From: Amycolatopsis sp. DSM 110486
GTDB taxonomy: Bacteria; Actinomycetota; Actinomycetes; Mycobacteriales; Pseudonocardiaceae
Assembly (NCBI RefSeq): GCF_019468465.1
Contig: NZ_CP080519.1
Location: 5,474,001 to 5,538,000 of the forward strand
Direction: 5' to 3'
DNA: 64,000 nucleotides
In this document: one piece after another, positions 1-64,000 of the stretch
How the letters are laid out: the number at the start of each line of letters is the position of its first letter
Position numbering within the stretch: position 1 is the stretch's first letter
Program-made: the position numbers and the translations under genes
The notes under the pieces: generated by a model
Told to the model about the DNA's origin: nothing
The model's input: only the letters and a program-made list of their open reading frames with translations
Databases searched by the model: none

Positions 1-416
1 ACCGGCAGGGCGGCCATCGCGTCCGGCGCCGCGCGCTGGGCTTCCGAAGGCGCCATGCGCACGACCTTCGCCAACGCCGCCGCCAGCCGTTCCGTCCGCA
101 CCGGCTTGAGCAGGTAGTCCACGGCGCCGATGCCATACGCCGCGACGGCATGACCGTCGTGCGCGGTCACGAACACGATCACCGGCGGCTCCGACAGGCG
201 GGCCAGCAGCGTCGCCAGCTCCAGCCCGTCCAGACCCGGCATGGAGATGTCGAGGAACACCGCGTCGAAGTGGTCCGCCTGCAACAGCTTCAGCGCGTGC
301 AAGGCATCGCCCGCGCCCACGACCTCGCCGACCTCCGGGGCCTCGCGCAGCATCCGGCACAGCTCGTCCAGCGCCGGCGCCAGGTCGTCGACGGCCAGCA
401 CCCGCAGCCCGCTCAC
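1..416 (-). CDS. LytTR-type response regulator, N-terminal part (runs off the window)
   Basis: Cytoplasmic phosphoacceptor partner of the adjacent kinase. Only the receiver domain is inside the window, about 138 codons. It reads VSGLRVLAVDD with the acidic pocket, then FLDISMPGLDG carrying the phosphorylatable Asp, then a conserved VTAH stretch and DYLLKPV with the invariant Lys. The GTG start overlaps the kinase stop by four bases (GTGA), so the pair is translationally coupled. The output domain lies outside the window. LytTR is inferred from the kinase type, not seen. Confidence 0.85.
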   Translation of the reverse strand, partial: MSGLRVLAVDDLAPALDELCRMLREAPEVGEVVGAGDALHALKLLQADHFDAVFLDISMPGLDGLELATLLARLSEPPVIVFVTAHDGHAVAAYGIGAVDYLLKPVRTERLAAALAKVVRMAPSEAQRAAPDAMAALP

Positions 417-1471
417 GGCAGCACCCCCGGCTGGAACCGCGGCACCCGCACGACCACGCGCGTGCCGGCACCCACTTCCGTCTCCACGGTCAGCCCGTAC
501 CAGGCGCCGTAGACGTTGCGCAGTCGTCTGTCCACATTGGCCAGCCCGAGGCCGCTGCCCTCGGTGACCCGGCCGGCGAGGATGTCGGCGGCCAGCTTCG
601 GGTCCATGCCGACCCCGTCGTCCTCCACGCTGATCACGCAGTCGTTCCCTTCCGCCTGCCCGTGGACCTGCACCAGCCCGGTGGTCGCGCGCGGCTCGAC
701 GCCGTGGCGGATGGCGTTCTCCACCAGCGGCTCCAGCACCAGGTACGGCACGGCCACCGCCAGCACCTCCGGCGCCACGCGCACCTGCACCTTCAGCCGT
801 TCGCCCAGCACCGCGCGCTGCAGCGCCAGGTACGTCTCCACCGCGCGGAACTCCTCGGCCACCACGGTGTACTCGCCGTGGCGCGCGAGGCTGTAGCGCG
901 TGTAGTCGGCGAAGTCGAGCATCAGATCCCGCGCGCGGTCCGGCTCCGAACGCACCAGCGAAGCGATCACCGTCAGCGCGTTGTACACGAAGTGCGGCGA
1001 CATCTCCGCCCGCAACGCCCGCAGCTCGGCCTGCGCCGCGTGGTCGGCCGACGCCTCGAGCCGGCCGCGCTCCAGTGCCTGCACCACGACGTCCGCCGCC
1101 TGCTGCACCACCTCCGAACCGCGCGCGCCCACCACGAGCAACGCGCCGGCCAGCTCGTCGTGGACGTGCAGCGGCACCGCCTCCACCCCGTCGGCGGAAG
1201 CGGGCTCCTCGCTGTGCAGTACCTCGTCGAGCACGTGGGCCACGGTGGCGTCGGGCCCCGGCCGGCCCGACCACAGCAGCGAGCCCGACAGGTCCGTGAG
1301 CCCCAGGCCGGCCGCGCCGAACAGCCGCCGCAGCCCGTGGGCCGCGCGCCGCGCGTGGGTGCCGGCCAGGCCGTCGATGAGGTCGTCGGTGATCTTGCGC
1401 GCCGCGGCCAGCACCGGCACGGGGTCGGCGCGCGCGGCGGCGCGCCACGGCAGCCGGACACCCTCGGTCAT
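413..1471 (-). CDS. LytS/YehU-family sensor histidine kinase
   Basis: A 352-residue kinase without an obvious membrane segment. The N-terminal 130 residues look like a GAF-type sensor region. The phosphoacceptor box is SPHFVYNALTVIASLV near residue 157, the PHFxxNxL form of the His_kinase family (PF06580) typical of LytS kinases. An HATPase follows, with VENAIRHG (N box), EDDGVGMD (G1) and GSGLGLANVDRRL (G2). It precedes its response regulator with a four-base overlap. The signal sensed cannot be read from the sequence. Confidence 0.9.
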   Translation of the reverse strand: MTEGVRLPWRAAARADPVPVLAAARKITDDLIDGLAGTHARRAAHGLRRLFGAAGLGLTDLSGSLLWSGRPGPDATVAHVLDEVLHSEEPASADGVEAVPLHVHDELAGALLVVGARGSEVVQQAADVVVQALERGRLEASADHAAQAELRALRAEMSPHFVYNALTVIASLVRSEPDRARDLMLDFADYTRYSLARHGEYTVVAEEFRAVETYLALQRAVLGERLKVQVRVAPEVLAVAVPYLVLEPLVENAIRHGVEPRATTGLVQVHGQAEGNDCVISVEDDGVGMDPKLAADILAGRVTEGSGLGLANVDRRLRNVYGAWYGLTVETEVGAGTRVVVRVPRFQPGVLP

Positions 1472-1528
1472 CGGCGGGCTCCCCTCGGCGACGGAGTCTG
1501 GGGGAGTAGATCCTAGCCCCGAACGCGG

Positions 1529-1562
1529 CGAAGGGGACTTTCCGCGCGGGAAGTCCCCTTCG
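1529..1562 (-). terminator. Hairpin after the sugar-binding protein gene
   Basis: A perfect 12-bp inverted repeat (CGAAGGGGACTT, 1529-1540, and its complement, 1551-1562) with a 10-base loop. It lies just past the stop of the sugar-binding protein and before the kinase start. It probably ends the ABC operon transcript. Confidence 0.7.
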
Positions 1563-1576
1563 AGAATCCGGGAAGG

Positions 1577-2629
1577 TCAGCGGCTCTGCTTGTAGAAGTA
1601 CTGCGAGTTCGCGTCCATGTCGTCCTTGGTGATGGAGTGCAGCTGCGCGGTGAGGGTCCGTGTCACGGGCGTGCCCTCCAGCGCCGCCACGGCCTGCTGC
1701 ACGCCCTGGGTGCCGATCGCGGCCGGGTCCTGGGCGATGAGGCCCTGGTACTCGCCCTTGCGCAGGCCGTCCACTTCGGACGGGCTCGCGTCGAAGCCGA
1801 CCAGGTTGACCTGGCCGATCTTGCCCGCGTTGCGCAGGCCGGTCGCCGCGCCCTCAACGGTGTTGAGGTTGGTGGCGAAGATGCCGATCAGGTCCGGCGT
1901 CGAGGCCAGCGCCGCGGTGACCTTCGAAGCGGCCTGCTCCGGCTCGTTCTGCGTGAACTGGATGCCGGCCGACTTGAGGTTCGGGTGGTTCCTCAGCTCG
2001 TCCTCGAAGCCCTTCGCGCGCGCCGCCGTGGTCGACGTGCCCGCGATCGTGTCGAGGATCAGCACCGAGCCAGGCTTGTCGCCCGCGAGCTTGGCCATGG
2101 TCTGCGCGGCGAGCTTGCCGCCCGCGGTGTTGTCCGAGGAGATCGACGATTCGGCCACGCTCTTGTCCTGCAGCGACGTGTCGACCTCGACGATCTTCGT
2201 GCCGCGGTTCTTCACCTGCTGGATCGGCGCGAGCATCGCCTGGTCGTCGGTCGGCGCGATCAGCAACGCGGCCGGCGGGTTGACGCCCAGCGCGTTGACG
2301 ATCGTGGTCTGCATGGTCGCGTCGAACTTCTGCGGCGCCTGCGTGGTGAGCTCGTAGCCGAGCTTCTTCGCCTCTTCCTGCGCGCCGCACTGCATCGAGA
2401 TGTAGAACGGCTCCGCCTGCACGCCGGGCACCAGCGTGAGCTTCTTGCTGTTGGCTGAGTTCGCCGCGCCACCCGAGTCGCTGCTCTGGCCCACCTGCCC
2501 GGAGCCGCACGCGGCCAGAAGCGAAGCCGCCGAAGCCAGCGCGCCGGCCGCGATCATCTGCCAGAAGTCCCGCACGTGCGTGATGTTGAAGCCCTTCTTC
2601 AGCACGACCGGGATGAACACGCCGATCAC
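1577..2629 (-). pseudogene. CUT2 sugar-binding lipoprotein, 5' end lost and fused in frame to the permease tail
   Basis: From the lipobox LLAAC onward this is a normal periplasmic-binding-protein-1 type sugar receptor (RbsB/FrcB-like). It has a Ser/Gly-rich linker, then KKLTLVPGVQAEPFY to the end at YFYKQSR, about 320 residues. Upstream of the lipobox there is no signal-peptide start. The frame continues into GVFIPVVLKKGFNITHV and DFWQMIAAG, which is the last part of a RbsC/FrcC-type permease. A deletion therefore appears to have joined permease codons to the middle of the signal peptide near 2540, where both parents could share Gly-Ala-Leu. The GTG at 2629 could in principle start a hybrid membrane-anchored receptor. 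I regard the gene as damaged. The mature ligand-binding domain is intact. Confidence 0.75.
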
Positions 2630-3251
2630 CCCCGGCCACGCCGGCCAGGAACCTGGTCAGCGTGATCACCACGGCCACCAGCACGAGGTTCGGAACCCCG
2701 GCGAACGACGTGCCGTAGCCCAGCGTCTTGTTCAGCGCGGTCGGCACGCTGCGCACGTCGGAACCGTTGTTGAGCAGCAACGCCGCGCCGAGCGTGACGA
2801 CCAGCGGCGGGATGTCGGCGACGGCGATGAGCCGGCCGTTGATCAGCCCCCAGATCGTGCCCGCGAGCACCGCCGCCACCAGCCCGGCGAAGATCACGCC
2901 CCAGCCCGCGCCGGTCGCGTTGCTACCGAGGCTGAGCGCTTCCATCGTCTTCCCGGCCACCATGCCCGCGAAGATCAGCGCAGAGCCCACGGACAGGTCG
3001 ATGCCGGCGGTGATGATCACGAACGTCATGCCCACCGAGAGCGCGAGCAGCACCGACGTCTCGATCAGCGTCGTCTGGAGCGTGAACAGCGTCGCGAACT
3101 CGGCCGGCGCGAGCACCGTGAACACGATGATCAGCGCCAGCAGCACGAGCGCGATTCAGAACGTGTTGGCGCCGATCAGCCGCTCGCCCAGCGGCACTTT
3201 GGCGAATCCACCGTCCACAGTGGTCTGGATGTCCTTCGTGGGCGTGCTCAC
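2540..3251 (-). pseudogene. CUT2 sugar permease (RbsC/FrcC-like), broken
   Basis: Starts at a GTG overlapping the ATPase stop (GTGA): STPTKDIQTTVDGGFAKV, then LIGANTF, then an in-frame TGA where a Trp codon (TGG) is expected, then IALVLLALIIVF in the same frame. The following helices (LLALSVGMTFVIITAGIDLS, IPPLVVTLGAALLL) are typical of ribose/fructose permeases. After VVITLTRF about 80-90 residues of the usual middle are missing. The protein resumes one frame off at GVIGVFIPVVLKKGF and then runs into the receptor gene. A nonsense codon, an internal deletion with frameshift and a lost 3' end make this a pseudogene, unless the assembly is wrong here. Confidence 0.8.
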
Positions 3252-3841
3252 GCGGCCTCCTCCTGAACGAGGGCGCCGGTCATCGCCGCCACGAGGTCTT
3301 CGAGCTTCGTGGCCGCCCCTGCGAACCGGGCCACGCGCTTGCCCAGCCGCAGCACCTCGGGCATGTTGTGGCTGATCAGCACCACGGCGATGCCCGACAG
3401 CGAGCCGATGGGCACGGAGGTGCTCTGCAGCGTCACACCGAGCCGCTGGAACTCCTCCACGGCCTGGCGGCGCATCTCGGCCTTGTCGAGCATGCCGATC
3501 TTGCCGAGGAAACCCTTGCGGTGGATTTCGCGGCCCAGGAACAAGTTCGCCGCCGGATCCAGTTCGGGTGCGACGGCCAGGTCTTGGTACACGGTCTCGA
3601 TCCCGAGCCGCCGCGCGGTCACGGGGGAGTCGAACTGAACCTCGGAGCCGTCGAGCAGGATCCTGCCGGACGTCGGATGCTCGGCGCCGGAAAGGCACTT
3701 CACGAGCGTCGACTTGCCGACACCGTTGTCGCCGATCAGGGCCGTGACCTCACCCGCGTGGGCCTGGAAGGAAGTGCCGCGAAGCGCTTCCACCGAGCCG
3801 TAGTGCTTCGTGAGGTCCGCGTCCAGCAGGATCTCGCTCTT
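3248..3841 (-). pseudogene. CUT2 sugar ABC ATPase (FrcA-like), missing Walker B and start codon
   Basis: Begins SEILLDADLTKHYGSVEAL with Walker A GDNGVGKST and the family motif TVYQDLAVAPELDPAANLFL, as in fructose/mannose-type FrcA. After PIGSLSG the protein jumps to IAVVLISHNMPEVL. The rest of the ABC signature, the Walker B Asp-Glu and the D-loop (about 45 residues) are missing. A second gap of about 9 residues follows MPEVL. The codon where Met is expected is AAG, preceded at normal spacing by AAGAGG, so a start mutated from ATG is likely. About 197 codons remain against roughly 260 in the family. It cannot be an active ATPase as read. Confidence 0.8.
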
Positions 3842-3845
3842 GGGC

Positions 3846-4898
3846 CTACCTCTTCTCGAGTGCGGGCGGGCGGCAGCGGATCGCGGTGAGCGTGCCCGAC
3901 GCCTCGACCTGCCCGGCGTCGAACGGCACCACATAGGTCTCGCCCTTGGCGAGGGAGAATTCGCCGCCGTGTTCGGTGCGCAGCGTGCCCGCACCGTCGA
4001 GCACCACGAGCACGGAGAACGACGGGTCGAACGCCAGGGAGCCACCGGTCAGCTGCACGCGGTCGGCGCGGAAGAACTCGTCGGAACCCGCGGCCAGCAG
4101 ATCGACCGACGTGGCCTTGTCCTCGGCGGTGTGCTTCACGATCGTGGTGAGCCGCTCGGCGTCCCAGCCGGACGTGTCGAGCGTTTCGATCGCGGTGTCG
4201 AAGCCGATGCCGAGGTGGCCCTTCTCCGGCGAGGCCAGGAAGTCACGCCACTCCAGCGTGAGCGAGAAGTCGGTGGGCTGCTGCAGTTCCACCACGAACA
4301 CGCCCTCGCCGATCGCGTGCGGCAGCCCGGCCGGGATGTACACGGTGTCGCCGGCCTGCACTGCCACGCTGTTGAGCGCGCCCAGCATGGTCGGTGCGTC
4401 CTGCTCGCGCGTCCACTCGGCGACGGTCGCCTTGCTCACCGTCTCCTTGAACCCCGGGTACACGCGCGGGTCGTCGCCGTAGGTGCCCACCACGATCCAC
4501 GCCTCGGTCTTGCCGAAGTGCGAGTCGAAGTGCTGCTTGGCGAACTCGTCGGACGGGTGGAAGTGCACGGGCAGCCGCTGGCCCGCGTCGAGCAGCTTCA
4601 CCAGCAGGCCGGTGGAGTCGCCGAGCTTGGCGACGTGCGCGGAACCCAGCCACGCCTCGGCGTTCTCGCGCACGGCGTCGCGCAGCCAGACGCCGCTGGG
4701 GAGCTTCGTGAGGCCGTTGGTGTCCTGGCCGAACATCGTGGTGACGGAGCCGACCCAGTCCTCCGGGCCGAACTTTGCCTTCGAAGGGCCGGAGTCCGTG
4801 CCGGTGGCACCGCGCAGCGCGGCGATCGCGTCGCCACCGCGGTAGAACTGCGGCGGCTGGTTGGCCGGGAGCCGGATCGGTTCGAGGTGCGTGCTCAC
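3846..4898 (-). CDS. Mannose-6-phosphate isomerase-like cupin (class I type)
   Basis: A 350-residue cytoplasmic enzyme predicted to interconvert mannose-6-P and fructose-6-P. Zinc-binding cupin signatures are visible: PVHFHPSDEFAKQHF and GKTEAWIVV (metal His/Glu), and YIPAGLPHAIGEGVFVVELQ (distal metal His). A second cupin half follows (VLVVLDGAGTL to YVVPFDAG). The GTG start overlaps the LacI stop by four bases, so the two are co-translated. Its place between a sugar repressor, a sugar transporter and mannosidases fits mannose use. The exact substrate within the family is inferred. Confidence 0.8.
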   Translation of the reverse strand: MSTHLEPIRLPANQPPQFYRGGDAIAALRGATGTDSGPSKAKFGPEDWVGSVTTMFGQDTNGLTKLPSGVWLRDAVRENAEAWLGSAHVAKLGDSTGLLVKLLDAGQRLPVHFHPSDEFAKQHFDSHFGKTEAWIVVGTYGDDPRVYPGFKETVSKATVAEWTREQDAPTMLGALNSVAVQAGDTVYIPAGLPHAIGEGVFVVELQQPTDFSLTLEWRDFLASPEKGHLGIGFDTAIETLDTSGWDAERLTTIVKHTAEDKATSVDLLAAGSDEFFRADRVQLTGGSLAFDPSFSVLVVLDGAGTLRTEHGGEFSLAKGETYVVPFDAGQVEASGTLTAIRCRPPALEKR

Positions 4899-5947
4899 GG
4901 GGCGACCTCACCGGAACCACGGGCTACGAGATGCACGGGCAGGACTACCTTTCTGGGTGCGGACTGATCCCCCTGGATCCGCGCGAACAGCAGCTCTGCC
5001 GCCGCGTGCCCCAGGGCGCTGACGTCGTGTGCGACGACCGTCACCGGCGGGTCCAGCAGGTCCGCCAGCTCGAAGTCGTCGAAGCTCACCATGGCGGGCC
5101 GGTGATCGGCGTGGGCCAGCGCGCGCAGCAGGTGCACGGCCACGCGGTTGTTGCCCGCGATCACCGCGGTCGCGGCCGAGGGACCCGTCAGCAGCGTCGC
5201 CACGGCGTGGGCGATCGTCTCCGGCGTCGGCGTGCGCATCACGACGAGGCTCTCGTCGTAGGAGACGCCGTTGCGCACGCAGCCCTCGCGGAAGCCGCGC
5301 AGACGCTCGGCCGCGGTGAAGATGTCGGGGCTGTCACCGAGGAACGCGATGCGGCGGTGGCCGTGCCGCACCAGGTGCGTGACCGCGTCGATGGTGCCGC
5401 CGAGGTTGTCGACGAGCACGGTGTCGGCCACGATGTCGCCGGCCGGGCGGTCGAGGAACACCACCGGCGTGCCCGCGCGCATCTCCGGCACGAGGTAGCC
5501 GTGCTGCATGCCGGCCGGGACCACGAGGATCCCGTCGACCCGGCGCGCGCAGAACTCCAGCGCCAGCTCGCGTTCGCGGTCGGAGTTCTCCTCCGACGAA
5601 CCGGTGAGCACGTGGCGGCCGAACGACGTGGCGATGCGCTCCACCGCGCGGTTGAGCTCGGAGTAGAACGGGTTGCCGACGTCTTCGACGATGAGGCCGA
5701 TCGTGCCCGTGGTCGAGCCGCGACGCAGGTTGCGGGCGCCGAGGTTGCGGCGGAACCCGAGCTGCTCGATGGCCGCCACCACGCGCTCGGCGGTGTCGGG
5801 GTGCACCGCGGGCTCGTCGTTGACCACCCGGGACACGGTTTTGATGCTGACGCCGGCGAGCCGGGCCACATCGCTCATCGTGGCCCGTCGGCTTGCCGGG
5901 CGGGGAAGCCCGTCCGCTTCCCGGCCATGAGGAGACAACGTTGTCAT
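4895..5947 (-). CDS. LacI-family sugar-responsive repressor
   Basis: The N-terminal helix-turn-helix is TMSDVARLAGVSIKTVSRVV with the hinge helix NLGARNLRRGS, followed by a periplasmic-binding-like effector domain (TIGLIVEDVGNPFYSEL, VDGILVVPAG, VVFLDRP, MVSFDDFELADLL). It is first in the operon with the isomerase and transporter. The start is uncertain: ATG 5947 overlaps a perfect operator palindrome and has no Shine-Dalgarno sequence, while ATG 5878 directly precedes the HTH. The two nearly identical palindromes, one at its own 5' end and one before the GH92 gene, suggest it represses both units. Confidence 0.88.
   Translation of the reverse strand: MTTLSPHGREADGLPRPASRRATMSDVARLAGVSIKTVSRVVNDEPAVHPDTAERVVAAIEQLGFRRNLGARNLRRGSTTGTIGLIVEDVGNPFYSELNRAVERIATSFGRHVLTGSSEENSDRERELALEFCARRVDGILVVPAGMQHGYLVPEMRAGTPVVFLDRPAGDIVADTVLVDNLGGTIDAVTHLVRHGHRRIAFLGDSPDIFTAAERLRGFREGCVRNGVSYDESLVVMRTPTPETIAHAVATLLTGPSAATAVIAGNNRVAVHLLRALAHADHRPAMVSFDDFELADLLDPPVTVVAHDVSALGHAAAELLFARIQGDQSAPRKVVLPVHLVARGSGEVAP
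5934..5945. promoter_or_regulatory. LacI-type operator (autoregulatory)
   Basis: Perfect 12-bp palindrome GACAACGTTGTC with the central CG step usual for LacI-family sites. It overlaps the 5' end of the LacI reading frame. Confidence 0.7.
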
Positions 5948-6134
5948 AGTGGCGCAGATTGCACACCAAAAGCCGGGTCGCTGTCAATGCCCGCTTCGCG
6001 CCGAATGGGATTCAGCCTGCGAAAGTTGTGAGGCAGATGGCTGATCAGTGTGTCCTGAACCGGACAGGCTCTCACGGCAGGCTTGACGTTTTCGTGAGGG
6101 ATTGCCCAAGGTTGCCCGCATCGACGGTGTGCGC

Positions 6135-6146
6135 GACAAGGTTGTC
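6135..6146. promoter_or_regulatory. Second LacI-type operator, before the GH92 gene
   Basis: GACAAGGTTGTC keeps both GACAA/TTGTC arms of the operator at 5934 and differs only in one central base. It lies 55 bases before the GH92 start at 6201, which argues against translation starting further upstream. It links the mannosidases to the LacI regulator. Confidence 0.6.
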
Positions 6147-6200
6147 ATCCCACTCCTCCGCGGCCCTGACGGCCGAGTCGCGCCGACGACTGGAGAGGCG

Positions 6201-9200
6201 ATGGCGATGGCGCGAGCGCGCTGGAGAGCCGGACTGATCTTCCTGGCCACGGCGGTGGTGGCGGCGGTCGCGCCGGCCACCGCGGCGGTGGCCGCGAAAG
6301 CCCCGGACACTGATTTCGCGAAGTGGGTGAATCCCTTCGTCGGCACCCGGCCGGGCGGTGAGGACCAGGGCACGGGTGGCGGTGCCGGCAACACGTTCCC
6401 GGGCGCGGTGGCGCCGTTCGGGATGGTGCAGTGGAGCCCGGACACGGTGAAGTCGCAGCCGGGCGGCTACTTCTACGACGACAACGCCCTCACGGGCTTC
6501 AGCCTCACGCACCTCTCGGGTGCGGGCTGCTCGACGTACGAGGACATCCCCTTCATCCCGTACGTCGGCGAGGTCAGCACCTCGCCCGCGACGGACCCGG
6601 GCCACTACACGTCGAAGTTCAGCCACGACAACGAGCACGCCACCGCGGGCGAGTACGACGTCACCCTCGACAGCGGCGCGAAGGTCGAGCTGAGCGCGAC
6701 GCAGCGCACCGGCTCCGCGCGCCTGACCTACCCCGCCGGCGCGTCCTCGACGCTGCTGGTCAACACGTCCGGCTCGGTCAACGGCACCGACGACGCGTCG
6801 ATCACCATCGGCAAGGACACCATCAGCGGCTGGGCGACCAGCGGCCGCTTCTGCGGCGCGCAGAACACCTACCGCGTGTACTTCTCCGCGAAATTCGACA
6901 CCCCGTTCGCCTCGATCGGCACGTGGAAGAACGGCGCGGTGACGCCCGGCAAAACCTCGGAGACCGGCGGAGCCAAGGCGAAGGTGGCGCAGCCCAACGG
7001 CGTGAACGCCGCCATCGCGCGCCCGGCCAAGGCCAAGACGCAGGACACCACCGTGAGCGGCCCCGGCAGCGGCGGATACGTGACCTTCGCGAACCTCAAC
7101 GGCGCGCAGGTCAACGTGCAGGTCGGCCTGTCGTTCGTGTCCGTGGACGGCGCGAAGGCGAACCTGAAGGCCGAGAACAACGGCAAGAAGTCGTTCGACC
7201 AGATCGCGGCCGGCACGCGCAAGGCGTGGAACGACCAGCTCGGCAAGGTCGCCGTGAGCGGCGGCGCCGACGCGGACATGACCACGTTCTACACGTCGCT
7301 GTACCACTCGCTGATCCAGCCGAACGTGTTCTCCGATGTGGACGGTTCCTACCCGGGCTTCGACGGCCGGATCCACAAGGCCGACAAGGGCCACGCGATG
7401 TACACCAACTTCAGCGGCTGGGACATCTACCGCTCGGAGATCCCGCTGCTGGCCACGATCGACCCGGCCCAGACGTCGGACATCGTGCGCTCGATGATGG
7501 CCTACGCCGAGCAGGGCGGCTCGTGGGACCGCTGGACCGTGGCCAACGACTACACCGGCGTGATGAACGGCGACCCTTACCACATCATCGTCTCCAGCGC
7601 GTACGCCTTCGGCGCGCGTGACTTCGACGCCCAGAAGGCGTTGCTGCTGATGATCAAGGGCGCCACGCAGCCCACCCAGGGCTACACCGAGCGTCCCGGC
7701 CTCGCGGACTACATGCGTCTCGGCTACGTCCCCGGCGCCGGCGCGGACACGCTCGAGTACACCAGCGCCGACTTCGCCATCGCGCAGTTCGCGAAGCGCC
7801 TCGGCGACAGCGCCACGTACACCACGTTCATGAAGCGCGCGCAGAACTGGCAGAACCTCTACAACCCGGGCACCGGCCACCTGCAGCCGCGCAACGCCGA
7901 CGGCTCCTTCGCCGGCACGTACGACCCGGCCAGCTCGCAGGGGTGGGTCGAGGGCAACGGCGCGCAGTACGAGTGGATGGTTCCCTACGACCTCGGCGGC
8001 GTCGTCTCGGCGTTCGGCGGCGACACGGCGACCCAGTCGCGGCTCGACACCTTCTTCACGCAGCTGAACGCGGGCACGCAGGAGCCGTTCGCCTTCATGG
8101 GCAACGAGCCGAACTCCAACGCGCCCTACGTCTACTCCTACGCGGGTGCCCCGGCCAAGACTCAGGCCATCGTGCACCGGTCGATGGACGAGCTCTACAA
8201 CCCGCGTCCCGAGGGCCTGATCGGCAACGACGACCTCGGCCAGATGTCTGCCTGGTACGTGTGGTCCGCGCTGGGCGTCTACCCGGAGATCCCGGGCCGC
8301 GCCGAGGTGCTGCTGTCCACGCCGCGGTTCGAAAACGCCGTGCTCACGACCGGCGCGGGCAAGAAGATCACGATCAACGCGCCCGGCACCGGTGACTACG
8401 TCGGCTCGTTGAAGGTCAACGGTGGCGCGGCCTCGAAGTCGTGGCTGCCCGAGGCCCTGATCTCGACCGGCGGCACGCTCGACTTCACCCGCTCGGCCAC
8501 GGCCACCCAGTGGGGTGCCGCGGCGGCCGACGCCCCGCCGTCGTTCCGCGAGCAGGAGAAGCCGAGCCTGGCGTTCGCCAACCCGGCCCGCGTGGTGACC
8601 CCGGCGGGCTCGACCGCGACGGCGAGCGTCGGAGTGCAGGACCTGTCCGGCACCGCGAAGACGTGGACCTACACCGCGGGTAGCGCCGACGGCATCACTC
8701 TCTCGCCCGCGTCGGGCTCGGTCGCCGTGCCCGCCAACGGCAAGGCACAGGCCACGGTCAACGTGACCGTTCCCGCGGGCACCGCCGACGGCGCCCGCCG
8801 CATCCCGGTCACGTTCTCCGCGCCGGGACTGGCGAGCACCGAGGCCGTGCTCACGGTGCTCGTGGCGCAGCCGGGCAGCTGGCTGGCCACAGTGGACAAC
8901 GCCGGCATCTCGCCCGACTCCGACTCGACCAAGGCCAACTTCGACGGCGGTGGCTGGAGCTACTCGGCCGACGCGCTGGCCGCGGCCGGAGCCAAGCCGG
9001 GCGGCACGGTGACGAGTGACGGCCTCAACTTCACATGGCCGTCGTTCCCGGCGGGCGACCCGGACAACGTGGTGGCCAACGGCCAGAAGGTGACCGTGAC
9101 CGGCTCGGGCCGGCTCGCGCTGCTCGGCGCCGGCTCCAACGGCAACGCGCAGGGCACGCTCACCATCACCTACACCGACGGCACCATGTCCACCGCCACG

Positions 9201-9437
9201 GTCGGCGTGTCCGACTGGACGCTGGGCGGCGGCGCCGCGCAGCCGTCGTTCGGCAACCGGATCGTGCTGTCCACGCCGTACCGCAACGCTTCGGGCACCG
9301 ACCCGCAGCAGATTCGCACGATGGTGTTCGGCACCGCGCCGATCACCCTCGACGCCGGTAAGACGGTGGCGAGCGTGACGTTGCCGTCGAACGTCAGCGG
9401 TGGCGCGATGCACGTCTTCGCCATCGCCGTCGGCTGA
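6201..9437 (+). CDS. Secreted GH92 exo-alpha-mannosidase with C-terminal beta domains
   Basis: GH92 enzymes are calcium-dependent inverting alpha-mannosidases. The start ATG at 6201 has GGAGAGG six bases upstream. A signal peptide follows (LIFLATAVVAAVAPATAAVA). The GH92 core begins at VNPFVGTRPGG and has NTFPGAVAPFGM, the acid-side motif GNEPNSNAPYVYSY near residue 634 and the base motif GNDDLGQMSAWYVWSALG near 674. A NEW3-like beta domain (about 780-890) and a C-terminal beta-sandwich (about 895-1078) are appended and may bind glycan. About 1078 residues. The linkage specificity cannot be decided. Likely controlled by the LacI operator at 6135. Confidence 0.92.
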   Translation: MAMARARWRAGLIFLATAVVAAVAPATAAVAAKAPDTDFAKWVNPFVGTRPGGEDQGTGGGAGNTFPGAVAPFGMVQWSPDTVKSQPGGYFYDDNALTGFSLTHLSGAGCSTYEDIPFIPYVGEVSTSPATDPGHYTSKFSHDNEHATAGEYDVTLDSGAKVELSATQRTGSARLTYPAGASSTLLVNTSGSVNGTDDASITIGKDTISGWATSGRFCGAQNTYRVYFSAKFDTPFASIGTWKNGAVTPGKTSETGGAKAKVAQPNGVNAAIARPAKAKTQDTTVSGPGSGGYVTFANLNGAQVNVQVGLSFVSVDGAKANLKAENNGKKSFDQIAAGTRKAWNDQLGKVAVSGGADADMTTFYTSLYHSLIQPNVFSDVDGSYPGFDGRIHKADKGHAMYTNFSGWDIYRSEIPLLATIDPAQTSDIVRSMMAYAEQGGSWDRWTVANDYTGVMNGDPYHIIVSSAYAFGARDFDAQKALLLMIKGATQPTQGYTERPGLADYMRLGYVPGAGADTLEYTSADFAIAQFAKRLGDSATYTTFMKRAQNWQNLYNPGTGHLQPRNADGSFAGTYDPASSQGWVEGNGAQYEWMVPYDLGGVVSAFGGDTATQSRLDTFFTQLNAGTQEPFAFMGNEPNSNAPYVYSYAGAPAKTQAIVHRSMDELYNPRPEGLIGNDDLGQMSAWYVWSALGVYPEIPGRAEVLLSTPRFENAVLTTGAGKKITINAPGTGDYVGSLKVNGGAASKSWLPEALISTGGTLDFTRSATATQWGAAAADAPPSFREQEKPSLAFANPARVVTPAGSTATASVGVQDLSGTAKTWTYTAGSADGITLSPASGSVAVPANGKAQATVNVTVPAGTADGARRIPVTFSAPGLASTEAVLTVLVAQPGSWLATVDNAGISPDSDSTKANFDGGGWSYSADALAAAGAKPGGTVTSDGLNFTWPSFPAGDPDNVVANGQKVTVTGSGRLALLGAGSNGNAQGTLTITYTDGTMSTATVGVSDWTLGGGAAQPSFGNRIVLSTPYRNASGTDPQQIRTMVFGTAPITLDAGKTVASVTLPSNVSGGAMHVFAIAVG

Positions 9438-9455
9438 TCTTCGCCAGTCCGTGAT

Positions 9456-9491
9456 CCGTGGAGGGCTCCTCGCCCGAGGAGCCCTCCACGG
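9456..9491 (+). terminator. Strong hairpin between the two GH92 genes
   Basis: A perfect 17-bp stem (9456-9472 with 9475-9491) and a 2-base loop, 18 bases after the first GH92 stop. There is no U-tract, which is common for actinobacterial terminators. It may attenuate rather than block expression of the second gene, which starts 22 bases later with no visible promoter between. Confidence 0.75.
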
Positions 9492-9513
9492 ACCCGTCTC
9501 GGGAGGGAGCTCG

Positions 9514-11913
9514 ATGAGGAGCAGAACACTGGCGGGCGCGGTCGCGCTCGCCGTCGCGGCGGCCGGCCTCACGCCGGTGACCGCCTCGGCCAGACCGGCC
9601 GACGCGCTGGAGTCCGTGAACACGTTCATCGGCACGCAGGACGAGGGCAACACGTTCCCCGGCGCGTCCGTGCCCTTCGGCATGACGCAGGTGAGTCCGC
9701 AAACGACCCACTACGCCGGGTACCTCTACACCGACACCGCGATCCGCGGCTTCGGCCACTTCTTCCTCTCCGGCGCGGGCTGCTGGGAGCAGGGCGGCCT
9801 GGTGTCCACGCTGCCGACCACGGGCGACGTCGGTCCGGGAGCCGCGTTCGACACGACCAAGCCCGCCACGTTCGACAACGCCAACTACGCGGCGGCGTAC
9901 ACCCACGACGGCGAAGTCGGGAAACCCGGCTACTACAAGGTGCACCTGACCGGCTACGGCGGTGTCGACGTGGAGACCACGGCCTCGACCCGCAGCGGTG
10001 TCGAGCGCTACACGTTCGACAAGTCCGGTCCGGCCAACGTGTTCGTGAACGTCGGGCAGGCCAACGCCAAGGAACCCGTGACCGGCAGCAGCGTCCGGAT
10101 CGTCGACGACCACACGATCTCCGGCACCGTCGAGTCGCAGGCCTTCTGCGGCGGCAAGGCCTACACGACGTACTTCACCACGAAGTTCGACAAGCCGTTC
10201 TCCGGCTACGGCACCTGGTCGCCGACCGGCGGCACGCCTTCGAGCAAGTCCTCGGCGGGCGGCGCGGGCCTGCGCGGCGCGTGGCTGACCTTCCCGAAGG
10301 GCGACCAGATCACCGCCACCACGTCGATCTCCCAGGTGGACGCCCGCGGCGCCGACGTGAACCTCGCCGCTTCGCGGGTGCGCCCGTTCGACGCAGTGAA
10401 GGCCGACGCCCAGCGCACGTGGCGCCAGGAACTGTCTAGTGTGGACATCACCGGCGGCACACCCGACGAGCGCACGGTGTTCTACACCTCGCTCTACCAC
10501 GCGTTCCTGCAGCCGCTCACCGCGAACGACGCCGACGGCCGCTACTACGGCTTCGACAAGAAGATCCACCGCGCGATCGGCTGGACGTACTACGACTTCT
10601 TCTCGCTGTGGGACACCTACCGCAGCCAGAACCAGCTGCTCGCGCTGCTGAAGCCCGACCGGGCGCGCGACATCGCGAAGAGCATCCTCGCGATCCACGA
10701 ACAGGGCGGCTGGCTGCCGCGGTGGGCGTACGCGAGCCAGGAGACCAACACCATGACCGGCGACCCGGTCACACCGTTCCTGGTCGACCTGTGGCGCTTC
10801 GGCGCGCTGAAGGGTGACGAAGTCGAGGCGTATGAGGCGCTGCTGCAGAACTCGCAGCAGATCCCGCCGGCGTCCTCGCCGTTCCAGGGCCGCTCGGGCA
10901 ACGCGAGCTACCAGGCCGACGGGTTCGTGCAGTACGACCCGAACTTCCCGAAGAAGGGACAGGACACCGACCCGAACCACGGCGCTTCGGCCACGCTCGA
11001 GTACGCGCTGGGCGACTGCTCGCTCTCGGCCATGGCCGCGGCGCTGGGCAAGAAGCAGGACGCGGCGGCGTTGGCCGCCAAGGGCCGCACCTACCAGACG
11101 CTGTGGGACCCGACCGTGACCGACCGCGGCTTCACGGGCTTCTTCCGCCCGAAGGTCTCCGGCGGTGACTGGTTCACGCCGCCGGGCCAGCCGTACAGCC
11201 CCGAGAGTCAGGACGGTTTCCACGAGGGCACCGCGTGGCAGTACCAGTGGCTCGTGCAGCAGGACGTGCCCGGGCTGATGAAGGAGATGGGCGGCGCCGA
11301 CAACACCCACCAGCGCCTCGACGACTTCTTCGCCTACGACGACCTCGTGAAGGACCCGGCGAAGACCGTCCGGGAGGAATGGGTCGTGGGGCCGTACTCC
11401 TACTACAACCAGTTCCGCTACAACCCCAACAACGAACCCGACCTGCACTCGCCGTGGATGTACACGCTCACCGGCCAGCCGTGGAAGACCTCCGCGGTGG
11501 TGCGCGCGGCCCACACGCTGTTCACGAACGCGCCCAACGGCGTCACGGGCAACGACGACCTCGGCACCATGTCGGCGTGGTACGTCTTCAGCGCGCTCGG
11601 TCTCTACCCGGCCGTTCCCGGTACCGGGAACTTCGTGCTGAACGCGCCGCAGTTCGCCAAGTCCGTGCTGCACCTGCAGAACGGGCGTTCGGTCACCATC
11701 AAGGCACCGGGTGCCGACGGGGCGAAGCTCCAGTACGTCCGCGGCCTGAAGGTGGGCGACGGGTGGCAGGCGCGGTCGTCCGACAAGTCCTACGTGAGCG
11801 TCGAGCAGCTGCGGCGCGGGACCACGCTGGACTTCACCCTGACCGCCGACGCTACGCAGGCCACGTGGGCAACATCACCTTCGTCGGCGCCGCCGTCACC
11901 TTGTGCCGGTTAG
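9514..11913 (+). CDS. Secreted GH92 exo-alpha-mannosidase (second copy, core only)
   Basis: ATG 9514 follows GGGAGGGAG. A signal peptide (TLAGAVALAVAAAGL, ending ASA) precedes the GH92 core: VNTFIGTQDEGNTFPGASVPFGM, then NNEPDLHSPWMYTL near residue 640 and GNDDLGTMSAWYVFSALG near 680 with the catalytic acidic residues. At 799 residues it lacks the extra beta domains of its neighbour. The two proteins are clearly diverged, so they probably cleave different mannosidic linkages. Same direction as, and 76 bases downstream of, the first GH92 gene. Confidence 0.92.
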   Translation: MRSRTLAGAVALAVAAAGLTPVTASARPADALESVNTFIGTQDEGNTFPGASVPFGMTQVSPQTTHYAGYLYTDTAIRGFGHFFLSGAGCWEQGGLVSTLPTTGDVGPGAAFDTTKPATFDNANYAAAYTHDGEVGKPGYYKVHLTGYGGVDVETTASTRSGVERYTFDKSGPANVFVNVGQANAKEPVTGSSVRIVDDHTISGTVESQAFCGGKAYTTYFTTKFDKPFSGYGTWSPTGGTPSSKSSAGGAGLRGAWLTFPKGDQITATTSISQVDARGADVNLAASRVRPFDAVKADAQRTWRQELSSVDITGGTPDERTVFYTSLYHAFLQPLTANDADGRYYGFDKKIHRAIGWTYYDFFSLWDTYRSQNQLLALLKPDRARDIAKSILAIHEQGGWLPRWAYASQETNTMTGDPVTPFLVDLWRFGALKGDEVEAYEALLQNSQQIPPASSPFQGRSGNASYQADGFVQYDPNFPKKGQDTDPNHGASATLEYALGDCSLSAMAAALGKKQDAAALAAKGRTYQTLWDPTVTDRGFTGFFRPKVSGGDWFTPPGQPYSPESQDGFHEGTAWQYQWLVQQDVPGLMKEMGGADNTHQRLDDFFAYDDLVKDPAKTVREEWVVGPYSYYNQFRYNPNNEPDLHSPWMYTLTGQPWKTSAVVRAAHTLFTNAPNGVTGNDDLGTMSAWYVFSALGLYPAVPGTGNFVLNAPQFAKSVLHLQNGRSVTIKAPGADGAKLQYVRGLKVGDGWQARSSDKSYVSVEQLRRGTTLDFTLTADATQATWATSPSSAPPSPCAG

Positions 11914-11931
11914 TGTCTGATTGAGAACTAT

Positions 11932-11980
11932 CCGTGAAGGCTCTTTCCCGGAATGCGAGACCGGGAAGGGGCCTTCACGG
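11932..11980 (+). terminator. Hairpin after the GH92 pair, followed by TTTT
   Basis: A 20-bp stem with two mismatches (11932-11951 with 11961-11980) and a short loop, followed directly by four T. The best intrinsic-like terminator of the region. It closes the mannosidase unit. Confidence 0.75.
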
Positions 11981-12215
11981 TTTTCCGGGCATATCCCCAC
12001 GGTTTCCAGGAGTGGTCCAGACCATATTTCGGACTGGTCGTGAGGATGGTCACGGGCCCCGGTGTTCCGGTGAGGGCCGTCACGCCTCACACTGGTGTCA
12101 TACGCGTCCGACAGTGCTGTTGACGTCAAGCGGGTGAGTCCCCCTTGGACAGTGCACCGGACGCGTTTTTGTGTGTGCAGGCAGCACGCACCCGTGTGAC
12201 GCACAGGAGGAAGTC
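11981..12215 (+). other. Intergenic leader before the DUF3817 gene
   Basis: With the preceding hairpin this makes about 300 bases without a gene. Apart from the AGGAGG at 12205-12210 serving the next gene I see no convincing feature. Confidence 0.4.
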
Positions 12216-12587
12216 GTGTCCAGCAAGGCCGCTATCGTGTTCCGCGTGGCCGCAGTCGCCGAAGCCCTGTCCTGGGCCGGTTTGCTGATCGGCATGTTTC
12301 TCAAGTACGTCGTGCACTCCTCCGGTGAGGGCGGCGTGCCCGTCATCGGCATGGTCCACGGCGTGATCTTCGTGCTCTACGTCGTGATCTCCCTGTCCGT
12401 CGCCAAGCCGCTCGGCTGGCGCCCGAAGACCCTGGTGCTCGCGCTGCTGTCCAGCATCCCGCCGCTGTTCACCTGGATCTTCGAGAAGTGGGCTCTGCGC
12501 AACGGCCGCCTCGACGGCCCGCAGCGCCTCACCCACGGCGGCGTCGGCCTGTTCGAGTCCCGCGTGCCGGAGACCGTGAACGCCTGA
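12216..12587 (+). CDS. DUF3817 small integral membrane protein
   Basis: A 123-residue protein starting at GTG 12216 with AGGAGG six bases upstream. Three hydrophobic segments are visible: IVFRVAAVAEALSWAGLLIG, VIGMVHGVIFVLYVVISLSV and LVLALLSSIPPLFTWIF. The HGVIF stretch and the RVAAVAEALSW start are typical of the DUF3817/YdzA-like actinobacterial family. Function unknown. It stands alone between two hairpins. Confidence 0.75.
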   Translation: MSSKAAIVFRVAAVAEALSWAGLLIGMFLKYVVHSSGEGGVPVIGMVHGVIFVLYVVISLSVAKPLGWRPKTLVLALLSSIPPLFTWIFEKWALRNGRLDGPQRLTHGGVGLFESRVPETVNA

Positions 12588-12602
12588 TTTTCCCCGCTTT
12601 CG

Positions 12603-12637
12603 ACGGGCCCGTACGACCTCGTGTCGTGCGGGCCCGT
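12603..12637 (+). terminator. Hairpin between DUF3817 and MarR genes
   Basis: A 15-bp stem with one mismatch (12603-12617 with 12623-12637) and a 5-base loop, placed between convergent genes. Probably a bidirectional terminator. Confidence 0.65.
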
Positions 12638-12683
12638 TCGCGTTCGCCCGGGCGTGTTCGCCGGGGCGAACGCGGTTTCGGCG

Positions 12684-13184
12684 TTATTCGGTGAAGTCGC
12701 CTGAGGAGCGGCGGACCTTGGTGAGCAGGTCGGTGAGCTGCTCGACCTGCCGCTCGGTGAGCCCCGTGAGCCCGAAGTCGATGCCCGTCACCGCGGCTGT
12801 CGCGGCTTCGCGGCGCGCGCGGCCGTCGTCGGTGATCTCGACCAGCGTCGTGCGGCGGTCGGTGGGGTGCGGCACGCGCTTCACGAGCCCGTCGCGCTCG
12901 AGGCGGTCGACTATGTTGGTGACACTGGTGGGGTGCAACTGCAGCCGTTCACCCATCACCCGCATCGGCAGCCGCGAGTTGCGGGCGAAGGTGAGCAGCA
13001 CGAGCGCCTCGTAGCGGGCGAAGGTGAGGCCGTGCGGCTTGAGCGAGCCGTCGACCGCCGACTGGATGATCTGTTGCACCCGCATCAGTCCGGTGACCGC
13101 GGCCATGGTTCCGGCGGGACCGATCCGGTCCTCCCAGAGCTCAGCCGCACGGGCGATCGGGTCGAACGGCAGCGGTCGGTTCAT
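12684..13184 (-). CDS. MarR-family transcriptional regulator
   Basis: 166 residues from ATG 13184. The winged helix is LPMRVMGERLQLHPTSVTNI, then VDRLERDGLVKRVPHPTDRR with the wing DRRTTLVEITDDGR. Flanking helices form the dimer. It is divergent from the thiamine-binding protein gene, 88 bases apart, the usual geometry for a MarR repressor and its target. No palindrome stood out in the gap. The ligand is unknown. Confidence 0.88.
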   Translation of the reverse strand: MNRPLPFDPIARAAELWEDRIGPAGTMAAVTGLMRVQQIIQSAVDGSLKPHGLTFARYEALVLLTFARNSRLPMRVMGERLQLHPTSVTNIVDRLERDGLVKRVPHPTDRRTTLVEITDDGRARREAATAAVTGIDFGLTGLTERQVEQLTDLLTKVRRSSGDFTE

Positions 13185-13272
13185 GACAAACGAAGTTACC
13201 AGCGGGTACCCGGAACACGGCGATCGCCCTGCTCGCACCGCCATTGTTTTCCCCCGACGAAAGGATCCCGAC

Positions 13273-13578
13273 ATGATCGTCGCGTTCAGTGTGAGCCCCT
13301 CCGGCGGCGACCCGGACGCCGGCGTGAGCGAAGCCGTGTCCCGCGCCGTGAAGGTCGTCCGCGACAGCGGGCTGCCCAACTCCACCAACGCGATGTTCAC
13401 GAACGTGGAGGGCGAATGGGACGAGGTGATGGCTGTCGTGAAGCAGGCCGTGCAAGCCGCGGGGGAGGGCTCGGCGCGCGTCGGCCTCGTCCTCAAGGCC
13501 GACATCCGCCCGGGCTACGACACGGGCCAGCTCACCGCGAAGGTCGACCGCGTGGAAGCGCACCTGCGCGAGGACTGA
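13273..13578 (+). CDS. MTH1187-type thiamine-binding protein (UPF0045)
   Basis: 101 residues, MIVAFSVSPSGGDPDAGVSE to KVDRVEAHLRED. The start, the ending and the NAMFTNVEGEWDEVM segment match the small ferredoxin-like-fold MTH1187/YkoF family, reported to bind thiamine. ATG 13273 is preceded by GAAAGGA. Divergent from the MarR gene. Confidence 0.8.
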   Translation: MIVAFSVSPSGGDPDAGVSEAVSRAVKVVRDSGLPNSTNAMFTNVEGEWDEVMAVVKQAVQAAGEGSARVGLVLKADIRPGYDTGQLTAKVDRVEAHLRED

Positions 13579-13582
13579 GCGC

Positions 13583-13987
13583 CTACGGCAGCGGCGGGGT
13601 GAACGCCACGGTCCACCGGCCTTCCTCCCTGGTCACCGCCAGGGAGTAGGTGAACCGCGACCCGTGCGTCACCCCGCTGACCACCGCGCGCGTCGGGGAG
13701 TGCTCGTCGGGGACGAGCTGCACGGCGATGTCGCGAACGTCCTCTTCGCCGAGCACGGCCACGTAGTCGTCGGCGAAGTCGGAGGCGCCGGAGCCCGGGT
13801 AGTCGAGCAGGTCTTCGAGCTCGCCTGAGTCGCGGGCGACCAGGGCGCTGCGCAGCGAATCACGCAGGACTACGGGCGAGGGCGCGCCCGGGTCCGGCTG
13901 GTTCGCGATGAGCACCGTGATCGCCACGACCCACGCCACGCCCACCCCGACGGCCACCGCCACGGTGGCGTTGCGCCGGCTCAGCAT
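13583..13987 (-). CDS. Membrane-anchored or secreted hypothetical protein
   Basis: 134 residues with one N-terminal hydrophobic helix (ATVAVAVGVGVAWVVAITVL) directly after MLSRRN, then an extracellular domain of about 100 residues ending in GRWTVAFTPPLP. The C-terminal half (HSPTRAVVSGV, FTYSLAVTREEGRWTV) resembles small NTF2-like lipoprotein domains of actinobacteria, but I do not recognise the family. GGGAGG precedes ATG 13987. Convergent with the thiamine-binding protein gene, 4 bases apart. Confidence 0.7.
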   Translation of the reverse strand: MLSRRNATVAVAVGVGVAWVVAITVLIANQPDPGAPSPVVLRDSLRSALVARDSGELEDLLDYPGSGASDFADDYVAVLGEEDVRDIAVQLVPDEHSPTRAVVSGVTHGSRFTYSLAVTREEGRWTVAFTPPLP

Positions 13988-14113
13988 CACGGCCTCCCTG
14001 ATCTTTCCGCCGTGAGCATGCACGAGCCGGGCGCTCCTGCCAATCGCGGCGCGACTGCGACACCCGGGCACCGGCGGTGAAATGTCCCGCCGCCCCGTGC
14101 CAGGATGGAGGGC

Positions 14114-15082
14114 GTGACACACCCACGCGGATCTGCAGCGAACTCAGCGGCCATGTCCGCCGCACTGTCCGGCGCGGTCGACCTGTCCGCGCTCAAGGCC
14201 CGGGCCGAAGCGTCCCGGAGCCAGCCTCCCGCGCCGCCCGCGGGTGCGGCGCCGGCCGGGAGCGGCGCGCCGTCGTCAGACGTGATCCTGGATGTGACGG
14301 AAGCCACGTTCCAGGCCGACGTCGTCGAGCGCTCGCTCAACCAGTTGGTGCTCGTGGACCTGTGGGCCGACTGGTGCGGCCCGTGCAAGCAGCTCAGCCC
14401 GGTCCTGGAGCGCCTCGCCACGGAAGCCGCCGGCGCCTGGGTCCTTGCCCGCGTCGACGTGGACGCCAACCCGCGTATCGCGCAGCTGTTCGGCGCCCAG
14501 TCGATCCCCACGGTCGTCGCGGTCGGCGGCGGCCAGCCCGTGGACGCGTTCTCCGGCGCACTGCCGGAGCCCGAGATCCGCAAGTGGCTGGACGCGCTGC
14601 TCGACGCCCTGCGCGACAAGCTCCCCGGCACCCGCGCCGCCGAGGAGGTCCGCGGCCCGATCGAGGAGCCCGAGGACCCGCGCTTCACCGAGGCCGAGGA
14701 AGCCTTCGAGCAGGGCGACTTCGCCGCCGCGCAGGCCGCCTACGAGCGCATCCTCGACGCCGAGCCCGCCAACGAGCTCGCGAAGAACGCCCTGGCCCAA
14801 GTCAAGTTCACCGCCCGCGCCGAAGCGGCCGACCCGGACGCCCGCGCCAAGGCCGACGCCGACCCGTCGAACCTCGACGCCCAGCTCGCGGCCGCCGACC
14901 TGGAGATCGCGGAGCAGGACGTGGACGCCGCGTTCACCCGCCTGATCGACACCGTCCGCCGCACCGCCGGTGACGACCGCAACCGCGTCCGCGAACACCT
15001 CGTCGCGCTGTTCGACCTCTTCGACCCGGCCGACGAGCGCGTGATGAAGGCCCGCCGCAACCTGGCGAGCGCACTGTTCTGA
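14114..15082 (+). CDS. YbbN/CnoX-like thioredoxin with TPR repeats
   Basis: A co-chaperone-type protein. The thioredoxin domain (about residues 55-165) has the active site [13 protein letters not shown] near residue 86 and cis-Pro [11 protein letters not shown]-like helices follow ([20 protein letters not shown] onward, about 200-322) ending in [17 protein letters not shown], as in mycobacterial Rv1324-type proteins. The Cys pair is intact, unlike in several YbbN homologues. I chose GTG 14114 because a CAGGAT box ends 7 bases before it, suggesting a leaderless message. ATG 14105 is possible. Confidence 0.88.
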
Positions 15083-15093
15083 GCCGTTCCACG

Positions 15094-15128
15094 ACGAAGG
15101 CCCCCGATCCGCGATCGGGGGCCTTCGT
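15094..15128 (+). terminator. Perfect hairpin after the YbbN gene
   Basis: A 16-bp perfect stem (15094-15109 with 15113-15128) with a CGC loop, 11 bases after the stop. Confidence 0.8.
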
Positions 15129-15221
15129 CATGTTCCTGACCCGCCAGGCGCGTTTCCAGGATGCCTGGAAACTCCGTTCACGCTGATTTCCAGCCCGCGT
15201 GGAAAACCCGCCTCCAGATGC

Positions 15222-16649
15222 TCAGCCGTACTGCTTCGAGCAGACAGCGGAACCCTCGAGGTAGCCGCGTCGCAGCGACTCGACCCGGTCGAAACCGCTG
15301 TCCGGCCGCTTGCCGTTCACGTCCGCCGACACCAGGCCCTCCGGGCGCAGCAGGTCGGCGATCGCCTCGTCGAGATCACCCGCCGAGAGCCGCAGGCTCC
15401 CCGGCCGGTTCGAGAACGCCGCCCAGGCGCCCACCAGACACGACGTCCGCAGCCCCGCGTTCGGGTTGTCCAGCGACGCCCCCACGCCCTTCTGGATCCC
15501 CATGGCGTACCGCGAAGCCACCTCCGCGAACGCCGCGAAGTCGCCCAGACCCGTGCTCTGCTGTCCGGACGCCTCGGCGTCGGGGTCCACGGGCTGGGCC
15601 AGCGCCGTGAGCCGCGAAACGTCGATGTTCACGGTGTTGTCGGCCGGGCAGTAAGACGCGGGCGGGGTCGACGGCCCACCCTGGCAGCTGCCGCTGCCCG
15701 GCACGATCGTCGGCGCCTTCACCCCCGCGCCGCCGAACGCCGAGTCCAGGCTCGCCTTCAGCAGCGTCAGCGTCTGCTCGGAGATCTTCGCGTCGCCCTT
15801 GCCGGTGTCCTTGCTGTCGAACGGCCGCTCCGTGAGCCGCGCCTGCACGTTCTGCGCGTTCATGCCCGCGCACTCCTTCGGGCCCTTCTCGAACCCGGAC
15901 TGGAACGCGAACGTCCGGTCGAACGCCGTGCCGTGGGCCTGCCGGTCGGTGGCGCTGGTGCCGGCCTGGTCGCGGATGAAGAACATCGCGGCCATGATCT
16001 GGTCGAGGCCCTCGGCGGTGGACACCTGGTAGTACTTGCTCTTCCCCTCGGCCACCCAGCGGAAGTAGCTGCCCGCGAAGCAGTCGGCCTGCTGCTCCTT
16101 CACCACGCTCGGCGTGCTCTTCGTGATGCCGGCCTTCGGCCCGAGCCGGTACTGGATCGCGTGGCCGAACTCGTGCGCCAGCACGGTGACCACCGCCATC
16201 GGCCCGAAGCGCTGGCGCAGCATCGGCAGCAGCACGCCGCGGTCCCACGCCACCGAGTCGTCGGCGGAGCAGTAGAACGCGTTCACGAGCTTCTTCACGC
16301 TGCCGCACGCCGTCTGCTCGGTGTCGGTGCGCGAGTCGTAGGACAGCAGCGACGTCACGGGCTTGAAGTCCTGCCCGAAGTCGGTCGGGAGCGCCTCGCC
16401 CCAGAAGGCCTCGACGTCGGCGATCGCGGCCGTGGCCAGCTGGTCGTCCTGGCCGCCCTCGGCGTTCTTCACGGTCAGGTTCGGCTTCGGCGCGCCGCTC
16501 TTCAGGCCGCTGTCGAAGTGGGTCACGGGCAGGCCCGCGACGTTGCCGGCCCCGGGCGTCACCGGTCCGGCCGAACCAGTTCCGCAGGCCGCCGCGCCCA
16601 GCACCGCCACCACCGCGAGCGCCAGCAGCGCTCCCCCTCGCCTCATCAC
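15222..16649 (-). CDS. Neutral zinc metallopeptidase lipoprotein (PF04228-like)
   Basis: 475 residues. The signal peptide with lipobox (LGAAACGTG) predicts a membrane-anchored extracellular lipoprotein. The zinc site is VLAHEFGHAIQYRLG near residue 158, with a further Glu in VKEQQADCFAG, the pattern of the YpfJ-type 'putative neutral zinc metallopeptidase' family. A region of about 200 residues beyond the protease core contains several Cys (CAGMN, SGSCQGG, SYCPAD, RTSCLVG, SAVCSKQ) that may form disulfides. Start codons ATGATG at 16649/16646. Divergent from glgP. Confidence 0.87.
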   Translation of the reverse strand: MMRRGGALLALAVVAVLGAAACGTGSAGPVTPGAGNVAGLPVTHFDSGLKSGAPKPNLTVKNAEGGQDDQLATAAIADVEAFWGEALPTDFGQDFKPVTSLLSYDSRTDTEQTACGSVKKLVNAFYCSADDSVAWDRGVLLPMLRQRFGPMAVVTVLAHEFGHAIQYRLGPKAGITKSTPSVVKEQQADCFAGSYFRWVAEGKSKYYQVSTAEGLDQIMAAMFFIRDQAGTSATDRQAHGTAFDRTFAFQSGFEKGPKECAGMNAQNVQARLTERPFDSKDTGKGDAKISEQTLTLLKASLDSAFGGAGVKAPTIVPGSGSCQGGPSTPPASYCPADNTVNIDVSRLTALAQPVDPDAEASGQQSTGLGDFAAFAEVASRYAMGIQKGVGASLDNPNAGLRTSCLVGAWAAFSNRPGSLRLSAGDLDEAIADLLRPEGLVSADVNGKRPDSGFDRVESLRRGYLEGSAVCSKQYG

Positions 16650-16744
16650 GCCCGGGACCCTACCCAGCAGTTGTGCCCGATGTGAGCGTTATCCCCGAAC
16701 GGGTCGCGAGCGCGGGAACGGGCGGCCCGATATGGTCGCTGACC

Positions 16745-19288
16745 ATGCGTGCTGTCCGCCGGTTCACCGTCCGAGCCAGCCTGCCGGAATCGCTCGCGGG
16801 GCTTGGTGCGCTCGCGACGAACCTGCGCTGGACGTGGCACCCACCGACCCGCGACCTGTTCGCGTCGATGGACGCCGAGCTCTTCAACTCCATCCGCGAC
16901 CCGTTGCGGATGCTCACCGCGCTGCCGCAGGAGCGCCTGCGGGAGCTGTCCGTGGACGAGGACTTCCTGCGCCGCACCCACGAAGCCGCAGCGGAGCTGG
17001 AGCAGTACCTCACCGAGCCGCGCTGGTACCAGCGGCGCACCGACGAAGGCCTGCCCGCGGCCGTCGCGTACTTCTCGATGGAGTTCGGCGTCACCGAGGC
17101 CTTGCCCAACTACTCGGGCGGCCTCGGCGTGCTCGCGGGCGACCACCTGAAGGCGGCTTCGGACCTCGGCGTGCCGATGGTCGGCGTCGGGCTGCTCTAC
17201 CGGTCGGGCTACTTCCGCCAGAGCCTGTCGCTCGACGGCTGGCAGGTCGAGCACTACCCGGTGATCGACCCCAACGCGTTCCCGCTGGAGCTGGTGACCG
17301 ACGGCGGGCACGCGGTGCTCGTCGAGGTCGCCATGCCGGGCGGGCGCACGCTGCACGCGCAGATCTGGCGCGCCCGCGTGGGCCGCATCCCGTTGCTGCT
17401 GCTCGACACCGACATCGAGGCCAACGACGAGGACCTGCGCCCCGTCACCGACCGGCTGTACGGCGGCGACGCCGACCACCGCATCCGCCAGGAGATCCTC
17501 GCCGGCATCGGCGGCTTCCGGGCCGTGCGGAAGTTCTGCGAGCTCACCGGCCACCCGCAGCCGAACGTGTTCCACACCAACGAGGGCCACGCCGGGTTCC
17601 TCGGCCTCGAGCGCGCCCGCGAGATCATCCAGGCCGACCGGCTCGCCTTCGACGAGGCGCTCCCGGCCGTGCGCGCGGGCACCGTGTTCACCACCCACAC
17701 GCCGGTGAGCGCCGGCATCGACCGGTTCCCCGTCGACCTCGTGCAGCGCTACTTCTCCGACGGCCGGCTCGTGCCCGACATCGACGTGCGCCGCGTGCTG
17801 CAGCTGGGTGCGGAGGACAACCCGGGCCTGTTCAACATGGCCCACATGGGTCTGCGGCTCGCCCAGCGCGCCAACGGCGTCTCGGAGCTCCACGGCCGCG
17901 TCACGCGCCGCATGTTCTCCCGCCTGTGGCCCGGGTTCGACGACGACGAGGTGCCGGTCTCGTCCATCACCAACGGCGTGCACGGGCCCACGTGGGTCGC
18001 GCGCGAGCTGAGCGCGCTGCTGGGCGGCAACCACGACGAGTTCGGCCACGAGGGCCGCACGCCGGACAGCTCGCTGCGCGACGGCGTCACCGACCAGCAG
18101 CTGTGGGAGCTGCGCCGCGAGCTGCGGGGAAAGCTCGTTGGGGAGGTACGCCGGCGCGTGCGGGCGGCATGGATGCAGCGTGGCGCTTCGGCACTCGAGC
18201 TGGGCTGGACGGAGCGCGTGTTCGACCCGGACGTGCTGACCGTCGGCTTCGCTCGCCGCGTGCCGACCTACAAGCGCCTCACGCTGATGCTGCGCGACCC
18301 CGACCGCCTGCGTGCGCTGCTGCTGGACGAGAAGCGGCCGATCCAGATCGTGATCGGCGGCAAGTCGCACCCCGCCGACGAGAACGGCAAGCAGCTCATC
18401 CAGCAGATCGTGCGGTTCGTCGACGACCCCGCCGTGCGCCACCGGATCGTCTTCCTGCCCGACTACGACATGTCCATGGCCCGGTACCTCTACCGCGGCT
18501 GCGACGTGTGGCTCAACAACCCCGTGCGGCCGCTGGAGGCGTGCGGCACGTCGGGCATGAAGTCGGCCCTCAACGGTGGCCTCAACCTCTCCATCCGCGA
18601 CGGCTGGTGGGACGAGTGCTACGACGGCTCAAACGGCTGGGCCATTCCCACCGCCGACGGCGTCACGGATCCCCTGCGCCGCGACGACCTCGAGGCCGCG
18701 GCGCTCTACGACCTGCTCGGCCAGCAGATCGCGCCGCTCTACTACGACACCGACGCTTCGGGCGTCCCCTCCGGCTGGCTGTCGATGGTCTGGCACACCT
18801 TGGAGACGCTCGGTCCGCGGGTGCAGGCATCGCGCATGGTCCGCGAGTACGTGGACTCCGGCTACCTGCCCGCGTCGCGCATGGTCGCCGCCGCCGTCGA
18901 CGACGGCTACCGCGGCGCCCTGTCGCTCGCCGACTACCGCACCAAGCTCGAGGTCTCGTGGCCCCGCCTGCGGATCTTCGACTCGGAACTGCTCTACGAC
19001 CACTCCTCGCGCTTGGTTGTCGGCACCGAGGTCACCGTCCGTGCCCGCATCGACCTCGCCGGCCTGGACCCGTCCGAAGTGGACATCCAGGCCGTCGTCG
19101 GCCAGGTCGGCGACGGCGACGAACTCACGGACACCGTCACGGTCCCCATGCACGGAGACGGCATCGGCGCGTTCTCCGCTTCACTGCGCCTGCCCCGCGC
19201 CGGCTCGGTGGGCTACACGGTGCGGGTGCTGCCGAAGCACCCCTTGCTGGCCAGCCCGGCGGAACTGGCCCGGGTGGTGCTCGCGTAG
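16745..19288 (+). CDS. glgP: Alpha-glucan (maltodextrin/glycogen) phosphorylase, GT35
   Basis: 847 residues. Releases glucose-1-phosphate from alpha-1,4-glucan with PLP. An N-terminal DUF3417 region (RFTVRASLPESLAGLGALAT, RWTWHPPTRDLF) marks the actinobacterial/thermophile type. The PLP lysine is in EACGTSGMKSALNGG near residue 606, with NNPVRPLEACGTSG for phosphate/PLP contacts and NEGHAGFLGLERAR in the catalytic core. There is no Shine-Dalgarno sequence; a TATGGT box ends 8 bases before ATG 16745, so the message is probably leaderless. The stop shares one base with the next gene's GTG. It may work with the GH57/GT4 glucan genes at 58-64 kb. Confidence 0.92.
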   Translation: MRAVRRFTVRASLPESLAGLGALATNLRWTWHPPTRDLFASMDAELFNSIRDPLRMLTALPQERLRELSVDEDFLRRTHEAAAELEQYLTEPRWYQRRTDEGLPAAVAYFSMEFGVTEALPNYSGGLGVLAGDHLKAASDLGVPMVGVGLLYRSGYFRQSLSLDGWQVEHYPVIDPNAFPLELVTDGGHAVLVEVAMPGGRTLHAQIWRARVGRIPLLLLDTDIEANDEDLRPVTDRLYGGDADHRIRQEILAGIGGFRAVRKFCELTGHPQPNVFHTNEGHAGFLGLERAREIIQADRLAFDEALPAVRAGTVFTTHTPVSAGIDRFPVDLVQRYFSDGRLVPDIDVRRVLQLGAEDNPGLFNMAHMGLRLAQRANGVSELHGRVTRRMFSRLWPGFDDDEVPVSSITNGVHGPTWVARELSALLGGNHDEFGHEGRTPDSSLRDGVTDQQLWELRRELRGKLVGEVRRRVRAAWMQRGASALELGWTERVFDPDVLTVGFARRVPTYKRLTLMLRDPDRLRALLLDEKRPIQIVIGGKSHPADENGKQLIQQIVRFVDDPAVRHRIVFLPDYDMSMARYLYRGCDVWLNNPVRPLEACGTSGMKSALNGGLNLSIRDGWWDECYDGSNGWAIPTADGVTDPLRRDDLEAAALYDLLGQQIAPLYYDTDASGVPSGWLSMVWHTLETLGPRVQASRMVREYVDSGYLPASRMVAAAVDDGYRGALSLADYRTKLEVSWPRLRIFDSELLYDHSSRLVVGTEVTVRARIDLAGLDPSEVDIQAVVGQVGDGDELTDTVTVPMHGDGIGAFSASLRLPRAGSVGYTVRVLPKHPLLASPAELARVVLA

Positions 19289-19794
19289 TGCCGGCGCTGA
19301 TCGCCCCCACGACCCGGCTGCACCGCGCCTGGCTCGACGCGCACGCCGAGTGGGGCCCCGGCAGCCACGAAGACGGTTTCGGACTGAAACCGGCCGACGA
19401 GGTCCGCACGGCGGCCGGGTTCGCTGCCTCGGTGGCGCGGCTGGCCGCCGAGTCGGAGGAGGTCACGTACCGGTGGATCGTCGAGGGCGACCGGGTGCTC
19501 GGCGGAATCGCGCTGCGGCACGGGTTCGACGGCTACGTGCGCCAGGCCGGCCACATCGGCTTCGGCATCCGGCCGACCGCTCGGCGGCGGGGGCTGGCCT
19601 CGTGGTCGCTGGGCCAGGTTCTCGACCAGGCGCGGAACCTCGGCATGAACCGCCTGCTGCTCGTCTGCGATCCGGGCAACACCGCTTCGATGAAGACGAT
19701 CGAGTGCCTCGGCGGCGTCTTCGAGGACACCCGCGACACCGGCGGCGGTCCGGGCCGGCGCTACTGGATCGAGCCGGCGGACCCAGGCCTTTGA
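19288..19794 (+). CDS. GNAT-family N-acetyltransferase
   Basis: 168 residues. The acetyl-CoA loop is IGFGIRPTARRRGLASWSLG (motif A, R-R-x-G-x-A), followed by NRLLLVCDPGNTASMKTIECLGG (motif B). It resembles YhfO/RimJ-like transferases that modify small molecules or proteins. GTG 19288 overlaps the glgP stop by one base, so it is co-transcribed. The substrate is not predictable. Confidence 0.85.
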   Translation: MPALIAPTTRLHRAWLDAHAEWGPGSHEDGFGLKPADEVRTAAGFAASVARLAAESEEVTYRWIVEGDRVLGGIALRHGFDGYVRQAGHIGFGIRPTARRRGLASWSLGQVLDQARNLGMNRLLLVCDPGNTASMKTIECLGGVFEDTRDTGGGPGRRYWIEPADPGL

Positions 19795-19821
19795 CCGGTC
19801 ACCGCCGACTCCTCCGAGGAC

Positions 19822-20217
19822 TTACGGAACCGCCGGCGACCCACCCTCCACCACAGGCAACCCCTCAGCCGCCCACGCCCGGAACCCACCCGCGAGATCC
19901 GTAGCGTTCTTCAATCCCAACCGCTGCAGATCCGCCGCGGCCAGGCTCGACGAGTAGCCCTCGTTGCACACCACGATCGCCGTCGTGTCAGGAGTCACAT
20001 CCGGCAGCCGCCAGTCGCTGTCCGGGGCGAGCCGCCACTCCAGGTGGATCCGCTCGACGACCACGGCGCCGGGGATCTCACCCTCGGCGGCGCGGTTGGC
20101 GTGCGGCCGGATGTCCACGATCAGCGCGCCTTCGGCCTGCAGCGCGGCCGCGCGCGCCGGCGGAACCCGGTCCAGGGAGGACCGGGCGCCGGCGAGGAAG
20201 TCGTCGATCGAGCTCAT
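19822..20217 (-). CDS. Rhodanese-like sulfurtransferase
   Basis: 131 residues, one rhodanese domain: GALIVDIRPHANRAAEGEIP (CH2A-type start), active-site loop VVCNEGYSSSLAA with Cys near residue 84, then DLAGGFRAWAAEGLPV. It would carry persulfide sulfur. Its ATG overlaps the cysteine dioxygenase stop (ATGA), so the pair forms an operon for cysteine breakdown. Confidence 0.9.
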   Translation of the reverse strand: MSSIDDFLAGARSSLDRVPPARAAALQAEGALIVDIRPHANRAAEGEIPGAVVVERIHLEWRLAPDSDWRLPDVTPDTTAIVVCNEGYSSSLAAADLQRLGLKNATDLAGGFRAWAAEGLPVVEGGSPAVP

Positions 20218-20759
20218 CGGCCGAGTATGACCGGCAGCGGCGGGATTTCGCCGGGCACGTCGGCCAGCGTCGTGTATTCGCGCGTGGGCACCAGCGGCGG
20301 CGAGTAGGCGTGGACGCTGGCGGCCGGCTCGTCGCCGAGGCCGGTGACCTGGTGCGCGCGCCCGGCGCCGAAGCCGATGCTCTCGCCCGCCTTGTGCGTG
20401 CGGCGCCGGATCGGACCGCCGGGATAGCGGTATTCCTCACCCAGCTCGCCCTGCAGCACGGTGAACGAGCCGGCCGCGCCGCCGTGATCGTGGGGCTTCG
20501 TGTGCTGGCCGGGCAGCCACGACAACAGCCACAGCTCGAGCCCGTCGGTGAGCGCGAGCCGCGCCCACCAGCGGTTTTCCTCGTCGAAGCGCAGCACCTC
20601 GCGCAGGCTGGAGGTGAGCTCGGTGGTCACGGTCTTGGTGAGGTCGGCCAGCTCACGCGGCGTCCACAGCAGGCGCTCGGGCTGCAGCAGCTGTGCCAGC
20701 AGGGGATCGGTCAGACGGGGGTGGATCTCGAAGTCGGGACGGGTGATCGACGTGGTCAA
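20214..20759 (-). CDS. Cysteine dioxygenase (type I cupin)
   Basis: 181 residues. Oxidises cysteine to cysteine sulfinate at a mononuclear iron. The cupin motif is LLSWLPGQHTKPHDHGGAAG (iron His residues) with FTVLQGELGEEYRY and the third ligand His in GAGRAHQVTG. TTG start at 20759 with GAGGAG at 8-base spacing. The downstream rhodanese overlaps by four bases. A Cys-ending leader reading frame lies 65 bases upstream, suggesting that expression follows cysteine supply. Confidence 0.88.
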   Translation of the reverse strand: MTTSITRPDFEIHPRLTDPLLAQLLQPERLLWTPRELADLTKTVTTELTSSLREVLRFDEENRWWARLALTDGLELWLLSWLPGQHTKPHDHGGAAGSFTVLQGELGEEYRYPGGPIRRRTHKAGESIGFGAGRAHQVTGLGDEPAASVHAYSPPLVPTREYTTLADVPGEIPPLPVILGR

Positions 20760-20824
20760 CGCGGGTGCTCCTCAAGCAGGGGTGACGGCTGGCAAGACGG
20801 CACAGCGCGGCACGAAACCCGCGT

Positions 20825-20944
20825 TCAGCAGGCGTGCCGCGCTCGCGTACACCCGCACGAGGCCACGAGGAGCAGGTCGATCGTGCGCCGGCGCCAGAAC
20901 GAGCCCCGGGCTGCGGGGACGGCGGCGGACGCGGACCTGGACAC
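20825..20944 (-). CDS. Candidate cysteine-sensing leader peptide upstream of cysteine dioxygenase
   Basis: A 39-codon frame from GTG 20944. It ends RRRTIDLLLVASCGC followed by TRARHAC and TGA, with three Cys codons including the last sense codon. The RR-x-I-D-L-x-x-V-A-S pattern matches the short 'putative leader peptides' found in actinobacteria ahead of sulfur and cysteine genes. It lies 65 bases before the cysteine dioxygenase start, on the same strand. The Shine-Dalgarno sequence is weak and the start is a guess; an internal GTG (GTG GCC TCG TGC) would give a 13-residue peptide. The pattern is seen; the regulatory role is inferred. Confidence 0.55.
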   Translation of the reverse strand: MSRSASAAVPAARGSFWRRRTIDLLLVASCGCTRARHAC

Positions 20945-21086
20945 GTCGCCGATCGTGCCACAGCTCACGGTTTGCACGCTGCGTCGTCCCATCCGCTGGA
21001 CGCCGTCGCGGGGTCACACGCGCGCGGGTGCGTTGTCAACCCCGGGCGGGTGCGGACGCGCGCGCGTGGACGGCCACAATGGGCTC

Positions 21087-21899
21087 GTGAGCGAGCCGAT
21101 CCTGCCCAGCGACCTTGACGACCTCGTGGTGCGGATGTCCGGTGTCGGCGTCCGCCGCAGCGGAAACGACCTTCTCGCGGACCTCGACTGGAACGTCGAA
21201 CTCGACGAACGATGGGTCGTGCTCGGGCCCAACGGCGCGGGCAAGACGACCCTGCTGCGGCTGGCCGCCGCGGAGCTGCACCCCACGGCCGGCACCGTCG
21301 ACCTGCTCGGCGACCGCATCGGCCGCGTGAACATCTTCGACCTGCGCCCCCGCATCGGGTTCACCTCCGCCGCCATCGCCCAGCGCATCCCCGGCGACGA
21401 GCGCGTGGAAGACGTTGTTGTGAGCGCCGGCTACGCCGTGATGGGCCGCTGGCGCGAGGCCTACGACAGCCTCGACCTCAACCGTGCCGCCGAGTTGCTG
21501 GGCACGCTCGGCATCGCGCACATGGCGAAGCGCACCTTCGGCACGCTGTCCGAAGGCGAGCGCAAGCGCGTGCTGATCGCGCGTTCGCTGATGACCGACC
21601 CGGAGCTGCTGCTGCTCGACGAGCCGGCCGCCGGTCTGGACCTGGGCGGGCGCGAGGACCTCGTGGCGCGGCTGTCCGACCTCGCGATGGACCCGGACGC
21701 ACCGGCCATGGTCCTCGTCACGCACCACGTCGAGGAGATCCCGCCGGGCTTCACCCACGCGTTGCTGCTGCGCGACGGGCACGCCGTGGTCGGGGGTCTG
21801 ATGGACGACGTGATCACGAGCGAGAACCTGTCGAAGACGTTCGACCAGGACCTGGTGCTGCAGCGTTCGGGCGAGCGGTTCTTCGCCCGGCGCCGGTAA
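21087..21899 (+). CDS. Stand-alone ABC ATP-binding protein (YlmA/ModF-like)
   Basis: 270 residues. Walker A is GPNGAGKTT, the signature is the variant LSEGERKRVLIARSL, Walker B is PELLLLDEPAAGLDL and the switch His is LVTHHVEEIP. No permease or binding protein is nearby. GTG 21087 follows a CACAAT box by 5 bases with no Shine-Dalgarno sequence, so it is probably leaderless. The transported substrate, if any, is unknown; some relatives of this type act without a transporter. Confidence 0.85.
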   Translation: MSEPILPSDLDDLVVRMSGVGVRRSGNDLLADLDWNVELDERWVVLGPNGAGKTTLLRLAAAELHPTAGTVDLLGDRIGRVNIFDLRPRIGFTSAAIAQRIPGDERVEDVVVSAGYAVMGRWREAYDSLDLNRAAELLGTLGIAHMAKRTFGTLSEGERKRVLIARSLMTDPELLLLDEPAAGLDLGGREDLVARLSDLAMDPDAPAMVLVTHHVEEIPPGFTHALLLRDGHAVVGGLMDDVITSENLSKTFDQDLVLQRSGERFFARRR

Positions 21900-21954
21900 G
21901 TTCGGGCGTACCGGCCGGTAGCCTGCCGGCATCCGTCAACGAGGAGGAAGTCGC

Positions 21955-22734
21955 GTGGGAGAGTTCGTAAACCTCGAGGTCGAGGACGGGGTCGGCACGA
22001 TCCGGCTGAACCGGCCGCCGGTCAACGCGATCAACAACCAGCTGCAGACCGAGCTGGCTGAGGCCGCGCGCGAGGCTTCGAACCGCGCAGACGTGCGTGC
22101 GGTGATCCTGTACGGCGGCGAGAAGACCTTCGCCGGCGGTGCGGACATCAAGGAGATGGGCGACCGCACCTACCCGGAGATCTCGAAGTTCGGGGCCGAG
22201 CTCACCGCGTCCTGCTCGCTCGTCGCGGCCATCCCGAAGCCGGTCGTCGCCGCGATCACCGGTTACGCCCTCGGCGGCGGCCTGGAGCTGGCGCTCACCG
22301 CCGACTGGCGCGTGGCGGGCGACAACGTGAAGGTCGGCCAGCCGGAGATCCAGCTCGGCATCATCCCGGGCGCCGGCGGCACACAGCGGCTTTCGCGCCT
22401 GATCGGCCCGAGCAAGGCCAAGGACCTCATCTACACCGGCCGGTTCGTGAAGGCCGACGAAGCGCTGAAGCTCGGCATCGTCGACGAGGTCGTCGCCCCG
22501 GACGACGTGTACGCCGCCGCGCACAAGTGGGCCGCGCAGTTCGTGAACGGTCCCGCCGTGGCGCTCAAGGCCGCGAAGGCCGCCATCGACTCGGGCCTCG
22601 ACGTCGACCTGGCCACTGGCCTGAAGATCGAGACGCAGCTGTTCACGGCGCTGTGGGCCACCGAGGACCAGAAGAACGGGATGAAGTCCTTCGTCGAGAA
22701 CGGCCCCGGCAAGGCCACTTTCGAGGGGAAGTGA
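21955..22734 (+). CDS. Enoyl-CoA hydratase/isomerase (crotonase family)
   Basis: 259 residues. Oxyanion-hole segments are KTFAGGADIKEM and ALGGGLELALTADWRVAG, with the catalytic Glu region GQPEIQLGIIPGAGGTQRL (both Glu positions of classic hydratases appear present). GAGGAGGAAG precedes GTG 21955. Followed by a methyltransferase with a four-base overlap. Likely beta-oxidation of fatty or aromatic acyl-CoA. Confidence 0.9.
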   Translation: MGEFVNLEVEDGVGTIRLNRPPVNAINNQLQTELAEAAREASNRADVRAVILYGGEKTFAGGADIKEMGDRTYPEISKFGAELTASCSLVAAIPKPVVAAITGYALGGGLELALTADWRVAGDNVKVGQPEIQLGIIPGAGGTQRLSRLIGPSKAKDLIYTGRFVKADEALKLGIVDEVVAPDDVYAAAHKWAAQFVNGPAVALKAAKAAIDSGLDVDLATGLKIETQLFTALWATEDQKNGMKSFVENGPGKATFEGK

Positions 22735-23696
22735 CGGCCGTGGCCGACCCGGCCCCGAACCCGCACGCCACGGCCGACGAGGTCAAGGCGGCCTACGGCG
22801 ACCCGAAGCTCGCCAACGTGCTCTACCACGACTGGGAAGCCGGGACGTACGACGAGAAGTGGTCGATCTCGTACGACGAGCGCTGCATCTCCTACGCCAC
22901 CGACGTGTTCAACGCCGTCGCGGGCGAGGACGGCCAGCCCTACACCCACGCGATGGAGCTGGGCAGCGGCACCGGGTTCTTCCTGCTGAACCTCATGCAG
23001 GGCGGCGTCGCGAAGAAAGGCTCCGTCACGGACCTCTCACCGGGCATGGTGCAGGTGGCCCTGCGCAACGCGGAGAAGCTGGGCCTCGACGTCGACGGCC
23101 GGGTGGCCGACGCGGAGCGGATCCCGTACGAGGACAACACTTTCGACCTCGTGGTGGGCCACGCCGTGTTGCACCACATCCCGGACGTGCGCCAGGCGTT
23201 CGGCGAGGTCCTGCGCGTACTGAAGCCCGGCGGGCGCTTCGTCTTCGCGGGCGAGCCGACCAAGGTCGGCGACTTCTACGCGCGCAAGCTGGGCCAGATC
23301 ACCTGGTACCTCACCACGCGCGTCACGAAGCTGCCCGCGTTGAACGGCTGGCGGCGCCCGCAGTCCGAACTGGACGAATCCTCGCGCGCGGCGGCCCTGG
23401 AAGCCGTGGTGGACATCCACACCTTCGACCCGTCGGAGCTCGAGGGGATGGCGCGCGGCGCGGGTGCCCAGGACGTGCGCGCGGTGACGGACGAGTTCTC
23501 GGCCGCGCTGGCCGGATGGCCGATCCGGACGTTCGAGGCCGCGGTGCCTCAGGAGAAGCTCACGGTGCGGTGGCGCCTGTTCGCCTACCACCTGTGGCTG
23601 CGACTGTCCGCTTTGGACAAGAAGGTGCTCTCGAAGGTGCTGCCGCGCGAGCTGTTCTACAACGTGATGATCACCGGGACCAAGCGGCCTTCCTGA
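22731..23696 (+). CDS. Class I SAM-dependent methyltransferase
   Basis: About 321 residues. SAM motif I is AMELGSGTGFFLLNLM, motif II DLSPGMVQVALRNAEKL, post-II DAERIPYEDNTFDLVVGHAV, motif III LKPGGRFVFAGEP. The N-terminus (LANVLYHDWEAGTYDEKWSI) and a C-terminal helical extension are typical of a conserved actinobacterial family of unknown substrate. The start may be GTG 22731 (overlaps the preceding stop; GAGGGG just upstream) or GTG 22740. Confidence 0.85.
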   Translation: MTAVADPAPNPHATADEVKAAYGDPKLANVLYHDWEAGTYDEKWSISYDERCISYATDVFNAVAGEDGQPYTHAMELGSGTGFFLLNLMQGGVAKKGSVTDLSPGMVQVALRNAEKLGLDVDGRVADAERIPYEDNTFDLVVGHAVLHHIPDVRQAFGEVLRVLKPGGRFVFAGEPTKVGDFYARKLGQITWYLTTRVTKLPALNGWRRPQSELDESSRAAALEAVVDIHTFDPSELEGMARGAGAQDVRAVTDEFSAALAGWPIRTFEAAVPQEKLTVRWRLFAYHLWLRLSALDKKVLSKVLPRELFYNVMITGTKRPS

Positions 23697-23697
23697 A

Positions 23698-24894
23698 TTG
23701 GCTTACGGGTTCTCGCTCGACGACGTCGCCTTCCTGCGCTCCGCCGCGGGACGGGCGGCGCTCGCCGACTGCGCGGCGCTGCCGCTGACGGACGCTTCCC
23801 GCATTGCCGACGTCGCCGCTGTGCGCCGTTCGGTGGGGGAGCGGTTTGCCGCAGCAGTGCTGGAAACGGTGGTGCTGCGGCGGAAATCGGCTCTGAAGCT
23901 CGCGGACGCGGACTCGTGGCTGTTCACCGGCGACGCTTTGCAACAGGCGAGTGCCACGGTGGTGGCGCGGCACCGGGCGGCCAGGTTGGCCGGGCGTGAT
24001 GTGCACGACGTGACGTGCTCCGTCGGCGCCGACTTGGTGGAGCTGGCGCGGGTCGCGTCGCGGGCACTGGGGTCCGATGTGGACCGCGTGCGGCTGGAGA
24101 TGGCGCGGCACAACGCTTCCGCGGCATCGGTTTCGGTCGGTGTGGTGCAGGCCGACGCTCTGCGCCCCGTCAGCCGGGACACGGTCGTGGTCGCCGACCC
24201 GGCCCGTCGCGACTCGGCCGGACGGCGCACGTGGAAACCGGCGGACTTCCTGCCTCCGCTGGACGAGCTCGTCGACGCCTACGCCGGGCGCACTCTGTCG
24301 GTGAAGTGCGCGCCAGGCTTGGACTTCGCCATCGCGCCGTGGGCCGAGGAGGTGGAGCTGGTCTCGCTCGACGGCCAGGTCCGCGAAGCCTGTCTCTGGC
24401 GTGGTTTGGACACTGGCGTCTCCCGGCGCGCCACGGTGTTGCGTTCGGACGGTACTCAGTGGACGGTCACCGACACCGAACTGGACGACCTGCCTGGTTC
24501 GCCGCCGGGGGAGTGGATCATCGACCCGGACGGCGCCGTCGTCCGCGCCGGCCTCGTCCGCCACTACGCGGCGCGCCACGGCCTGTGGCAGCTGGACGAA
24601 CGCATCGCGTACCTCACGGGCGACACCCCGCCTCCGGGTGTGCGCGCCTTCCGCGTGCTGGAACACGGCCCGTACAGCGAAAAGTCCCTGCGCGCCACGC
24701 TGAAACGCCACGACGTCGGCCGGCTGGAGATCCTCGTCCGTGGTCTCGACATCGACCCGGACGCCCTGCGCCGTCGCCTGAAACTGCGCGGTGGTGCCGA
24801 GTCCACTGTGGTGCTCACGCGCATCGGCCGGTCGCCGGTGGCCTTCGTCTGCCGCGCCGAACGCATCCATTCGGAGGGTTCTCCTGGCGCCTGA
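23698..24894 (+). CDS. THUMP-like domain methyltransferase
   Basis: 398 residues, with TTG start one base after the previous stop. The central Rossmann part (DVHDVTCSVGADLVELARVA, VVVADPARRDSAGRR with a DPAR-type motif) and the C-terminal domain (LRRRLKLRGGAESTVVLTRI) match the actinobacterial 'class I SAM-dependent methyltransferase / THUMP-like' family, thought to act on RNA. Third gene of the echA-methyltransferase operon. Confidence 0.8.
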   Translation: MAYGFSLDDVAFLRSAAGRAALADCAALPLTDASRIADVAAVRRSVGERFAAAVLETVVLRRKSALKLADADSWLFTGDALQQASATVVARHRAARLAGRDVHDVTCSVGADLVELARVASRALGSDVDRVRLEMARHNASAASVSVGVVQADALRPVSRDTVVVADPARRDSAGRRTWKPADFLPPLDELVDAYAGRTLSVKCAPGLDFAIAPWAEEVELVSLDGQVREACLWRGLDTGVSRRATVLRSDGTQWTVTDTELDDLPGSPPGEWIIDPDGAVVRAGLVRHYAARHGLWQLDERIAYLTGDTPPPGVRAFRVLEHGPYSEKSLRATLKRHDVGRLEILVRGLDIDPDALRRRLKLRGGAESTVVLTRIGRSPVAFVCRAERIHSEGSPGA

Positions 24895-24948
24895 GGTGGC
24901 GTAGATTTCGGGCGCAGTTTACCCGAAGTTCACCCTGGAGGGGTCGCC

Positions 24949-25710
24949 GTGTCCCGTTTTCCCGCCCTGCTCAAGCTCGCCGCCGCCGCGGCGATCGGCG
25001 CCACCGTCGCGAGTGGCGCGACCGCGCTGGCCGGCTCCGACGCCGTGACAGCCGCCCACGGCCGGGAGCCGGCGAACATCGGCCAGGTCAAGAACGACGT
25101 GAAGGCCTACTACGGCGACTACCTCGACGCGTCGGGCAAGCACCACTACTCCGACTCGAGCCGGTTCGTCACCGACACCCAGCGCGTAGTGGCCGACGCG
25201 AAGCGCTATCTCACGCAGAAGCTCGGCAAGGTGAAGGACCCAGCGATCGTCCTCGACGTCGACGACACGTCCGAGGTCACCTACGGCTGGGAAGCCGACA
25301 ACGACTTCGGGTTCGACCCGGTCAAGCAGCAGCAGGCGATCGACAACGGCACCTTCGTGGCCAACAAGCCCGTGCTGGAGCTGGCGAACTGGGCCGCTCA
25401 GCGCGGCGTGAAGATCTACTTCCTCACCGGCCGCAGCACCCCGCAAGGCCCGCAGTCGCTGAAGAACCTGGCCAACGAGGGCTACCCGGCCCCGGCGGAC
25501 GCGTTCTTCAAGCCGGCCGGCACGGCGCCCGGCTACCTGCCGTGTGGTCTGACCTGCACCACGATCCAGTACAAGTCGGGCACCCGCGCCCACATCCAGG
25601 CGACGGGTGCCCACATCGTGCTCAACCTGGGGGATCAGTTCAGTGACCTCGAGGGCGGCTACGCCGACCACCCGGTGAAGCTGCCGAACCCGATGTACTA
25701 CCTGCCCTGA
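24949..25710 (+). CDS. Secreted HAD-family (class B-like) acid phosphatase
   Basis: 253 residues with an N-terminal signal sequence (LLKLAAAAAIGATVASGATA). The HAD nucleophile motif is AIVLDVDDTSEVTYG, motif II is IYFLTGRST and motif IV VLNLGDQFSDLEGG. This matches the acid phosphatase / vegetative-storage-protein type. CTGGAGGGG precedes GTG 24949. Monocistronic, ended by the hairpin shared with the chitinase gene. Confidence 0.85.
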   Translation: MSRFPALLKLAAAAAIGATVASGATALAGSDAVTAAHGREPANIGQVKNDVKAYYGDYLDASGKHHYSDSSRFVTDTQRVVADAKRYLTQKLGKVKDPAIVLDVDDTSEVTYGWEADNDFGFDPVKQQQAIDNGTFVANKPVLELANWAAQRGVKIYFLTGRSTPQGPQSLKNLANEGYPAPADAFFKPAGTAPGYLPCGLTCTTIQYKSGTRAHIQATGAHIVLNLGDQFSDLEGGYADHPVKLPNPMYYLP

Positions 25711-25717
25711 CGGCGTT

Positions 25718-25756
25718 GCCCGGCCTGGCCGTCCTCAATGGACAACCAGGCCGGGC
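25718..25756. terminator. Bidirectional hairpin between phosphatase and chitinase genes
   Basis: A perfect 11-bp inverted repeat (GCCCGGCCTGG, 25718-25728, with 25746-25756) between two convergent stops. Confidence 0.65.
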
Positions 25757-25762
25757 CTCCGG

Positions 25763-26746
25763 TCAGCCGTTGTACCCGGAGAAGATCTTCGAGAACTCGT
25801 AGGGTTGCTGGGAAACGTTGGTGCAGCGGTAAAGCGCGCCGTTGCACGCGTTCGCGTCGCGGCCGGCCTCCCAGAACGACAGCATGCCGAGGTGCACACT
25901 CTTCGCGAAGTTCACCACAGCGGTGGCGTCCTTCTGGTAGAAGATCTCGTTCTGCGAGTCGTTCACGCCCAGCATCGGCGTCAGCCCGACCTTCTTCCAC
26001 GCGGCCGCCTCCGAGAGGCCGAAGATGGACTTGAGCTGCGCCTGCGTCGCCTTGGCGGCCGAGATCGCCTTCGCACCCTGGTCGCCGGCGCCCTGGTAGT
26101 AGTCCATAGCCATCACGTTGACCAGGTCCAGGTTCACACCCGCGGCCTTGGCCGCGTTGACGACGCCGAGGCCGTTGCTGTCGAGCCCGTTGGGCAGCAC
26201 CGGCAGCGTCAGCGAGATCTTCAGCCCGGGGTTGTTGCTCTGAACGGTTTTGAGTGCCTGCGACCGCCGCTGAATCGACGCCGTATCCGCCACAGCGGCA
26301 CCCTCGATGTCGAGGTCGATGTACTTCAGCCCGTACGCCTTCACTACGGCGTCGTACTCCGCCGCCAGCGACGACACATTGCTGCACGCCTGCGCCAGCT
26401 CAATCCCCGACGCACCCCCGAAGGACACCTTCACGTCACCCCCGCCCGACCGGATCTTCGCGATTTCACTCGCCTGCCACGCCGACCGCGGGTCATACGC
26501 GTTGAACCAGCTGGCCTTACACCCGGCACCCGTCACGAACCCGAGCGTGAACCCTTTGACACCACCCTTCGCCGACATCGCCGACAACACCGGCGTCGGC
26601 CACGCCCCCATATCCACATACGGCGCCACAGGCACCGGCGACCCAGCCGCCGCAACCGCCACACCCCCCGGCGCAACCAACCCGGCGGCCACAGCCGCCA
26701 ATCCACCCAACGCAGCAATCAACTTCCGGGGAGAGGGGAGCCTCAT
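25763..26746 (-). CDS. Secreted GH18 chitinase
   Basis: 327 residues from ATG 26746 with GGAGG upstream. Signal peptide KLIAALGGLAAVAAGL ending near VAVAAA. A (beta/alpha)8 barrel with the GH18 catalytic signature YIDLDIEG near residue 145 (the Glu is the proton donor), substrate-assist region VNVMAMDYYQGAGD and terminal MLSFWEAGRDANAC. There is no chitin-binding module. It resembles the short Streptomyces chitinases of the GGKVKVSFGGASG type. Promoter region carries a DasR-like palindrome. Confidence 0.92.
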   Translation of the reverse strand: MRLPSPRKLIAALGGLAAVAAGLVAPGGVAVAAAGSPVPVAPYVDMGAWPTPVLSAMSAKGGVKGFTLGFVTGAGCKASWFNAYDPRSAWQASEIAKIRSGGGDVKVSFGGASGIELAQACSNVSSLAAEYDAVVKAYGLKYIDLDIEGAAVADTASIQRRSQALKTVQSNNPGLKISLTLPVLPNGLDSNGLGVVNAAKAAGVNLDLVNVMAMDYYQGAGDQGAKAISAAKATQAQLKSIFGLSEAAAWKKVGLTPMLGVNDSQNEIFYQKDATAVVNFAKSVHLGMLSFWEAGRDANACNGALYRCTNVSQQPYEFSKIFSGYNG

Positions 26747-26793
26747 GGTGAAACCTCCACAGCGGGGACCTGAAGAGCGGGAAACCTTGTCCA

Positions 26794-26809
26794 AATGGTA
26801 TAGACCAAT
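26794..26809. promoter_or_regulatory. DasR-like operator (dre) upstream of the chitinase
   Basis: AATGGTATAGACCAAT, read on the gene strand ATTGGTCTATACCATT, matches the published DasR element ACTGGTCTAGACCACT at 13 of 16 positions, including both TGGTCT/ACCA halves. It lies 48 bases before the chitinase start. DasR is the GntR-type N-acetylglucosamine sensor that controls chitinases in Streptomyces and relatives. Confidence 0.75.
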
Positions 26810-26885
26810 AATGTGACTCGGGCCATAGGCCATTCGGATGCCACATCGTCCCAATCACCGGCAACGATGCCGCCGACCTGCGCTT

Positions 26886-27068
26886 TCAGTCGCGGCCAGC
26901 CCCACGCAACCCGCCCATCACATCCCGCAAAGACTGCCGCGTGACAAAGCAGTGCCGAGCCAACTCCGCCGGCGACACCCGCGCCACCCCGCCGCCGCGC
27001 GATGGCCGGATCCGCCATCGCCGGCAATTCACGGCGACTGCCGCGGGTACTGCCCGCCAACGCCACAC
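26886..27068 (-). pseudogene. Remnant of a MarR-family regulator (HTH only)
   Basis: The frame ends RVSPAELARHCFVTRQSLRD, then VMGGLRGAGRD and stop. This is a good match to the recognition-helix region of MarR proteins (LA-x-x-x-x-VTRQ-x-x-x-x-V-x-x-L-x-x-x-G). The sequence upstream in this frame is low-complexity Arg/Trp and looks non-coding, and the wing and C-terminal helices are missing. A truncated relic, or chance; no complete gene can be built here. Confidence 0.35.
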
Positions 27069-27629
27069 CGCCGCGTTCCCGCTGGCGCCCAGTGGACGGG
27101 CCCGACGACCTCGGGGATGTCACCTCTCCCTGTCGGCGAATCCCCGTGTTTCTAGGCGGCTCCATCGCAACCATCCACAGCCCGACATCGGATGTGGATA
27201 ACTCCGGCGCACACCAGTTCTTGTCGGTCGACCCCGGTAAAATGGATCATGGGCGGCCCCCGGGAGGGTGGGTCTTTGCCGCCGCGCGGGTTGCAGCGTC
27301 ACAGGGCTCGCCTCAGCGCCGAGTACTGAGCACAGTTTCGACCACGTTTGGCGAGACCCCCGAGAGCGTGCCAAGCCAGGCGATCCGCAGCCGCCCAACA
27401 GCCACCATCCCAGGCGACCTCGACCCACGATCGCGCCGCCGCTGGCTGCCCCGGAAAACCCCGACCCGCCACTTCAGCGAGCCACCAACAACCCATCCCC
27501 AACCAACTCGACCACAGCCAACCGGGCCCTCGCACCGCCATAACCCGGCAGCGCCCATCAGCTCCGCGAGCCCCGCAGCCCCGCCGTCAACCCGAGCACC
27601 CCACCGACGTCATTCAACAGCGAGCGCAG
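27069..27629. other. Non-coding stretch with one DnaA-box match
   Basis: About 560 bases without a convincing gene: open frames here are rich in Arg, Pro or Trp and lack ribosome sites. A single perfect DnaA box TGTGGATAA lies at 27193-27201. There is no second box in close spacing or AT-rich stretch, so it is not an origin by itself. Together with the MarR remnant this looks like decayed sequence. Confidence 0.45.
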
Positions 27630-28415
27630 TCACCCCGAGACATACCGCCCGCCCTTCACATCCCCCAATGGCACCAACCGCGGCAGGTCCAGCGCCTTCC
27701 CGTCCTCCACCGTCGACAGCAGCAGCGGCCGCCCGCCCACCGAAGCCTCGGCCAGGGTCACCGCGGCCCCGTACCCGTCCGACCCGACGGCGACCACCGT
27801 CTTGTCCGACGTCGGCAGCACGCCGGCCAGCAGCAGCACCAGCGAAAGCGACGGTCCGGACTCCGTGTGCGTCTGCTGCCCCGCGTCGGACCCGAACTTC
27901 GCGGTCACTGTCCGCCGCGGCAGGTGGGCGAGCAGCTCCGGCGGCAGAGTCACGACGCGCCGCCCCACCGTCACGCGCACCGCGCGCGTCGCCGAAGCAG
28001 CGTCGGAGACGAGCACCGTCACCGACCGGACGTCCGTCACCGTCCGCGACCCATTGCGGTCGCCCGGCACCGTCAGGTCCACACCGTGCCGGCCCGCCCG
28101 GAACACGGCCGGATGGTTACCGAACGACGTATCCACCTCCGCGAGCGCGAACGTCACCGCACGGCTGTCCCCGCGAACCTTCACCGTCACCCGCAGCATC
28201 GTGTTCTTGCCCGGCGGCAACATCGGCGACGACCCCGTCACCACCTGATCCAGATCCGCGCCCGCCAACTCGGCCGCCGAGAACGCCCGCGGATTCGCCA
28301 CGGCGCCGCCGACGCTCACCGACTTCTCGGCCGAGGTTGAGGCCGAAGCCGACGCCACCCCCGTCGCCCCGAACGACGCGACGACCACCGCAAGGACAAC
28401 GACGAGCCTGCGCAT
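27630..28415 (-). CDS. Secreted molybdopterin-oxidoreductase-like protein
   Basis: 261 residues with an N-terminal signal peptide (LVVVLAVVVASFGATGVASA). The first half (VSVGGAVANPRAFSAAELAG) resembles the start of sulfite-oxidase-type domains. The last part (GYGAAVTLAEASVGGRPLLL, then LPRLVPLGDVKGGRYVSG) is the ending of actinobacterial 'molybdopterin-dependent oxidoreductase' proteins. It is short and I do not see the cofactor-binding Cys, so it may be a non-catalytic relative. No neighbours suggest a partner. Confidence 0.6.
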   Translation of the reverse strand: MRRLVVVLAVVVASFGATGVASASASTSAEKSVSVGGAVANPRAFSAAELAGADLDQVVTGSSPMLPPGKNTMLRVTVKVRGDSRAVTFALAEVDTSFGNHPAVFRAGRHGVDLTVPGDRNGSRTVTDVRSVTVLVSDAASATRAVRVTVGRRVVTLPPELLAHLPRRTVTAKFGSDAGQQTHTESGPSLSLVLLLAGVLPTSDKTVVAVGSDGYGAAVTLAEASVGGRPLLLSTVEDGKALDLPRLVPLGDVKGGRYVSG

Positions 28416-28493
28416 CCGCGCCTCCCTCGACTGGTTCCGCCCGCAATCGCGGACAAGCGGGCGAAGTTTAGCCGCTTTCCCGGAGTTCGGGGT

Positions 28494-29387
28494 TCACTCG
28501 ACGCACAACGCCACCGCCTGCCTCCGTCGCCGCGAAACGGCGACACCCACGAGCACCACGACCATCCCCACCACCACCCGCGGCCCGATCTCCTCGCCCA
28601 GCACCACGGCGCCGAGCACCACCGACACCACCGGCAGCAGATACCCGACCGTCGCCGCCGTCGTCGGCCCCTCATCGGCAATCAGGCGGTAGTTCAAGTA
28701 GAACGTCACACCGGTCCCGAACACCCCGAGCACCACCACGGCCACCACCGACAACACCGTGACGTGCGGCGAAGACGACGAACCGACCGGCAACGCCAGC
28801 GCACTCAGCCCCGTCGCCGCCTGCAGCTGCGCGGCCGACAGGGCCAACGGCTCCGTCCCGCGACCCACGAGCTTCCGCCCCATGTACGCGTACGCGACCG
28901 CATAACTCACCGCCGCGCCGAGCAGCGCGAGCGAACCCCAGTTCGCCAGCCCGGTCTGCGTCCACGGCGCGAAGATCAGCAACGTCCCCGCAAACCCGAT
29001 CAGCAGACCCGCGAGCCGCGTCGGCCGGATGCCGCGCTCGCCGCCGAGCGCGAGGCCGATGAGCAGTGACCACAGGGGAGTGGTCGAGTTCAGCACGCCG
29101 GCCACGCCGGAGTCAACGGTCCGCTCGCCCATCGCGAACAACGCGAACGGCACCGCGTTGCACAACAACGCCGCGACCGTCAGCCGCCCCCATGTCGTCC
29201 GGTCCCGGGGCAGCTTCTGCCGCGCCGCCACCGCGAGTCCGAGCAGCACCAACGATCCGAGCGCGCACCGGATCACCGTCACGAACACCGGCGAAAAGCC
29301 TTCGAGGGCGAGTTTGATCCACAGGAACGTCGAGCCCCAGAGCACGGCCAGCGCCGCCATCCGCACCACTGTGCCGCTGCCGGACAC
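28494..29387 (-). CDS. EamA/DMT-family drug/metabolite transporter
   Basis: 297 residues, ten hydrophobic helices in two repeats. Repeat 1 begins ALAVLWGSTFLWIKLALEGF and repeat 2 LALLGAAVSYAVAYAYMGRK. EamA landmarks are LNSTTPLWSLLIG and LLPVVSVVLGAVVLGE. GTG 29387 is preceded by AGGGGGAG and is preferred to upstream frames lacking membrane character. Substrate unknown; such proteins usually export amino acids or metabolites. Confidence 0.88.
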   Translation of the reverse strand: MSGSGTVVRMAALAVLWGSTFLWIKLALEGFSPVFVTVIRCALGSLVLLGLAVAARQKLPRDRTTWGRLTVAALLCNAVPFALFAMGERTVDSGVAGVLNSTTPLWSLLIGLALGGERGIRPTRLAGLLIGFAGTLLIFAPWTQTGLANWGSLALLGAAVSYAVAYAYMGRKLVGRGTEPLALSAAQLQAATGLSALALPVGSSSSPHVTVLSVVAVVVLGVFGTGVTFYLNYRLIADEGPTTAATVGYLLPVVSVVLGAVVLGEEIGPRVVVGMVVVLVGVAVSRRRRQAVALCVE

Positions 29388-29487
29388 CCGCGCTCCCCCT
29401 GGTCGATTCGCTTTCCACGCTGCCCCAGCCCGATCGACAGGACAAGTGAAAGATCTTGGACGAATCGTTAAGGAGAGCTGGACAATG

Positions 29488-29883
29488 TCAGCCGGTGCCG
29501 CGCTCCTCCAAATACTGCTTCCCGACCTTCTTCGGCACCCGACAGAGCCACCCCTCGACGAGCGCCTCTTCAAGCGTCGGCAGATCGATCTCGGTCAGCC
29601 GCACGAGCACGGCCGGGTAGCCGTTGAAGTGCGGCGTGGTGAAGAAGACGCCCGGCTCGTCCGCCAGCAACGCCTCCTTCGCTCCGACATCCGGCACCCG
29701 AACCGCCAGCACGTCGCCCGCCGGCGCCGCGTCCCCGAGTGCGTCCAGATCGGTTTTGCGCAAGGGCCGCTCCCACGCGTACGCCTTGCCCTTGACACCC
29801 CACGACCGCGTATCCCTCTTGACGACCAGCTCCGTCCCCGGCAGCTGCGCCCCCAGTCGCGCCACGTCATCCCAAGTCGACAT
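29488..29883 (-). CDS. MmcQ/YjbR-family protein
   Basis: 131 residues: MSTWDDVARLGAQLPGTELV, then GKAYAWERPLRKTD, FFTTPHFNGYPAVLVRL and CRVPKKVGKQYLEE. This is the usual length and motif order of the YjbR domain (double-wing DNA-binding-like fold), often encoded by single genes. The role is unknown. Two copies of the 17-bp palindrome lie just upstream of its start. Confidence 0.85.
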   Translation of the reverse strand: MSTWDDVARLGAQLPGTELVVKRDTRSWGVKGKAYAWERPLRKTDLDALGDAAPAGDVLAVRVPDVGAKEALLADEPGVFFTTPHFNGYPAVLVRLTEIDLPTLEEALVEGWLCRVPKKVGKQYLEERGTG

Positions 29884-29944
29884 GCCGCCCAGGCTAACCC
29901 GGCTTCCCCCGCGCGGCCCCGTTTTTCGCCCGTCCACCAGCCCA

Positions 29945-30048
29945 TCGCCACTGAACGGCGAACGGCGCGAGCCGTCGCCACTGAACGGCGACAACCGTCA
30001 GCCTCCGGCGAAAACCCCGGCCGGACACCCATCGCCGCCAAACGGCAA
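29945..30048. repeat. Three copies of the dispersed 17-bp palindrome
   Basis: Copies at 29945-29961 and 29975-29991 (both TCGCCACTGAACGGCGA, identical) and 30032-30048 (TCGCCGCCAAACGGCAA). They sit between the mmcQ-like start and the methyltransferase stop, 21 bases after that stop on the minus strand. See the findings for the whole family. Confidence 0.8.
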
Positions 30049-30068
30049 CAGGCGCCCGGCCGAGAGAA

Positions 30069-30698
30069 TCACCGCTTCCGCGCCACCAATACAGTGTCGC
30101 GAATGGACACTTCGTGCCCCTCGATCACGTGCGCCCGCTCCCGCGCATCGGTCACCACGGACTCCCACGACTCGTCCAACGTCGCCGCCACGTCTTCCGC
30201 CAGGAAGAACATGTCCGGCACGTTCGGCCGATGCGCGGCGCCCTCCACGTCCGTCGGGTGGTGGCCGACGATGAGCAACGTCCCGCCCGGCGCCACCGCG
30301 TCCGCGAGCCGCGCGAAGATCGGCACGCGCTGGGCGGTCGGCAGGTGCAGGAAGTGCGACGTGACGAGGTCGTACTTCTCGTCGGGCACCCACGTAGTGA
30401 GGTCGGTCGTGAGCCACCGGATCCGGTCGCCCAGACCCAGCTCGGACGCCTGCGCCGCACCCCGGTCGAGGGCGGTGGCCGCGAAGTCCGCCGCCGTCAC
30501 GCGCCAGCCGTTCTGCGCGAGCCACAACGCGTCGCCGCCTTCGCCGGAGCCGGCGTCGAGCGCGCTGCCCGGCAGTAGGTCGGCGGCCTCCGTCACGAGC
30601 TGCGCGTTGGGCCGCCCGCTCCAGATCGCGGGCTTCGATCGGTACCGCTCGTCCCAGGAATCCTGGTCGAACGGGACTTCTTCGTGCTGCTCAGCCAT
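30069..30698 (-). CDS. Class I SAM-dependent methyltransferase
   Basis: 209 residues. N-terminal FDQDSWDERYRSKPAIWSGR is the hallmark of a common actinobacterial small-molecule methyltransferase group (Tellurite-resistance TehB-like). SAM site ALDAGSGEGGDALWLAQNG, then TAADFAATALDRGA and VAPGGTLLIVGHHP. ATG 30698 lies 2 bases after the stop of the TrxR-like gene, so the two form an operon. Confidence 0.87.
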   Translation of the reverse strand: MAEQHEEVPFDQDSWDERYRSKPAIWSGRPNAQLVTEAADLLPGSALDAGSGEGGDALWLAQNGWRVTAADFAATALDRGAAQASELGLGDRIRWLTTDLTTWVPDEKYDLVTSHFLHLPTAQRVPIFARLADAVAPGGTLLIVGHHPTDVEGAAHRPNVPDMFFLAEDVAATLDESWESVVTDARERAHVIEGHEVSIRDTVLVARKR

Positions 30699-30700
30699 CG

Positions 30701-31705
30701 TCACACCCCGTGCTTCGTCGAGCCGCCGACCAGCGCGGCAACCTGTCGTTCCATTTCGTGCGCGAAAGGCTCCCGCGCGCGTCGTACGTCCTCGGCCACG
30801 AGATCGCCGTTGATCACCGCGCCGGCCGTCAGCCCGGCCGCCGCGGCAACGACGACCTGCGACTTCATGTCGGTCACGTTCCCGGCCACCCACACCCCGG
30901 GCACCGAGGTGGCGCCGTTCGCGTCGGCCGGCACCGAGCTGCCGATCACGTGCCCGTCGACCTCGAGCTCCACGGGCTCCAGCCCCAGCGACACGAGCAC
31001 GTCGGCCCGCGCCGTGAACCGCGGCGCGACCACCACGGCCTCCCGCGCCACCACCTCGCCCGAGCGCAGCACGACTCCGGTGAGCGCGTCGTCTTCCACG
31101 CGAAGCGCTGCCACCTCGCCGTCGACGACGCGGATCCCGCGCGCGGTCAGCTGCGCGAGCTGTTCCTCGTCGAACGCAGCCGTGTGCCGGAAAACGACGA
31201 CGTCGTCCGACAGCTGCCGCCACATCAGCGCCTGATGGACGGCCATCGGGCTCGTCGCCAGCACGCCGATCGCCTGGTCACGCGCCTCCCAGCCGTGGCA
31301 GTACGGGCAGTGCAGCACGTCGCGGCCCCACCGCTCGGCGACGCCCGGGACGTCCGGCAGCTCGTCGACGAGCCCCGTTGCCACCAGGAGGCGACGCGCC
31401 CGCGTGGTCCTCCCATCGGCGAGAGTCACGGCGAACCCGCCGCCGTCCAGCGCGACGGCCGCGGTCACCGCGCCGGCCACGATCTCGCCCCCGTACCCGA
31501 TAACCTCTTCGCGCCCGGCAGCCAGCAGCTCGCCGGGCGGCGTGCTTTCGCGGGCGAGGTAGTTGTGCACATGGCCGGCCGGAGCGTTGCGCGGCTCGCC
31601 GGCGTCCACCACCAGCACGGAACGCCGTGAGCGCGCAAGCGCCACCGCGCCGCTGAGGCCCGCGGCGCCGCCGCCGACCACTACGACGTCGTAGTTCTCG
31701 TTCAC
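30701..31705 (-). CDS. Thioredoxin-reductase-like FAD/NAD(P) oxidoreductase
   Basis: 334 residues. The FAD motif is VVVVGGGAAGLSGAVALARS, the redox pair is CPYCHGWEARD near residue 140 and the C-terminal FAD contact is VWVAGNVTDMKSQVVVAAAA. This is the thioredoxin reductase fold with CPYC instead of the CATC of true TrxB, as in actinobacterial oxidoreductases encoded next to XRE-cupin regulators. Followed by a methyltransferase and divergent from the XRE-cupin gene that probably controls it. Confidence 0.88.
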   Translation of the reverse strand: MNENYDVVVVGGGAAGLSGAVALARSRRSVLVVDAGEPRNAPAGHVHNYLARESTPPGELLAAGREEVIGYGGEIVAGAVTAAVALDGGGFAVTLADGRTTRARRLLVATGLVDELPDVPGVAERWGRDVLHCPYCHGWEARDQAIGVLATSPMAVHQALMWRQLSDDVVVFRHTAAFDEEQLAQLTARGIRVVDGEVAALRVEDDALTGVVLRSGEVVAREAVVVAPRFTARADVLVSLGLEPVELEVDGHVIGSSVPADANGATSVPGVWVAGNVTDMKSQVVVAAAAGLTAGAVINGDLVAEDVRRAREPFAHEMERQVAALVGGSTKHGV

Positions 31706-31795
31706 CTGGTCCTCCTGTAGTTCGTCCCTCCTCTCGGACTATCCGCAGATCTCGCCGACTTGACAAATACGTTTGCCGAAGTAGCAAATGGAGAC

Positions 31796-32389
31796 ATGGA
31801 CGGTGAACTCCCGGACGTCGACGGCGTCCTCGAATCGGTGGGCCCGCGGCTGCGCGCCCTCCGTCAGCAGAACAACGCCACGCTCGCCCAGCTGTCGGAG
31901 ACCACCGGCATCTCGGTGAGCACGCTGTCGCGCCTCGAATCCGGCCAGCGCAAGCCGACGCTCGAACTCCTGCTCGCCCTTGCGCGTGCCCACCAGGTGC
32001 CGCTCGACGAGCTCGTCGGCACCGCGCCGACCAGTGACCCACGGCTGCACGAGAACTCCTTCGTGCGCCACGGCATCACGTTCTTTCCGCTCACGCGCCG
32101 GCCCGGCGGGCTGCGCGCGTACAAGCAGATCTTCCCGCCGCACTGGCCCGACACGGACCCCGATCCGCGCGTGCACGAGGGGTACGAATGGGCCTATGTC
32201 CTTTCCGGACAGTTGCGGCTCATCCTCGGCGAGCACGACGTGATCCTCAAACCGGGTGAAGTCGTGGAGTTCGACACGCACGTTCCGCATTGGTTCGGCA
32301 ACCCCGGCAACGTGCCGTGCGAGGTTCTCGCCCTTTTCGGGCCACAGGGCGAGCGGTTCCACGTCCGCGCCCGGCCGGCGTCCTCTTGA
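31796..32389 (+). CDS. XRE-family regulator with C-terminal cupin sensor
   Basis: 197 residues. HTH LRALRQQNNATLAQLSETTG followed by ISVSTLSRLESGQRKPTLEL; cupin domain about 100-190 with YEWAYVLSGQLRLILGEHDV and VPHWFGNPGN. Typical of regulators adjacent to redox or detoxification genes. It is divergent from the TrxR-like gene. I chose ATG 31796; a TTG at 31760 would add 12 residues but overlaps a TTGACA box. The gap holds TTTGC/GCAAA half-sites (31772-31788) that may be its operator. Confidence 0.85.
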   Translation: MDGELPDVDGVLESVGPRLRALRQQNNATLAQLSETTGISVSTLSRLESGQRKPTLELLLALARAHQVPLDELVGTAPTSDPRLHENSFVRHGITFFPLTRRPGGLRAYKQIFPPHWPDTDPDPRVHEGYEWAYVLSGQLRLILGEHDVILKPGEVVEFDTHVPHWFGNPGNVPCEVLALFGPQGERFHVRARPASS

Positions 32390-32420
32390 CACATACCCAT
32401 ATGGGAATACGATGGTGGGC
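32386..32420 (+). promoter_or_regulatory. ArsR-gene promoter with operator between -35 and -10
   Basis: TTGACA at 32386-32391, then TACGAT at 32408-32413 (16-base spacing). The palindrome CCCATATGGG (32396-32405) occupies the spacer. The GTG at 32421 lies 7 bases past the -10, which suggests a leaderless transcript. A bound repressor would block polymerase directly. Confidence 0.6.
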
Positions 32421-32828
32421 GTGGCACGAGCAGCGACGACGACCGACGTGTTCAACGCCGTGGCCGAACCGCGGCGACGGGAGATTCTCGATGTGCTCGC
32501 CGGTGGCGAGTACCCCGTGAACGACCTCGTCCGGCTGCTCGGCATGGGGCAGCCGCAGGTGTCGAAACACCTGCGCGTGCTGCGCGAAGTGGGCGCGGTC
32601 GACGTCCGGGACGAAGGACGTCAGCGCTTGTACCGGCTCAACGGCCGTGCCCTGAAGCCGATCCACGACTGGGTGCGGCAGTTCGAGCGCTCCTGGGAGG
32701 AGCGGTTCGAGCTGCTGGATTCCGTGCTGGAGGAACTCGAACGCACCGACGACCGATCCACGGGCGAGGAGAGCGACCATGACCGAGACGACAACGGGCA
32801 CGGCGAAGGTGACCCTGCCGGCCGATGA
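32421..32828 (+). CDS. ArsR-family repressor
   Basis: About 135 residues. Winged helix TDVFNAVAEPRRREILDVLA, then VRLLGMGQPQVSKHLRVLRE and RRLYRL-type wing. It lacks the Cys pairs of metal sensors, as usual for the subgroup paired with AHSA1/SRPBCC proteins. GTG 32421 is preferred because a promoter ends just before it; ATG 32412 is the longer choice. Overlaps the next gene by 50 bases. Confidence 0.85.
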   Translation: MARAATTTDVFNAVAEPRRREILDVLAGGEYPVNDLVRLLGMGQPQVSKHLRVLREVGAVDVRDEGRQRLYRLNGRALKPIHDWVRQFERSWEERFELLDSVLEELERTDDRSTGEESDHDRDDNGHGEGDPAGR

Positions 32829-33273
32829 CCAGATCCTGATCACCCGCGAGTTCGCCGCCCCGCGGCACCTCGTCTACCGCGCGTGGACCACACCTGAGCT
32901 GGTCAAACGCTTCTGGGCGGGCCACCGCGGCACCATGCGGTCCGTCGAGATCGACCTGCGCGTCGGCGGCCGGTGGCGCTACGTTCTCGACGCCAACGGC
33001 GGCTTCGAGGTCGCGTTCCACGGCGAGTACCGCGAGATCGTCCCGAACGAACGCATCGTCAGCAGCGAGGTCTACGAAACCCCCGGCGCGTCCGACGAGG
33101 ACGCCGCCATCACCACCACGACGTTCACCGGCTCGGGCGACCGCACCAGCCTGTCGATCCTCATGGAGACTGGCAGCCGGGAAGTCCGCGACGCCATCAT
33201 CGAGTCCGGTATGGAGGGTGGCATGCAGGAGCAGATGGACCTGCTGGAGGAGCTGGCCGCCTCGCTTGCCTGA
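32779..33273 (+). CDS. SRPBCC/AHSA1-domain protein
   Basis: 164 residues: ILITREFAAPRHLVYRAWTT, then PELVKRFWAGHRG, GGRWRYVLDANGGFEVAFHG and the C-terminal helix EQMDLLEELAASL. This is the lipid-binding-like Bet v 1 fold often encoded directly after an ArsR repressor. The 50-base overlap with arsR suggests coupled translation. Ligand unknown. Confidence 0.87.
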   Translation: MTETTTGTAKVTLPADDQILITREFAAPRHLVYRAWTTPELVKRFWAGHRGTMRSVEIDLRVGGRWRYVLDANGGFEVAFHGEYREIVPNERIVSSEVYETPGASDEDAAITTTTFTGSGDRTSLSILMETGSREVRDAIIESGMEGGMQEQMDLLEELAASLA

Positions 33274-33331
33274 CTCGCGAATCTGTTCTGCGGCACCGGA
33301 TTCTGCCCGGCTTCGAGTCCGGTGTCGCGAA

Positions 33332-33368
33332 GGGACCCACCGTGTCGAAAGCGGACACGATGGGTCCC
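33332..33368 (+). terminator. Hairpin after the ArsR-SRPBCC operon
   Basis: A 15-bp stem with one mismatch (33332-33346 with 33354-33368) and a 7-base loop in the gap before the convergent SDR gene. Confidence 0.65.
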
Positions 33369-33421
33369 GCCTCGCCGAATGGCACGACGGGTCCCGCCGC
33401 GCCGAGCGGGCGCGCGACGGC

Positions 33422-34144
33422 TCAGGTCTGGGCCGTCGGCCGAACCACGATCTCGTTCACGTCCACCGCCGCCGGCTGGCTCACGGCGTAAGCGATGGCG
33501 TCCGTAACGGCCGAAGCCGGGATGCCCAGCTGCTCGCTCGCCGCACGCGCCGCCGCCTGCGTCTCGGGGTCGCCGCCCTGGTCGGCGAGCTCGGAGTGCG
33601 TGAAGCCCGGGCTGACGATGGTGACGCGGATGTTCGTGTTCTCCTGGCGCAGGCCTTCGGAAAGCGCCCGCACCCCGAACTTCGTCGCGCAGTACACGGC
33701 CGCCGTCGGGTCCACGCGCAGGCCGGACGTCGACGCGACATTCACGATGTGCCCCCCGGTTTCGCCCATCAGCGGCAACACGGCGGCGATCCCGTGCAGC
33801 GTGCCGCGCAGGTTCACGTCGATCATGCGGTTCCAGTCGTCGACGCGGAGCTTGTCCAGAGTGGACAGCGGCATCACGCCGGCGTTGTTCACCAGCACGT
33901 CCACTCGGCCGTGGGTCTCGTGCGCGGCCGCCACGAACGCGCGCACGCTCTCCAGGCTGGTCACGTCCAGTTGCCGGAAGTCGGCATCACCGCCGTTCGC
34001 GCGGACTTTCTCCGTGAGCGCCGCGAGCCGGTCGGTGCGGCGCGCGCCTAGGACGACGTGGTGACCGTCGGCGGCCAGGCGCAGCGCGGTGGCCTCCCCG
34101 ATGCCGCTGCTCGCGCCTGTGATCAGCGTGATCTTGCCGTTCAT
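33422..34144 (-). CDS. Short-chain dehydrogenase/reductase (classical SDR)
   Basis: 240 residues. The cofactor motif is LITGASSGIGEATAL with GARRTDR following beta-2 (suggests NADPH), then NNAGVM, catalytic Ser in VNVASTSGLR and YCATK as the Tyr-x-x-x-Lys pair. GAGGAG precedes ATG 34144. Close to YdfG-type reductases. The divergent or downstream XRE regulator at 34261 lies on the same strand, 116 bases upstream. Confidence 0.9.
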   Translation of the reverse strand: MNGKITLITGASSGIGEATALRLAADGHHVVLGARRTDRLAALTEKVRANGGDADFRQLDVTSLESVRAFVAAAHETHGRVDVLVNNAGVMPLSTLDKLRVDDWNRMIDVNLRGTLHGIAAVLPLMGETGGHIVNVASTSGLRVDPTAAVYCATKFGVRALSEGLRQENTNIRVTIVSPGFTHSELADQGGDPETQAAARAASEQLGIPASAVTDAIAYAVSQPAAVDVNEIVVRPTAQT

Positions 34145-34260
34145 GCGTACTCCTCGTGAGGTCTGCGCGGTCGTGGGGACCGTCGTGACCTCGAGGCTGC
34201 CCGCGGCGAAACGCCTCCGGAAGGACGCCGTTGCCTAGGAGTGGCACACCCTGGCCGGGC

Positions 34261-35082
34261 TCATCGCCGCAGGTCGGCCACCTCGTGCAACGACCCCAGC
34301 AACGCCAGCGCGTCGGCACTCGCGCTGTTCGGCTCCGCGATGCCCACCAGCAGGTACTGGCCGGACGCGTCGCGCACGTCGAACGTCTGGTAGTCCAGCA
34401 CGATCCGCCCGACGGCGGGGTGGTGGAACGTCTTGCGCGTACCCGCGAGCCCCTTCACACCGTGGTTTCGCCACAGAACGGCGAATTCCTCGCTCGTGGC
34501 CAGCAGCTCGTCCACGAGCTCGCCGACCTCCTCGCGGTCGTAGCCGCTCGCGAGCCGCAACGCATCGACGGCGCTGGCCACGATGTCGTCCCACTCCACG
34601 AACAGCTCGCGCGCTGCCGGGTCGTCGAACAGCGTGCGCACCATGTTCGCCGGCTTGCCGACGGGGGACAGGAGCGCGTCGGCGAGCTCGTTGGTCGCCA
34701 GCAGGTCGAGGCGCCGATTGGCGACGTATGTGACCGCGTTGGGGAAGGTGTCCATGAGCCGCAGCAGCTCGGGGGAGACGTCGTCGCGCCGGTGGTCCGG
34801 CACACGCGGCACGAGCCCGGCGAGGCGGTAGGCGTGCCAGAGGCCATCGGCGTTCAGCCGCAGCGCCCGCCCGATCGCGTCCAGCACCGGCCCGGACGGG
34901 TTGCGCTCGCGCCCCTGCTCGAGGCGCGCGTAGTAGTCCGCGCTGACGCCCGCCAGCACCGCGACCTCCTCGCGCCGCAGCCCGCTCACCCTCCTCGGGC
35001 GATGACTGGTCACGCCCGCGTCCTCGGGCGCCAGCCGGGCCCGCTGCGCGCGCAGGAATTCTCCCAGCTCGTTGCCGCTCAC
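34261..35082 (-). CDS. XRE-family regulator with MmyB-like ligand domain
   Basis: 273 residues. HTH LRREEVAVLAGVSADYYARL followed by EQGRERNPSGPVLDAIGRAL; the C-terminal half (about 100-270: NAVTYVANRRLDLLATNELA, then FHHPAVGRIVLDYQ) is the MmyB-like PAS-related domain thought to bind a small ligand. In many actinobacteria such regulators control a neighbouring SDR gene, here immediately downstream. Start GTG 35082. Confidence 0.87.
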   Translation of the reverse strand: MSGNELGEFLRAQRARLAPEDAGVTSHRPRRVSGLRREEVAVLAGVSADYYARLEQGRERNPSGPVLDAIGRALRLNADGLWHAYRLAGLVPRVPDHRRDDVSPELLRLMDTFPNAVTYVANRRLDLLATNELADALLSPVGKPANMVRTLFDDPAARELFVEWDDIVASAVDALRLASGYDREEVGELVDELLATSEEFAVLWRNHGVKGLAGTRKTFHHPAVGRIVLDYQTFDVRDASGQYLLVGIAEPNSASADALALLGSLHEVADLRR

Positions 35083-35234
35083 GTCACCACGGTACCGGGC
35101 GCTCCGGCTTCCCGACGGTGCTGTCCAAGCGGTATCACCGCAGGCAGAACGGGCTTTGGATCTGGCGAAACTCCGCAATGGCCAAAGGGAATCCGACGTC
35201 ACCGGCAAGCGGCTGGCGCCTCGCCGAGGTCGTT

Positions 35235-35275
35235 GCCGGAAATCGGCGACACCGAGGTCAGCGCCGATTTCCGGC
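35235..35275. terminator. Inverted repeat after the YqeY-like gene
   Basis: A perfect 14-bp stem, GCCGGAAATCGGCG at 35235-35248 and its complement at 35262-35275, with a 13-base loop. It lies 25 bases past the YqeY stop on the minus strand. The rest of the 217-base gap up to 35299 shows nothing else. Confidence 0.6.
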
Positions 35276-35299
35276 CCGCGGTCGTCGCCGGATCCAACC

Positions 35300-35656
35300 T
35301 CAGGAGGCCGGCTCCAGGTGCTGCCTCAGCACGTCGGCTTCCGCGTGCAGCCGCTCCGCGGCCTCGGTCCGGCCGAGCCTCTCGTACTCGTCCGCGGCAG
35401 TCGTGCGCTCCAGCACCTCGTTCTCGACGATCGCGCGCACATCGGCTTCCGTCAGATCACGACGCTCGGCCTCGGCGGCGCCGACACCCAGCGCCGCACC
35501 CACGACGTGTTCCGTCCCGGTCGCCGTGGACAGCTGATCGGCCGGCACGGCCTCGGCGTTGTCGATCGCCGCCAGTGCCGAGCGCAGGGCGGTGGTGGCG
35601 ACGCGGTCGCGGTTCTTGAGTGCCGTCGTCAGGCCGGCACGAAGGCTGGCGCGCAT
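35300..35656 (-). CDS. GatB/YqeY-domain protein
   Basis: 118 residues, MRASLRAGLTTALKNRDRVA to HAEADVLRQHLEPAS. Helical, with the LRSALAAIDNAEA and ADVRAIVENEVLERTTAADE stretches of the YqeY family (a tRNA-amidotransferase tail-like fold). It is shorter than typical YqeY proteins (about 150). Role unknown. Confidence 0.75.
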   Translation of the reverse strand: MRASLRAGLTTALKNRDRVATTALRSALAAIDNAEAVPADQLSTATGTEHVVGAALGVGAAEAERRDLTEADVRAIVENEVLERTTAADEYERLGRTEAAERLHAEADVLRQHLEPAS

Positions 35657-35740
35657 AGTGAGAATTCCATCCGGGAGTCGGAACGAACGATCCCGACGCT
35701 AGCAGCCGAGCACCACCTCAAGCGCGCCATTTTCGCGACG

Positions 35741-36643
35741 TCACCTCGCGCGCACACCCGAAAACGGGAATGTCCCGCCACCTGAAATCGTCACCGATCC
35801 GGTGAACACGTCACCGTCGACCGTGCCCACCACGCCGATGTCGAACCGCGCCGGATCGGTCACCACGGCGGTGAACTCCAGCCGATCACCGGCGACACTG
35901 CCCGACACGATGGGGACCGTCACGCCCAGCTGAGTGTCCACGATGGACCCAGCCACGCCGTCGGCGACGGTTTCGAGGTTCAGCACCAGCTCCTTGCTCC
36001 CCGCGGGGTGCGTGAAGGTGATGTGCCACGTCCCGTCGGCGCCGGTTTCGCCGCTGAACGGCAACGCGCCGGCCACGACCGCCTCCGCGACGACCGCCGG
36101 CGCCACACGCTCGCCCAGCACCGGCTGCCCCGGCTTCACCTCGACCCCCGCGGAGTTCAGGAACCCCGCCATCATCCGGTAGTAGCCGACAAGGAACAGC
36201 ACCTCGAGGATCGTCGCCTCATCGAGCGTCGACGCGAGCGCCGCCCATGTTTCGTCCGAGACGAACGCCGCGGTGCACAACTCGTCGGCCGCCCGCAGCA
36301 CCGCGTCGTCCTCCGGCGACCACGACGCGGCCGGGTCCGACAACGCGTTGATCTCGTCCGCCGTCGCGCCGGCGCCGAGCGCGGCGGGCACGTGGTTGGC
36401 CCATTCGTACGGCGCTTCACACCGCAGCGCGACCCGTAAGATCGCCAATTCCCGGACACGCGGGTGCAGCTTGCCTTGAGACAGCAGGTGTTCGCCGAGA
36501 CTCGACGAAGCCTTCATCAACGACGGGTTCCGCGCGAGCACCCGGATCACCTCGTCGGCACCGAGTTTCGCGAGCTTCTGCTCCTTCGGCGCCATTTCCT
36601 CCAACGGAAGCGGCGCGATCCGGGGATGGGTTGCATGAGGCAT
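35741..36643 (-). CDS. Carboxymuconolactone-decarboxylase-like protein fused to a beta domain
   Basis: 300 residues. The N-terminal part (about 1-175) is an AhpD/CMD helical domain: NPSLMKASSSLGEHLLSQGK, then LHPRVRELAILRVALRCEAP, and EVLFLVGYYRMMAGFLNS. Only one Cys of the AhpD CxxC is present (RCEAPYEWANH), so peroxidase activity is doubtful. The C-terminal part (about 195-300) is a beta-rich domain beginning ALPFSGETGADGTWHITF and ending GGTFPFSGVRAR. Both ends carry PFSG, and the first is a copy of the 17-bp palindrome (36048-36064). GGGAGGAA precedes ATG 36643, 18 bases after the TetR stop. Confidence 0.78.
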   Translation of the reverse strand: MPHATHPRIAPLPLEEMAPKEQKLAKLGADEVIRVLARNPSLMKASSSLGEHLLSQGKLHPRVRELAILRVALRCEAPYEWANHVPAALGAGATADEINALSDPAASWSPEDDAVLRAADELCTAAFVSDETWAALASTLDEATILEVLFLVGYYRMMAGFLNSAGVEVKPGQPVLGERVAPAVVAEAVVAGALPFSGETGADGTWHITFTHPAGSKELVLNLETVADGVAGSIVDTQLGVTVPIVSGSVAGDRLEFTAVVTDPARFDIGVVGTVDGDVFTGSVTISGGGTFPFSGVRAR

Positions 36644-36661
36644 GACAGGTTCCTCCCAAAG

Positions 36662-37273
36662 TCACCGATGCCGCTCGATCCCGTCGAGCGCCTTCCGCGC
36701 GTCCTCGGCGCTGAGCATCGGGTGCGAATAAAGGTCGATCAGGGCGCGTGCGAGCAGCACGTCGCCCTCGGGGCTGAACACATCGACGCCCATCGCGCGC
36801 GACACGTGCTCGTGCAGCACTGTGATCGACAGCGCCATCGCGGTGCTCACCGCCGCCCTCACTTCGGGCGCGACGTCCGGCGCGTCCGGCCGCGTCCGAT
36901 CGACGTCGGCCAGCCACTGCGCCCCCAACCGCACCATCTCGTCGAACAACGGCGCGGCGCCGCCGTCCACCAACGCCCGCGAGAGGTACGCCTGGTACGG
37001 CCCGACGGCGATCCGCGCGGCCGCCACGTGGTTGCCGCCCGCGCCCGCGAGCGCCTGGTCGTTGAGGCGGTGGATCAGCTTCACCAGGTGTGCGTCGCAC
37101 GCATCGCGCAGCGCCTGCTTGGACCCGAAGTGGTGTCGCACCAGGCCCGACGACACTCCCGCCGCCTCAGCGATGCCACGGATCGTCGCGCCCTCGAACC
37201 CGTGCTCGCCGAAGAGCTGCATCGCCGCGTCGCGGATCCGGGCGCGCGCCGTCAAGTCCTCGGGTTCGGCCAC
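36662..37273 (-). CDS. TetR-family repressor
   Basis: 203 residues from GTG 37273 with GAGGAG at 6-base spacing. A longer frame from TTG 37294 runs into the operator and is less likely. HTH IRDAAMQLFGEHGFEGATIR followed by GIAEAAGVSSGLVRHHFGSK. The C-terminal ligand domain is of the TetR_C type seen in actinobacteria. Upstream of the CMD-like gene in the same operon and divergent from another TetR gene. Confidence 0.88.
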   Translation of the reverse strand: MAEPEDLTARARIRDAAMQLFGEHGFEGATIRGIAEAAGVSSGLVRHHFGSKQALRDACDAHLVKLIHRLNDQALAGAGGNHVAAARIAVGPYQAYLSRALVDGGAAPLFDEMVRLGAQWLADVDRTRPDAPDVAPEVRAAVSTAMALSITVLHEHVSRAMGVDVFSPEGDVLLARALIDLYSHPMLSAEDARKALDGIERHR

Positions 37274-37286
37274 GGCATCCTCCTCA

Positions 37287-37322
37287 CTATACAAACGTAC
37301 AGCCGACTATACGCGTGTGTAG
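37287..37322. promoter_or_regulatory. Two tandem TetR-type operators between divergent regulators
   Basis: CTATACAAACGTACAG (37287-37302) and CTATACGCGTGTGTAG (37307-37322), both imperfect palindromes of the form CTnnACnnnnGTnnAG. They start exactly 20 bases apart (two helical turns). They cover the space between the two TetR starts and could bind either or both repressors. Confidence 0.6.
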
Positions 37323-37358
37323 CCGAGGTGGATGATCGAACGATGCGAGACTGCGCAC

Positions 37359-38018
37359 ATGGCTGAGACAGCACCAGGCCGGCCGGGCCGTCCCGCGCGC
37401 TGGTCGCGTGACGACATCGTCGAGGCGGCCCGCCGGATCGTCACGACCGAGGGCGTCGACGCGCTGACCATGCGCCGGGTCGCCCGTGAGCTCGGCTGCT
37501 CCCCGATGGCCCTCTACCGGCACGTCCGTGACAAGGACGAGCTCCTGTTGCTCCTGCTCGACCACGTCGCCGCCACACTGCCCCGGCCGACGTTGCCGGA
37601 AGACCCGCGCCGGCGCGTGGTCGTTTTGTGGCGACAGCTGCACGATGCCCTGGCAGAGCACCCGTGGGTGGTCGGCGTGCTGGCGCAGGGCGACCTGGCC
37701 GGCCCGTCCGTGCTGTGGCTGGTGGAGGAGATCCTGGCTGGGTTCGTCGCCTCCGGTCTCGCCCCCCGGCAGGCCGCCGCGGCGTATCGGATCGTCTGGC
37801 AGTACACGGTGGGCGTGCTGACCATTCGCCACGCGACGACGACGCATGCGGCCGAGCGCGACCAGGACGCGCCGCAGGTGCAACGCACCATGCTCCTCGA
37901 CGCCGACGCTGCGGAGCTTCCGTTGATCTCGTCCCTGGCCGGCGAATGGCCGCACGCTTGGGACAACTACGCCGAGGGCCTCGACGCCCTGCTGGACGGC
38001 CTCCTCGCACGCGCTTGA
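37359..38018 (+). CDS. TetR-family repressor (TetR_C class)
   Basis: 219 residues from ATG 37359. After GRPGRPARWSRDDIVEAARR the HTH is VDALTMRRVARELGCSPMAL followed by YRHVRDKDELLLLLLD. The C-terminal domain (LHDALAEHPWVVGVLAQGDL, QAAAAYRIVWQYTVGVL) resembles the TetR_C family, which includes the tetracycline repressor itself. Downstream, after a 42-bp palindrome, lies the flavoprotein it probably controls. Confidence 0.88.
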   Translation: MAETAPGRPGRPARWSRDDIVEAARRIVTTEGVDALTMRRVARELGCSPMALYRHVRDKDELLLLLLDHVAATLPRPTLPEDPRRRVVVLWRQLHDALAEHPWVVGVLAQGDLAGPSVLWLVEEILAGFVASGLAPRQAAAAYRIVWQYTVGVLTIRHATTTHAAERDQDAPQVQRTMLLDADAAELPLISSLAGEWPHAWDNYAEGLDALLDGLLARA

Positions 38019-38022
38019 CATC

Positions 38023-38064
38023 CACCTCCCCGGTTTGTGTACTAGTACGCAAACCGGGGAGGTG
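38023..38064. promoter_or_regulatory. 42-bp near-perfect palindrome covering the ribosome site of the flavoprotein gene
   Basis: Arms of 21 bases (38023-38043 and 38044-38064) differ at a single position, which would be a G-U pair in RNA. The centre is GTACTAGTAC, flanked by GTTTG/CAAAC. It begins 4 bases after the TetR stop. The right arm contains the GGGGAGGTG serving ATG 38071. It may be a TetR operator in DNA and a loopless hairpin hiding the ribosome site in RNA. Confidence 0.75.
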
Positions 38065-38070
38065 TGGTCC

Positions 38071-39672
38071 ATGAGAGACACGACGGACGTGGTGGTCGTC
38101 GGCTCCGGCGCCGCGGGGCTGGCCGCGGCGCTGGCTGCCGCCGGCTGCGGCGAGGAAGTGGTCGTGCTGGAGGCGTCGCCGCGCTGGGGCGGGTCGACGG
38201 CGGTGTCCGGCGGCCAGGTCTGGGCGCCGAACAACCACCTGCAGGCCGAAGCCGGCTTCGCCGACAGCGAGGACGAGGCCCTGGCGTACTGCCGCGCCGC
38301 CGCGCCCGGCCGCGATCCGGAGCTGGTCGAAACCTTCGTGCGGTCCGTGCCGGAGGCGGTCCGCTTCGTCGAGGAAAACAGCCCGATCCATTTCACCGTG
38401 GTCCACGGCTACCCCGACACGTTCGCCGAGCTCCCCGGCGGCAAACCCGCCCGGCACCTCGAGGCTCAGCCGCTGACCACCGACGGCTTGGGCTCGCCCG
38501 ACGAGCTCCTGTGGCCGCCGCCGTACGGCGCGGCCGTGCTCACCAACGACGAGTTCTTCGAGCACCGCATGTTCGCCGGCGGCGAGCCGCCCTTCGAGCT
38601 GATGCAGCGGCGGCTCGCCGCGGGGGAGGTCGCGCTCGGCGCAGGCCTCGTCGTCGGGCTGCTGCGCGGCTGCCGCGCCGCCGGCGTGGAGCTGGTCCGC
38701 GGTTGCCGCGTACGACGGCTGATCCGGACCGACGGGCGAATCACCGGCGTCGAGGCCGAACGGGACGGCACCCCGTGGCGGCTGCAGGCGCGCCGCGTTG
38801 TGCTCGCGACCGGCGGGTTCGAGCACGACCCCGACCTGCGTTCACAGCTGCTCGCCGGCCCGCTCAGCCACCCCGTCACCCCGCCCGTCCAGCACGGCGA
38901 CGGCCTTCGCCTGGCCGCCGACGCCGGCGCGCAGTTGTCCCGCACCGGCGAATACTGGTCCTGGCCCGCGTTCCAGGCACCCGACCGGCGCTGGCCCGAC
39001 GACGCCGGCACGCCGCAAGCCCAGCTCGTGATGGCCGAGCGCTACCTGCCGCACGTGATCTGGGTGAACGCCGCCGGCCGTCGATTCGTCAACGAGGCCA
39101 GCCACAACTGCGCCGTCTCCTTCGCCGAGCTCGACGCCAACACCCACCGCCCGCGCAACCTCCCCGCCTGGGCGATCGGCGACGCGCAGTTCCGCGCCCG
39201 CTACCCCGTCGGCGGCGTGCCGCCCCACCAGCCATTGCCGGATTGGCTTCCCAGCGCCGACAGCCTCGACAAGCTCGCCGCCCTGATCGGCATCGACGCC
39301 GCTGCGCTGCAGCACACCGTCGCCCGCTTCAACGCCGCCGTCGACGCCGGCCGCGACGACGACTTCCACCGGGGCGAAACGGCCTACGAACGCGCCTTCG
39401 GCGACACCACCGCGCCACACCCCAACCTCGGCACGGTTTCCGAGCCGCCGTTCTTCGCGCTGCCCGTGCATGCGAGCTCCGTCGGCACCAAGGGCGGCGC
39501 CCGGACCGACCACCGCGCCCGCGTGCTCGACTGGACCGGTCAGCCCATCCCCGGGCTGTACGCGGCAGGCAACGCCGCCGCGGCCGTTTTCGGGCCGGGC
39601 ACCATCGCCGGCGGCATCACCATCGCGTCCGCACTGACCTGGGGTTGGATCGCGGGGTCCGACGCGCCGTGA
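38071..39672 (+). CDS. FAD-dependent 3-ketosteroid-dehydrogenase/fumarate-reductase-like flavoprotein
   Basis: 533 residues. FAD motif DVVVVGSGAAGLAAALAAAG with GGSTAVSGGQVWAPNNHLQA, the pattern of KstD-type 3-ketosteroid 1-dehydrogenases. FAD C-terminal contact GLYAAGNAAAAVFGPGTIAG and GGITIASALTWGWIAG; substrate-domain RFVNEASHNCAVSF. The family oxidises steroid ring A or related ketones. No other steroid genes are in the window, so the substrate is open. The GGGGAGGTG ribosome site lies in the long palindrome. Confidence 0.85.
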   Translation: MRDTTDVVVVGSGAAGLAAALAAAGCGEEVVVLEASPRWGGSTAVSGGQVWAPNNHLQAEAGFADSEDEALAYCRAAAPGRDPELVETFVRSVPEAVRFVEENSPIHFTVVHGYPDTFAELPGGKPARHLEAQPLTTDGLGSPDELLWPPPYGAAVLTNDEFFEHRMFAGGEPPFELMQRRLAAGEVALGAGLVVGLLRGCRAAGVELVRGCRVRRLIRTDGRITGVEAERDGTPWRLQARRVVLATGGFEHDPDLRSQLLAGPLSHPVTPPVQHGDGLRLAADAGAQLSRTGEYWSWPAFQAPDRRWPDDAGTPQAQLVMAERYLPHVIWVNAAGRRFVNEASHNCAVSFAELDANTHRPRNLPAWAIGDAQFRARYPVGGVPPHQPLPDWLPSADSLDKLAALIGIDAAALQHTVARFNAAVDAGRDDDFHRGETAYERAFGDTTAPHPNLGTVSEPPFFALPVHASSVGTKGGARTDHRARVLDWTGQPIPGLYAAGNAAAAVFGPGTIAGGITIASALTWGWIAGSDAP

Positions 39673-39675
39673 CCG

Positions 39676-41304
39676 TCAGGCCGTCGGCCGCCCCGCGCCG
39701 GCGTAGTCGTCGCCGGGCTTGCGGTACGGGTGCACCTGCACGGCCTGGCCCGTCTGCGGGGCGTCGATCATCTGCTGGTTGCCGATGTAGAGGCCGACGT
39801 GGTGGATCTTCGTGGTGGGTTCACCGTAGAAGATCAGGTCGCCCAGCTGGGGTTCACTTACGTGGGCGACGCTGTGGAACTGCGTGTCCGCCGTGCGCAT
39901 GAGCTTCACGCCCGCGCTGCCGTACGCGGCCGTCGTCAGGCCGGAGCAGTCGAAGCCCGGATCGGGGTCGCCGCTGCCGTTGCCGCCCCACACGTAGGGA
40001 AGACCGATCTGGTCGATCGCGAAGTCGACCGCGCTCAGCACGGCGGGGTTCGGCGCCTGGCCGCTCTGCCCGACGGTGCCGTACACGTTCACTGTCGCCA
40101 GGATCCGGTGCAGCGAAACGGGCGCGCCCTGCAGCGACGAAACGGCGTTCCACCAGTCTGTCGCCAAATCGCGGCCACCCGCGCACAGTGCGCGACCCGC
40201 GGTGAGGGCGGCGTCGTCGATGTTCTGCGGATCGGGCTTGCCGCCCGACGCGCTGCGCTGCCACTTCGACCACACCGCCGGCGCCAGCTGCATCGGCCCG
40301 GACGCGTTGGCCGTCGACACGACGCGGCCGTAGAAGTCGCGGACCTCGACGGTGCCCAGCGGCTTGGTCAGCACGCCGTCGGTGCCGACGTGATCGCCCT
40401 GCGCCCGCCCGTGGTCGCTCGCGACCTTGCCGACGGCCGCGAGCGTCACCCACGACAGGTGGCACGCGGGTTGTTCCTTGGTGAGCGTGACGGTCGCCTG
40501 CGCGTACCCCGTCATCGCCCGAAGCGGGATGTCCAGCCACTGGCTCGTCTTCGACGCCCACGCGTCGAACTCACTGGGTTGCGGCACGTTCGGCTGCGTC
40601 GTCGGCACCGCCGCACTCGACGCGGCCACCGACGGCACCGGCGCCTGCGCTGACGACGACGGCTCGGCGGCCGTGGTCGCGACCTGCTCCGACCCCGGCG
40701 CGAACTGCACGGCCACCACCAGCGCCGCGACAGCCACGACGACCGCCGCGACCACCACCGCCGCCCGCCCCCGCCGCGACTTCCGCTTCCCGACCTGGGG
40801 CTTCTCGCCGTCGCCACTCAGCGGCGACAGGTGCTCCGTCATCGCCGAGGAGAACGGCGGCAGCGGCTCGACCGGAGCCGAAAACACGCGCCCGACCTGG
40901 CCGTCGCCGCTGACTGGCGACGTTTCCAAGCCGGCCTTTTCTCCATCGAGCGGCGACGCGCCACCGCTCTCGTCGCCATCCAGAGGCGACAGTCCGGCGG
41001 GTTCCCTGCTGTTGCCCTTCATCGGCGACGCCGCGATGGTCTGGTCGTCGCCATCCAACGGCACGTCAGCCTGGGCGTCGCCAGCGAGTGGCGAAAACTC
41101 GGTGCTCGCCGTGTCGTCGCCTCTGAGTGGCGACGGCTCGGTGATCTGGTCGCCATTGACGGGCGACTCGGCGCCGGCCGAGTTGTCGCCTTCAATCGGC
41201 GAAGGCCCGCTGACCTGGCCATCGCCGCTGATCGGCGACACCGCGTTCTCACCGTCGCCACCCAGCGGCGACGGCTGCGAACCGCCCGGCGACCCCGCCA
41301 TCAC
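39676..41304 (-). CDS. Bitopic cell-wall hydrolase: SP-x-x-GD repeat tail, TM, transglycosylase-like and NlpC/P60 domains
   Basis: 542 residues. The first about 165 residues are cytoplasmic by topology and consist of a degenerate 10-13-residue repeat (SPISGDGQ, SPIEGDNS, SPVNGDQI, SPLRGDDT, SPLDGEKA), each encoded by a copy of the 17-bp palindrome. Then basic KRKSRRGR, a membrane helix AAVVVAAVVVAVAALVVAVQ, and a Ser/Pro/Ala linker. A lytic-transglycosylase-like domain follows (ANASGPMQLAPAVWSKW). The C-terminal NlpC/P60 domain has catalytic Cys in GFDCSGLTTAAY and His in KIHHVGLYIGN. Start GTG 41304 overlaps the nucleoside hydrolase stop. Cleaves peptidoglycan stem peptides by family. Confidence 0.87.
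   Translation of the reverse strand: MMAGSPGGSQPSPLGGDGENAVSPISGDGQVSGPSPIEGDNSAGAESPVNGDQITEPSPLRGDDTASTEFSPLAGDAQADVPLDGDDQTIAASPMKGNSREPAGLSPLDGDESGGASPLDGEKAGLETSPVSGDGQVGRVFSAPVEPLPPFSSAMTEHLSPLSGDGEKPQVGKRKSRRGRAAVVVAAVVVAVAALVVAVQFAPGSEQVATTAAEPSSSAQAPVPSVAASSAAVPTTQPNVPQPSEFDAWASKTSQWLDIPLRAMTGYAQATVTLTKEQPACHLSWVTLAAVGKVASDHGRAQGDHVGTDGVLTKPLGTVEVRDFYGRVVSTANASGPMQLAPAVWSKWQRSASGGKPDPQNIDDAALTAGRALCAGGRDLATDWWNAVSSLQGAPVSLHRILATVNVYGTVGQSGQAPNPAVLSAVDFAIDQIGLPYVWGGNGSGDPDPGFDCSGLTTAAYGSAGVKLMRTADTQFHSVAHVSEPQLGDLIFYGEPTTKIHHVGLYIGNQQMIDAPQTGQAVQVHPYRKPGDDYAGAGRPTA
40811..41271. repeat. Twelve in-frame copies of the 17-bp palindrome inside the NlpC/P60 gene
   Basis: Copies start at 40811, 40904, 40940, 40973, 41012, 41048, 41078, 41117, 41150, 41186, 41222 and 41255. 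Spacings are 93, 36, 33, 39, 36, 30, 39, 33, 36, 36 and 33, all multiples of three. The arms TCGCC/GGCGA are conserved while the seven central bases vary (ACTCAGC, GCTGACT, ATCCAGA, TTCAATC, ACCCAGC). Confidence 0.88.
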
Positions 41305-42248
41305 CGGCCCCCGGCAAGTCTCGAAAGCACGAACTCCCGCAGCCCGTCGAGGTCGGTGTCGACAGCGACCTCGATCGGCCGTCCCGTCGGATCGATCGGC
41401 ACCGCGCGGCGATCGACGAGCGTCATTCCGCGCGCCGGCCCCGCGGTCACGTCGATGTCCACCGGGTAGGTCTCCGTCTGCAGAATCCCGGGGTTGATCG
41501 CCTCCGCGACGGCCACCGCGTCGTGCATCACGATGCCGTCGAAGCCCAGGACCTGCCGGTAGTGGGCGAGGTAGTCGGGCGTCAGCCCTTCCAGCGTCTG
41601 GCCCAGCGGCCCCGACGAGGCGAGCTTCGCCAGCCACGCGCTGTCCACGGCGCAGCGGTGCGTGAGATCGAGGGGGACCATCACGCACGGCACGTCGTCC
41701 TCGGCGATCACGCGGCGCGCGGCTTCGGGGTCGGCCCAGATGTTGAATTCGGCGACGGCCGTGCTGTTGCCGCGCGCGACGCCGCCGCCCATCAGCACGA
41801 TGCGCGAGATCTTCGACTTGACGCCGGGGTGCGCGGCGAGCAGCGCGGCGATGTTGGTGAGCGGTCCGATCGGCGCGATCGTCACCGGTTCGTCGGACGC
41901 TTCCAGCAGCGAGACCATCAGCCCCACGGCGTCCAGCGACTCCAACGGCCGCTTCGCCTCGGGCAGCGTCGCGGCGTGGCCCGAGAGCCCGTCGTTGCCG
42001 TGGACGTGGCTCGAACCGCGTTTGTTCAGGTGCACCAACGGCCGTGAAGCCCCGGCGGCGACCGGCACGTCGGGGCGGTCGCACAGCTGGAGCAATCGCC
42101 GCGCGTTGGCGGTGGTGCTGGTCAGCGGCACGTTGCCGAAGACCGTCGTCACCCCCAGCAGTTCGACGTCGGCGGAAACCGCCGCCAGCGCGATCGCGAA
42201 AGCGTCGTCGACACCGGGGTCGGTGTCGATGATCAGCTTGCTCCCCAT
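41301..42248 (-). CDS. Inosine-uridine-preferring nucleoside hydrolase
   Basis: 315 residues. Calcium-binding signature KLIIDTDPGVDDAFAIALAA (residues 4-23), VTTVFGNVPL, SHVHGNDGLSG and MGGGVARGNSTAVAEFNIWA, with a late HDAVAVA contributing catalytic His/Asp. Splits ribonucleosides into base and ribose for salvage. CAAGGGGAG precedes ATG 42248. First gene of an operon with the NlpC/P60 gene (four-base overlap). Confidence 0.92.
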   Translation of the reverse strand: MGSKLIIDTDPGVDDAFAIALAAVSADVELLGVTTVFGNVPLTSTTANARRLLQLCDRPDVPVAAGASRPLVHLNKRGSSHVHGNDGLSGHAATLPEAKRPLESLDAVGLMVSLLEASDEPVTIAPIGPLTNIAALLAAHPGVKSKISRIVLMGGGVARGNSTAVAEFNIWADPEAARRVIAEDDVPCVMVPLDLTHRCAVDSAWLAKLASSGPLGQTLEGLTPDYLAHYRQVLGFDGIVMHDAVAVAEAINPGILQTETYPVDIDVTAGPARGMTLVDRRAVPIDPTGRPIEVAVDTDLDGLREFVLSRLAGGR

Positions 42249-42301
42249 CCGTGCTCCCCTTGCCTGTGGCGGGCGTCCCTGCACAGGTTACGGTCATCGG
42301 C

Positions 42302-43057
42302 ATGACGTCGATGTGGGGTGCGCCCGCGTTGTCCCGCGTGCGTGCCTGGCGGCGGGCCCGGCGCGACCCGCACCAGGCGAAGTTCCTGACGCGTGACTCG
42401 CTGCGCTGGGTCTTGCGCAATCGGGCGTACACGCCGTGGTATCTCGTGCGGTACTTCCGCCTGCTCAAGTTCCGGCTCGCCAACCCGCACATCATCCTGC
42501 GCGGCATGGTGTTCCTCGGGAAGAACGTGGAGATCCACTGCCGTCCCGGTTACGGCCGGCTCGAGATCGGCCGCTGGGTCCACATCGGTGACGGAAACGC
42601 GATCCGCTGCCACGAGGGGTCCCTTCGCATCGGCGACAAGTCCGTGTTCGGGCGGCAGAACGTGATCAACTGCTACCTCGACATCGAGCTCGGCGCCGCC
42701 ACCCTCGTCGCCGACTGGGTGTACATCTGCGACTTCGACCACGTGACGGCCGACATCCACGTGCCCATCAAGGACCAGGGAATCGTGAAGTCGCCGGTGC
42801 GCATCGGTCCGGACACGTGGCTCGGCACGAAGGTCAGTGTCCTCAAGGGAACGCGTGTCGGCCGCGGCTGCGTGCTCGGCGCGCACGCCGTGGTCCGCGG
42901 CGACATCCCGGACTACTCCATCGCGGTGGGCTCGCCCGCGCGCGTGGTGCGCAACCGCCAAGACGACTACGCCGCCGACGCCGCCCGCCGCGAAGCCGTC
43001 GCCGACATGGCGCGCAAGGCGAACAAGGCCCTGCAGAAGACGCTCGGCGAGGGCTGA
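42302..43057 (+). CDS. Hexapeptide-repeat acyltransferase (WbbJ/LbH type)
   Basis: 251 residues. The left-handed beta-helix is seen as I-G-x-x-x-x-I repeats: LEIGRWVHIGDGNAIRCHEG, then LRIGDKSVFGRQNVIN, and VRIGPDTWLGTKVSVLKGTR, ending IPDYSIAVGSPARVVRNRQ. The likely catalytic His is in ICDFDH. O-acetyltransferases of this type decorate sugars or lipid-linked glycans at the membrane face. Basic N-terminus (RAWRRARRDPHQAKFL). Divergent from the nucleoside hydrolase. Confidence 0.85.
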   Translation: MTSMWGAPALSRVRAWRRARRDPHQAKFLTRDSLRWVLRNRAYTPWYLVRYFRLLKFRLANPHIILRGMVFLGKNVEIHCRPGYGRLEIGRWVHIGDGNAIRCHEGSLRIGDKSVFGRQNVINCYLDIELGAATLVADWVYICDFDHVTADIHVPIKDQGIVKSPVRIGPDTWLGTKVSVLKGTRVGRGCVLGAHAVVRGDIPDYSIAVGSPARVVRNRQDDYAADAARREAVADMARKANKALQKTLGEG

Positions 43058-43061
43058 CGTT

Positions 43062-43125
43062 TTGCCACTCTGCGGCGACGACCTGGTTGTCGCCGCTGAA
43101 CGGCAACTTGGCCATCCAGCGGCGA
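43062..43125. repeat. Three copies of the 17-bp palindrome between convergent genes
   Basis: 43062-43078 (TTGCCACTCTGCGGCGA), 43090-43106 (TCGCCGCTGAACGGCAA) and 43109-43125 (TGGCCATCCAGCGGCGA). They fill the 75-base gap between the acyltransferase stop (5 bases before) and the permease stop (8 bases after). Possibly a composite terminator. Confidence 0.8.
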
Positions 43126-43132
43126 CAGCCCG

Positions 43133-44467
43133 TCACTCCTCGAACGACATCTCCGGCGGCGGCCGGCGGAACCCACGCGTCAGCACGACCAGGTAGACGA
43201 TCCCGATCCCCAGCCACACCAGGCCGAAGGTCAGGGCGAGCCCGTCGAGGTTCACCAGCAGCCACAGGTCCACCACCGCGCCGATCGCGGGAGCGATCAG
43301 CCACGTCAGCACGTTGCGCGAAGTCGTGTGCCGCGTGCGGATCCAGGTCGCGATCACACTCACGTTGACCATCGTGAAGGCCGTGAACGCGCCGAAGTTG
43401 ATGAACGACGTCGACGTGGTCACGTCCAGCGCCAGCGCGACCAGCCCGACGATGCCCGTCAGCCCGATCGCGAACGCCGGCGTGTTCAGCTTCGGCTGCA
43501 ACCGGCCGAAGATCCGCGGCAGCACCCCGTCGCGGCCCATCGCGAACATCAGCCGCGACGCGCTCGCCTGCGCGGCGATGCCCGACGCGAACTGCGCCAC
43601 CACCAGCCCCGCCAGGAACAACGCCCCGAACAGCGAGCCACCGATGTGGCGCGCGATCTCGAACGCGGCCGACGACTCGTCGTCGAACAAGAAACCCGGG
43701 TGCACGAGCTGGGTGACGTACGCGAGCACGATGAACACGCCGCCGCCGATGAGGGCCGTCAGCAGGATCGCGCGCGGGATCGTCCGCTTCGGCTCCACGG
43801 CTTCCTCGGTCAACGTCGTCACGGCGTCGAAGCCCAGGAACGAGTACGCCGCCACCGCGGCGCCGCCCGAGATCGTGCCGAACGTGCTGCCCGGGTGGAA
43901 GAACGGGTCACCGCTCGCCACTGAGTGGCCATCGGCGAGCACCTGCTTGAGCGAAAGCACCACGAAGAACACGATCACCAGTACCTGGAAGGCCATGAGG
44001 ACGAAGTTGGCCTTCTCGGCGATCTTGATGCCCAGCACGTTGAGCAGCGACGTCAACACGATGAACGCGATCAGCCACAGCCAGCTCGGCACGTCCGGGA
44101 ACTGCGCCGACAGGTAGGCGCCGCCGATCAGCCAGATCACCATCGGCAGGAAGAAGTAGTCGAGCAGCACCGCCCAGCCGACGAGGAAGCCGAGCCGGGA
44201 GTCGATGGCCTTGCGCACGTAGGTGTAAGCGGAGCCGGCGACGGGGTGCGTCGCGGCCATCTTGCCGTAGCTCGCGGCCGTGAACAGCATCGCGACCAGC
44301 GCCACGACGTACGCCGATGGCACCGTGCCCGCGGTCGTCGTCGCCACGACGCCGAACGTGCCCAGCACGATCAGCGGCGCCATGTACGCGAGTCCGAAAA
44401 GGACGACGCCGGGCAGCCCGAGCCGTCGTTCGAGCTTGGCTCCGGGGGTCACCTTCGTGGTGCTCAT
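43133..44467 (-). CDS. APC-superfamily amino acid/polyamine permease
   Basis: 444 residues, about 12 helices. N-terminal GLPGVVLFGLAYMAPLIVLG and HPVAGSAYTYVRKAIDSRLG carry the APC glycine-rich helix and the consensus GSAYTY. AVAAYSFLGFDAVTTLTEEA and RTIPRAILLTALIGGG are typical of amino-acid/polyamine antiporters (PuuP-like). GAAGGAG precedes ATG 44467, which overlaps the nitrilase stop by four bases. The shared operon suggests it imports the nitrilase substrate or its precursor. Confidence 0.9.
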   Translation of the reverse strand: MSTTKVTPGAKLERRLGLPGVVLFGLAYMAPLIVLGTFGVVATTTAGTVPSAYVVALVAMLFTAASYGKMAATHPVAGSAYTYVRKAIDSRLGFLVGWAVLLDYFFLPMVIWLIGGAYLSAQFPDVPSWLWLIAFIVLTSLLNVLGIKIAEKANFVLMAFQVLVIVFFVVLSLKQVLADGHSVASGDPFFHPGSTFGTISGGAAVAAYSFLGFDAVTTLTEEAVEPKRTIPRAILLTALIGGGVFIVLAYVTQLVHPGFLFDDESSAAFEIARHIGGSLFGALFLAGLVVAQFASGIAAQASASRLMFAMGRDGVLPRIFGRLQPKLNTPAFAIGLTGIVGLVALALDVTTSTSFINFGAFTAFTMVNVSVIATWIRTRHTTSRNVLTWLIAPAIGAVVDLWLLVNLDGLALTFGLVWLGIGIVYLVVLTRGFRRPPPEMSFEE

Positions 44468-45345
44468 CGGGCTCCTTCTCCTCGCGGACGCCACCGGTCC
44501 GGCTCGATGCGGCCCCCGTACAGGGGGAGTTCCAGCGGTTTGTCACCCGGCGTGAACTGGTCCCACATCCGGTTGACGCCGGCGGTCCCTTCGCGACGGA
44601 CGCGGGCGACCTCGTCCAGGTCGACCGTGCTCGCGAGCACGCCGGACGCGGCGCCCGGCAGCTCGCCGAGCACGGTGCCCTCGGGGTCCACCAGGATGCT
44701 GTCTCCTACCCCGACGGGCCCGGCCGTATTCACGCTCGCCACGAAAACCTGGTTGGTGATCGCGTTGGCGCGCGCGAGCACGAGCTCCTGCGCGCGGTCG
44801 GGAGTGGTGGTCTGCACCGGGTTGAGCACGAGCTCCGCGCCGAGCCACGCGAGGTGGCGCGTGACCTCGGGGAACCAGGCGTCGTAGCAGATCGAGAAGC
44901 CGATTCGCCCCGCATCGGCGAGATCGGCGACCACGAAACGGTCACCCGGGTCATAAGGCTCATACGGCCGCCACGGGAACACCTTGCGGTAGCTGCCGGA
45001 CAGCTCGCCTTCAGGGGAGAAGACGAGAGCGGTGTTGAACAGCTCGCCGTGCTCGCCGCGTTCGCAGACGCTGCCCGGCGAAAGCCACACGCCGAGGTCG
45101 CCGGCCAGCTGGGCCAGGTCGCGGGTTCGCGGGCCGTCGAGGGGCTGCGCGGCGGCGTTGAGCTGCTCGGCGCGTTCGTCAGCGGTCCCTTCGACACCGC
45201 AGAGGTGCAGTTCGGGAAAGGCGACGAGGCGGGTTCCGGGGTGCTCGGCCAGCACGGTCCCGACCTGCTCCGCGAACGCCACGACGGACTCGGTGTACGG
45301 CCGCGGTGGCAACTGTGCCAGCGCGATCGGCAGGGGGCGGGGCAT
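44464..45345 (-). CDS. Carbon-nitrogen hydrolase (nitrilase superfamily amidase)
   Basis: 293 residues. The catalytic triad is Glu45 in FPELHL, Lys121 in SYRKVFPWRP and Cys153 in FSICYDAWFPE. It would hydrolyse an amide or N-carbamoyl bond. In an operon with an APC permease and divergent from a GntR regulator: an import-and-degradation module for an amine or amide. Substrate not deducible. Confidence 0.9.
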   Translation of the reverse strand: MPRPLPIALAQLPPRPYTESVVAFAEQVGTVLAEHPGTRLVAFPELHLCGVEGTADERAEQLNAAAQPLDGPRTRDLAQLAGDLGVWLSPGSVCERGEHGELFNTALVFSPEGELSGSYRKVFPWRPYEPYDPGDRFVVADLADAGRIGFSICYDAWFPEVTRHLAWLGAELVLNPVQTTTPDRAQELVLARANAITNQVFVASVNTAGPVGVGDSILVDPEGTVLGELPGAASGVLASTVDLDEVARVRREGTAGVNRMWDQFTPGDKPLELPLYGGRIEPDRWRPRGEGAR

Positions 45346-45376
45346 GCGCCGAAAAATAGTCCATCTTGCTCACTTA

Positions 45377-45416
45377 AACAATAGTGTTCACTTTGAGATA
45401 TTTTGTTGGGTATGGT
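45377..45416 (+). promoter_or_regulatory. Divergent promoter region with GntR-like operator
   Basis: Imperfect palindrome AACAATAGTGTT (45377-45388) lies midway between the nitrilase and GntR starts in an AT-rich patch. TATGGT at 45411-45416 ends 6 bases before ATG 45423, with no Shine-Dalgarno sequence between, so the GntR message is probably leaderless. Confidence 0.5.
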
Positions 45417-45422
45417 CTCTGC

Positions 45423-46148
45423 ATGGCTGCCGACCTGGGTTCACCGGCGCTGACGGGCATCCGGCGCCTGTCCGCGCTCGAGACCGTGCGGGCCCGCATC
45501 GCCCTCGCGATCGAGCTGGGCCTGCTGGGCCCGGGGGAGCGGTTGCCGCCCAACGGCGAAATCGCGCGCGCGCTGGGCGTCGGCGACATCACCGTGCGCC
45601 GGGCGCTGGTGTCCTTGTGCGAAGACGGCGTGCTGGTGCGCCGCCGCGGCCGCAACGGCGGCACGAGCGTCGCCCCCGACGCGCCGGCGGGCCGGGTCGG
45701 CGCGGTGAACGCGTACCGCGAGTCGGCGGACGAGGTCCACGACCTGATCGACCACCGGCTCGTTATCGAGGCGGGGCTCGTCCAGCTCGTCGCCACGCGG
45801 CGAACCGACGAGGACGTCGACCGGCTGCGTGACCTCGTCCGCCGCATGGACGACGCCGCCGGGTGGGCCGAGTTCCACGAGCTCGACGCCGAGTTCCACC
45901 TCGCCGTGGCCGCCTCGGGCGCGCCGGCGGCGGCGGTGAGGCAGTACGAACTCGTGCTGCGGGAGCTGTACCGCTTCTACCTGCCGTACCGGATGTCGGC
46001 GCTGCGGGCGTCCAACCGGGAGCACGAGGTGCTCGTCCGCGCGATCGCCACGCGCAATCCCGACGAGGCGGCGATCATGACCCGCGCCCACGTCGGTGAT
46101 CTGCACCGGACGATGTTCGTCGGCCTGCCGGACGTGACAGGTTCCTGA
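45423..46148 (+). CDS. GntR-family regulator (FadR/FCD subfamily)
   Basis: 241 residues. Winged helix LPPNGEIARALGVGDITVRR followed by ALVSLCEDGVLVRRRGRNGG; FCD domain with DLIDHRLVIEAGLVQLVATR, metal-ligand-type positions in ELDAEFHLAVAA and late ASNREHEVLVRAIATRN. Divergent from the nitrilase-permease operon, which it probably represses. Confidence 0.9.
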   Translation: MAADLGSPALTGIRRLSALETVRARIALAIELGLLGPGERLPPNGEIARALGVGDITVRRALVSLCEDGVLVRRRGRNGGTSVAPDAPAGRVGAVNAYRESADEVHDLIDHRLVIEAGLVQLVATRRTDEDVDRLRDLVRRMDDAAGWAEFHELDAEFHLAVAASGAPAAAVRQYELVLRELYRFYLPYRMSALRASNREHEVLVRAIATRNPDEAAIMTRAHVGDLHRTMFVGLPDVTGS

Positions 46149-46155
46149 CGCACGA

Positions 46156-46213
46156 CAGTCCACTACGGACTGATCTCGGCTCATCGGTGACGCACATCAG
46201 CCGATCGGCTGAT
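46156..46213. repeat. Two palindromes between the GntR and S33 genes
   Basis: CAGTCC/GGACTG stem at 46156-46172 (5-base loop), a possible gntR terminator. Then the perfect 18-bp palindrome ATCAGCCGATCGGCTGAT at 46196-46213, 24 bases before ATG 46237. The second could be an operator or a hairpin near the ribosome site. Confidence 0.5.
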
Positions 46214-46236
46214 CCGGGTCATCGCGCGCGGGTCCG

Positions 46237-47709
46237 ATGATCATCACCATGCCGAAGTTCCGTTTACTCGTCCCGGTTGTCGCGGCCGTCGCGATGGTCC
46301 CCCTCGTGCCGGCGCTCGCGTCCGCGCAAGGGCTCGACTGGAAACCCTGCGTGTCCATCGCGAAGGGCTGGGACTCCGACGACCAGCGCACCGAGTGCGC
46401 GCTGGTGACCGTGCCTCTCGACTACTCCGACCCCGGCGGCCGCACGATCGACATCGCCGTCAGCCGAATCCGCGCGACGGGCACGCGCACGGGCGCGATC
46501 GTGTTCAACCCCGGCGGCCCCGGCCAATCGGGCATGAAGATGCCGCTCACGATGTCGGAGAGCAAGGCGTCCGGCCTGCTGGAGCACCACGACCTCATCG
46601 GCTTCGACCCGCGCGGCGTCGACTACAGCGCGAGCCTCCAGTGCGACGACGACGACGCCCAGCCCGACCCGTCGTTGTCCGAAAAGGACCAGGCGCGGTT
46701 CCTCGCCGACCACAAGGCCGCGGCCAACGCGGCGTGCTTCGCGAAGGACCCCGCGCTCGTGAAGTCGTTCACCACGCCCAACATCGCCCGCGACGTCGAC
46801 CGCATCCGCGAAGCGCTGGGCGAACAGAAGATCGGTTACTACGGCGTCTCCTGGGGCACGGCCCTCGGCGCCGAGTACCGGACGCTCTTCGACAGCCACG
46901 TCGACAAGATGCTGCTCGACTCCGTCATGCCGCCCGAGCTGAGCGTCACGACGATGGACGACGACCAGGCCGCCGCGGGAGAGAACACGTTCCGCGAGTT
47001 CGCCGCGTGGGTCGCGCGCTACGACTCCGTCTACCACTTCGGCGGCATCGAACCCCAGGTCGAGAAGGCTTTGCTCGACCTGCGCGCCGAACTCGCCGCG
47101 CACCCGCGCACCGGCCCCGACGGTTCGCCGCTCAACGGTGAAACCGTCAACCAGTTCTTCGCCTACCCGCGCCGCCAGTGGGTGGAGGCCGCCAGCCAGC
47201 TCGCCGCCATCCGCGACGGCGGCGCTCCGGCAGCACAGCCCGACGCCGCAACCTCGCTGAAAACCGGCTTCGGCTGGGACACCGAACGGACCGGTGGCAA
47301 TTTCTTCCAGCAGAACGCACTGCTCTGCAACGAATCACCCAGCCCCCGCGACTTCGACACGGTCTGGCAGCACCGCCTCGACCGCATCAAGGCCAACCCG
47401 GTCGCCGGCTCGTTCGGCGTCTACGAGCAGATGTGCGTCGGCTGGCCAGTGCCCGCGACGCAGTGGCAGTTCAGCGCCGGCAAGAGCCCTCTGCAGCTCG
47501 TCGGCCACGCCTTCGAGCCGGTCACGCCCATCGGCTGGGCCCTCGCCATGCAACGGCAAATCGGCGGCTCCCTCATGACCGTCGAAGACGACGCCCACGG
47601 CTCGCTCTCGAGCCTGCCCTGCGCCGCCGCGGCCGTGACGTTCTTCGACACCGGCCAGACGACCACGCAGTCCTGCCCCGGCGAGCCGATCCCGGCTCCG
47701 AAGGCGTAG
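46237..47709 (+). CDS. Secreted S33-family peptidase / alpha/beta hydrolase (TAP-like)
   Basis: 490 residues with signal peptide LLVPVVAAVAMVPLVPALAS. Fold landmarks: GAIVFNPGGPGQSG (oxyanion side), LIGFDPRGVD, nucleophile in YYGVSWGTALG near residue 205, and His in VEDDAHGSL, with a C-terminal TAP-like domain containing CAAAAVTFFDTGQ. Related to Streptomyces tripeptidyl aminopeptidases. The segment DGSPLNGETVNQ is encoded by a near copy of the 17-bp palindrome (47125-47141), and the stop codon TAG lies in another copy. Confidence 0.88.
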   Translation: MIITMPKFRLLVPVVAAVAMVPLVPALASAQGLDWKPCVSIAKGWDSDDQRTECALVTVPLDYSDPGGRTIDIAVSRIRATGTRTGAIVFNPGGPGQSGMKMPLTMSESKASGLLEHHDLIGFDPRGVDYSASLQCDDDDAQPDPSLSEKDQARFLADHKAAANAACFAKDPALVKSFTTPNIARDVDRIREALGEQKIGYYGVSWGTALGAEYRTLFDSHVDKMLLDSVMPPELSVTTMDDDQAAAGENTFREFAAWVARYDSVYHFGGIEPQVEKALLDLRAELAAHPRTGPDGSPLNGETVNQFFAYPRRQWVEAASQLAAIRDGGAPAAQPDAATSLKTGFGWDTERTGGNFFQQNALLCNESPSPRDFDTVWQHRLDRIKANPVAGSFGVYEQMCVGWPVPATQWQFSAGKSPLQLVGHAFEPVTPIGWALAMQRQIGGSLMTVEDDAHGSLSSLPCAAAAVTFFDTGQTTTQSCPGEPIPAPKA

Positions 47710-47723
47710 CCGCTGAACGGCGA
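47707..47723. repeat. Palindrome copy that contains the S33 stop codon
   Basis: TAGCCGCTGAACGGCGA: the first three bases are the stop codon of the peptidase gene. The outer left arm is altered (TAGCC for TCGCC). Confidence 0.7.
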
Positions 47724-47754
47724 AACCACGTGACGCCGCGGATAACCTCACCTC

Positions 47755-48099
47755 GTGAGCGAGATCCTGCGGCGTCACGTGGCCGCGTTCAACGACCGCG
47801 ACCTCACCACTCTGCTCGCGGGTTTCACCGACGATGCCGTCTGGATCACGGGCACGACGGTTGCCCGTGGCCGCGCCGAGCTGGCTGACCTTTTCGAGAG
47901 CGCCATGACCCAGCTCCTGCCGACCCTGACGATCGACGAGATCTTGATCGACGGCGACCGCATGGCCGCCCAGCTGACCGAGCGACTCACCCACGGCGGA
48001 GCGGAGCACACGTTCCCGATCGCCGGCTTCTACCGCCTTCGAAACGGCCGCATCGCTTCCGCCAAGATCTATCGCGAGGGCAGCGCAGAAGTCGACTGA
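47755..48099 (+). CDS. SnoaL/NTF2-like protein
   Basis: 114 residues: ILRRHVAAFNDRDLTTLLAG, FTDDAVWITGTTVARGRAEL, and HTFPIAGFYRLRNGRIASAK ending in an Ile-Tyr-Arg-Glu-Gly strand. A small cone-shaped fold that binds or converts small hydrophobic molecules. GTG 47755 follows a GATAAC box at 7 bases with no Shine-Dalgarno sequence, possibly leaderless. Confidence 0.82.
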   Translation: MSEILRRHVAAFNDRDLTTLLAGFTDDAVWITGTTVARGRAELADLFESAMTQLLPTLTIDEILIDGDRMAAQLTERLTHGGAEHTFPIAGFYRLRNGRIASAKIYREGSAEVD

Positions 48100-48105
48100 A
48101 TCCCG

Positions 48106-48122
48106 TTGCCGTTCAGTGGCAA
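48106..48122. repeat. 17-bp palindrome copy after the SnoaL-like gene
   Basis: TTGCCGTTCAGTGGCAA, 6 bases after the stop. It is between convergent genes and may form a small terminator hairpin. Confidence 0.7.
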
Positions 48123-48144
48123 ATGCTTCTGACCAGCGGAAACG

Positions 48145-49401
48145 TCACAGCAAGAAATGGAACAGCGGGCTCCCCGGCTCCACCTGCTCGACCTGCAGCG
48201 GGCTCGCCTCCAGCCGCTTGAGCAGGCCGGGCAGCTCGGCCGGCCGCGGGATCTCGATGCCGATCAGCGCTGGTCCGAGCTCGCGGTTGTTGCGCTTCAC
48301 GTACTCGAAGCGCGCGACGTCGTCCTCCGGTCCGAGGATCTCGTCGAGGAAGCGCCGCAGCGCGCCCGGCTCCTGGGGGAAGCTGACGAGGAAGTAGTGC
48401 TTCAGTCCTTCGTGCATCAGCGAGCGCTCGAGGATTTCGCTGTAGCGGCTGACGTCGTTGTTGCCGCCCGAGACGATGCACACCACCGTCTGCTCGGGTT
48501 CGACCAGGACCGTGGTCCCGAGTGCGGCCGACGCCAGCGCGCCCGCGGGCTCGGCGATCACGCCGTCGGCCTGGTACATGGCCAGCATCTCCGTGCACAC
48601 GGCGCCCTCGGGCACGGAGGTGAGCTCGGCGCCGCTGTCGCGCACGAGTGGGTAGGTCACGCCGCCGGCCTCACGGACCGCGGCGCCGTCCACGAACGAG
48701 TCCACTGCGTCGATGCGCACCGGCTTGCCGGCTTCCAGCGCCGCGGCCATGCACATCGCGCCGGCTGGCTCGACGCCCACGACGCGGATCTCCGGGTGCC
48801 GCTCGCGCACCCAGGTCGCGATGCCGGCCAGCAGGCCACCGCCGCCGACGGGCACCACGAGCAGGTCCGGCACGAAGCCGAGCTGCTCGACGACCTCCAG
48901 CGCCACCGTGCCCTGGCCGGCGACGGTGCGAGGGTCGTCGAACGCGGGCACGAGCGTCGCGCCCGTGCGCTGGGCGTCGTCGTTGGCGGCGGCGAACGCG
49001 TCTTCGTACGTCTCGCCGACGACGATCACCTCGATGTGCGCACCGCCCAGCGTCGCGATGCGCTCGCGCTTCTGCCGCGGCGTGGTGCCCGGCACGTACA
49101 CGCGGCCGTTGGCCCCCAAGCGCCGACACGCGTACGCCACACCCTGCGCGTGGTTACCGGCGCTCGCACACACGACGCCGCGCGAGCGCGTGGCCTCGTC
49201 GAGCTGGACGATGAAGTTGTAAGCGCCGCGAATCTTGTACGAGCGGACCGTCTGCTGGTCCTCCCGCTTGAGCCACACCCGCGCGTCGACGCGGGACGAC
49301 AGCCGGGCGTTCGGCTCGAGCGGCGTCCGGGTGACCACACCCGTGAGTCGCTCCGCGGCCTGTTCCACCATCTGGGCACTGACGGTATCGATCCGTTGCA
49401 C
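48145..49401 (-). CDS. ilvA: Threonine ammonia-lyase with C-terminal ACT-like domain
   Basis: 418 residues. PLP Lys56 in TVRSYKIRGAYNF, substrate loop ASAGNHAQGVAYA, phosphate-binding VPVGGGGLLAGIATW and late VSGGNNDVSRY. The C-terminal about 85 residues (GLKHYFLVSFPQEPGALRRF, then LLKRLEASPLQVEQVEPGSP) form one ACT-like regulatory unit as in actinobacterial IlvA. Converts threonine to 2-oxobutanoate for isoleucine synthesis. No Ile-rich leader is visible. Confidence 0.92.
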   Translation of the reverse strand: MQRIDTVSAQMVEQAAERLTGVVTRTPLEPNARLSSRVDARVWLKREDQQTVRSYKIRGAYNFIVQLDEATRSRGVVCASAGNHAQGVAYACRRLGANGRVYVPGTTPRQKRERIATLGGAHIEVIVVGETYEDAFAAANDDAQRTGATLVPAFDDPRTVAGQGTVALEVVEQLGFVPDLLVVPVGGGGLLAGIATWVRERHPEIRVVGVEPAGAMCMAAALEAGKPVRIDAVDSFVDGAAVREAGGVTYPLVRDSGAELTSVPEGAVCTEMLAMYQADGVIAEPAGALASAALGTTVLVEPEQTVVCIVSGGNNDVSRYSEILERSLMHEGLKHYFLVSFPQEPGALRRFLDEILGPEDDVARFEYVKRNNRELGPALIGIEIPRPAELPGLLKRLEASPLQVEQVEPGSPLFHFLL

Positions 49402-49508
49402 GATCGTTGAATCTACTTCCCGCTCATCGCGACGTCCGAGGCGGTGCGGGCGGCAGCTTGCGGTCAGGCGTCACCGCGTGTTGTGGGAACGGCCTAATTT
49501 GCGCAGTC

Positions 49509-49765
49509 ATGATCGTTTCGGACAAGCCTGACCGGCCGGTCTCGGTCGCGCTGACTGCCGCCTTCTTCATGGGCAAGACCGCGGTGTTGCCGGCCATGGG
49601 CGCACAGCCGCCGGCGTCCGGTGGCGTCGGATTGCTCGCCGCCCCCTTGGTGCCTGGTGTTGGTGTATTCGGTGGTGGCTCATGCTCAGCGTGTTGTCAC
49701 TGATCGGCCTCGGGCTCGCCTACCTGCCGGCGTCCAACACCTACATTCGCCTCCACAGCTCATGA
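49509..49765 (+). pseudogene. Small membrane protein, apparently frameshifted twice
   Basis: From ATG 49510 the frame reads SVALTAAFFMGKTAVLPAMG and soon becomes Gly-rich. Membrane-like sequence continues in other frames: WCLVLVYSVVAHA, then LMLSVLSLIGLGLAYLPASN ending TYIRLHSS and TGA at 49763. Joined, these give a plausible two- or three-helix protein of about 85 residues that I do not recognise. Its end overlaps the ramB-like stop by a few bases. Either a relic with two indels or coincidence. Confidence 0.35.
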
Positions 49766-51187
49766 ACTCTTCGGCACCGCCGGGTACGGGACGAACGTGC
49801 TGGTGTTCTCGTCGACCGTCAGCGGCTTGCCGATCGCCGGGAACGCGCGCTGCGAGCAAGCCGGGCGTTCACAGACTTTGCAGCCCATCCCGATCGGCGT
49901 CGCCGCGGCGGGCTCGTCCAGGTCGAGGCCGGTGGAGTAGACGAGCCGTCCCGCGTGACGGAGTTCGCAGCCGAGTCCGACTGTGAACGTCTTGCCCGGG
50001 CTGCCGAAGCCGCCGATGTTGCGCGAGACCGTGCGCGCGACCCAGAAGTAGCGTTTGCCGTCGGGCAGGGCCGCGATCTGTGTCAGGATCTTGCCAGGCG
50101 AGCCGAACGCCTCGTAGATGTTCCACAGCGGACACGCGCCACCCACGCGCGAGAAGTGGAACCCCGCGGCCGACTGGCGTTTCGACATGTTCCCCGCCCG
50201 GTCCACGCGCACGAACGAGAACGGGATGCCCCGCTGCTTCGGCCGCTGAAGCGTCGACAGGCGGTGGCACACCGTCTCGAAGCCGACGCCGAAGTGGTCG
50301 CACAGCCGCTCGATGTCGTAGCGGAACTTCTCCGCCGTGGTCAGAAAAGGGCCATACGGCAGGATCAGCGCGCCGGCGAAGTAGTTCGCCAGGCCCACGC
50401 GCGCAAGTGTCCGCGCGGTCGGCCCCGAGAACGCCCATGAGTCGGCCAGCTCGGTGATCAGGTCGTCGTACTCCAGCAACGCGATCTGCGAAGCCATCCG
50501 GAACGCCTGTTGCCCCACGCGCAAGCTCGGCGCGAGCCGCAGCACGCGCGTCGCCGGCTCGTAGCGGTGCTGCTGACCTGCGGCTTCGTTCAGTCCTTCG
50601 CTCGTCACCTCCACGCCGTAGCGCTGCCAGAGGCGATCCTTCAGCGACGTCAGCGCCGAGCCTCGGCGCAACGGGATCTCCGCGGCCATGCGTTCGGCGC
50701 GCTCGTCGAGCTCCGCGACGTAGTTCTCCCGTTCGTAGAAGAAGTCGCGCACCTCTTCATGCGGCAACGGTGCCGCGGCGCTGCCGTGCAGGCCGAGGCC
50801 GTTTTCCGTGGTCAGCGCGACCGTGGTCTCCACAGCGTTGCGGTAGCTGCGGTGCAGCTTCACCAGCGCCTGGGCGATCGAAGGCAGGTTGGAGGCCAGC
50901 TCGTTGAGCTCGCTCGTGGTCACCTCGACACCGACGACCTCGTCGAGCAGCGCCTCCTTCACGTCCGCGACCAGGCGAGACGTGTCGTTGTTGGCGAAGA
51001 ACTCCGTGTCGACGCCGAACGCCTGCGTGATCCGCAGCAGCACCGGCACGGTCAGCGGCCGTGAGTTGTGCTCGATCTGATTCAGGTAGCTGGGTGAGAT
51101 CTCGAGCACACGAGCGAGGTCGGCCTGGCTCATGGAACGGCTCTCACGCAGATGCCGTAGCCGCGCCCCGGCGAAAGTTTTGTCCAT
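49760..51187 (-). CDS. ramB: RamB-type regulator of acetate/glyoxylate metabolism (ScfR family)
   Basis: 475 residues. HTH MSQADLARVLEISPSYLNQI followed by EHNSRPLTVPVLLRI; a long helical middle; then a domain with HFSRVGGACPLWNIYEAFGS, CELRHAGRLVY and a Cys cluster CKVCERPACSQR. This is the architecture of RamB from Corynebacterium and Mycobacterium. RamB represses or tunes aceA and aceB. Here it is divergent from aceA, 229 bases apart, with several TTTGC/GCAAA elements in the gap, so assignment is well supported by context. Confidence 0.88.
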   Translation of the reverse strand: MDKTFAGARLRHLRESRSMSQADLARVLEISPSYLNQIEHNSRPLTVPVLLRITQAFGVDTEFFANNDTSRLVADVKEALLDEVVGVEVTTSELNELASNLPSIAQALVKLHRSYRNAVETTVALTTENGLGLHGSAAAPLPHEEVRDFFYERENYVAELDERAERMAAEIPLRRGSALTSLKDRLWQRYGVEVTSEGLNEAAGQQHRYEPATRVLRLAPSLRVGQQAFRMASQIALLEYDDLITELADSWAFSGPTARTLARVGLANYFAGALILPYGPFLTTAEKFRYDIERLCDHFGVGFETVCHRLSTLQRPKQRGIPFSFVRVDRAGNMSKRQSAAGFHFSRVGGACPLWNIYEAFGSPGKILTQIAALPDGKRYFWVARTVSRNIGGFGSPGKTFTVGLGCELRHAGRLVYSTGLDLDEPAAATPIGMGCKVCERPACSQRAFPAIGKPLTVDENTSTFVPYPAVPKSS

Positions 51188-51278
51188 CGCTCCTCCGATC
51201 GGCCGGAAGGTTTCCGGCCCTGAACGATTACGTGAACGATCAAGGCCGTGGATTTTCACCCGACTTGCCAACCAGTGA

Positions 51279-51405
51279 TTCGCAAGCTTTGCAAGATGCT
51301 ACGCATCCTTCACATAAATTGGCAAATTGGAGCTATGGACCGCCTTTTCGTGCTCGTGTCAGGGTCGTAACCAGGCAAGGCGAGCAATCGCAAACTTCGC
51401 AACAC
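51279..51405. promoter_or_regulatory. RamB-like binding elements in the ramB-aceA gap
   Basis: TTCGCAAGCTTTGCAAG (51279-51295) is an inverted repeat of the CTTTGCAA half. GCAAATTGG lies near 51322, and two TCGCAA elements 10 bases apart lie near 51388-51403. Corynebacterial RamB sites have an A/G-rich AAGTTTGCAAA core, which these resemble. The last pair sits directly before aceA. Confidence 0.5.
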
Positions 51406-51416
51406 GGGAGAGTCCG

Positions 51417-52706
<1,290 letters not shown>

Positions 52707-52714
52707 CGTTTTCC

Positions 52715-52743
52715 GCGGGCCGGCGACCCGGTCGCCGGCCCGC
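52715..52743 (+). terminator. Hairpin between aceA and aceB
   Basis: A perfect 12-bp stem GCGGGCCGGCGA (52715-52726 with 52732-52743), 8 bases after the aceA stop. It may lower aceB relative to aceA rather than stop transcription. Confidence 0.75.
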
Positions 52744-52772
52744 ACCCCTTCTTTCCCTCGCGGAGGTACGAG

Positions 52773-54380
52773 ATGGCCGACAAGCTGAACTACCGCATCG
52801 AAATCACCGGTCCCGCCGGTGACCGGTTCGCCGAGATCCTCACCCCGGCCGCGCTGGAGTTCGTGGCCAAGCTCGACAACGCCTTCGCCGGCCGCCGCCG
52901 CGAGCTGCTCGACGAGCGCCGTCGCCGTCGCGAGCGCGTGAAGACGGGGGAGGAGCAGCTGGACTTCCTGCCCGAGACACGCCGCATCCGCGCCGACGAC
53001 AGCTGGCGCATCGCGCCGCCGGCGCCCGGTCTCGAGGATCGCCGCGTCGAGATCACCGGCCCGACGGACCGCAAGATGACCGTCAACGCCCTGAACTCCG
53101 GCGCGAAGGTCTGGCTCGCCGACTTCGAGGACGCGACTTCGCCGACGTGGCACAACATCGTCGACGGCCAGCTGAACCTGTTCGACGCCATCCGCCGCAA
53201 CATCGACTTCACCACCGAGTCGGGCAAGCACTACACGATCGGCGACGACCCGGCGACGATCGTCGCCCGCCCGCGCGGCTGGCACCTGGTGGAGAAGCAC
53301 ATCCGCATCGACGGTCGCCCCCTGTCGGCGAGCCTGGTCGACTTCGGGCTGTACTTCTTCCACAACGCGCGCCAGCTGATCGCGCGCGGCAGCGGCCCGT
53401 ACTTCTACCTGCCGAAGCTCGAGAACCACCTCGAGGCGCGCCTGTGGAACGACGTTTTCCTGTTCGCGCAGCAGGAGCTCGGTATCCCGCGGGGCACGGT
53501 CCGCGCGACCGTGCTGATCGAAACGATCACCGCGGCGTTCGAAATGGACGAGATCCTCTTCGAGCTGCGCGAGCACGCTGCCGGCCTCAACGCGGGGCGC
53601 TGGGACTACATCTTCAGCGTCATCAAGAACTTCTCCGAGCACGGCGCCGACTTCGTGCTGCCGGACCGCGCGCAGGTCACGATGACGGTCCCCTTCATGC
53701 GTGCCTACACCGAACTGCTGGTCCGCACGTGCCACCGCCGCGGCGCGCACGCGATCGGCGGGATGGCAGCTTTCATCCCGAGTAAGGATCCTGACGCCAA
53801 CGCGACTGCGTTCGAGAAGGTCCGCCAGGACAAGGAACGCGAGGCGGGCGACGGATTCGACGGCTCGTGGGTCGCGCACCCCGGCCTGGTCCCCGTCTGT
53901 CGCGAGGTCTTCGACAGCGTGCTGGGCGGCTGGCCCAACCAGCTGGGCCGCCTGCGTGAGGACGTCGACGTCACCGCCGCGGACTTGCTCGACGTCGCCT
54001 CCGCCGGCGGCGAGGTGACCGAGGCCGGCGTTCGCGCCAACATCAACGTCGCCCTGCGCTACATCGACTCCTGGCTGCGCGGCACGGGCGCCGCCGCGAT
54101 CCACAACCTCATGGAAGACGCCGCGACGGCCGAGATCGCGCGGTGCCAGGTGTGGCAGTGGATCCGCAACGGCACGAAGTTCGCGGACGGCACAGCGTTG
54201 ACGCGCGAGCTTGCCGTGGAGTTCCTGGACGACGAGTTCGAGTCGGTCCGCGCCGATCTGCCCGCCGGCCACCGCCTCGACGACGCCCGCGCCATCTTCA
54301 CCGAGACCGCCTTGGGCGAGAAGCTCCCGGGCTTCCTCACGACGAGCGCCTACGCCCGCCACCTGTGCGACGCGCGGTGA
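52773..54380 (+). CDS. aceB: Malate synthase A
   Basis: 535 residues, the length of the MSA isoform. [20 protein letters not shown] then [20 protein letters not shown]; catalytic-base and Mg residues in [20 protein letters not shown] and [16 protein letters not shown]-terminal [20 protein letters not shown]. It condenses glyoxylate and acetyl-CoA to malate. CGGAGG precedes ATG 52773. Most actinobacteria carry MSG (glcB); having the A type next to aceA is one of two common arrangements. Confidence 0.95.
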
Positions 54381-54387
54381 CCACGCT

Positions 54388-54490
54388 CCGGCCGCCCCTG
54401 ACCTGACCGGGGGCGGCCGGTTTCCCGCACCGCTTTGGGACGGTGCGGCGAGACGGGTCCGGTGGCGGAGGCTCCCCGCCACCGGACCCG
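54388..54490 (+). terminator. Two hairpins after aceB
   Basis: Stem 54388-54398 with 54410-54420 (11 bp), and stem 54454-54468 with 54476-54490 (15 bp perfect), the latter followed by GGTTTTCG. Tandem terminators of the glyoxylate operon. Confidence 0.75.
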
Positions 54491-54502
54491 GGTTTTCGTC
54501 TG

Positions 54503-54748
54503 TTGCCGTCCAGTGGCTAGGCGCTGGTGGGCGGCGCTTTTTGGGTCTGTCCCCTGGGTGGCGATGGCTCTGTTGCCGCTGATCGGCGACAGGCTCCGGA
54601 GCTGCCATTTCGACGTGCCGGCGCAGATCGCCGGGGGTCATCCATCGGCTGCGCGGTACAGCTACGGCTCGCCATTGAGTGGCGATTTGTCGACGAACGC
54701 GCCGATCGCCGTTCAGCGGCGACGGCCCAGCCGGCCGCTCATCGGCGA
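54503..54748. repeat. Cluster of 17-bp palindrome copies between aceB and a TetR gene
   Basis: Good copies at 54573-54589 (TTGCCGCTGATCGGCGA), 54669-54685 (TCGCCATTGAGTGGCGA) and 54706-54722 (TCGCCGTTCAGCGGCGA). Degenerate ones at 54503-54519, 54548-54564 and 54732-54748. The last ends 3 bases from the TetR stop. The 260 bases hold no gene. The densest non-coding cluster in the window. Confidence 0.78.
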
Positions 54749-54750
54749 AT

Positions 54751-55329
54751 TCACGGCTGCCGGATCAGCGTCTCGCGGCCAACAGGGCCGCCGGATCGGC
54801 GCTGCGCGGCCAACAGCGTCGCGGCGGCCGCGCGGGCCGTGCCGGCCTCACCGGGGTCACCCTTGATCGCGGCGAGCACCGTGGCCCCCTCCATGAGGGA
54901 GAAAAGCTGGTCGGCGAGGTCGTCGTCGGCGACGAGCCGGCGCAGGTACGCCCGCACTTCGTCCTTGTGGTTGTGGATGGCCGCGGCCACGCCGGGCGCG
55001 AGCGTCCCGAACTCGCCGAAGGAGTTCACGAACGCGCAGCCCCGGAAGTCGGGCTCGCTGAACCAGTCGTGCAGCCAGTCGAAAACGGCCAGCGGGTCGT
55101 CGCCCCGCACGGCGACGAACTCGCGCAGCGACCGGCGCCAGCGTTCGTCGCGCGTGTTCAAGTAGGCGGCTACGAGGTCATCCTTTGAAGGAAACACCTG
55201 GTAGAGCCGCTTGAGTGAGACGCCGGAGCGGCTGCGCACGGCGTCCATACCCACGGACTGCACGCCCTGGGCGTAGAACAGGTCTTCGGCTGCCTCGAGT
55301 AGCCGTTCGGTGGCTTCCGCGGTGTTCAC
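54751..55329 (-). CDS. TetR-family repressor
   Basis: 192 residues from GTG 55329. HTH LLEAAEDLFYAQGVQSVGMD followed by AVRSRSGVSLKRLYQVFPSK; the C-terminal domain FRGCAFVNSFGEFG is typical of the NemR/AcrR-like subgroup. Divergent from the DUF1348 gene with two AGAACG palindromes between. Its 3' end lies next to the repeat cluster. Confidence 0.88.
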   Translation of the reverse strand: MNTAEATERLLEAAEDLFYAQGVQSVGMDAVRSRSGVSLKRLYQVFPSKDDLVAAYLNTRDERWRRSLREFVAVRGDDPLAVFDWLHDWFSEPDFRGCAFVNSFGEFGTLAPGVAAAIHNHKDEVRAYLRRLVADDDLADQLFSLMEGATVLAAIKGDPGEAGTARAAAATLLAAQRRSGGPVGRETLIRQP

Positions 55330-55348
55330 GTCGTGTCCCTCTGGTGTG

Positions 55349-55401
55349 GAGAATCAACGTTCTCTATGCTAGCCGACACCAGGGAGAACGCACGTTCTCC
55401 C
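55349..55401. promoter_or_regulatory. Two TetR operators (AGAACG/CGTTCT type)
   Basis: GAGAATCAACGTTCTC (55349-55364, imperfect) and a perfect palindrome with arms GGGAGAACG (55382-55390) and CGTTCTCCC (55393-55401) around CA. They lie between the divergent TetR and DUF1348 starts, 33 bases apart start to start. Confidence 0.65.
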
Positions 55402-55423
55402 GCGATCCGCGCAGGAGAACGCC

Positions 55424-55882
55424 ATGACACCGCGCCCGCCGTTCCCGCCGTTCGACGAGAACACCGCCCGCCAGAAAGTCCAGGCCGCCGAGGACGCCTG
55501 GAACACGCGCGACCCCGAGAAGGTCTCCCTCGCCTACACCGAGGACTCCGTGTGGCGAAACCGCGACCAGTACGTCGTCGGCCGCGCGGAGATCGTCGAG
55601 TTCCTGACGCAGAAGTGGGAGCGCGAGCTCGACTACGCGCTGCGCAAGGAACTGTGGGGCTTCCGTGGCAACCGCATCGGCGTGCGGTTTCAGTACGAGT
55701 CGCACAACGCCGAGGGTCAGTGGTTCCGCAGCTACGGCAACGAGCTCTGGGAGTTCAGCGACGAAGGCCTCATGCGCCGCCGCGAGGCGAGCATCAACGA
55801 CCGCCCGATCGCGGAAAGCGAACGCTGGATTTTCGGCAAGCGCCCGGAAGCCGAGCACGGCAAGGAGTTCCCCATCTTCTGA
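55424..55882 (+). CDS. DUF1348 / SnoaL-like protein
   Basis: 152 residues. [60 protein letters not shown] and the end [20 protein letters not shown] match the DUF1348 family (NTF2-like fold, about 150 residues). ATG 55424 follows a purine-rich GCAGGAGAACGCC. Probably repressed by the adjacent TetR. Confidence 0.85.
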
Positions 55883-55941
55883 TCCCTCGGCCGTGAGCGA
55901 ACGCGCGTGATTTCTCGCTGAAGTGCAGCCAGGATCCAGTC

Positions 55942-56724
55942 ATGAGCCTGGGATTCAGCGGAGAAGTCACGGAGTTCTACCACCGCTACCGCCGCGGTTA
56001 CCCGACGGCGGTGTTCGATGCGATCGCCGCCGAGTTCGCCCTGGCCGGGGACGACGTGGTCCTCGACCTCGGGTGTGGCACGGGACAGCTCGCCGTGCCG
56101 ATGGCTGCGCGGGTCCGCGCGGTCGCGGGCATGGACCCATCGTCCGACATGCTTTCGCGCGCCCGCCGCGCCGCGGCCGACGCCGGCGTGACCAACGCGT
56201 CGTGGCTCCTGGGTGGTGACACCGACGTCACCGCGCTGAATTCCCTGCTCGACGGGCTCGGCGCCGTCACCATCGGGCAGGCGTTGCACTGGATGGACCA
56301 CGCGACGCTGTTCGCCGCCGTGAAGTCGATGCTCCGGCCGGGCGGTGGCATCGCGGTAGTCACCAACGGTTCGCCGCTGTGGCGCCAGGACAGCGACTGG
56401 TCTCGAGCGCTGCTCGCCGTGCTGTCCGACTGGTTCGGCCAGCCCCTCACCGCGGCCTGCGGAACGGACGACGCCAGCCAGGACCGCTATCGCGCCGCGC
56501 TGGTCGGCGCCGGCTACGACGTCGGCGTCCGCACCATCGACTACACCGGCGACCTCACCGCGGACGAGATCATCGGCGGCGTCTACTCGGCCATGGGCGA
56601 GGACGAGTTGCCACCCAGCGGCGAACGGCCGGCCTTCGAGAACCGCATCCGTTCGGCGATCGAGCCCCACGCGCCGTTCCGCGAACCGGTTCGCGTGACG
56701 ATCCTGACCGGTCGCGTGCCCTGA
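55942..56724 (+). CDS. Class I SAM-dependent methyltransferase
   Basis: 260 residues. FSGEVTEFYHRYRRGYPTAV start, SAM motif VVLDLGCGTGQLAVPMAARV, MDPSSDMLSRARR and LRPGGGIAVVTNG. UbiE/methyltransf_11 type. The C-terminal peptide ELPPSGERPA is encoded by a copy of the 17-bp palindrome (56608-56624). Substrate unknown. Confidence 0.85.
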   Translation: MSLGFSGEVTEFYHRYRRGYPTAVFDAIAAEFALAGDDVVLDLGCGTGQLAVPMAARVRAVAGMDPSSDMLSRARRAAADAGVTNASWLLGGDTDVTALNSLLDGLGAVTIGQALHWMDHATLFAAVKSMLRPGGGIAVVTNGSPLWRQDSDWSRALLAVLSDWFGQPLTAACGTDDASQDRYRAALVGAGYDVGVRTIDYTGDLTADEIIGGVYSAMGEDELPPSGERPAFENRIRSAIEPHAPFREPVRVTILTGRVP

Positions 56725-56730
56725 GTCTTG

Positions 56731-56747
56731 TCGCCACTGAGTGGCAA
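56731..56747. repeat. 17-bp palindrome copy after the methyltransferase
   Basis: TCGCCACTGAGTGGCAA, extended by CTTG/CAAG on both sides (56727-56751), 7 bases after the stop and between convergent genes. Confidence 0.72.
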
Positions 56748-56775
56748 CAAGAGGTCGGCCGCAGGGCTTGGCTGT

Positions 56776-57354
56776 TCAGAGGCTGGTTTCGGCCGGACTT
56801 CCGAGCTCGGTCAACTCGGTGGTGACGGCGTCGAGGTGGAGAGGGCGAAGGTCGTTGACGTCCATCCCGACGTTCAGCTGCCGGCCCCGCTTGCGCCACG
56901 CGCTGTGGACGTGACCGTGCAGCAGCCACAGTCCCTCGTCGGGCAGGCGGTACTGCGACCCGCGGGCTTCGCCGACGTGGTCACCTTCGTACGGGAAATG
57001 GCTGAGCAACACGTTCTGCCCCGCGATCCGGCGCCGCGCAAACGCTTGCACCGTGGCGAAGTGCTCCAGCCACGCGCGTTGGTGCCGATGTGCCTGGCGC
57101 AGTCCGGGCCACGGCTCGTCGTGGTTGCCGGTGATGAGGTGGATCTCGCCGTTCAGCTGCCGGAGCGTGTCGGCGAATCGTGCCAGCCGGCCCATGCCGA
57201 CGTCACCCAGGTGCCACACCTGGTCGCCCGGCCGGACGGTGGCGTTCCACCGCTCGACGACGAACGCGTCGTGCTCGGGCGGCGTCTCGAAGCCGCGCAG
57301 GCCGGCCACGAGCTGGTGGTCGAAGTGGGTGTCAGCGGTGAACCAGACGTCCAT
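56776..57354 (-). CDS. Calcineurin-like metallophosphoesterase
   Basis: 192 residues. All metal motifs are visible: WFTADTHFDH (D-x-H), HLGDVGMGRL (GD), ITGNHDEPW (GNHD), LLSHFPYEGD and LLHGHVHSAW (GH-x-H). Single-domain phosphoesterase as in YmdB-unrelated bacterial families; target unknown. The ATG at 57354 immediately precedes the motif strand. Confidence 0.88.
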   Translation of the reverse strand: MDVWFTADTHFDHQLVAGLRGFETPPEHDAFVVERWNATVRPGDQVWHLGDVGMGRLARFADTLRQLNGEIHLITGNHDEPWPGLRQAHRHQRAWLEHFATVQAFARRRIAGQNVLLSHFPYEGDHVGEARGSQYRLPDEGLWLLHGHVHSAWRKRGRQLNVGMDVNDLRPLHLDAVTTELTELGSPAETSL

Positions 57355-57449
57355 GATCGGGCTTCTCCTTGTTGTCGACGTCGGCCCATCGCCGGGGTGG
57401 CGACGCAGGCATACCTTGCGCCCTGAACCTCCCCTTGCGCCAGGGATTT

Positions 57450-57466
57450 TCGCCATTCGGCGGCGC
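57450..57466. repeat. Degenerate 17-bp palindrome copy
   Basis: TCGCCATTCGGCGGCGC in the gap (57355-57506) between the phosphoesterase start and the phosphoribosyltransferase stop. Nothing else is evident in this gap. Confidence 0.5.
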
Positions 57467-57506
57467 TCGTCACTGTCCGTTGTGGATAGTGGGATGAAGG
57501 TCCCCT

Positions 57507-58139
57507 TCATCCCTTCCCGAGGAGCCGCATCACGGTCGCGTCGGACACCTGGGTGAAGTCGGCGTACCAGCGGCCCACGGCGCTGAATCGCCTCGGCGCG
57601 GCGACGGCGATGAACTGGTCCACCTCGCCCTCGAACTCGGCGATGGCGTCCGGCGCGCACACCGGCACGGCCAGCACCACGCGCCGCGCGTCGCGGAGGT
57701 CGCGGACGGCGGCCATCGCGGTCACGCCGGTCGCCAGTCCGTCGTCGATCACGAGCACGTCGTGGCCGGCCACTGCGACCTCCGGGCGCCCGTCGCGATA
57801 AGCCACCAAACGGCGACGCGCCTCGGCCCGCTCGCGCGCACACGCCGGCTCCATCGCTTTCGGCGTGAGCCCGAACGCGCGCAACGCCGGCATCGAGTAG
57901 TAAGGCGGCCCCTCCGCCGTCACCGCGCCGACGCCGAACTCGCGCCGCCCAGGGGCCCCGATCTTCCGGGCGACCACGACGTCCAACGGAGCCCCGAGCA
58001 CCCGGGCGACCTCGGCCGCCACCGGCACGCCCCCGCGCGGCAACCCGAGCACGACGGGCTCGACCCACGGCTGCCTGGCCAGGATCCGCCCGAGTTGCCG
58101 CCCGGCGTCGATTCGATCGAAGAACAACGTCCTCACCAC
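57507..58139 (-). CDS. Phosphoribosyltransferase-family protein
   Basis: About 210 residues. N-terminal VVRTLFFDRIDAGRQLGRIL, then PVVLGLPRGGVPVAAEVARV, and the PRPP-binding motif VLVIDDGLATGVTAMAA. This is the stand-alone type I PRTase group common in actinobacteria, often beside dienelactone-hydrolase or universal-stress genes. Start uncertain: GTG 58139 or 58136, or TTG 58157; none has a clear ribosome site. Confidence 0.82.
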   Translation of the reverse strand: MVRTLFFDRIDAGRQLGRILARQPWVEPVVLGLPRGGVPVAAEVARVLGAPLDVVVARKIGAPGRREFGVGAVTAEGPPYYSMPALRAFGLTPKAMEPACARERAEARRRLVAYRDGRPEVAVAGHDVLVIDDGLATGVTAMAAVRDLRDARRVVLAVPVCAPDAIAEFEGEVDQFIAVAAPRRFSAVGRWYADFTQVSDATVMRLLGKG

Positions 58140-58197
58140 GGTCGCGCCACCAACCAAGACACGATGCTCGCGGCACGCGGATTGTTGAACAATCCAT

Positions 58198-58214
58198 TCG
58201 CCGAAAAACGGCGA
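58198..58214. repeat. 17-bp palindrome copy
   Basis: TCGCCGAAAAACGGCGA, extended by CAT/ATG on each side. An A-rich centre unlike other copies. Upstream of the phosphoribosyltransferase. Confidence 0.6.
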
Positions 58215-58340
58215 ATGCCTGCCGCGCAGCGCATCCCGACGACCGCCGGAACGAGCCCGGCTGCGTGGTCGATGAACGGCAACACCATGCGTTCCAGATT
58301 CCCGCGACGAGGCCGGACGAACCAGTTACTCGCCGCGTTC

Positions 58341-58354
58341 AGGTAGGCCTACCT
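58341..58354. promoter_or_regulatory. Perfect palindrome before the small secreted peptide gene
   Basis: AGGTAGGCCTACCT lies 77 bases upstream of ATG 58431. It resembles a DtxR/IdeR iron box but is one base shorter, so the regulator is uncertain. Confidence 0.45.
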
Positions 58355-58430
58355 ACTGCTTCCCCTATTGTTTCGCGCGCAGCGACAGACGGATGCTTCG
58401 AGCACCCCACCCAATATCCAGGGAGCCGTC

Positions 58431-58559
58431 ATGACCAGCAGACCCAGAGCCGCCGTCGCTGCTTTGCTCGCCGTTTTCGCCGTTGCCCTCACCGCAGCGC
58501 CGGCGGTTTCGGCGCCCGCGCAGGCGCACGCCGCCTGCGTCCGGCCCTGCCACTTCTGA
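58431..58559 (+). CDS. 42-residue secreted peptide with Cys pair
   Basis: MTSRPRAAVAALLAVFAVAL continues TAAPAVSAPAQAHA and ends ACVRPCHF. A standard signal peptide with AXA cleavage (VSAPAQAHA) would release only a short Cys-x-x-x-Cys tail. GGGAG lies 6 bases before ATG. The palindrome upstream and codon use support a real gene. No family recognised. Confidence 0.6.
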   Translation: MTSRPRAAVAALLAVFAVALTAAPAVSAPAQAHAACVRPCHF

Positions 58560-58571
58560 CGGCGGGCCCAC

Positions 58572-59825
58572 TCAGAGTTCGAACGCGTTGCCCGTCGCGA
58601 TCTTCGGGCGTCCCAGCTCGATCGGCTCGCCCATACGCGCGCGCCGGTAGACCTCCGCGGTCGCCTCGGCGATGCGTCCCCAGTCGAAGTCCGCCGCGAG
58701 GCGCGACTGGGCCGTTCGGGCGCGGCGGGTCGCGGCGGCGGCGTCGCTCAGGACGGTGGTGACTGCCGTGGCCAGACCCGCGACGTCGCCCGGTTCGAAG
58801 GCCAAGCCCGTCTCCCCGTCGACGACCACCTCGCCGAGGCCGCCCGCCGTCGACGCGACGAGCGGTGCCTTCGCGGCCGCGGCCTCCAGGGCGACGATCC
58901 CGAACGGTTCGTACCGGCTCGGCAGCACCACGGCGTCGGCCGCCGCCAGCAGCGCGCGCAGGTCACGGTCGGGGAGGTGGCCGACGAAGTCCACCGCGCG
59001 GCGAATCCGCAGCTTGCGCGCTTGCGCGACCAGCTCGTCGTGGTGTCGCCCCTTACCGGCGACGACCACCCGCGTGCCCGGGAACTGGCGACGGATGCGG
59101 GGGAGGGCGGCCAGCAGGTCCTGCACGCCCTTCTCCCACTCCAGCCGACCGAAGAACAGCAGGAACGGCGCGCCGTCGGGGCTGTGCCGTTCACGCATCT
59201 TCGCCACCTCGGCCGCCGAGACCCGCCAGCTGCGTTCTTCGATGCCGTTGTGGATCACGGTGACGTCGGCAGCGTCGATCTCGAACAGGTGCGCCACTTC
59301 CTTGCGCATCGCCTGCGAGCAGGTGATCACGGCGTCGGCGCGGTTGGCCAGCCACCACTCGACGGAATGCACCTGCTGGTTGAGCGGGTGCGAAAGCCAG
59401 CCCGAGTGCCGGCCGGCTTCGGTCGCGTGGACGGTGCCGACGAGCGGCACGCGCGCGGCCTCGGCGATGGCGATCGCCGGGTGCGTCACGAGCCAGTCGT
59501 GCGCGTGGACGACGTCGGGCTGCCACGTGCGCAGCAGGTCCTGCGCGGCGCGGATCATGGCGTGGCCCATGGCGAGCGTCCAGGCGACGAGGTCGCGCTC
59601 GAACGTCAGGTGCATCGGGTCCTCGGCCACGCGGATCAGCCGCACGCCCTCGACGTCGCGGTCGCTGCGCGGGTGCGTGGAGGCGTCGGTGCCGGCCTGA
59701 TGGCGGCAGAGAACCACCACGTCGTGGCCCTGCTGGGCGAGGTGCCGGGCCAGCGCGTGCACGTGCCGGGCGAGCCCGCCGATGACCACGGGCGGGTACT
59801 CCCACGACAGCATCAGCACGCGCAT
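58572..59825 (-). CDS. GT4 alpha-glucosyltransferase (Rv3032/GlgA-like)
   Basis: 417 residues. GT-B enzyme: LMLSWEYPPVVIGGLARHVH (donor-loop), HAHDWLVTHPAIAIAE, FFGRLEWEKGVQDLLAALPR and the EX7E motif YEPFGIVALEAAAAK. Close in pattern to mycobacterial Rv3032, which elongates alpha-1,4-glucan for methylglucose lipopolysaccharide and glycogen. ATG 59825. Divergent from the GH2 gene. A GH57 and a methyltransferase, matching Rv3031 and Rv3030, lie 2.5 kb away on the same strand. Confidence 0.88.
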   Translation of the reverse strand: MRVLMLSWEYPPVVIGGLARHVHALARHLAQQGHDVVVLCRHQAGTDASTHPRSDRDVEGVRLIRVAEDPMHLTFERDLVAWTLAMGHAMIRAAQDLLRTWQPDVVHAHDWLVTHPAIAIAEAARVPLVGTVHATEAGRHSGWLSHPLNQQVHSVEWWLANRADAVITCSQAMRKEVAHLFEIDAADVTVIHNGIEERSWRVSAAEVAKMRERHSPDGAPFLLFFGRLEWEKGVQDLLAALPRIRRQFPGTRVVVAGKGRHHDELVAQARKLRIRRAVDFVGHLPDRDLRALLAAADAVVLPSRYEPFGIVALEAAAAKAPLVASTAGGLGEVVVDGETGLAFEPGDVAGLATAVTTVLSDAAAATRRARTAQSRLAADFDWGRIAEATAEVYRRARMGEPIELGRPKIATGNAFEL

Positions 59826-59904
59826 GGGCAGAGGTTACTCGCCAGTTGCTTCCGCCGGGCGGCCCGGCTGTCGCCGCCTTCGATCTCTGTCACCATCGAA
59901 GGTG

Positions 59905-61707
59905 ATGACTTCCAGCCAGCCTGAGTGGCAGCGCGCGGACCCGCCCCTGACGACGCCGTGGACCGACCTCGTCAGCCCCTCCGACGTGCTCCCCGAGTAC
60001 CCCAGACCGCAGCTGGAGCGGCCGCGGTGGCGCAGCCTCAACGGCGTCTGGGACTACGCGGGGTGGCCGTCGTCGCCTGAGGAACCACGCCCCGTCGGCT
60101 ACAGCGAACGCATCTTGGTCCCCTTCGCGCCGGAATCGGCACTCTCCGGAATCAACCGGCGCGACGAGGTCCTGTGGTACCGGCGGCTGTTCGAGATTCC
60201 CGACGATTGGCATGGCGAACGCGTGCTGCTGCACTTCGGCGCGGTCGACCAGACGGCGAAGGTCTGGGTGAACAACCAGCTTGTGGTCACCCACGAGGGT
60301 GGCTACGCGGCGTTCGAGGCGGACGTCACCGATGCGCTGCGTGCGTCCGGGCCGCAGGAGCTGACCGTTCGCGCCGAGGATCGCACCGACATCTCGCCGT
60401 TCCCCCTCGGCAAGCAGCGCAACGCACCGGGCGGCATCTGCTACACGCCGACGTCCGGTATCTGGCAGACGGTGTGGCTCGAACCGGTGCCGTTTGAGCG
60501 CATTGAGGACCTGGAGATCACGCCGGACCTCACGGGCTTCACCGTATTTCCCAAGGTCAAGGGTGGTGCTCAAGTCGAGCTGAGCGTTTCGCCACCCAGC
60601 GGCGACGAGATCGTCAGCGTTCGTGGGGCCGCCGGCACGAGGTTGCGGGCGGACGTCCCGGAGCCCCACAGGTGGACTCCCGATGATCCGTATCTCTACG
60701 ACCTCACCGTGCGCTTGCTCGACCACCACGGCGAGGTGCTCGACGAGGTCACCAGCTACGGCGGACTGCGCACCGTGGAGCTCGTCGCGGACTCCGCCGG
60801 CCGGCCCCGCATCGCCCTCAACGGCCGGATCACCTTCCTCCACGGCCCGCTCGATCAGGGTTACTGGCCCGACGGCGGCTACACCGCGCCCACCGACGAC
60901 GCCCTGCGTTTCGACCTCGAGAAGACGAAAGAGCTCGGCTTCAACTTCGTCCGCAAGCACGTGAAGGTCGAGCCCGCGCGCTGGTACCACTGGACCGACC
61001 GGTTGGGGCTGCTCGTCTGGCAGGACATGCCGTCGCTCGTGGTGTCGTTCGACGGGCCGCCCGGGCCGGCGCCGGACCCGGTGCCCGAGGGCAAAGACCG
61101 CTTCGAGGCGGAGCTGCGGGAAATGGTGCGGCAGCTGCGGAACGTGCCGTCGATCGTCGCGTGGGTGCCGTTCAACGAGGGCTGGGGCGAGTTCGACACG
61201 GCGCGGATCGCCGAGCTCGTGAAGGAGCTCGACCCGACTCGCCTCGTCGTGGCCAATAGTGGCGTCAACTGTTGCTTCTCCCGCACGGACACCGGCGCCG
61301 GCGACGTCTACGACGACCACACGTACGTCGGCCCCGGCGAGCCGCGCGTGCAGGACCACCGCGCGCTCGTCGACGGCGAGTACGGCGGCCTCGGGCTCGT
61401 CCTCGACGACCACCGCTGGCCTGGCACGCCCAACGCGTACGAGATGACCGCTGACGCCGCTCACCTCACGCGCCGTTACGCGGAGCTCAGCACCCGGCTG
61501 GAGTCCCTGGTCGGCGAATTGGGCCTCTCAGGGGCGATCTACACCCAGACCACGGACGTCGAGAACGAGGTCAACGGCCTCCTCACCTACGACCGCCGCG
61601 TGACGAAACTCGACGCGGACGTCGCGGCGGCCCGCAACCGCGCGGTCATCGCTCGGGGCTCGGTCCCGGCCGTTGAAGCCGCTCAGGAGCCACAAAACCC
61701 CAGCTAG
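59905..61707 (+). CDS. GH2-family glycosidase
   Basis: 600 residues, cytoplasmic (no signal). N-terminal jelly roll RPRWRSLNGVWDYAGWPSSP, sandwich domain, then TIM barrel with acid/base Glu in WVPFNEGWGEFD near residue 422 and nucleophile in LVDGEYGGLG near 491. GH2 members cleave beta-galactosides, glucuronides or mannosides; the specificity is not obvious. The segment SVSPPSGDEIVSV is encoded by a palindrome copy (60589-60605). ATG 59905 after CGAAGGTG. Confidence 0.85.
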   Translation: MTSSQPEWQRADPPLTTPWTDLVSPSDVLPEYPRPQLERPRWRSLNGVWDYAGWPSSPEEPRPVGYSERILVPFAPESALSGINRRDEVLWYRRLFEIPDDWHGERVLLHFGAVDQTAKVWVNNQLVVTHEGGYAAFEADVTDALRASGPQELTVRAEDRTDISPFPLGKQRNAPGGICYTPTSGIWQTVWLEPVPFERIEDLEITPDLTGFTVFPKVKGGAQVELSVSPPSGDEIVSVRGAAGTRLRADVPEPHRWTPDDPYLYDLTVRLLDHHGEVLDEVTSYGGLRTVELVADSAGRPRIALNGRITFLHGPLDQGYWPDGGYTAPTDDALRFDLEKTKELGFNFVRKHVKVEPARWYHWTDRLGLLVWQDMPSLVVSFDGPPGPAPDPVPEGKDRFEAELREMVRQLRNVPSIVAWVPFNEGWGEFDTARIAELVKELDPTRLVVANSGVNCCFSRTDTGAGDVYDDHTYVGPGEPRVQDHRALVDGEYGGLGLVLDDHRWPGTPNAYEMTADAAHLTRRYAELSTRLESLVGELGLSGAIYTQTTDVENEVNGLLTYDRRVTKLDADVAAARNRAVIARGSVPAVEAAQEPQNPS

Positions 61708-61714
61708 AGACGTT

Positions 61715-61771
61715 TCGCCACTGAACGGCGACACGAAAAGGGCGGGAACCCCCAACGGAGTCCCCGCCCTT
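61715..61771. terminator. Palindrome copy plus terminator between GH2 and glutathione peroxidase
   Basis: 61715-61731 is TCGCCACTGAACGGCGA, identical to two copies at 29.9 kb. It starts 8 bases after the GH2 stop. A 9-bp stem AAGGGCGGG (61738-61746 with 61763-61771) follows between convergent genes. Confidence 0.75.
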
Positions 61772-61786
61772 CGCCGGCCGTGAAAA

Positions 61787-62275
61787 TCAGGCAGGCAGCA
61801 CGGCCTCGATCGCCTTCACCACGGTCTCGTCCTCGGGCTCGGTCCGCGGACGGAACCGGCCCACGACCTCACCGTCGGAGTTGATCAGGAACTTCTCGAA
61901 GTTCCACTGCACGTCGCCGGCGTCACCCTCGGCGTCGGCGGTCTGGGTGAGCGTGGAGTACAGCGGGTGACGGTCGTCGCCGTTCACCTCGAGCTTCTCG
62001 AACAGCGGGAAGGTGACGCCGTATGTGGTGGAGCAGAACGTCTGGATCTCGTCGGCCGTCCCGGGCTCCTGGCCGGCGAACTGGTTGCACGGGAACCCGA
62101 CGACGGAGAAACCCTTGTCGCCGTAGCGTTCCTGCAGCCGCTCCAGGCCGGTGTACTGCGGGGTCAGGCCGCACTTCGAGGCGACGTTGACCACCAGCAG
62201 GGCCTTGCCGCCGAGCGCGCCCAGGGTGGTGTCCTCACCCGAGAGCGTCTTCAGCGGGATGTCGCGAATGCTCAT
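61787..62275 (-). CDS. Glutathione-peroxidase-like thiol peroxidase
   Basis: 162 residues. Peroxidatic Cys35 in NVASKCGLTPQY, Gln in FPCNQFAGQEPG (with the resolving-type Cys) and Trp/Asn in VQWNFEKFLI. Non-selenium type, likely using thioredoxin. ATG 62275 follows AGGGACACCGAAGGA. Next to GH57. Confidence 0.93.
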   Translation of the reverse strand: MSIRDIPLKTLSGEDTTLGALGGKALLVVNVASKCGLTPQYTGLERLQERYGDKGFSVVGFPCNQFAGQEPGTADEIQTFCSTTYGVTFPLFEKLEVNGDDRHPLYSTLTQTADAEGDAGDVQWNFEKFLINSDGEVVGRFRPRTEPEDETVVKAIEAVLPA

Positions 62276-62291
62276 TCCTTCGGTGTCCCTT

Positions 62292-63824
62292 TCACTTGTG
62301 TGGCAGCAGCTGTCGTGCGTCCAGCTGTCCGAACGGTCCATCCGCACGGCGGTACTCCGCCGCGAGCTCCTGCGCGCGAGCGCGGTCGCCAGAGCGCAGC
62401 AGCTCGGCGAGCTCGTCGAAACGCGAGGTGTGCACGCGGGCGCGCCGGCGTGCGTAGTCCGCGGCGGAGTCCTTGGTGACCATGAACGCCCAGTCACTCG
62501 ACAACGCCAGCATCGCCTCCGCGACGGCCTGGTCGGCCACGGTGTCGCGAGCGGTCCCCCCGTGGTCCCCGAAATGCCCGGAAACGAGGTCCAGCAAGCG
62601 TTTCTGCAACGCCGTGTTGTCCTGCACCATGTCGGCCACCTGCTCGCCGTCCCACACGCGCCAGTCCTTGCCCGAACCCCACGACGACGCCGGCAGGTCG
62701 ATCGGCGCGCCCACGTGGCCGGCCTCCAGGGCGCCCTTGAGCGTTGTCACGCGAACGCCCGCCTCGGGCAACGCGCGCAGAACTCCTTCAAGCCACGCGG
62801 GACCCTCGTGCCACCAGTGCCCGAACAGTTCCGTGTCATACGCCGCGACAACAAGCGACTCGCGACCGTGCTCCGCCCGCAGCGAACGCAGCCGCGCGAC
62901 GACCGTGTCGACGAAGTCCTTCACGTGCGTACCGAGCACGTCTGCGGCGAGCGCCGGATCGTACGGCGCCTTCTCGTGCGGAGGCACCTGCTTGCCGGTG
63001 ACGCGCGACGCCTTCAACCCCACTTCGTGCGCCCACGTGTGGAAATCGCGGTACGCAGCGTGGCCGGGGTAGCCGGCTTTCGGCGACCAGACGCGGTACG
63101 TCACCTCGAGATCACGCCCGAAACACACCACGTCCGACGAGCCGACCGTGCGCGCCGCCGACGTGTCGCCGTGCAGCGACGGCCCGTCGACCAGGAACCG
63201 CTGCACGCCCGCGGCCGCGTAACCCCGCTCCATCCCGGGCTCGTAGCCGCATTCCGGCGCCCAGATGCCCTCCGGCCGCCGCCCGACGCGCAACTGCGTG
63301 TCGGCCAGGCCTCCGCGCAGGGCGAACGCGCGAACGTCCTCGTCCAGCAACGGCTGGAACGGGTGCGCGAGCGGTCCCCCCAGCAGTTCGATGGTGTCAC
63401 TGTCCACAAGTGACCGCAGGATCGGCGAAAACCCGTGGCGCCAGCGCGTCTCCAGCTCCTCCGTCGCGCGCACGGCCGTCTGGTGCTCGGCCGCGGCCAG
63501 GTCGCGCAGGAGCGGGTCGCCGCCCCACAGCGTCGACGCGTGCTGCGCGCGCAGCTGCCAGTGGCCGAGCCAGTCGTGGCACGCTCGGATCGCGTACGGG
63601 TCGTCGAGCTGTGCCGCGAGCACGGGTGTCATGCCGAGCGTCAGGACCTCGTGTCGCCCCTCAGCGGCGAAACGCTGCAGCAGGTCGACGACCGGCAGGT
63701 ACGAATGCGCCCACGCCTGGTAGAGCCACTCCTCACCGACCGGCCAGCTGCCGTGGTGCGGCAACCAGGGGAGGTGGCTGTGCAGGACGAGGCAAAAAGT
63801 GCCTTCCGAGGCGGGCGGAGTCAC
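62292..63824 (-). CDS. GH57 glucan branching enzyme (Rv3031-like)
   Basis: 510 residues. GH57 motifs: LVLHSHLPWLPHHGSWPVGE at the start, nucleophile Glu in GIWAPECGYEPGME near residue 191, Asp in VAAYDTELFGHWWHEG near 329; C-terminal helical DUF1957 part. It introduces alpha-1,6 branches, and in mycobacteria the homologue belongs to methylglucose lipopolysaccharide synthesis. GTG 63824 overlaps the methyltransferase stop by four bases. Short match to the 17-bp palindrome at 63654 is probably chance. Confidence 0.88.
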   Translation of the reverse strand: MTPPASEGTFCLVLHSHLPWLPHHGSWPVGEEWLYQAWAHSYLPVVDLLQRFAAEGRHEVLTLGMTPVLAAQLDDPYAIRACHDWLGHWQLRAQHASTLWGGDPLLRDLAAAEHQTAVRATEELETRWRHGFSPILRSLVDSDTIELLGGPLAHPFQPLLDEDVRAFALRGGLADTQLRVGRRPEGIWAPECGYEPGMERGYAAAGVQRFLVDGPSLHGDTSAARTVGSSDVVCFGRDLEVTYRVWSPKAGYPGHAAYRDFHTWAHEVGLKASRVTGKQVPPHEKAPYDPALAADVLGTHVKDFVDTVVARLRSLRAEHGRESLVVAAYDTELFGHWWHEGPAWLEGVLRALPEAGVRVTTLKGALEAGHVGAPIDLPASSWGSGKDWRVWDGEQVADMVQDNTALQKRLLDLVSGHFGDHGGTARDTVADQAVAEAMLALSSDWAFMVTKDSAADYARRRARVHTSRFDELAELLRSGDRARAQELAAEYRRADGPFGQLDARQLLPHK

Positions 63825-64000
63825 GGGCGCACCGCCACCGCGACCAGATCGAGGCTCGCGTCCAAGTCGTTACCGCGGACGGAGAAGTCCTCCGCCCCGA
63901 TCGCCGCGACGTCGGCGAGCAACCCCGCCGGCCACACGGCCTGCCCGGGCAGCGAGCCCATCACCACCTCGAGCTGCGCGTCGATGAGCGAGCCGCCATA
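63821..64000 (-). CDS. Methyltransferase C-terminal part (Rv3030-like), runs off the window
   Basis: The last 59 codons read SLIDAQLEVVMGSLPGQAVW, then PAGLLADVAAIGAEDFSVRG and end DLDASLDLVAVAVRP. The position directly before a Rv3031-like GH57 and the four-base overlap suggest the Rv3030-type SAM methyltransferase. The SAM-binding core is outside the window, so the call rests mainly on context. Confidence 0.55.
   Translation of the reverse strand, partial: YGGSLIDAQLEVVMGSLPGQAVWPAGLLADVAAIGAEDFSVRGNDLDASLDLVAVAVRP

Follow-up and report, generated by a model that had tools for sequence, protein, structure and literature searches.

A palindromic site that probably marks one chromosomal region in an Amycolatopsis clade, its candidate DUF222 binder, and an array that seems to have grown into the tail of an NlpC/P60 protein

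Introduction

Several described systems bear a partial resemblance to the one analyzed here. According to the portions of the sources available, MatP of Escherichia coli has 23 matS sites in the Ter macrodomain (PMC5441646), Rickettsia palindromic elements (RPEs) are elements of ~150 bp inserted in unrelated genes (PMC10969869), and the REP13E12 / DUF222-HNH family of mycobacteria is named among repetitive elements (PMC10589994). Neither the site described below nor a function for DUF222 was found in the partial texts available on DUF222, 13E12, Amycolatopsis palindromes, RPEs and domain motifs.

The window examined in this work is a stretch of 64,000 nucleotides (G000:C1:5474001-5538000) of the genome of Amycolatopsis sp. 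DSM 110486 (G000, ~11 Mb). An initial annotation had described a palindrome that expanded in frame inside the gene of a cell-wall hydrolase, and had proposed that a nucleic-acid element similar to RPEs acts there as a generator of protein repeats. On balance, we favor another interpretation: a dyad site marks ~165 kb in one Amycolatopsis clade, most likely bound by a DUF222 protein, and the tail of the hydrolase is a tolerated outgrowth of an array of such sites.

Results

Palindromes in the NlpC/P60 gene

The NlpC/P60 gene (39676..41301, minus strand) encodes a 541 aa protein in which Pfam and hydropathy distinguish an N-terminal tail, a membrane helix, a further region and the NlpC/P60 domain (39715-40005, residues 433-529; Pfam NLPC_P60, 2e-23). 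Its ATG overlaps the stop codon of the upstream gene (TGATG), which lies on the same strand and encodes an inosine-uridine nucleoside hydrolase (41301..42284; Pfam IU_nuc_hydro, 1.3e-89). Hydropathy, from which the topology of the protein is deduced, predicts a transmembrane helix at 40702..40764. The 179 aa tail that precedes it (40765..41301; both on the minus strand) is built around 12 copies of a 17 bp palindrome, TCGCC-N7-GGCGA.

All 12 copies are in frame, and every spacing is a multiple of three, as previously described. The initial annotation had added that the arms are invariant and that the copies encode SP-x-x-G-D/E units amounting to most of the tail. Invariance of the arms turned out to be nearly, not fully, right. 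Pattern scanning found both arms perfect in nine copies (40811..40827, 40904..40920, 40973..40989, 41078..41094, 41117..41133, 41150..41166, 41186..41202, 41222..41238 and 41255..41271), while one arm is imperfect at 40940..40956 (TCTCC) and at 41012..41028 (TTGCC); the copy at 41048..41064, recognized by sequence and translation, has two mismatches in its second arm (GGCAC). The peptide SPxxG(D/E) is encoded by 10 of the 12 copies, the remaining two yielding VPLDGD (at 41048..41064) and SPMKGN. As the hexapeptides add up to 72 of the 179 residues, the units make up most of the tail only when linkers are counted.

The view that the tail was made by the DNA palindrome gains support from its orthologues, in which copy number and spacing vary, the protein body is conserved and the codons of the unit are nearly fixed. 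The Ser codon of the unit is TCG in 126/128 cases vs 119/353 in the protein body, and the Gly codon is GGC in 124/128 vs 247/559; because tail copies are related to one another, a Fisher test on these counts is not to be taken literally. A single frame holds all copies in 14 of the 15 loci showing copies in the printed stretch, the exception being G034; the stretch is shortened in several of these loci, two loci have a single copy, and two pairs belong to the same species. A SPxxG(D/E) tail without the DNA repeat was sought before the helix in the 43 palindrome-less named orthologue loci, and was absent from all of them. Tails of palindrome-bearing proteins span 123-406 aa (15 measured), and the N-termini of orthologues without the cluster span 4-34 aa (8 sampled).

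Retention of frame and peptide across the clade might reflect selection on the SPxxG(D/E) peptide itself. We give this possibility very little credence: synonymous arm positions are nearly fixed too, most copies are noncoding, core residues change fast, and the protein exists without the tail in G091, a close relative whose NlpC N-terminus is about 18 aa long. The rapid divergence of core bases between species, together with the tailless protein of G091, would also argue against the earlier suggestion that the tail is a cytoplasmic sensor or a phosphorylation target. Comparison of tail copies between G000 and G028 detects differences at 24/56 core positions, 2/80 arm positions and 84/424 flank positions; between G012 and G026, the figures are 12/56, 5/80 and 104/322. 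Whole-copy gene conversion would be an unlikely source of such arm identity, as the core would not be left free to diverge. The odd repetitive tail of this cell-wall enzyme seems to be the outcome of a site cluster growing inside the gene, with the peptide as a by-product, a tolerated passenger of DNA-site selection.

Concentration of sites in one region

Allowing at most one mismatch, the window contains 77 matches to the palindrome, vs 4.98 in 100 shuffles (sd 2.75, largest 14). Scanning G000 with the pattern TCGCCNNNNANNGGCGA detects 101 strand matches, and 24 among the matches listed fall outside 5.50-5.67 Mb. A domain of ~170 kb holds 102 relaxed sites with the 7-base spacer, vs 2-13 for spacers 4-6 and 8-10. 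Fifty-eight of these 102 sites are intergenic, 10 lie in the NlpC gene and 34 in other genes; genes were called by a home-made, GC3-based procedure, so that the "intergenic" status is approximate. Other spacers yield 0-2 sites in intergenic DNA and 1-12 in genes other than NlpC, and the latter figure indicates that some of the 34 coding matches are due to chance. The 22 strict sites in non-NlpC genes occupy all three frames. Strict sites per 20 kb from 5.50 Mb number 14, 9, 5, 9, 7, 0, 6, 5 and 1, and the rest of the 400 kb stretch has 0-1. Concentration in one region is found in G028, G034, G026, G012 and G001 as well as in G000. Tandem arrays are also extragenic (48-49 and 95-97 bp periods in TRF), and neighboring sites are sometimes merely 22-26 bp apart.

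Outside the tail, the left-most relaxed site of the window is 28527..28543, and none is found in 1-28500. Unless stated otherwise, the sites that follow come from the pattern scan. Intergenic sites are located at 29945..29961, 29975..29991, 30032..30048 (arm GGCAA), 35233..35249 (arm TTGCC) and 58198..58214, the latter damaged in G028 according to the alignment. Gaps between convergent genes harbor sites at 43062..43078, 54573..54589 (both with arm TTGCC), 43090..43106, 56731..56747 (both with arm GGCAA), 48106..48122 (double variant TTGCC/GGCAA), 54669..54685, 54706..54722 and 61715..61731, which lies 8 bases 3' of a stop codon. Sites inside genes include 31378..31394, 45543..45559 and 56608..56624 (arm TTGCC), 33762..33778, 36048..36064 and 47543..47559 (arm GGCAA), 34468..34484, and a strict match at 57588..57604. 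Five other in-gene sites were compared by alignment. The strict match at 44905..44921 aligns without gaps to site-less sequence of G030, and that at 53315..53331 is not conserved in G026 and probably due to chance. The site at 59046..59062, in a conserved gene, is gap-free in five relatives and strict in G028, G012 and G034; the sites at 60589..60605 and at 63654..63670 are strict in G028, G026, G012 and G034, and the latter, in a conserved gene, is gap-free against site-less G030.

The sites lie in ordinary core genome. The region shares synteny with cluster-free G030, and its translations include products that by eye resemble those of ilv, leu, serA, gatCA, ppk, recG and coaD. The near-half-way coordinate on the G000 contig had suggested the replication terminus, a candidate that was rejected as dnaA is merely 1.86 Mb off; in five genomes, the distance between dnaA and the middle of the cluster is 1.74-2.00 Mb, or 34-46% of the half-chromosome. 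The parS consensus TGTTTCACGTGAAACA was found in 0/5 genomes and is therefore unusable as an origin marker. An actinobacterial dif consensus had no match in the 400 kb covered by a script scan. One exact scan of viral sequences gave eight contigs with single matches, which we read as background.

Other features were observed in the domain. The motif TGAAGG-N3-CCTTCA is enriched in the domains of G000 and G028 (6 and 8 copies, expected 0.0). A cobalamin riboswitch match (L043:4070-4152) is followed by a palindrome array with spacing of 75 and about 120, and L043:4361-6661 contains ABC-transporter and binding-protein-like pieces in several frames, resembling a degraded transporter operon. Two segments of ~0.7-0.8 kb (G000:C1:5596250-5596913 and 5601605-5602397; L043, L044) match each other's counterparts inverted. 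This pair occupies the part of the domain that is free of sites, and is present in G026 and G012 too.

Conservation of the arms

Intergenic sites aligned between G000 and G028 differ at 32/554 arm positions, 67/392 core positions and 598/3231 flank positions; when placement is random within the local intergenic sequence, 87.9 arm differences are expected (sd 8.7). For G012 and G026, the values are 29/618, 89/434 and 661/3114, with 118 arm differences (sd 10) in the null. Intergenic arms are thus ~3 and ~4.5 times less changed than core and flanks in the two species pairs. When site arms are compared with isolated TCGCC/GGCGA 5-mers found nearby (5.3 vs 10.0% and 4.7 vs 12.0% differences), the gain is about two-fold. 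Coding copies provide no clear answer on arm selection: differences in arms, core and flank are 6/330, 14/231 and 142/1971 for G000/G028, and 9/110, 3/77 and 83/633 for G012/G026. Coding sites of G000 are not retained in more distant relatives. As far as can be judged from sequence comparison, DNA-level selection on the sites is clearest outside genes.

Many sites are found at the 3' ends of genes, and the palindrome could fold into a 5 bp stem with a 7-base loop. An explanation based on RNA hairpins or bidirectional transcription terminators is nevertheless very improbable. Opposed core positions pair at or below expectation (47 vs 51.3 and 30 vs 43.1), with a small surplus at 8-10 only (65 vs 58.9); flank pairs -1/+1 and -2/+2 show no excess either, but -3/+3 does (90 vs 72.4). 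Position 2 of the arm tolerates T, which gives the TTGCC variant, and yet TTGCC..GGCAA, the double variant that would compensate, shows no excess (observed/expected 3/8.0, 0/6.9, 0/11.2 and 0/4.1), its depletion being weaker when only sites more than 150 bp from one another are kept (G000, 3 vs 4.2; G012, 0 vs 5.9). In addition, copies are found inside genes and in a single region only. Conserved intergenic arms without hairpin covariation in the core look like a protein-binding dyad, and we consider it very probable that the sites are protein-binding dyads under selection.

REPs often sit between convergent genes, and so do many of these sites: convergent gaps are occupied in 10/16 cases in G000 and 10/14 in G012, vs 10/78 and 9/51 for other gaps. 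The bias is seen per gap in both genomes and per kb in G000 only, sites per kb in convergent, tandem and divergent gaps being 2.81, 1.07 and 0.45 in G000 and 1.99, 2.00 and 0.78 in G012. When G000 and G012 are compared, 10 gaps are occupied in both, 3 in one only and 48 in neither. Such occupancy, together with the tandem arrays, would fit a mobile palindromic repeat of the REP, MITE or RPE kind, hopping locally, whose conserved arms would merely indicate that intact copies are recent. We regard this explanation as improbable. The core diverges at the rate of the flanks and intergenic arms do not, some coding sites are gap-free against site-less G030 sequence, and Y1_Tnp (RAYT) genes were found in 0/4 genomes (the control was detected in 5/14). 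Furthermore, alignment of G000 with G028 covered 92 sites (10 more were unaligned) and revealed no case of a clean 17 bp insertion. With a unit of 17 bp that is intergenic more often than not, the proposal of a mobile, RPE-like generator of protein repeats did not stand.

A strand bias was also observed. Among domain sites of G000, G012, G026 and G034, the strand read away from dnaA carries TTGCC more often than the other (25:18, 34:12; mirrored 35:17, 16:7), counts that arrays inflate. Strand-biased mutation, perhaps replication-biased deamination, may be the cause.

Distribution of the site and loss in G091

Forward matches to TCGCCNNTNANNGGCGA number 9-33 in 16 of 80 Amycolatopsis genomes and 0-5 in the other 64 (control 0-4). 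A survey of 297 family genomes (26 of Amycolatopsis) gave at most 4 matches in every genome outside the genus. Eight of the 51 named NlpC orthologue loci carry 5-11 strict in-frame palindromes before the membrane helix, and 43 carry none; the eight bearers are A. saalfeldensis, A. jejuensis, A. echigonensis, A. rubida, A. nivea, A. dendrobii, A. circi and A. orientalis DSM 43388. In an NlpC tree of 81 rows, all 19 rows that have two or more upstream palindromes group together (support 100/99); G091 was not included, and some rows are one species under two handles.

G091 is syntenic with the window genome and close to it, its NlpC being 86% identical. A tree of 14 concatenated region proteins places it as sister to G000 and G028 inside the bearing clade with support of 100, and a topology with G091 outside that clade is worse by 131.8 log units (AU p 1e-70). 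Only 3 relaxed sites are found in 240 kb of this genome, with 2 forward matches genome-wide. Gaps of 586 and 693 bp in site-bearing counterparts measure 62 and 44 bp in G091; others are longer there (2063 bp vs 1352 bp). G091 lacks jointly the DUF222 gene described below, nearly all sites and the tail. A tentative interpretation of this topology is secondary loss of the system, the alternative being separate gains in three lineages.

A DUF222 gene amid the sites

In the middle of the domain, outside the window, a gene on the minus strand (G000:C1:5550427-5551791, ~76427-77791 in window numbering) encodes a 454 aa product that matches DUF222 (PF02720; 9.1e-13, 48.6 bits vs a curated cut-off of 24.4). 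At E 0.1, DUF222 was its only Pfam match, and no ParB sequence family appeared. The gene has sites on both sides, between about -60 and +60 kb, and sparser ones as far as about +120 kb in genomes with that coverage. In 80 genomes, and among the matches listed, DUF222 matches of at least 68% identity are confined to the 16 site-bearing genomes, that of G024 being broken at a contig end; other genomes show matches of 42-58%, and G091 none. A TAG codon occurs within the aligned stretch in 10 of the 16 bearing genomes. As it lies near the N-terminus in aligned orthologues, we tentatively read the start of the DUF222 gene as further downstream.

The C-terminus of the protein retains the cysteines of an HNH module without CDxDH, the catalytic motif of HNH nucleases. 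This motif is absent from the 15 aligned bearing-clade loci (L215-L229) and from the 18 closest proteins among the homologues listed, and is present in 54 of the 120 homologues listed. AlphaFold predictions for two DUF222 proteins show a possible likeness to the DNA-binding domain of ParB/Noc.

DUF222 copy number varies in the genus. Several other Amycolatopsis genomes have at least 20-21 DUF222 matches, and copies aligned from three of them (L231, L237, L241) keep CDxDH; in the domain lineage, copies are one or few and the motif has been lost. No palindrome stood out in about 10 kb on each side of two multi-copy DUF222 genes of G020.

We consider it likely that the DUF222 protein is the binder of the sites. 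A different binder encoded elsewhere, with coincidental loss of DUF222 in G091, is unlikely, albeit worth weighing: G091 is one event, and gene content was compared in the domain only, with home-made calls. Of the called G000 domain genes with a match in at least 3/5 bearing relatives, the DUF222 gene alone has no match in G091, where the aligned ends of its neighbors are 13 bp apart. Also flagged were two genes whose G091 matches cover less than half, one an ABC fragment and the other an MFS gene (5624769); the partial state of the latter leaves some room for another binder. An XRE-cupin regulator was also tried as a candidate and rejected, as its identity is 61% only in site-bearing G001 and G029 and 92% in site-less G091. 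The possible ParB/Noc-like fold of the models would likewise favor DUF222.

A second palindrome in a sister lineage

The sequence TGGTC-N8-GACCA occurs 9 times in 320 kb of G030 (4.40-4.72 Mb; for instance at G030:C1:4422134; L117-L126, L147-L152), never more than 38 kb from this genome's DUF222 homologue. Elsewhere, 4 copies were found in G003, 4 in G025, 3 in G063 and 1 in G062, several of them common by descent, with 1 in G012 and none in G008, G091 and G000. In 13 sister NlpC loci, TGGTC/GACCA pairs are separated by N8 in 17 cases, vs 4 for N7, 5 for N10 and 1 for N11; the 11 NlpC loci of the A. orientalis group have no TGGTC-N8-GACCA. Relaxation of one arm base leaves N8 slightly in excess in non-sister genomes too, and the same kind of scan in G091 scored GTCCA-N3-TGGAC above the TGGTC-type motif. 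For these two reasons, we treat TGGTC-N8-GACCA as no more than a lead. The 320 kb of G030 also contain five relaxed TCGCC sites, which are background; four of them lie within two gaps that are occupied in G000.

A separate motif, GTCC-N5-GGAC, is present 21 times in 80 kb of G091 (2.6 expected). Its density is similar in bearing and non-bearing species (G000, G030, G026 and others).

Discussion

The sites are confined to one region and to one clade, their intergenic arms are conserved without covariation in the core, they are centered on the DUF222 gene, and sites and gene are jointly absent from G091. We infer that the DUF222 protein binds the sites. The palindrome would then be a dyad with a half-site of roughly KTYGCCRYT (towards the center), marking a stretch of ~165 kb. 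The candidate binder would combine a helical, ParB/Noc-like DNA-binding domain with an HNH module without CDxDH and, by analogy with Noc/NBS, ParB/parS or MatP/matS, might mark the domain. We also infer a role in organizing or anchoring the domain; a part in chromosome or membrane organization is a possibility that we hold without much confidence.

Arm selection may be the main force that maintains the sites, and tandem duplication may multiply them locally. An array at the beginning of the NlpC/P60 gene would have grown in three-base steps, in a frame whose product is a soluble SPxxG(D/E) peptide; the resulting tail would have been tolerated, and lost when the system was lost. Speculating further, we tentatively suggest that DUF222 is a family with a ParB/Noc-type domain, that its branch with degenerate HNH became a gene-centered chromosome marker, and that the DNA code changes with the protein, as TGGTC-N8-GACCA in the sister lineage might illustrate.

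If these views are correct, a dense chromosome-domain system exists in Actinobacteria, and DUF222 proteins would have a first function, suggesting how a repeated nuclease family could give rise to a DNA-organizing protein. Selection on DNA sites alone could then give a protein hundreds of extra residues. G091 offers a natural knock-out for comparison.

The comparison with known systems can be summarized as follows. Like REPs associated with RAYT, the palindromes occupy gaps between convergent genes, but in one region and not genome-wide. Like RPEs, they include palindromic sequence in frame inside a protein gene; however, their unit is 17 bp instead of ~100-150 bp, they are mostly intergenic, no insertion is seen in the 92 aligned sites, and they are not in frame in many unrelated genes, strict coding sites using all three frames. 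The resemblance to REP13E12 lies in the association of DUF222 with HNH, and the difference in a single syntenic copy with degenerate HNH. The ParB/Noc family differs in sequence, as the candidate binder matches DUF222 only (Pfam, E 0.1), and we take the arm sequence to be unlike parS. In Bacillus subtilis, as far as the available portion of the source tells, the NBSs of Noc extend over most of the chromosome; here, ~100 sites are found in one stretch around a gene. No MatP homologue was detected in 4 genomes (the control was positive in E. coli). The likeness to MatP/matS is that short sites are confined to one chromosomal domain; in five Amycolatopsis genomes, however, the midpoint of that domain lies 34-46% of the half-chromosome from dnaA instead of at the terminus, and its sites are far denser.
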